Assembly (NCBI GenBank): GCA_021204375.1
Contig: JAJPZL010000249.1
Coordinates: forward strand, 1-19,248
DNA: 19,248 nucleotides
Reading direction: 5' to 3'
Origin: Bacteroides sp.
GTDB taxonomy: Bacteria > Bacteroidota > Bacteroidia > Bacteroidales > Bacteroidaceae
Shown here piece by piece: positions 1-19,248 of the stretch (its first letter is position 1; the number at the start of each line of letters is the position of its first letter). The translations under genes were made by a program, and so were the position numbers. Below the pieces are notes generated by a model. The model was not told the origin of the DNA. It searched no databases and saw only the letters and a list, made by a program, of their open reading frames with translations.

Positions 1-64
1 GTTTTATTTATAAGAACATAGCTACACACTAACTTAATATTGAAACTTAACTATTTCTTAGTTA

Positions 65-114
65 AAAAAGCCTGTTATGATCCTCTCACATCATTCTCAA
101 CAATAGGGCTTTTT
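65..114 (-). terminator. Possible terminator after the GH137-GH2 gene
   Basis: AAAAAGCC at 65-72 pairs with GGCTTTTT at 107-114, an 8-bp stem around a 34-base loop. Read on the minus strand it lies about 33 bases past the stop codon of the GH137-GH2 gene and runs into a stretch of Ts (complement of the A-run at 64-69). The A-rich outer stem would also give a U-tract on the plus strand, so it could work in both directions. The long loop weakens the call. The rest of 1-146 is AT-rich and shows no gene. Confidence 0.35.
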
Positions 115-146
115 AATTAATCTTCTATTTTGCAATAAACATATAG

Positions 147-3100
147 TTACTGTACATCCAGCGCATCAAAAGCGAGGCCTTCCATCGTATCAGCGAAAAG
201 TATCACTTTATAGTATCCGGCATTGATATAGGTACCGGTCGTGGTACTCATCATCCGCCACTTTTCCGGGGCTTCCGGAAAAGTGATCTGGTCCTCTTTC
301 ATCACTACCCCTTTCGAATCGATGAACTGTAGTTTTACCGGTACCGGTTTGCCGGTGAGGTTCATATACTTAAACCGGAGGGCGTATACCTGGGCCAGCC
401 CAGTAGAGATATTCCATTCAATGGATTGACCTGTACCTTTTTCAAAGAAGACACCTTGTTGTTTGCGATGCTCTTTCTTTGTGTATTTTCCCTGGATCAC
501 TGCATTTTCCGCTTCGTAGGTTACATTGGGACGTTCATCCACATCTTCGGGCAGCATCTCTTTCGGGGTCTTTACGATCCGCTCTTTGGCAGCCTCTTCC
601 CAGTTCCAATCTACGGGGGCATACACCGTAGGTTTAGCAGCTACATCCGTAGTAGCTACGGCAATGGCAGAGATCAGGGCCTGCCCGGCTTTTACTTCCG
701 GGAAGGAGATAAGCAGTTCTCCTCCTTTTACCTGAACTTCTACTATTTTCTTAAGTGCTCCGTCGTGTCCGGCTTCGGCCCAGATATCGAGGTCATCGAT
801 CACTGTCTGCCCATTGATGGCTACATCGAAGATACGGAATCCTCCGCAATCGGTAGTCGCACTGCCACCGGTACCGTGCCACGGCTCGGTAAAGTAGAGT
901 TCGATCCGGTAGTTCCCGTCAGGTACCGGGAACCGGTAATTGAGTTTATGACGACCGAAACGGAAGCTCTGGAAAAGTTTCCAGTCGCGTACACCGCGGA
1001 TGGGATCGTATGTCACCCGCTGGCTGGCCAGATAGGGATCAAGTCTTTCGAAATCTTCGGCCCAGGAGCGGGAGAAGTGGGTATTATCCTGCAACCACTT
1101 TTGCCCGAACTCATCGGTATAGTCGTCTCCACCGCAATTGATACGGTACAGGTAGTTATATCCATCCTGGCCTTTCAACAGAGGTTTGGCTCCTTCATAC
1201 AACCGATGGAAATTAGGCGCTTCTTCCAATCCGTTGAGTACAATGAGGTCTTCTGCTACCGGTTTTCTTTTGTAGTAACCCACGGCACGGAGTACATTGT
1301 AACGGATATCCCGGTTCTCCCACATAAAGTGAGTACCGGTACCGTTGTTCTTTTTGGAGCGATAGAGTTCGTTATCGGCTAAATCGTTATAAAGCAGTAC
1401 CGAATCACAGTTGCTATATACTTCAACAGTAGCCCGGCGGCGACCGCTTTCAAAACGTTCCGGCCAGGTGTGGGATACGATATAGACCATCGGGTCTTTG
1501 GTGGGGCTTACATAGTTAGCCCGGTACATATAGTATACGTCGAGGGGTTCTTCCCAGGGAGAAACCAATCCTTTGTAGTTGAAAGGACCGACTTTATTCA
1601 AGACCCGGTAAGCTTCGTCCGGCTGGCGACGGCCGGGGTTATCGTGGCTACTGTATATCCACTGGAACTGTCCGCACACGCTATCACGTGCCTCTTCGGC
1701 GAGTCTGATCTTCATCTCCATCAACTGGCACATCCGGTCTTCGCTCCATACACCTTCCTGCTCAAAATCTCCGGGTTCCGTATGAAGATCCAGGCTTCTC
1801 CAGGCTCCATACTCTCCGTTAAGAAGTTGGTCGGGGCGGGCAAGTTCCCGGTTATATTGTGTAGGATCTCCTCCATAAGTGCCACTCCAGTTTTGTACTA
1901 CATTCCAATCGGTACCCTCTCCCCCGTTGCAGGTGGTGATCACCCGCATGGTACGGGCGGTAGGATCCATCTCGCGGATAATTTCGCTACACTCCTCGGC
2001 AAAGACACGAGGCAGGGTACTTTCGTTCTGCAAACCCCATATCACTACTGAAGGGGAGTTACGACGCTCTTTGACCCACTTGCGCAGTAGGATTTTAAAA
2101 TTCTCCCGAAACTCGGGTGTATCGTACCACACATGGGCCGAAAATTGTGTCCAGAAAAGGATCCCCTCTTCGTCCCAATAGTGCTGATAGTCGAGGTGGT
2201 GCGGCTGGTGTGCATCCCGGAAAGCATTGAAACCGGCAGCCTTCATCTGTTTGACACGGGCTTTTACCTGTTCGGCACTGAAGGCGTGGCTCTGCCCGAA
2301 CTGATGTTCGTATTCACATACTCCATTCAGGAATACCGGTTCTCCATTGAGGTAGAACCGTCCGTCCCCATCGTTCCGTTTCACCGGCCAGCTAATGGTA
2401 CGTACCCCGAAAGGAGTGGTGATTTCGTCGGTGGTCAGGGAATCTTTCTTGATCATGGTAGCTAGCTTGTAGAGGTATGGATGTTCCGTGCTCCACAATA
2501 CCGGGTCGGTGATGGGTGCCGACTGGCGGATCACCTTTGTTTCACCCGGAGCCAAAGTCAGCTTTTCGGTAAACCGCAATACCTGGATACCGAGGTCGTT
2601 ATTGAAACGGTTCACCAGCTCTACGGTCTCTGTCTCTTTGCCGTAATTCTTAACTTCGGTCTCTATATAAAGGGTAGAGGCATTATCATCGTTCCAGATA
2701 TGTACCCCGAAAGGTTCGATACGTACTTGGTCGGTAATTTCTAATCTTACGGGACGGAAGATACCCAGCGGCTGAGAGCCTTCACTGAATCCCCATTCGG
2801 AAGAGCAGCCACCACATACCCAAGGCATATCAGCTATCATCGCCGGATGTTCGGCTACTACTTCCAGTTCGTTCTCTGCGCCCGGACGGATGGCATCTGA
2901 TACATCGAGTGTCAACACTGTACGGCCTGCCGGATAGCGTCCCAGATCGACTCCGTTAAGCTTCACGGTGGCATAGGTACCGACTCCGTCAAAATAGAGG
3001 AAATAGCTTTTTCCCACCCCCGGATCATCCACTCGGAACTTTTTGGTATAGACTGCACTGCCGTGTAGGTTACCGTGGGTAAGCTGACGGTATCCGTAAT

Positions 3101-4331
3101 AGTCGTCCCAGTTATGGGGTATATTTACATACTGGGTATATTTCTCTTTTCCATCCTGCAAAATGGAGGTTTTCCAATTGTCATTGAGTTCTACGATCCC
3201 TCTGCGCTTCTTTACTTCGGGAGTAGGGAAACGAACGGCAGAACGTCCCATCGGTTTACTGGTCGCTACGGCTATACCCCGCTGATCAAATTTATTGGTC
3301 GCACAATAGAAGTGATAGACTACCCCGTCGTGGTTAATTACATAGCTTTTATGGGCAAAAAGATCGTCGTAATCCTTGCTGGGGATAATGAGGTCTTCTC
3401 CTTCCCAGTCGTACCAGTTAACCAGGTCGTAGCTACAGGCGAAGGTATTGTAGGCTTTATAGGTGCGTGAAGGCTCAAAAGCGGAGAAGTAGAACATCAC
3501 ATAAAGGTCGCCGAACTTCTGGATATGGGCATCTCCGGTAATGGTACCTTTGGATTCATGGGCAAAAACAGGATTTCCGGGATAGCGCTTCCACTTCTTC
3601 ATATCTTTGGAGAGGACAATCCCTACCCGCTCGGCTTTGAGTTCGTTCTCCGGATTGATCCCTCCGGCGTTGTAAAACATAACGAACGGATAGCCGAAAC
3701 GTTCTTCTTTGTCCCAATAGACAGTGCTTTTGTACTGGGTAATGTTCTCAAACCACTGTCCGTCCTTATCTTCAGGGGTCATAACAGGTTTATTAAGTGC
3801 CTCCCACTCTACCGGTTTACCCAGGTTCTTTTCATCCGTCCAGGCCAGACCGATCTTAAGCGGGCCGGCCTCGTATCCGGGATTCTCTCCCCCGATATAG
3901 GTCATCCAGTATTTTCCTTTGTAGGGATACAGATTGTAATTTCCTCCCCACTCCATATCCGGAAGGGCAGGAAATCCTCCGCGCTGGCTCTGGTCCCAGA
4001 TATTATCCCGGAAAGAGAGCACCCGGCCCAGCGTTTCCCACTCCAGCAGGTTTTCACTCCGGGCGATCCAGGTTTCGTATCCCCGACCGTCGTTACCCTC
4101 TTTTCCGTTGTATACCACGTAAGTCATATACCAGGTATCTTCGTGACGGAACACCGTAGGGCAGTCCATTTTGGAGTAGTTTGTTTCCGGAGCCACTACC
4201 AGTCCGTATTTATACGGTGTTTTTACCTGCTCGTAAATTTCGGACATCGTAGCCTGCGATACTTCACGCTGTGCCAAAGCAAACAGCGTAAAGCAGAACA
4301 AGCTATAGGTTAAGAGATGTCTCTTTTCCAT
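147..4331 (-). CDS. Bifunctional GH137 beta-L-arabinofuranosidase / GH2 beta-glucuronidase, with malectin-like and CBM-like C-terminus
   Basis: The protein has 1394 residues. The ATG at 4331 is chosen over an in-frame TTG three codons upstream, and it opens a signal peptide ending near FALAQ, so the enzyme is exported. Residues about 30-372 form a beta-propeller resembling GH137, with Glu154 (GYEAGP) and Glu234 (KAERVG) as candidate catalytic pair. A GH2 unit follows: jelly roll about 377-535, Ig-like domain, then TIM barrel with acid/base Glu770 in LQNES and nucleophile Glu840 in NGEYG. An N-Y-K-G motif (918-921) sits where beta-glucuronidases have the N-x-K that holds the uronate carboxylate. 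A malectin-like domain (about 1055-1230, starting YRINCGG) and a CBM6/35-like domain (about 1268-1394, starting YEAENA) close it. This is the layout of B. thetaiotaomicron BT0996, which in RG-II breakdown removes arabinofuranose from chain B and glucuronic acid from chain A. Specificity is inferred by analogy. Confidence 0.85.
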   Translation of the reverse strand: MEKRHLLTYSLFCFTLFALAQREVSQATMSEIYEQVKTPYKYGLVVAPETNYSKMDCPTVFRHEDTWYMTYVVYNGKEGNDGRGYETWIARSENLLEWETLGRVLSFRDNIWDQSQRGGFPALPDMEWGGNYNLYPYKGKYWMTYIGGENPGYEAGPLKIGLAWTDEKNLGKPVEWEALNKPVMTPEDKDGQWFENITQYKSTVYWDKEERFGYPFVMFYNAGGINPENELKAERVGIVLSKDMKKWKRYPGNPVFAHESKGTITGDAHIQKFGDLYVMFYFSAFEPSRTYKAYNTFACSYDLVNWYDWEGEDLIIPSKDYDDLFAHKSYVINHDGVVYHFYCATNKFDQRGIAVATSKPMGRSAVRFPTPEVKKRRGIVELNDNWKTSILQDGKEKYTQYVNIPHNWDDYYGYRQLTHGNLHGSAVYTKKFRVDDPGVGKSYFLYFDGVGTYATVKLNGVDLGRYPAGRTVLTLDVSDAIRPGAENELEVVAEHPAMIADMPWVCGGCSSEWGFSEGSQPLGIFRPVRLEITDQVRIEPFGVHIWNDDNASTLYIETEVKNYGKETETVELVNRFNNDLGIQVLRFTEKLTLAPGETKVIRQSAPITDPVLWSTEHPYLYKLATMIKKDSLTTDEITTPFGVRTISWPVKRNDGDGRFYLNGEPVFLNGVCEYEHQFGQSHAFSAEQVKARVKQMKAAGFNAFRDAHQPHHLDYQHYWDEEGILFWTQFSAHVWYDTPEFRENFKILLRKWVKERRNSPSVVIWGLQNESTLPRVFAEECSEIIREMDPTARTMRVITTCNGGEGTDWNVVQNWSGTYGGDPTQYNRELARPDQLLNGEYGAWRSLDLHTEPGDFEQEGVWSEDRMCQLMEMKIRLAEEARDSVCGQFQWIYSSHDNPGRRQPDEAYRVLNKVGPFNYKGLVSPWEEPLDVYYMYRANYVSPTKDPMVYIVSHTWPERFESGRRRATVEVYSNCDSVLLYNDLADNELYRSKKNNGTGTHFMWENRDIRYNVLRAVGYYKRKPVAEDLIVLNGLEEAPNFHRLYEGAKPLLKGQDGYNYLYRINCGGDDYTDEFGQKWLQDNTHFSRSWAEDFERLDPYLASQRVTYDPIRGVRDWKLFQSFRFGRHKLNYRFPVPDGNYRIELYFTEPWHGTGGSATTDCGGFRIFDVAINGQTVIDDLDIWAEAGHDGALKKIVEVQVKGGELLISFPEVKAGQALISAIAVATTDVAAKPTVYAPVDWNWEEAAKERIVKTPKEMLPEDVDERPNVTYEAENAVIQGKYTKKEHRKQQGVFFEKGTGQSIEWNISTGLAQVYALRFKYMNLTGKPVPVKLQFIDSKGVVMKEDQITFPEAPEKWRMMSTTTGTYINAGYYKVILFADTMEGLAFDALDVQ

Positions 4332-4379
4332 ATCAATCAACTAACAATTCTGAAATCTGTTTTTTATTCTCTCACGGGA

Positions 4380-7058
4380 TCAATAGAACAACCAGTCCAT
4401 GGTCTCTTCCGCACCGGCCAGCCCTGCATTACGCGGAGTAATATCAGCGACTGTAAAACCGGTTACCAGCAGATAACCTTTCGGCAGGAATAGGGTATGC
4501 TTACCGGCCGGGAAGCTGTAAGTATGAATGTCAGCCAGAGGCAGCCCTTCTAGCCGGATGGCATTAGTCAGGCGGGCTTCGGCCTGCCCGTGATCGTTGG
4601 CAGAAGCATCGGTTTCCAGCGTCGGCTTTTTGGCATATTTGCGTTGGTCGTCCCGGAAGTAACCCACCAGGATCTTCACCGGTTCTTTACTCTCAAACTC
4701 AATGGTCGTACCGCTGTTGCGTTGCTCATCCCCGTCAAAACGGTAAGCGGTCAACCCTTCCAGTTCTGGAGCCAGCTCTTCTACCTTTGCACCCGGAAGG
4801 TTGGTAAAGAGAGCAGAACCTTTAGTCAGTTTAACCGGCTGTAGTTTACTGATCAATGTTACATTTGCCTGAGGCAAAACAGTAATTTCAACTTCTTTTT
4901 CTTCCGATCCGCCTTCGGCACGGGCTTTCAGCAGAGCCAGGTTATTCCTAAAGTTTTCCAGTTCTGCTTCGTAATGTACCAGCATCTCTTCCCAGGTCTT
5001 GTTCTTGCCTCCGTCGCCACCGATGGGGATACGACGCTGGGAGGTCTGCATACTATTGGCATAGTAATAATGCTCTTTAGTCAACTCTACCAGCTTGCGG
5101 TAGTGTTCGAGACCTTGTTCCATCAGGGGGATCGCCTCTTCGAGGTTCTTTATATCTTTTCCCCACTGGTAATCGAGTACCAGTTTGGCTGCTTTTACTT
5201 TATAATTGAATGCGTAGGCAAATTCGCGGTAGCAGTGCATATCGTTACGCAATCTTTCAAACTCTGCTTTATTGGCTTTTGCTTTACCGGCTGCCTGTTC
5301 AATGGCTGCAACCGCATCGTCCCCATGCTGCACAGCTTCGGCAATAATATCAAGCGGCATTTCACCTACATGCGGCTCGTTTTTCCACTCTTTCTCTACA
5401 TATTCGATCAGCTTTTCGCCCTCCGGGCCACAGCTTTCATAAAATCCGGGATAGATGGTATATTTATAGGGATTAACCAACTGACTCATGAACATACCCA
5501 GCAACAATGTCTGACGGTTCCCCTCCGTAATACCAAAACGCCTCAACAACTTAGGAGCGATCTCTCCGGAGGCTTCATACGCATCCAGAATGGCTTTAGC
5601 AACTTCCGGAGTGGTTCCATAGAAATCGGCTAACTGACCGGTCCAGTATACAATTTCGTCCGCACGGTCACGGCGACAGTTCCAGGCGTAGCGTCCCCAC
5701 CCCTGGTACCAGATCCAGTCCCGGTACAATTGCAGTTCCCGTTCTCCGTTCGGTAGTTTATCAGCCGTATACGGCCAGTCCCAGTAAGAGGACTGCGGGT
5801 AGAGGTGCAGGGCATTGGCACCGTGAATATCGTGCATCGCATTCACTGTTTTTTGGATAAAGTCAGGCGATCCCCAACGGAAGGGTTCCAGGTTAGCCAG
5901 GATATGTACGTTACTGATATGGGTACTTCCCAGGGAGCTTAGGTCGGTATGTATCTTGGTCCACGGTCCGCGGGGCTCGTAGGTGGTTAAAGATTCACCG
6001 TTGTATTTATGCATGGTATAGAGGTTGCTGTACATAGGCAGTGCAGCATCCATTACCGCTTTACAGTCTGTATCGTGTGCACGAACCAGGATAGGGGGTT
6101 CGTCGGTACGTCCTAAGGCTTTGAGGCCATCTTTTACACCCGGGATGATGGTTTCGGTAAACCAGATCACATCCTCCTCATAGCTGGATATAGCCTCTCC
6201 CAGGCAGACCAGCAAACCCACATTGGGATACTTCTCCACAAAAGCAGCAATGGATTTACGGGTATAGTCACTGACAAGGGGAGTGATAGGCCGGTTGCGA
6301 TCCTGGGTTTTGAGCCCGTAATGTTCAGCAAAGGGTTTGGAAAGAAGAATATTGTAGAACATCTGGATCACAAAGATCCCTCTCTTATCGGCCTCTTCGG
6401 TGAGGAAAGAGAACATCTCTTCATTCATTTTAAAGGTTTCATCATCCACCTCCACGGCAAACGGATAATCACCCAGTTTCACCAGCGAAGCGAAGGGGTG
6501 ACCGTTCCAGAGATAGAGGGAGTTCATACGGTTCTCTACCAGCATATCCAGGTAGTTGATCCACTGCTCTTTATCGTAGAACCAGGGAAAACTTTCCGGG
6601 GTATAGGGATATTCGTATACGCCGCGTCCGGGCAGGTAAACCATCTTTTGCAGACCTATACAGGCTCCGCGCAGTACCATTTCGGGGGCATCGGTAAATG
6701 AAGCAGGAAAATCCAGGTTCTTCTGGTTCTTCAGGCGGTCTATCAGTTCACGGGCACCGTAAATAACCCCGCTGTCATCGTTCCCGGTAACAGTGGTTCT
6801 ATCGCCTTCGGTAGTGATATGGAACCCTTCGGCTTTTAAGGTAGTGTCGTTAGATAATTCCAGGCGGATGGTCTTTCCTTCGCCTTCGCCCATATTTACC
6901 CTATACCCGGCTTTCTCTAGAGCATCTTTCAGTTGGGAAGCTGCAAACTCTGCCCGTTTACCGGCATCGGGAGCTACTGTTATATGTACACGGGTCTTCC
7001 TACAACTGCACAGAAGACTTATCAGAAAGGTTAGTAATAGCAATCTTGATTTGAACAT
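4380..7058 (-). CDS. GH138-like alpha-D-galacturonidase lipoprotein
   Basis: The protein has 892 residues and an ATG start. It begins with a hydrophobic signal and a lipobox ending at Cys19 (LCSC). Residues +2 and +3 are Arg-Lys, not the acidic stretch that marks surface export in Bacteroides, so periplasmic anchoring is likely. An N-terminal alpha/beta domain (about 22-120) resembles those in front of GH67 and GH20 enzymes. A TIM-barrel-like centre (about 125-450) follows, then a helical region (about 470-720) and a C-terminal beta domain. Glu288 (CLGEA) and Glu355 (YNGES) are good catalytic candidates: they keep the spacing I recall for the two glutamates of characterised GH138 enzymes. Its position just upstream of the GH137-GH2 gene (48-base gap) mirrors BT0997 next to BT0996. 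GH138 removes the alpha-linked galacturonic acid from the chain A rhamnose of RG-II. A generic GH67-N or GH20-domain annotation is the alternative. Confidence 0.72.
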   Translation of the reverse strand: MFKSRLLLLTFLISLLCSCRKTRVHITVAPDAGKRAEFAASQLKDALEKAGYRVNMGEGEGKTIRLELSNDTTLKAEGFHITTEGDRTTVTGNDDSGVIYGARELIDRLKNQKNLDFPASFTDAPEMVLRGACIGLQKMVYLPGRGVYEYPYTPESFPWFYDKEQWINYLDMLVENRMNSLYLWNGHPFASLVKLGDYPFAVEVDDETFKMNEEMFSFLTEEADKRGIFVIQMFYNILLSKPFAEHYGLKTQDRNRPITPLVSDYTRKSIAAFVEKYPNVGLLVCLGEAISSYEEDVIWFTETIIPGVKDGLKALGRTDEPPILVRAHDTDCKAVMDAALPMYSNLYTMHKYNGESLTTYEPRGPWTKIHTDLSSLGSTHISNVHILANLEPFRWGSPDFIQKTVNAMHDIHGANALHLYPQSSYWDWPYTADKLPNGERELQLYRDWIWYQGWGRYAWNCRRDRADEIVYWTGQLADFYGTTPEVAKAILDAYEASGEIAPKLLRRFGITEGNRQTLLLGMFMSQLVNPYKYTIYPGFYESCGPEGEKLIEYVEKEWKNEPHVGEMPLDIIAEAVQHGDDAVAAIEQAAGKAKANKAEFERLRNDMHCYREFAYAFNYKVKAAKLVLDYQWGKDIKNLEEAIPLMEQGLEHYRKLVELTKEHYYYANSMQTSQRRIPIGGDGGKNKTWEEMLVHYEAELENFRNNLALLKARAEGGSEEKEVEITVLPQANVTLISKLQPVKLTKGSALFTNLPGAKVEELAPELEGLTAYRFDGDEQRNSGTTIEFESKEPVKILVGYFRDDQRKYAKKPTLETDASANDHGQAEARLTNAIRLEGLPLADIHTYSFPAGKHTLFLPKGYLLVTGFTVADITPRNAGLAGAEETMDWLFY

Positions 7059-7130
7059 TTTTCTGTTTCCTGGTTAATGAGTTTGTATAGAGAGAAGACG
7101 TAAATCCCCCCCTCTTTGTACTCAAAAGCC

Positions 7131-8597
7131 TTATTTACGGAAAGAGAACTTTGCCAGCAGGAAACCGACCAGGAAGATAACGATGGTACCAAATACGATA
7201 GTTAGATTGGCATGGAGCGGACTGGCAAACTCACTCAGGAAACCATCTTTGAACATAATGGGTGAAAGACTCATCCACATCACTACGATCACACCACAGA
7301 TAGTACCGATAATGGCATCAATATTACGGGCTTTGCGGGAGATATATCCCAACAGGAAGAGTCCCAGCATGCCCCCGCTAAAGATGGAAGAGAGTGCCCA
7401 CCAGGCGTCCAGGGCACTGTTCACCTGTAAGAAAGCAATCGCCACAAAGATACCGATGATACCAATGACTGCGTTGTAGATATAGATCATCCGTACGGAT
7501 TGCTTATCGGTAGCATCTTTTTTGAAAAAACGCTGGTAATAGTCGGTGAGTACAATGGTCGCTGAACTGGTGATACTGGTAGCCACCGTACTCATACCGG
7601 CTGCAAAGATAGAAGCGATCAATAGTCCGGTAAGACCGGCCGGCAACTGGTTCACAATAAAGTAGGGAAATACAAAATCGCCGTCAATGCCTTCGGGTAG
7701 TAATCCCGGATGGATTTTATAGTAGGTATAGAGTCCGGTACCGATCAGGAAAAAGATAGCGGAAACCGGGATAAAGAGATATCCTCCGAACAGGGCTGAG
7801 AATTTGGCACTCTTATCATCTTTGGCAGTGAGGTACCGTTGTACATAGTTCTGGTCAATACCGTAATTCTGTAAGTTGATAAAAATACCATAGACCAGAC
7901 ACACCCAGAAAGTAGACTCCGTCAGGCTGGAACCAAAACTACCCAATGAGAATTTATTCTCCGCTATAGCTATATCAAAGAACTGCTTTGATCCTTCGGG
8001 CATTCCCCAGAGAAGTACCCCCGTACATACCAGCGCGCCTCCGATCAGGATAAATCCCTGGATCGCTTCCGTCCAGATTACCGCCTTGATCCCTCCCAGC
8101 ATAGCATAAAGGGTAATAGCGATCGAGGTACAGACAATGATGGTTTTAATATCCCACCCCAGCAGGGCATTCATCGGGAGTGCCAGCAGGTAGAGGATGG
8201 ATCCCATACGGGCGATCTGGGTCAGCAGGTAACAGGTAGAGGCATAGATACGGGCCCAGGGACCGAAACGCCTTTCCAAAAAGGAATAAGCCGATACACT
8301 CCCATGGCTCCGGTAGAACGGCACAAAATAGCGGGCGGCAAAATAGGAGGCAATGGGAATGGAGAGCCCGAATACAAAGGCATTCCAGTCGCTCATATAG
8401 GCTTTTCCGGGATAAGCTAAGTAGCTGATACTACTTACGTAGGTGGCAAAGATACTCATACCTACCACCCAACCGGGCAGGGATCGCCCGGCAGCCGTCA
8501 TGTTATCACTGGAACGTTTCTTTTCAAAGAAGGAGCATCCGAAAAGAACGACCCCTCCGGTAAATACAAGGAAAACAATAATATCAAGTATGGTCAT
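7131..8597 (-). CDS. Sodium:solute symporter (SSS family)
   Basis: The protein has 488 residues counted from the ATG at 8597 (MTILDIIVFL). An in-frame start 17 codons upstream would add a polar leader before the first membrane segment and is less likely. About 13 hydrophobic segments run through the whole length, including GWVVGMSIFATYVSSISYLA and a C-terminal helix before the final KFSFRK, which fits the usual SSS fold. The family couples sodium entry to uptake of sugars, amino acids or organic acids across the inner membrane, and the substrate cannot be read from sequence. The aldolase gene lies upstream with a 229-base gap and the GH138-like gene downstream with a 72-base gap. SSS carriers next to DapA/NanA-family aldolases often import 2-keto-3-deoxy acids such as sialic acid. 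Here a sugar acid released from RG-II is an inferred substrate. Confidence 0.85.
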   Translation of the reverse strand: MTILDIIVFLVFTGGVVLFGCSFFEKKRSSDNMTAAGRSLPGWVVGMSIFATYVSSISYLAYPGKAYMSDWNAFVFGLSIPIASYFAARYFVPFYRSHGSVSAYSFLERRFGPWARIYASTCYLLTQIARMGSILYLLALPMNALLGWDIKTIIVCTSIAITLYAMLGGIKAVIWTEAIQGFILIGGALVCTGVLLWGMPEGSKQFFDIAIAENKFSLGSFGSSLTESTFWVCLVYGIFINLQNYGIDQNYVQRYLTAKDDKSAKFSALFGGYLFIPVSAIFFLIGTGLYTYYKIHPGLLPEGIDGDFVFPYFIVNQLPAGLTGLLIASIFAAGMSTVATSITSSATIVLTDYYQRFFKKDATDKQSVRMIYIYNAVIGIIGIFVAIAFLQVNSALDAWWALSSIFSGGMLGLFLLGYISRKARNIDAIIGTICGVIVVMWMSLSPIMFKDGFLSEFASPLHANLTIVFGTIVIFLVGFLLAKFSFRK

Positions 8598-8660
8598 AGA
8601 TTTGTGTTTTTTAGGTAAACAGGAAATCAAATTAATGATCCGGATCAATTATCCTTTTTT

Positions 8661-8768
8661 TGTAGAGACGCATATTTGCGTCTCATCCGCGTCCCTATGC
8701 CTACCACATAAATAAAAAGACGTAGATATGGAGACATAGATATGGAGACGCAAATATGCGTCTCTACA
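8661..8768. repeat. 108-bp element bounded by perfect 24-bp inverted repeats
   Basis: Positions 8661-8684 and 8745-8768 are exact reverse complements over 24 bases, separated by 60 bases. Each arm is itself a hairpin: GAGACGCA and TGCGTCTC (8 bp) around a 4-base centre. The arms can therefore fold separately or pair with each other. It occupies the gap between the aldolase and symporter genes and encodes no protein. Similar GTAGAGACGC... palindromes are, from memory, scattered in many Bacteroidota genomes, so a REP-like or MITE-like non-autonomous element is the best reading. It could also act as a transcription terminator or RNA-processing site. Confidence 0.75.
8723..8749. repeat. 13-bp tandem direct repeat inside the palindromic element
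   Basis: The 13-mer TAGATATGGAGAC occurs at 8723-8735 and again at 8737-8749 with one base between. The second copy runs into the right-hand arm of the 24-bp inverted repeat, so it looks like a local duplication of the inner edge of that arm. With only two copies it is not a CRISPR or a long tandem array. Confidence 0.6.
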
Positions 8769-8801
8769 GAAGATGGGGTATGATTACCGGCAAAGAGTTA
8801 C

Positions 8802-8821
8802 TCCCTTATACCTGTAAGGGA
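8802..8821 (-). terminator. Hairpin just past the aldolase stop codon
   Basis: TCCCTTA (8802-8808) and TAAGGGA (8815-8821) form a perfect 7-bp stem with a 6-base loop, five bases beyond the aldolase stop codon on the minus strand. The bases that follow in the transcript are not a clean U-tract. It may be a weak terminator or a 3'-end stabilising hairpin working together with the larger palindromes at 8745-8768. Confidence 0.35.
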
Positions 8822-8826
8822 ATGGG

Positions 8827-9744
8827 TCAGAATTGCAAAGCCTGCAATGCCTGACGGATCCGTTCTTTTTCAGGCTCTTCAAATTTATAGAACGGTGCAG
8901 CCAGGTGATCGTTACAAACACCCAGTATGCCCAATACACACTTCACTCCTTTCAGGTAACTACTGCCATACTTTCCAACCGTATAGATAGTCATAGAGAT
9001 CTGCATAATCGTTTGCTGAAGCCGGCGCACCTCCTGTAAGTCTCCCCTTTCGGCAACGTTATAGAGATTCACATACAACTCCGGGAACATATTGGCTCCT
9101 CCGTTAATCCCCCCGTGACCGCCCATTAGTACGATCTCACCGGTGATCTCTTCCGGGCCAACCAACATCGAGAATCCGGGAATATCTTTCATGGCAGTCA
9201 TCACACTCTGGAAATAGACCGTATTGGCCGAACTATCCTTAAAACCGATCACCTTGGGATTCTCCGCAATACGGCGGATGGTATCCGGTGCGAAATTCAC
9301 CTTGGTATGGCTCGGCATATTATAGAGGAAAAGAGGCAAAGGCAACTGTTCTACCAGATCCAGGTAAAACTCGGCCAGCTCTACCTGGCTCGGGGTATAG
9401 TAGTAAGGAGGTGCCGAGACTACGGCATCCGCCCCGTTCTCTGCTGCCAGACTGGCCAGGTTGATACTCTCTGTGATGCTGGTATCAGAGATACATACCA
9501 GTAACGGAAGCCGTCCCCTGTTAATACGAGCCGTTTCCCGGATCATCTGCCGGCGCAACTCGTAACTGATACTCTGTGCTTCACCGGTAGTCCCCAGGAT
9601 AAAGAGCCCGTGTACTCCGCCGGCAATCAGCCGTTCAATAAGGCGTTCCAATCCTTCTACATCCAGTGTGTCGTTATCCAGCAAAGGGGTTACCAGTGGT
9701 GGAATAATTCCCCGAAGCGGGGCGTTTTTTATTAATCTGCTCAT
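8827..9744 (-). CDS. DapA/NanA-family pyruvate-type aldolase
   Basis: The 305-residue protein has the length and motifs of the class I DapA/N-acetylneuraminate lyase family. GTTGE (51-55) binds the keto-acid carboxylate, Tyr141 (LYNMPS) is the catalytic tyrosine, and Lys169 (VIGFKDSS) is the Schiff-base lysine. GGINGGANMFP (210-220) is the family's late glycine-rich loop. There is no signal peptide, so it is cytoplasmic. In true dihydrodipicolinate synthase an arginine follows YNxPS to hold aspartate semialdehyde. Here that place is His146 (PSHTK), which argues against lysine biosynthesis and for a catabolic 2-keto-3-deoxy acid aldolase. Its place between RG-II hydrolases and a sodium symporter suggests a substrate such as Kdo, Dha or another keto-deoxy sugar acid, giving pyruvate and a shorter aldehyde. 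That substrate is inferred. Palindromic elements flank the gene on both sides. Confidence 0.85.
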   Translation of the reverse strand: MSRLIKNAPLRGIIPPLVTPLLDNDTLDVEGLERLIERLIAGGVHGLFILGTTGEAQSISYELRRQMIRETARINRGRLPLLVCISDTSITESINLASLAAENGADAVVSAPPYYYTPSQVELAEFYLDLVEQLPLPLFLYNMPSHTKVNFAPDTIRRIAENPKVIGFKDSSANTVYFQSVMTAMKDIPGFSMLVGPEEITGEIVLMGGHGGINGGANMFPELYVNLYNVAERGDLQEVRRLQQTIMQISMTIYTVGKYGSSYLKGVKCVLGILGVCNDHLAAPFYKFEEPEKERIRQALQALQF

Positions 9745-9838
9745 ATAGTATATCTAATTATTTTATAAATGAGGTTTTATTGAAAACTCTTCTTGTATGT
9801 TACTCTCTATAACACCTATCTTTTATATTCATTTCCCG

Positions 9839-10027
9839 AAAGCCCAAAGGGCTTTAATGTGAATAACCTCCAGTGAAGCGAAGCGACTGGGGGTGGTAGG
9901 GGCTCTATCCAAATCAACGCCGAAGGTGTTGAATATCAAATTCAACCCGCTTTGGGGTTGCCAAAGAGTTCCTACTTATTACCCCCAGTCGTTCGCTTCA
10001 CTCTCTTCACTGGGGGTTATTCATATT
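9839..10027. repeat. Nested palindromic element in the 380-base gap upstream of the aldolase gene
   Basis: The gap 9745-10124 holds no credible gene. It opens with a perfect 7-bp hairpin, AAAGCCC/GGGCTTT (9839-9855). Long imperfect inverted arms follow at 9856-9894 and 9981-10027, sharing AATRTGAATAACCYCCAGTGAAG and, at the inner end, CGACTGGGGGT. Between them are three overlapping small hairpins: 9915-9931 (CAACGCC/GGTGTTG), 9928-9946 (GTTGAAT/ATTCAAC) and 9943-9960 (CAACCC/GGGTTG). Similar structured, GAAGCGAAGCGA-containing repeats are, from memory, frequent between genes in Bacteroidales. Their reading frames are often mistaken for small proteins. A REP/MITE-type repeat is the likeliest identity, and a structured RNA or regulatory role cannot be excluded. 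Confidence 0.65.
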
Positions 10028-10056
10028 GTTACACCTGACGGGGTAATTGCATCCAG

Positions 10057-10098
10057 GCTTTTTTGTTCACCGGGAGATGTTCTCCCCATGAAAAAAGC
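10057..10098 (-). terminator. Two-step hairpin downstream of the GH78 gene
   Basis: GGGAGA (10072-10077) and TCTCCC (10081-10086) form a perfect inner stem with a 3-base loop. GCTTTTTT (10057-10064) and AAAAAAGC (10091-10098) form an outer 8-bp stem. On the minus strand it starts 27 bases after the GH78 stop codon. It could end or attenuate the GH127-to-GH78 transcript before the aldolase gene. The bases after the hairpin are not U-rich on the minus strand, which lowers confidence. Confidence 0.4.
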
Positions 10099-10124
10099 TA
10101 TTCCACTTTTGAAATATTCCCAAC

Positions 10125-12305
10125 TTATTTCTCTATTTCCGAGGATTCATACCCGATCACCAGTTCATCGCTACCTTCCAGCCATACCCGGTAGTTAATA
10201 CCGGAAAGATGCTCCGCTTCTCCACGACTCACCGTAGGTTTGGAGCCACTGGTAAAGTTCACATACCCGGCACCCTCCGTAGCTTTTACTTTGATAGTGT
10301 GCTGGTCCATATATACTTTAATATCTCCACCAGGCGTAGGAACATTCCCTTCCATCCATTCCAGACCTCCCAGTACAGGAGTTACGGAGAACTCTTTATA
10401 TCCCTCTTTGACCGGACGAACTCCCAGGTAGTATTTACCCAGCAGATAGATAGGGCTGGCTCCCCAGGCATGGCATAAACTCTTTCCATACGGACGTCCG
10501 TACATAGCGAGATGCTCTCTTCCGCTCTCTTCCGGATTGTATTTTTCCCAGAACGAGGTAGCGCCTTCGCGTAGCATACCGCCCCAGTAATCCTTTATCT
10601 CCTTCATAACAGCTGTCTGCTCACCCATCACACACAACGCTTCCAGTTCGTAAAAACGCATATAAGGGGTGGTGATCTTCAGGATATCGTCATTCAGCAG
10701 TACGCTCTCTTTGATCTGTTGTTGCTGCTCCGGTGTCAGGTAGTTAAAGAACACAGCAAACATATTGGCATACCGGGTTACCGATTCGCTCTGCTCTCCA
10801 CTGATACGGTTGTGTACCAGTGCCTGTTTAGTTTCATTCCAGAAGGCAGGAACTAGTTTCGCATGCAGATCGGCAGCCAGTTTTTGGTAGGTTGCCTGAT
10901 CCCGTCCCTCTTCTGCCAACTGTGCACAGAGGGCCATTGTTTCGAGGCCCTTACAGAAAAGCACCTGTTCAAAAGAGAGTTCACCCTTCTTATCTAAATA
11001 GCCATCGGCCCAGTCTACAAATACCCAGTCGCCGGTAAGTCCTTCTACCATGCCGTTGGCATTGGTACGGCCTAGAACATACTCCATCATCGTCTGCATA
11101 CGGGGATAGATATGTTTGACAAAATCAATATCGCCGCTATATAAATAGTAATCGTAAATACTCAGGAACCAGTAGAAGGTGTAATCCATAATGGTATTGG
11201 AGTGGCTCGTTACCGGGTCTTTGCCCCGAAGGAGCCAGATGGTACGTTTGACCGATTCACTATCAAAGAAGAGATAGTAGTTCATCAGGTAACTCTGGAT
11301 AGCATCTCCGCTCCATACCCAACGGTCGCGTTTAATACCGTCGATAAAGAACTCACGGGTAGTAAGGTGCATGGTATAGGCACCGATATTCCAGATGCGG
11401 TTCAACTCTTCGTCGCTGGAACGGAAGCTGCCCCGGTATGCTTCGGGAAGATACTCATAGAGCATACTTACTTTATCCAGTTGTACACCCGGATTCCGGG
11501 TGACATAGATATACCGGTAAGCTTTGGAGTTCTCCAGCGTAAAATCTCCGTCAAGCGAATAACTTTTATTCAAAGAGAGGTCGGTTACCTGAGTGCTGCT
11601 CACCGCAAGTTTATCGAGTGTCTCGCAATATTCGGTATCCAGTGCCTCCTCTTTACTTTCACCGTAATAAATAGTGATCACTCCTTCGCCGGAAAGCCTC
11701 TGCAAACGGATAAACCCGAAAGTCTCCCGGCCGAAGTCGATCAGTTCACCTCCCGGCACAGTTTCTACCGCCACCGCTTCCATCGGATCTACTTCCAACT
11801 TAAATCGGGAAGGAGGATTACCAATATCATTAAAATTCCAGGATCCGGCAGCCATATAAATAGTAGCGGATGTATCACTGGCTTTTCCACTCTCATCGAT
11901 CCACTCTTTATCCTCAAATGTTACATTCCAGGAATTATCGGTATGGATGGTCTTTCCCTTTACAAAAAGAGCAGGAGGCGTAGTGGTATTATAAACCTTG
12001 ATATTGAGACTATGCTCTCCGGCAGGCATGGTCATTTTCTGCGGCATACCGAATTGCAATTTACCATTGAGCTTTACATTGTAGCGACCTTCCACTGCAA
12101 TTTCAATCTCTTCCGGCTGAGCCAGGGAGATCTTTTTGCTGAACTCTAACACTACATAGTGGCTATCGGTTTTCCAGAAAGGAGGGAAAAAGGCTCCCCG
12201 CTCGGTACGACGATTGTTCATCTGATTACCCAGCCATATTTCGTAATCACCGGGATACCAGATCCATGTCGGACTATTTCCCAGGGGGGATAATGTTTGC
12301 TCCAT
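10125..12305 (-). CDS. Alpha-L-rhamnosidase, GH78 family, no signal peptide
   Basis: The 726-residue protein has N-terminal beta-sandwich domains (about 1-290), an (alpha/alpha)6 barrel (about 295-635) and a C-terminal beta domain, the standard GH78 plan. Asp327 in IDGIKRDRWVWSGDA is the probable general acid and Glu587 in SFWEKYN the probable base. Their spacing matches what I recall for B. thetaiotaomicron BtRha78A (BT1001). The glutamate of the common RDE version of the first motif is replaced by Arg, as expected for the subgroup that uses aspartate as acid. Unlike the neighbouring hydrolases it starts MEQTLSPLGN with no export signal. The short gap to the MFS stop (22 bases) leaves no room for one, so it may act in the cytoplasm on imported rhamnosides. 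In RG-II it would remove a side-chain rhamnose, probably from chain B. Exact linkage is not visible. Confidence 0.85.
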   Translation of the reverse strand: MEQTLSPLGNSPTWIWYPGDYEIWLGNQMNNRRTERGAFFPPFWKTDSHYVVLEFSKKISLAQPEEIEIAVEGRYNVKLNGKLQFGMPQKMTMPAGEHSLNIKVYNTTTPPALFVKGKTIHTDNSWNVTFEDKEWIDESGKASDTSATIYMAAGSWNFNDIGNPPSRFKLEVDPMEAVAVETVPGGELIDFGRETFGFIRLQRLSGEGVITIYYGESKEEALDTEYCETLDKLAVSSTQVTDLSLNKSYSLDGDFTLENSKAYRYIYVTRNPGVQLDKVSMLYEYLPEAYRGSFRSSDEELNRIWNIGAYTMHLTTREFFIDGIKRDRWVWSGDAIQSYLMNYYLFFDSESVKRTIWLLRGKDPVTSHSNTIMDYTFYWFLSIYDYYLYSGDIDFVKHIYPRMQTMMEYVLGRTNANGMVEGLTGDWVFVDWADGYLDKKGELSFEQVLFCKGLETMALCAQLAEEGRDQATYQKLAADLHAKLVPAFWNETKQALVHNRISGEQSESVTRYANMFAVFFNYLTPEQQQQIKESVLLNDDILKITTPYMRFYELEALCVMGEQTAVMKEIKDYWGGMLREGATSFWEKYNPEESGREHLAMYGRPYGKSLCHAWGASPIYLLGKYYLGVRPVKEGYKEFSVTPVLGGLEWMEGNVPTPGGDIKVYMDQHTIKVKATEGAGYVNFTSGSKPTVSRGEAEHLSGINYRVWLEGSDELVIGYESSEIEK

Positions 12306-12327
12306 CTTTGTATCTATCTGTTGATTT

Positions 12328-13695
12328 TTATATATCTTTTCCGTATCTCTCTTCGGTGATCTGCTGCAAGGTCTTACCGCGGGTTTTGGGTGTCCAGATC
12401 AGCCCGACGATAAGTGCAATAAAGAGCAGCCCGATCATCAGGTAAGCAGCCAGGTTGAATCCTTCGCCGTGTGCCCCGTAAATATGGATAAAGGCAAAAC
12501 CCCACAAGGCCGAGGCACTCCGGACGATAAAGAACATAACACCCTGTGCCGCAGCGCGGTACCTGGCAGGGAAAAGCTCCGACGACCACAGGGCATAGAA
12601 GGCCTGCACCGACATACCTCCCTGAATCCCCCAGAGAATGGTGAAAGTCCACAGGGCGGTAAGGTTCTTTACACCCACAAAAACCAGGATGAACCAGGCC
12701 ACGATCCCTATTCCCGTACCGAAGAAGTAGAGCCACCGTTGATTCACCTTATCGACCAGCATGGCAAAACCGAAATAGGTTACCGCAACGATAATTAGCC
12801 ACTGTACGGCGGAAAGCATATTAGCCTGTCCGTTCGAAAGTCCGCCGGCGGTTTCATACATGTGCTGCTGGAAGAATCCCATTACGCTGGCCACAAAGTT
12901 CCAGGTGAGGTAAATACCTGCCAGGAAGATAATGGTACGGACATTGATCTTATTGGTGAACAGGGAACCGAACGAAGAAAAGACACTGGGTTGTTTTTCT
13001 TTGGAACGGGCGAGTTTAGCCTCTTCCCACTCCTTTGACTCGTTAAGCTTGCGTTGAAGGTTCCAGGCGATGAAGGCCACAATAAACAGGGAACCGAAAA
13101 TGATACGGCTACTGAATACATTGACCGCTTCCATGCTGGCATCCGCACCTAAGAAGATCGCCGCGACTTGTTGCACATAGCCGAACAGGACTCCTGCCGT
13201 ACCACTCGACTGACCGGGAGCCAGCAGCATTCCCAGAATCAGGATGATGGCCGGGCCTACGCCCCAGGCAAACTGGGAGATCCCGATGTTCCGTCCGCGG
13301 TTGCCCACTTCCGAATTCTCAGAAATATAGGTCCACGAGGCAGGAACACCCGCACCTACCGAAATACCTGTGATCAGGAATCCAAGCAGCAGCATCGGGA
13401 AATTGACCGTGAACATAATAATAGCCACCCCCAGCATATAGATAAGCATATTGTAGGTATAGATGGTTTTGCGGCCATATTTGTCGGCCAGGAAACCGCC
13501 GATGATAGCACCGATAGCAGCACCGAAGCAGTTTACACTGATGGCGTTGAGCCAGCCGAGGTTTCCTTCGGTAAGGCCGAGATAATTTTGCCAGAGGGTC
13601 AATCCACTCGCTCCGGCTACGATCGCACCCGCATCTAAGTAATTGGTAAGCGATACCGCGATGGTACTTTTTAAACTTCCACTTTTGTGTTCCAT
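12328..13695 (-). CDS. MFS transporter, sugar-porter-like
   Basis: The 455-residue protein shows about 12 hydrophobic segments and the major facilitator loop motif between helices 2 and 3 (GGFLADKYGRK, near residue 65). A matching second-half motif is PARYRAAAQG. It ends with a sugar-porter-like TPKTRGKTL and a short cytoplasmic tail. The central loop about residues 210-245 is charged (KLNESKEWEEAKLARSK), as in many MFS carriers. The ATG at 13695 is the natural start. It lies 58 bases after the GH141-like gene and 22 bases before the GH78 gene, so all three are probably co-transcribed. It should bring a mono- or oligosaccharide made by the periplasmic enzymes across the inner membrane. Pairing with a GH78 that lacks a signal peptide suggests a rhamnose-containing product or rhamnose itself, which is inference. 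Confidence 0.85.
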   Translation of the reverse strand: MEHKSGSLKSTIAVSLTNYLDAGAIVAGASGLTLWQNYLGLTEGNLGWLNAISVNCFGAAIGAIIGGFLADKYGRKTIYTYNMLIYMLGVAIIMFTVNFPMLLLGFLITGISVGAGVPASWTYISENSEVGNRGRNIGISQFAWGVGPAIILILGMLLAPGQSSGTAGVLFGYVQQVAAIFLGADASMEAVNVFSSRIIFGSLFIVAFIAWNLQRKLNESKEWEEAKLARSKEKQPSVFSSFGSLFTNKINVRTIIFLAGIYLTWNFVASVMGFFQQHMYETAGGLSNGQANMLSAVQWLIIVAVTYFGFAMLVDKVNQRWLYFFGTGIGIVAWFILVFVGVKNLTALWTFTILWGIQGGMSVQAFYALWSSELFPARYRAAAQGVMFFIVRSASALWGFAFIHIYGAHGEGFNLAAYLMIGLLFIALIVGLIWTPKTRGKTLQQITEERYGKDI

Positions 13696-13753
13696 GGTTT
13701 TATCTTTTTTACTTTTTTCTTTGGATAGGATATAGAGGTTTTGACGGGCTCTT

Positions 13754-15595
13754 CTATTTTTGTTTCAGGTGCTTAAAAGCATCCTGCAACCCGGCTTTGT
13801 TTTTGATCTCTTCGCTGACCGCAGGGCCGTTGTTCTCCCATACATTACCGGGGCCAATGGCATTCTGCAAATATTTTTCGGCCTCTGTCCAGTTATCCTT
13901 TACTGTGATTCCTGCCGAACCTTCGTCGGTATAGAGATAGAACCAGTGTTCCGGATCGTGTACGTAAGAGGGTGTATAGATGGTATGTATACAGTTCTCC
14001 GTTACATAGCTGTTGGGTTGTGCACCCAGCGTATAGACCCCTGCCGTATCGTACATATGTTTGGCATAATTATAAATAAGATTGGCATGTACCCGGTTAT
14101 TCTGCATGCAGTTAACGGTGCGGGTCCACCCCCATCCCAGGCTGATCCCTGAATAGGAGACTTCGCTGATATCGTTGTGCTCAATGGTTATATCTCTTAC
14201 ATAGCCTGCACAAACGGCTACACAACCCCAATCTTCGTTGGTGATATCAGTAAAGACATTATTGGATACGGTAAGATGCGAACAGACCTCCCGCAGATCG
14301 GCCGGATCATACGGGATATGGGTTTCCAGCGCCCGTGGAGAGAAACTTCCCGCTACCAGCCCGTTCCCTGTGATATCCCGGAAAATACACCCTTCTACCT
14401 TTCCTCCGTATGTGCCATAGACATAATCCAGACCGGAATAACCGATATGCTCAAACTGGCAACCGGTAAAATCAATATGATTGGCTGAATGTATCTGTAC
14501 GGCAGCAGCCGGGCGGCCCAGCCATCCCTGGTTATCTAATTTATGATTCCCGTAATTACGGATGATCTGGGGACGAAGTTTATATCCATCCACCAGATAC
14601 ATACCGGCCTGCAAAGGTACATGTCCCTTTTCGGAGGGACGCATCCAGGTAGAATGATTAAAGGCAATCCCTTCAAAACGCACATACTCCACCGGGCGAT
14701 CCAGTGTTCCCTGTACCTGTACTAGTGTTTCTACAGCCGGAACGATCACTTCCGCACTGCGTATATCTTCTCCGGGACGGGGGTAGTAATAGAGTTTACG
14801 GCTATCAATATCGTGGTACCACTCTCCCGGCTCATCCAATAACTCCATGGCATTTGTCAGATAAAAAGCAGAGTTACGCCCATTATCTGTGACTATCGGA
14901 CGCGGCCAGGGGTGCTCAAACTGGATACGGCTCTCCGGATCGTGAAAACATACCGCTGCCGAATCTCCGTGGATCTCAATGGATTTGATACGGAGGTTGG
15001 CAATACACCACATTTCATGCAGTACCATTTCGGCATATTTAGCCCGCTGTATCTTTTTTACTACGGGGGTAGGCACCCACAGGATCTGATTATCCGGATC
15101 ATTATTGATAATGCGGTACATCTGCTCGAAGTCGGATACATCCCGGGCACGGATCGCTTTGGAACCGTTGACCCACATCTGGCGAAAATCCAGCGGCCGC
15201 CCGTTGAAACGGGGTACATCGGCTACCCAGAGTTTACCCTGTGCTTTTTTCCAGCCGGTGATCGTCACTCCTCCGCTTACGGAAGCCTTCTCTCCCTCTG
15301 CCGAACGGATCACGGTTGGTGACTCAGGCGTTCCACTATCTTCCGGCCGTACAAAAACCGGTTCATAGAGGGAGTGGCGTCCTCCCAGTAGATTTATATA
15401 AACTCCTCCTCCAACAGAGGGATCATTCAAACGTCTTAATTCGCGGGCCTGCCTGAGCGCGGAGGTCAACGTAGCTTTAGGCTCCTGACGGGTTCCGGGA
15501 TTGGCGTCATTTCCTGCGGGCGACACCCAGATATCAGCAGCAGCTACCGGCAGAGCCAGGCATAGTAACAAAAGAGATTTTAGTCTTCTTTTCAT
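13754..15595 (-). CDS. GH141-like right-handed beta-helix glycosidase
   Basis: The ATG at 15595 gives 613 residues and a clear signal peptide (MKRRLKSLLLLCLALPVAAA). A longer reading from 15631 would overlap the GH127 gene and place residues before the signal. The mature start DIWVSPAGNDANPGT is the usual opening of secreted parallel beta-helix enzymes. Repeated coils follow (for example HIDFTGCQFEHIGYSGLDYV, ITIEHNDISEVSYSGISLGW) to about residue 560. The size and its neighbours (GH127 upstream, MFS and GH78 downstream) match BT1002, the GH141 alpha-L-fucosidase that removes fucose from RG-II chain A. GH141 also includes xylanases, and beta-helix families are easily confused, so the fold is secure while the activity rests on context. 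I cannot assign catalytic acids with confidence. The stop is followed by a 58-base gap. Confidence 0.72.
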   Translation of the reverse strand: MKRRLKSLLLLCLALPVAAADIWVSPAGNDANPGTRQEPKATLTSALRQARELRRLNDPSVGGGVYINLLGGRHSLYEPVFVRPEDSGTPESPTVIRSAEGEKASVSGGVTITGWKKAQGKLWVADVPRFNGRPLDFRQMWVNGSKAIRARDVSDFEQMYRIINNDPDNQILWVPTPVVKKIQRAKYAEMVLHEMWCIANLRIKSIEIHGDSAAVCFHDPESRIQFEHPWPRPIVTDNGRNSAFYLTNAMELLDEPGEWYHDIDSRKLYYYPRPGEDIRSAEVIVPAVETLVQVQGTLDRPVEYVRFEGIAFNHSTWMRPSEKGHVPLQAGMYLVDGYKLRPQIIRNYGNHKLDNQGWLGRPAAAVQIHSANHIDFTGCQFEHIGYSGLDYVYGTYGGKVEGCIFRDITGNGLVAGSFSPRALETHIPYDPADLREVCSHLTVSNNVFTDITNEDWGCVAVCAGYVRDITIEHNDISEVSYSGISLGWGWTRTVNCMQNNRVHANLIYNYAKHMYDTAGVYTLGAQPNSYVTENCIHTIYTPSYVHDPEHWFYLYTDEGSAGITVKDNWTEAEKYLQNAIGPGNVWENNGPAVSEEIKNKAGLQDAFKHLKQK

Positions 15596-15609
15596 GTTGT
15601 TCCGTTCTA

Positions 15610-17694
15610 TTATCTTGCCAGCGGCATCCATACGGTCATTTCACTCTTCCCTCTGTTCCCCCAGGCATAATAAGGGATCAAACGGATCTTTACCGGTTGA
15701 TCTGCTTTCGTCAGATCCCGGTAAAGTACATTTTCCCAATCTACCTTTTCGGAAAGAAGCGCTGTACCTTCCAGAGCTACAATAGGACTACCTTCAATAG
15801 CGATCTTTTTCGGAGTAAGTTCAATAGAGGCAGGAATAACTACATTGTCAATTTTATGGCCTCCTTCAATATCCATATTTTCCAGGCAGTAAACCAACGG
15901 ACCCCGTTTTACGGCGATCTGGTTACGGGTCTCTTCCAGGAGCGGATGAGATTCGATCAGGCGCACCGGCATATCCATCACAAACGATACTATATCGCCC
16001 TTTTTCCAGACTCTTTCCACATCCAAAAATGTATTGGGCTGAACGTTTACGTTAACCGGCTCTCCGTTTACAGTCAGGGTAGCATGTTCACACCACTCCG
16101 GTACACGTAGTGAAAGAGCAAAAGCTCTCTTTTTGGGAGCCCGGTCAATAGTGATAGCTACTGCACCGTCCCACGGATAGTCTGAAACCTGGGATAATTC
16201 TATTTTTTCTCCGTTCCAGGTTGTTTTCAGTTGGCTACCTCCATACATATTGCAGATAATTCCTTTCTCAGCGACCGCATAAGCATAGTTCTGCGCCTGG
16301 CATACGGTACGCAAGGTATTGGGCGGACAACAGAAACAGCTGATATACTCCATACGCTCTTTCGGCCAGCGCAGGGTATAAGGCAGGTCCTCGCTCAGTC
16401 GCAGCGGATTGGTATAGAAATATCTCTTTCCATCCAGGCTGATACCGCTCAGGATGCTGTTATACATACAGGTCTCGATCAGTTCTGCATATTTAGCTTC
16501 TCCGGTAGTCTGGAACATACGCCAGTTGAACAGGAGATTCCCGATATTGGCACAGGTCTCGTTATGGGCGGTACTGTTAGGCAACTGGTAAGGACGGCCG
16601 TAGCTTTGGTGCACTTTCTGGATGCTATCCGGTTCGTAGTTGGTACCGTCGGGAGAAGTTCCGTCATACAAGGCACCACAGGCACCGGTAATATACATTT
16701 TACGGAATACAATATCTCTCCAGATGCTTTCCAGGTTCTCCATTAACTGCTCTTCTCCGGTCTCCGCATATACATCGGCTACACCGGCGTACAAATAGTT
16801 GGCCCGTACAGCGTGCCCCATGGCATTTTTCTGCTCCCGGAACGGTACTCGGTCCTGATTGTCGTCCGTACCGTTCTCTACCATTCCCCGGATATCGATC
16901 AGGTTCTTGGAGAGTTCTAAGTAACGGGGATTACCGGTAGTACGGTACATCTCTACTACGCCCATATAGTGTGAAGGGCAGATGGCGTTACGGGCCAGTT
17001 CTGCCGTAGCTGTTTCATAAAAATAACAGAGGAAATCGGTTGCTTTGATCGCAGTTTCCAGCAACGTTCTCTTACCGGTAGCCCGGTGATGTACAATACC
17101 GGCCATCATCAGGTGTCCGAGGTTGTAGGTCTCAAAGTTCAGGCGGTTGGCAAACGCCCCTTTTTCATCTTCACCTCCCACTTTGGTACCGATCACCGTC
17201 TGCTGATGCGCATGGCTGTGGGTATCAATTCCCTGGTTTTTTTCTTCAATGATCACCGGCGTATGGATATATCCATCTTCCCGCTGTGCCTCCGAAATGT
17301 GTTTGATCACATGATCCATCAGCTCATCCAGTTTCGGATCTTGGGTCACTGCGTATACCGACGCCACACCTTCGAGCCATTTATAGACATCTCCGTCGTG
17401 GAAGGGAGGCCCCCAGTGCTCTCCGGGGCAGACTCCGGCCGCTATTTCAAAGTTGCGGAACCCGTGCGATACCTCCGGGGTATTCCAGGTTTTCCACATA
17501 TTAAGCACCATGGTGTCTCTGCACACCGCAAAACGATCGCCCCAGAAGCCATCTGTCCAGGTAACGGCTCCCAGGTCGGTATTAGCCATTTTAGCATACT
17601 TACTCTTACTCATATCGGTAAGGCCGCCTTGCTGGGCATACGCTCCGGTGGCTACGGCAGAGGCCAGCAGGAGTAACATTTTTATACTTTTCAT
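15610..17694 (-). CDS. GH127-family hydrolase (possible aceric acid hydrolase)
   Basis: The 694-residue protein starts at ATG 17694 with a signal peptide ending near TGAYAQ, so it is periplasmic. It has the (alpha/alpha)6 barrel of the DUF1680/GH127 family, followed by beta domains from about residue 480. The zinc-cysteine active site is complete: Glu379 and Cys381 in HNETCANIGN, and Cys455-Cys456 in CFCCPPNTLR. Cys455 corresponds to the cysteine nucleophile of GH127 beta-L-arabinofuranosidase HypBA1. GH127 members cleave beta-L-arabinofuranose. In the B. thetaiotaomicron RG-II locus BT1003, next to the GH141 and GH78 genes, releases aceric acid from chain B, and the same neighbours here favour that role. 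It is the first gene of the minus-strand block, 14 bases ahead of the GH141-like gene. I see no clear consensus promoter in the 148 bases separating it from the divergent regulator remnant. Confidence 0.85.
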   Translation of the reverse strand: MKSIKMLLLLASAVATGAYAQQGGLTDMSKSKYAKMANTDLGAVTWTDGFWGDRFAVCRDTMVLNMWKTWNTPEVSHGFRNFEIAAGVCPGEHWGPPFHDGDVYKWLEGVASVYAVTQDPKLDELMDHVIKHISEAQREDGYIHTPVIIEEKNQGIDTHSHAHQQTVIGTKVGGEDEKGAFANRLNFETYNLGHLMMAGIVHHRATGKRTLLETAIKATDFLCYFYETATAELARNAICPSHYMGVVEMYRTTGNPRYLELSKNLIDIRGMVENGTDDNQDRVPFREQKNAMGHAVRANYLYAGVADVYAETGEEQLMENLESIWRDIVFRKMYITGACGALYDGTSPDGTNYEPDSIQKVHQSYGRPYQLPNSTAHNETCANIGNLLFNWRMFQTTGEAKYAELIETCMYNSILSGISLDGKRYFYTNPLRLSEDLPYTLRWPKERMEYISCFCCPPNTLRTVCQAQNYAYAVAEKGIICNMYGGSQLKTTWNGEKIELSQVSDYPWDGAVAITIDRAPKKRAFALSLRVPEWCEHATLTVNGEPVNVNVQPNTFLDVERVWKKGDIVSFVMDMPVRLIESHPLLEETRNQIAVKRGPLVYCLENMDIEGGHKIDNVVIPASIELTPKKIAIEGSPIVALEGTALLSEKVDWENVLYRDLTKADQPVKIRLIPYYAWGNRGKSEMTVWMPLAR

Positions 17695-17819
17695 CGGATC
17701 AAAATTTTATGCATTTTCCTATTAAAAAAAGAGACGACAAAAGAGGTAAAATGTACTCAGAAGAGAACCCTTGTAAAATTGTAGCAAAACAGGACATCCG
17801 GATTTACCGACCGGTTTAC

Positions 17820-17827
17820 TATCTTTG
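17820..17827 (+). promoter_or_regulatory. Bacteroides-type -7 promoter element
   Basis: TATCTTTG matches the Bacteroidota sigma-ABfr -7 consensus TAnnTTTG exactly. It lies 15 bases before the ATG of the regulator remnant at 17843, which implies a very short leader. No strong TTTG is seen 19-21 bases upstream, where the -33 element is expected. Confidence 0.5.
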
Positions 17828-17842
17828 CCAAAAACAGACCTT

Positions 17843-18606
17843 ATGGAATATATATATTGCCAGAGTTGCGGAATACTGCTAGAAAACAGTACCCAGTACG
17901 GAACGCACGCAGACCATTCACCCACCAGTGAATATTGCAGTTACTGCTATCAGGAAGGAGAATTTACCGAAGATTGCACCATGGAGGAGATGATCCTTCA
18001 CTGTGTAGAGTACCTGGATGAATTCAACGAAGGCAGCCGGACCCACTTTTCTCGGGAAGAAGCGATCCGGGAGATGCGTAAACACTTCCCTACCCTGAAG
18101 AGATGGCAACAGAAACAGGAGACTGAGAACTATTACCACCAGGCCGTTAATAAAGTGGTAGACTATATAAACACCCATCTGTTTGAAGCGATAGACCTGA
18201 AAAAGTTATCGGATATCTCCCATATATCTCGCTGTCACTTTGTACATATCCATAACTTATAAAAGCCGGGAGAATACTTTCTGAATCTCTCGTTTGATGA
18301 TCCGCTGATCACACGGATGGACCAATTCCGTTATTACTTTTGCCACACGATCAAACATCCCGTAAAGCCGACCGGCAAGGTAGGCACTATAACAATTGGA
18401 GGAGGAACAAATGCTGGATTCCGCTCGGTAGGCCATTATCCTGGCTCTTTAACCTATATGAATAGATCTATACCGACTGGCTCCCGGTAAGTAAGTAACT
18501 ATCTGCTGCGTGACTCTTTTACTTTAGAAATGTATATGGAGAATCTCTAAGTACTACAGATAAAGGGAATGATATAACAGAGTATGTACTAGTCCGGAAA
18601 AAGTAG
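17843..18606 (+). pseudogene. Decayed AraC-family regulator with N-terminal zinc ribbon and effector-binding remnant
   Basis: From the ATG at 17843 (an upstream TTG at 17825 is less likely) the frame codes 139 residues and stops at 18260-18262. Cys6-x2-Cys9 and Cys32-x2-Cys35 form a zinc ribbon. Residues 101-139 are the first half of an AraC DNA-binding domain (VVDYINTHLFEAIDLKKLSD...SRCHF). Coding resemblance continues beyond the stop. Positions 18263-18460 give YFLNLSFDDPLITRMDQFRY..., typical of the AraC/GyrI-like effector-binding domain. Another frame at 18466-18492 gives IYTDWLPVS, the first frame then gives YLLRDSFTLEMYMENL up to a stop at 18548, and a shifted frame ends at the TAG at 18604-18606. 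The second helix-turn-helix and the first half of the effector domain are missing, so an internal deletion plus several frameshifts is the simplest reading. A short truncated protein might still be made. Confidence 0.8.
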
Positions 18607-18612
18607 TTCTAT

Positions 18613-19248
18613 TCAGGGATTCTCCGACCTGTTCCAGCCTTTGGATGATATATAATCGGCAGCTATCAACATAGAAGTACCATACTTTTTCATCTCTTTT
18701 GCTATGTCAGGATAAAGAGTGATCAAATTCTTGGTTGATTTTTCTTTATATTGGTACAAGCCTTCCTCTCCCGAATCCGGGTTAAAGAGATAAAAAAGTT
18801 CTTCATTAATGCATCCCATGTGTGTATCGGAAACAAAATAAGAGAAAGGACGCTTATGACTAAAAAGGCTTTCTCCCAAACTATTATTCACATAGGAATA
18901 TCCCAACAGCTCCATCATAGAAGGATAAACATTAATTTGCAGACCATACTGATTAAAAATTTGGGGAACATCATCAAATCGGGACGAATGAAAAACAAGA
19001 GGAATATGATTATAGGAAAGTGCCATAGGATAAGTTTGCTCTCCGTGAACACTTCCATGATCACCAATAAACACAAAAAGAGTGTTTTCATACCACGATT
19101 CTCTCCGGGCCGATTCCATAAAAACACGTATACAGTCATCTGCATAAGCTACAATCGCTTCAGAATCATCATTCCCTTTATCTTTAAACTCATCAGGAAC
19201 AATGAATGGCGGATGATTACTCACTGTAAGAAATACGGAGAGAAAAGG
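18613..19248 (-). CDS. LTA synthase / phosphoethanolamine transferase-like sulfatase-fold protein, 5' part outside the window
   Basis: The frame is open to the window edge, so this is the C-terminal part (about 211 residues) of a longer protein. It begins ...FLSVFLTVSNHPPF, a phrase typical of the sulfatase-fold domain of lipoteichoic-acid-synthase-like and EptA-like phosphoglycol or phosphoethanolamine transferases. FIGDHGSVHG supplies the conserved metal-binding Asp-His pair of that fold. Family members carry N-terminal membrane helices and a periplasmic catalytic domain that modifies lipids or glycans of the envelope, and both the helices and the catalytic threonine would lie beyond the edge. 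It ends seven bases from the convergent regulator remnant. Its DNA is clearly more AT-rich than the hydrolase genes (18901-18960 is about one third GC), so it probably belongs to a different unit, perhaps surface polysaccharide or lipid modification. Confidence 0.75.
   Translation of the reverse strand, partial: PFLSVFLTVSNHPPFIVPDEFKDKGNDDSEAIVAYADDCIRVFMESARRESWYENTLFVFIGDHGSVHGEQTYPMALSYNHIPLVFHSSRFDDVPQIFNQYGLQINVYPSMMELLGYSYVNNSLGESLFSHKRPFSYFVSDTHMGCINEELFYLFNPDSGEEGLYQYKEKSTKNLITLYPDIAKEMKKYGTSMLIAADYISSKGWNRSENP

Follow-up and report, generated by a model that had tools for sequence, protein, structure and literature searches.

Kdo occurs in RG-II as well as in most Gram-negative lipopolysaccharides, and 3-deoxy-octulosonate aldolase is the activity designated EC 4.1.2.23. 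For the sialic acid lyases (NALs), the available part of PMC13220900 reports in vitro cleavage of Kdo by E. coli NanA and human NPL; NALs are also described, in text likewise available in part, as synthesising Kdo from D-arabinose and pyruvate, and Kdo synthesis by the group 3 NAL of L. antri is reported in the accessible portion of PMC4016182. The open-licence literature, mostly surveyed as listings, yielded no paper that assigns dedicated genes to Kdo breakdown. An earlier note on the DNA studied here had proposed that a DapA/NanA-type aldolase and a sodium symporter take up and break down Kdo, Dha or a related sugar of RG-II, and that they have no characterised counterpart. The latter statement holds for dedicated genes in that literature but not for the proteins singly, as a close homologue has a solved structure (PDB 4xky) and NanA and NPL cleave Kdo in the portion of PMC13220900 cited above. 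Our sequence analysis suggests that the aldolase is probably a Kdo aldolase and the symporter a Kdo importer.

The window, meaning the whole stretch of 19,248 nucleotides from Bacteroides sp. analysed here, is an entire contig (Table 1). Three of its hydrolases exceed the cut-offs of curated NCBIfam models (NF049877, NF049878 and NF049879) and confirm the RG-II setting that had been proposed for the pair, which a GH141-type gene (PF21231) also supports. The aldolase and the symporter do lie side by side as claimed, the aldolase upstream and the symporter downstream, both on the minus strand. No SusC/SusD pair is found among the annotated window genes, and FucI (L-fucose/D-arabinose isomerase), kinase and YhcH genes are absent from the window. 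The FucI of this genome sits on another contig, and a fuculokinase query of the genome gave no match.

Table 1. Genes of the RG-II locus in the window
Feature	Position	Strand	Length and model matches
Beta-D-glucuronidase/beta-L-arabinofuranosidase (GH2/GH137 type) of RG-II	147..4340	-	NF049877 2534.2 bits, cut-off 1800
Alpha-D-galacturonidase (GH138 type) of RG-II	4380..7058	-	NF049878 1459.4 bits, cut-off 1300
SSS (sodium:solute) symporter	7131..8648	-	PF00474 160.9 bits; TIGR00813 219 bits
DHDPS/NAL-family class I aldolase	8827..9744	-	305 aa; PF00701 (DHDPS) 200.9 bits, cut-off 22.1
Alpha-L-rhamnosidase-like (GH78) protein	10125..12305	-	PF21209, PF17389
MFS transporter, cluster's second carrier	12328..13695	-	PF07690, PF00083
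GH141-type enzyme	13754..15631	-	PF21231 244.5 bits
Aceric acid hydrolase (GH127 type) of RG-II	15610..17694	-	NF049879 1100.1 bits, cut-off 950

The aldolase is a class I member of PF00701 (200.9 bits, with Lys169, Tyr141, Thr52 and Thr53 present), and aligning it to NanA and DapA of E. coli, which adds Tyr115, bears out the claim of a complete Schiff-base site. Membership of PF00701, the deposited name of PDB 4xky and the source names of some relatives among the best 120 of 7984 ('dihydrodipicolinate synthase family protein', '4-hydroxy-tetrahydrodipicolinate synthase') would make it a dihydrodipicolinate synthase. This identity is, however, scarcely credible. The score against the curated dapA model TIGR00674 is 179.6 bits, below the cut-off of 206.15. 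The position of DapA Arg138, a residue that we take to recognise aspartate semialdehyde, is occupied by His146 in the window aldolase and by His in all 89 close rows of the alignment (at least 58% identity; one Coprobacter gene, L019 and L113, is doubled in these rows and in the 107-locus set); among the distant paralogues L100-L112, by contrast, all but one of the 13 retain Arg. The constant pairing with a symporter, described below, also argues against it. In addition, the aldolase carries a GPEE motif (G196-P197-E198-E199), in which Glu199 aligns with NanA Glu192 as a NanA-like sugar-binding Glu; the counterpart in L. antri contacts O8/O9 of Neu5Ac, according to the part of the source available. 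Against the curated nanA models the aldolase reaches 112.6 and 138 bits, below cut-offs of 382 and 281, and model scores and residues speak against both a true DapA and a true NanA. In the aldolase tree (66 of 139 rows after thinning, with a long-branch warning for NanA, YagE, DapA and L103), a clade of 39 rows (96/93) unites the window, RG-II and cassette aldolases apart from DapA, NanA and YagE.

The symporter open reading frame spans 505 residues from a TTG at 8648, the ATG at 8597 being the likelier start. It exceeds the TIGR00813 cut-off of 184 bits, and its best solved relative is SiaT (5nv9, 247 bits). This relationship favours the alternative that the pair consists of a lyase like the group 3 NALs and a sialic acid symporter, as do the K-D-S-S and G-P-E-E motifs of the aldolase, which resemble the K-N-S-S and G-P-D-E of group 3 NALs in the text available, and the cleavage of Neu5Ac and Kdo alike by NanA in the accessible part of PMC13220900. 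Ser72, Ser75 and Arg147 of the symporter align with SiaT Ser60, Thr63 and Arg135, carboxylate-ligand positions that read S/S/R in all 74 symporters compared (Thr63 thus being Ser), and SiaT Phe78 is retained in all 74 and Asn247 in 72 of them. At the other SiaT contacts with Neu5Ac the symporter departs from SiaT: the Thr58 position is Tyr in 74/74, Gln82 is Leu in 72 and Ile in two, and Phe243 is Gly and Gln250 is Asn in 73 each, with one unread in both cases. The altered Gln82 and Phe243 positions, the low nanA scores and the annotated partners, which are FucI and ribulokinase with no NanE or NanK among the neighbours annotated, make a sialic acid system highly improbable. Also, we know of no sialic acid in RG-II.

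The pairing of aldolase and symporter extends well beyond the window. In 74 of 80 named related loci, a relative of the symporter follows the aldolase on the same strand within 1.5 kb (midpoints), and the pairing is therefore not a matter of chance. Elsewhere in Bacteroidota, the aldolase clade adjoins FucI, either type of ribulokinase, YhcH or sialidase-like (BNR) proteins, the last in several lineages. In Coprobacter secundus, for instance, the gene order is AraB-type ribulokinase, LacI, aldolase, YhcH, FucI, SusC and SusD. One genome (G008) has aldolase, SSS and FucI, accompanied by LacI and by a divergent kinase of the AraB type; another (G791) has LacI, aldolase, SSS, YhcH, FucI and SusC, and two more (G647 and G678) contain the cassette genes of G791 in a different order. 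Outside the class of the window, three of the five matching genomes of family f142 combine aldolase, SSS, BNR, FucI and an FGGY pentulose kinase (TIGR01315, 680-704 bits, cut-off 408.7). Some genomes from the further search are probably duplicates of loci already counted. Of 291 stretches confirmed in an initial search, the top 80 were retained. The occurrence of two kinase types beside one aldolase indicates a ribulose intermediate.

These neighbourhoods also bear on how closely the pair is tied to RG-II. Near the aldolase, an MFS transporter relative is found in 16 and BT_1020-type genes in 14 of the 80 related loci, while at 37 of them none of five RG-II markers occurs in the covered DNA, many pieces being short. 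Among 15 genomes of the same genus, eight are without RG-II GH127/GH141 and without FucI beside the aldolase. A purely RG-II-bound role is rejected since cassettes without RG-II genes in their covered DNA exist; the clade occurs beyond RG-II loci.

In the route whose substrate, direction and order of steps we infer from gene identities, conservation, residue signatures and neighbourhoods, periplasmic enzymes would act on chain C of RG-II (rhamnose-Kdo) and release Kdo; one of them may be a GH78-sialidase-like fusion, and its sialidase-like part is matched at another place in this genome. Import of Kdo together with sodium would fall to the SSS symporter, and Lys169 of the aldolase would form a Schiff base for cleavage between C3 and C4 into pyruvate and D-arabinose. 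FucI would isomerise D-arabinose, and a ribulokinase, present beside the aldolase in some relatives, would lead to D-ribulose 5-phosphate; the aldolase and the symporter would form the cytoplasmic end of Kdo use. The partner genes (FucI, ribulokinases and sialidase-like proteins) make Kdo likelier than Dha because it is Kdo cleavage that would supply the D-arabinose for these two enzymes. Dha as the main substrate, with Kdo a side substrate or unused, is the least unlikely of the alternatives, though still unlikely: Dha has the same keto-deoxy acid end, the symporter retains the carboxylate ligands, and the BT_1020-type genes near the aldolase in those 14 loci also co-occur with it. However, the Dha cleavage fragment would be no substrate for FucI or ribulokinase, which recur beside the aldolase, and the BNR proteins that adjoin it in several lineages are of the type named as the RG-II Kdo hydrolase (GH33). 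Dha is set aside as the main substrate for this misfit of partner genes, and the aldolase may have a double role that includes Dha. YhcH is weak evidence for the Kdo route because Kdo assays worked without added mutarotase in the available part of PMC13220900.

The partner genes also count against other keto-deoxy acids. PF00701 includes enzymes that cleave or dehydrate such compounds, and RG-II sugars include L-galactose, aceric acid and apiose, so that KDG, L-2-keto-3-deoxy-galactonate or a compound from the breakdown of aceric acid or apiose might be the substrate. This is quite improbable, as the partners suit a pentose product and no sugar-acid dehydratase or dehydrogenase is among the annotated recurrent neighbours in the selection considered.

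L-Fucose is an RG-II component as well, and FucI near RG-II loci can therefore serve fucose. In one genome (G133), FucI, class II aldolase, FGGY kinase and MFS genes adjoin the RG-II genes, and this fuc operon weakens FucI beside the aldolase as stand-alone proof. The genomes G166 (Coprobacter) and G791 each have two full-length FucI genes, one of them in the cassette; a second copy is not proof, because G663 and G725 also have two each, none beside the aldolase in the covered piece. In the FucI tree (32 of 55 rows after thinning, leaving out L019, matches of fewer than 480 aligned residues and matches with stops), nine cassette copies and one G006 copy form a branch (96/89), with the fuc-operon copy of G166 outside. 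The tree label 'far' means only that the covered piece holds no aldolase, and is unreliable for L151 and L158, whose genomes (G272 and G283) have FucI near the aldolase (L043 and L062). Of the 17 genomes in which FucI lies near the aldolase, 16 lack a FucA-class gene; the gene is also absent in seven of nine others, and this absence was dropped as support for the D-arabinose route.

Co-occurrence, which the earlier note had proposed to check for Dha-hydrolase genes, is seen among the 247 genomes of the same order. The BT_1020 family (PF24067) has a strong match in 9 of the 12 carriers of a close (GPEE) aldolase versus 5 of the 235 other genomes, two of these five having a divergent aldolase relative, and GH33-like BNR proteins occur in 9/12 versus 20/235. 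Three of the 14 genomes with a strong BT_1020 match (G165, of the same genus, G006 and G133), all with GH138, have no aldolase of the clade. Neighbours, residues and co-occurrence are together consistent with the proposed uptake and breakdown of a keto-deoxy acid (Kdo, Dha or related).

We lean towards the view that the Kdo-use module is a movable Bacteroidota cassette that was taken into the RG-II loci of gut Bacteroidales. Its parts, which were never all at one place in the loci seen, are a sialidase-like ketosidase, an SSS or MFS importer, YhcH, the Kdo aldolase, a D-arabinose isomerase and either type of ribulokinase. If so, Kdo breakdown would have dedicated genes, and a 'dihydrodipicolinate synthase' family with a solved structure would consist of Kdo aldolases; on our analysis, the DHDPS name carried by a group of proteins is probably wrong. 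Candidate genes can now be named for Kdo import and cleavage and for the two steps that follow, and one end of RG-II use becomes directly assayable.

Compared with known systems, the pair resembles NanA with SiaT or NanT in having an importer (of SSS type where this is SiaT) beside a PF00701 Schiff-base aldolase for a 2-keto-3-deoxy acid, in the presence of YhcH in some relatives, and in retaining NanA Glu192 and the SiaT carboxylate ligands. It differs in that the aldolase falls below the nanA cut-offs and into a separate clade, the partners are FucI and ribulokinase, and the SiaT Gln82 and Phe243 positions are changed. The closest structure is PDB 4xky, presumably from B. thetaiotaomicron, whose match spans residues 7-303 and scores 497 bits, the second-best scoring 137, and which has the GPEE and YNMP-x-HT motifs in common; its deposited name, dihydrodipicolinate synthase, does not fit, as DapA Arg138 is absent. 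The best relative of 4xky, 97% identical, is also an aldolase with an SSS symporter, with no reference-set hydrolase within 40 kb. The group 3 NALs of L. antri and L. sakei, as far as the accessible text of PMC4016182 goes, share the KxSS and GP[D/E]E blocks, but have GSSGE and IGGT where the window aldolase has GTTGE and INGG. The reaction proposed here from the partner genes, Kdo to pyruvate and D-arabinose, would be identical to that of EC 4.1.2.23.

This contig, which is the whole of the window in a genome (G000) that is 79% complete, carries eight genes on the minus strand, in the order GH127 aceric acid hydrolase, GH141, MFS carrier, GH78-like, aldolase, SSS symporter, GH138 galacturonidase and GH2/GH137 enzyme; three of them pass the curated cut-offs of NCBIfam models for RG-II enzymes. 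Gene calls and profile matches place the aldolase and the SSS symporter, proposed in the earlier note as a breakdown and uptake pair for Kdo or a related sugar, exactly where that note had them, with the symporter probably starting at the ATG at 8597. Inspection by eye picks out palindromic repeats like GAGACGCA/TGCGTCTC in two stretches of the gap between their reading frames. A zinc-ribbon protein has a C-terminal end like the start of an AraC-type regulator, followed by a stop (weak AryK match), and is possibly a truncated regulator. The window's genome also contains a second aldolase-SSS pair, 26% and 42% identical, with a GWAA motif.

Coordinates of the features in the window, elsewhere in its genome and in related loci (L numbers)
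Feature	Sequence	Coordinates	Strand
SSS symporter	window	7131-8648	-
Gap between aldolase and SSS	window	8649-8826	
Aldolase	window	8827-9744	-
Zinc-ribbon gene	window	17825-18262	
Second aldolase-SSS pair	G000:C50 (L002)	262-1116	
BNR match	G000:C239	1009-2031	
GH78 + BNR fusions, RG-II loci of G133 and G165	L161; L164	3582-8198; 4790-8572	
Second, unrelated SSS	L166; L230; L232	7654-9213; 17968-19539; 18202-19773	
Large FG-GAP repeat protein	L194; L228; L229	5594-7828; 10509-12464; 7606-9609	

The aldolase is recognized neither as DapA (179.6 bits, below the cut-off of 206.15) nor as NanA (112.6 and 138 bits in two models with cut-offs of 382 and 281). When aligned with E. coli NanA, DapA and YagE, all 89 close relatives (at least 58% identity) conserve Lys169, Tyr141, Tyr115 and Thr52, and 88 conserve Thr53 (one Ser), while the DapA Arg138 position is His in all 89 and Gly-Pro-Glu-Glu (GPEE, residues 196-199) invariably stands at NanA's Gly-Tyr-Asp-Glu. 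The last Glu of the motif has a counterpart in Lactobacillus antri NAL that is described as contacting O8 and O9 of Neu5Ac, and the same paper describes Kdo synthesis by NALs from D-arabinose and pyruvate (PMC4016182). Since E. coli NanA and human NPL are reported to cleave Kdo in vitro (PMC13220900), the proposed chemistry is within the known reach of the family. PDB 4xky, a solved structure named 'dihydrodipicolinate synthase' and the closest one to the window protein, has GPEE but not the DapA Arg, so it is probably misnamed. In genus g230 (L198-L201), aldolase relatives have Arg at position 146 and GPEQ, with no close SSS in the fetched pieces, and are likely to have another function.

Aldol cleavage gives D-arabinose from only one of the natural 2-keto-3-deoxy acids considered, namely Kdo, and FucI acts on both L-fucose and D-arabinose. 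FucI lies within about 13.5 kb of the aldolase in 5 of the 17 same-order aldolase genomes (G111, G166, G019, G008 and G211, with G111 and G211 from one genus), a nearness with p ~1.5e-7 against random placement if kinship and gene clustering are ignored. Coprobacter secundus has, in sequence, an AraB-type ribulokinase (NF003154, 692 bits against a cut-off of 428), LacI, aldolase, YhcH, FucI, SusC and SusD; G008 combines aldolase, SSS and FucI with an upstream LacI gene and a diverged AraB-type kinase (671 bits); and in G791 the run is LacI, aldolase, SSS, YhcH, FucI and SusC, genes that are rearranged in G647 and G678 and joined by an FG-GAP protein. Outside the window's class, three of the five matching genomes of family f142 have aldolase, SSS, BNR, FGGY pentulose kinase and FucI together; in the other two, FucI is 24 kb away (G466) or missing (G579).

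A FucI beside the aldolase or RG-II genes might instead serve L-fucose, and this looks to be so in G133, where FucI, class II aldolase, FGGY kinase and MFS genes adjoin RG-II genes. However, G166 (Coprobacter) and G791 each have two full-length FucI genes, only one of them in the cassette, and G166's other copy shares contig 5 with matches to FucA and FucK. But G663 and G725 have two as well, neither beside the aldolase in the fetched piece. One branch of the FucI tree (96/89) unites nine cassette copies (G791, G166, G019, G008, G647, G678 and three of f142) with one G006 copy and excludes G166's fuc-operon copy; the cassette copies of Prevotella go back to the ordinary type. Of the 17 genomes whose FucI lies close to the aldolase, 16 lack the FucA-like class of PF00596 (classes named from score pattern), which says little because so do 7 of 9 others. 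With D-arabinose as the FucI substrate, ribulose would be the pathway intermediate; without it, two different kinase types adjoining one aldolase would be difficult to account for.

The aldolase is found at 44% identity or more (at least 288 bits; next match 153 bits) in 17 of 247 genomes of the same order, taken to be Bacteroidales, 12 with GPEE and five with a divergent GTEL/GSEL motif. Of the 158 genomes of the window's genus, 19 contain a match. The BT_1020 family (PF24067 at 284 bits or more, leaving out weaker matches in G008, G014 and G195) occurs in 9 of the 12 GPEE genomes versus 5 of the 235 others (Fisher p 5e-11, uncorrected for kinship), namely G165, G006, G133 and, with a divergent aldolase, G022 and G176. 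GH138 occurs in 8 of 12 versus 3 of 235 (Fisher p 3e-10, again uncorrected for kinship): G165, of the window's genus, G006 and G133. With their RG-II hydrolase sets but without this aldolase, these three show the pair to be optional in an RG-II system. Among 15 same-genus genomes with fetched aldolase surroundings, GH127 and GH141 are present in four (G694, G693, G710, G730), the FucI cassette in three (G791, G647, G678) and neither in eight.

Chain C of RG-II is rhamnose-Kdo. A 368-residue sialidase-like BNR protein adjoins a divergent aldolase and resembles the C-terminal portion of GH78 fusion proteins from the RG-II loci of G133 and G165 (54% and 47%) and, read across two pieces, from G019; contig 239 of the window's own genome has a 51% match within a 1234-residue frame. 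Such a fusion would suit chain C, described as terminating in rhamnose (PMC12282258), and is a candidate two-step enzyme; a metaproteome paper gives the RG-II Kdo hydrolase as GH33 (PMC11214529). The BNR family is present in 9 of 12 GPEE genomes versus 20 of 235 others. Stand-alone BNR, SSS and a more distant aldolase lie side by side in L124, L126, L128, L202 and L203; the GTEL motif of the first three suggests that their substrate may differ.

In the aldolase tree, a 39-row clade (96/93) containing the window, RG-II and Prevotella copies and the cassettes of f142, Coprobacter, G791, G678 and G008 is separate from DapA, NanA and YagE, with long-branch warnings; f128, f136, the GTEL group, L204 and L238 fall outside as more distant relatives. 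On this tree, the copies in RG-II loci look like a form recruited from a more widespread cassette. A search of the openly licensed literature found no dedicated Kdo aldolase or Kdo catabolism gene, which does not prove absence elsewhere.

Of 80 named related loci (the best 80 of 291, many ending early at contig ends), 74 have the SSS on the aldolase's strand no more than 1.5 kb after it, 43 at least one of five RG-II markers, 16 FucI and 14 a BT_1020-type gene. In 16 aldolase pieces from other same-order genomes, a close SSS is found in nine, an SSS of about 40% identity in three and a different, adjoining MFS carrier in three; the Coprobacter piece has neither SSS nor that carrier. This MFS carrier adjoins the aldolase where SSS is absent in L115, L118, L119 and L238 (the other three 64-71% identical to the L118 copy) and may be an alternative importer. 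Small unannotated genes accompany a second, unrelated SSS (24-25% identical) in some RG-II loci, perhaps serving another rare RG-II sugar, and a large FG-GAP repeat protein lies near the pair in distant lineages.

The nearest solved structure to the SSS symporter is SiaT (5nv9), in which Ser60, Thr63 and Arg135 are described as gripping the Neu5Ac carboxylate (PMC5931594). These positions are S, S and R in all 74 SSS relatives, whereas Gln82 is replaced by Leu in 72 and Ile in two, Thr58 by Tyr in 74 and Phe243 by Gly in 73 (one unread). Retention of the carboxylate ligands together with these changes suits, though it does not prove, a keto acid substrate that lacks the N-acetyl group and has a shorter tail.
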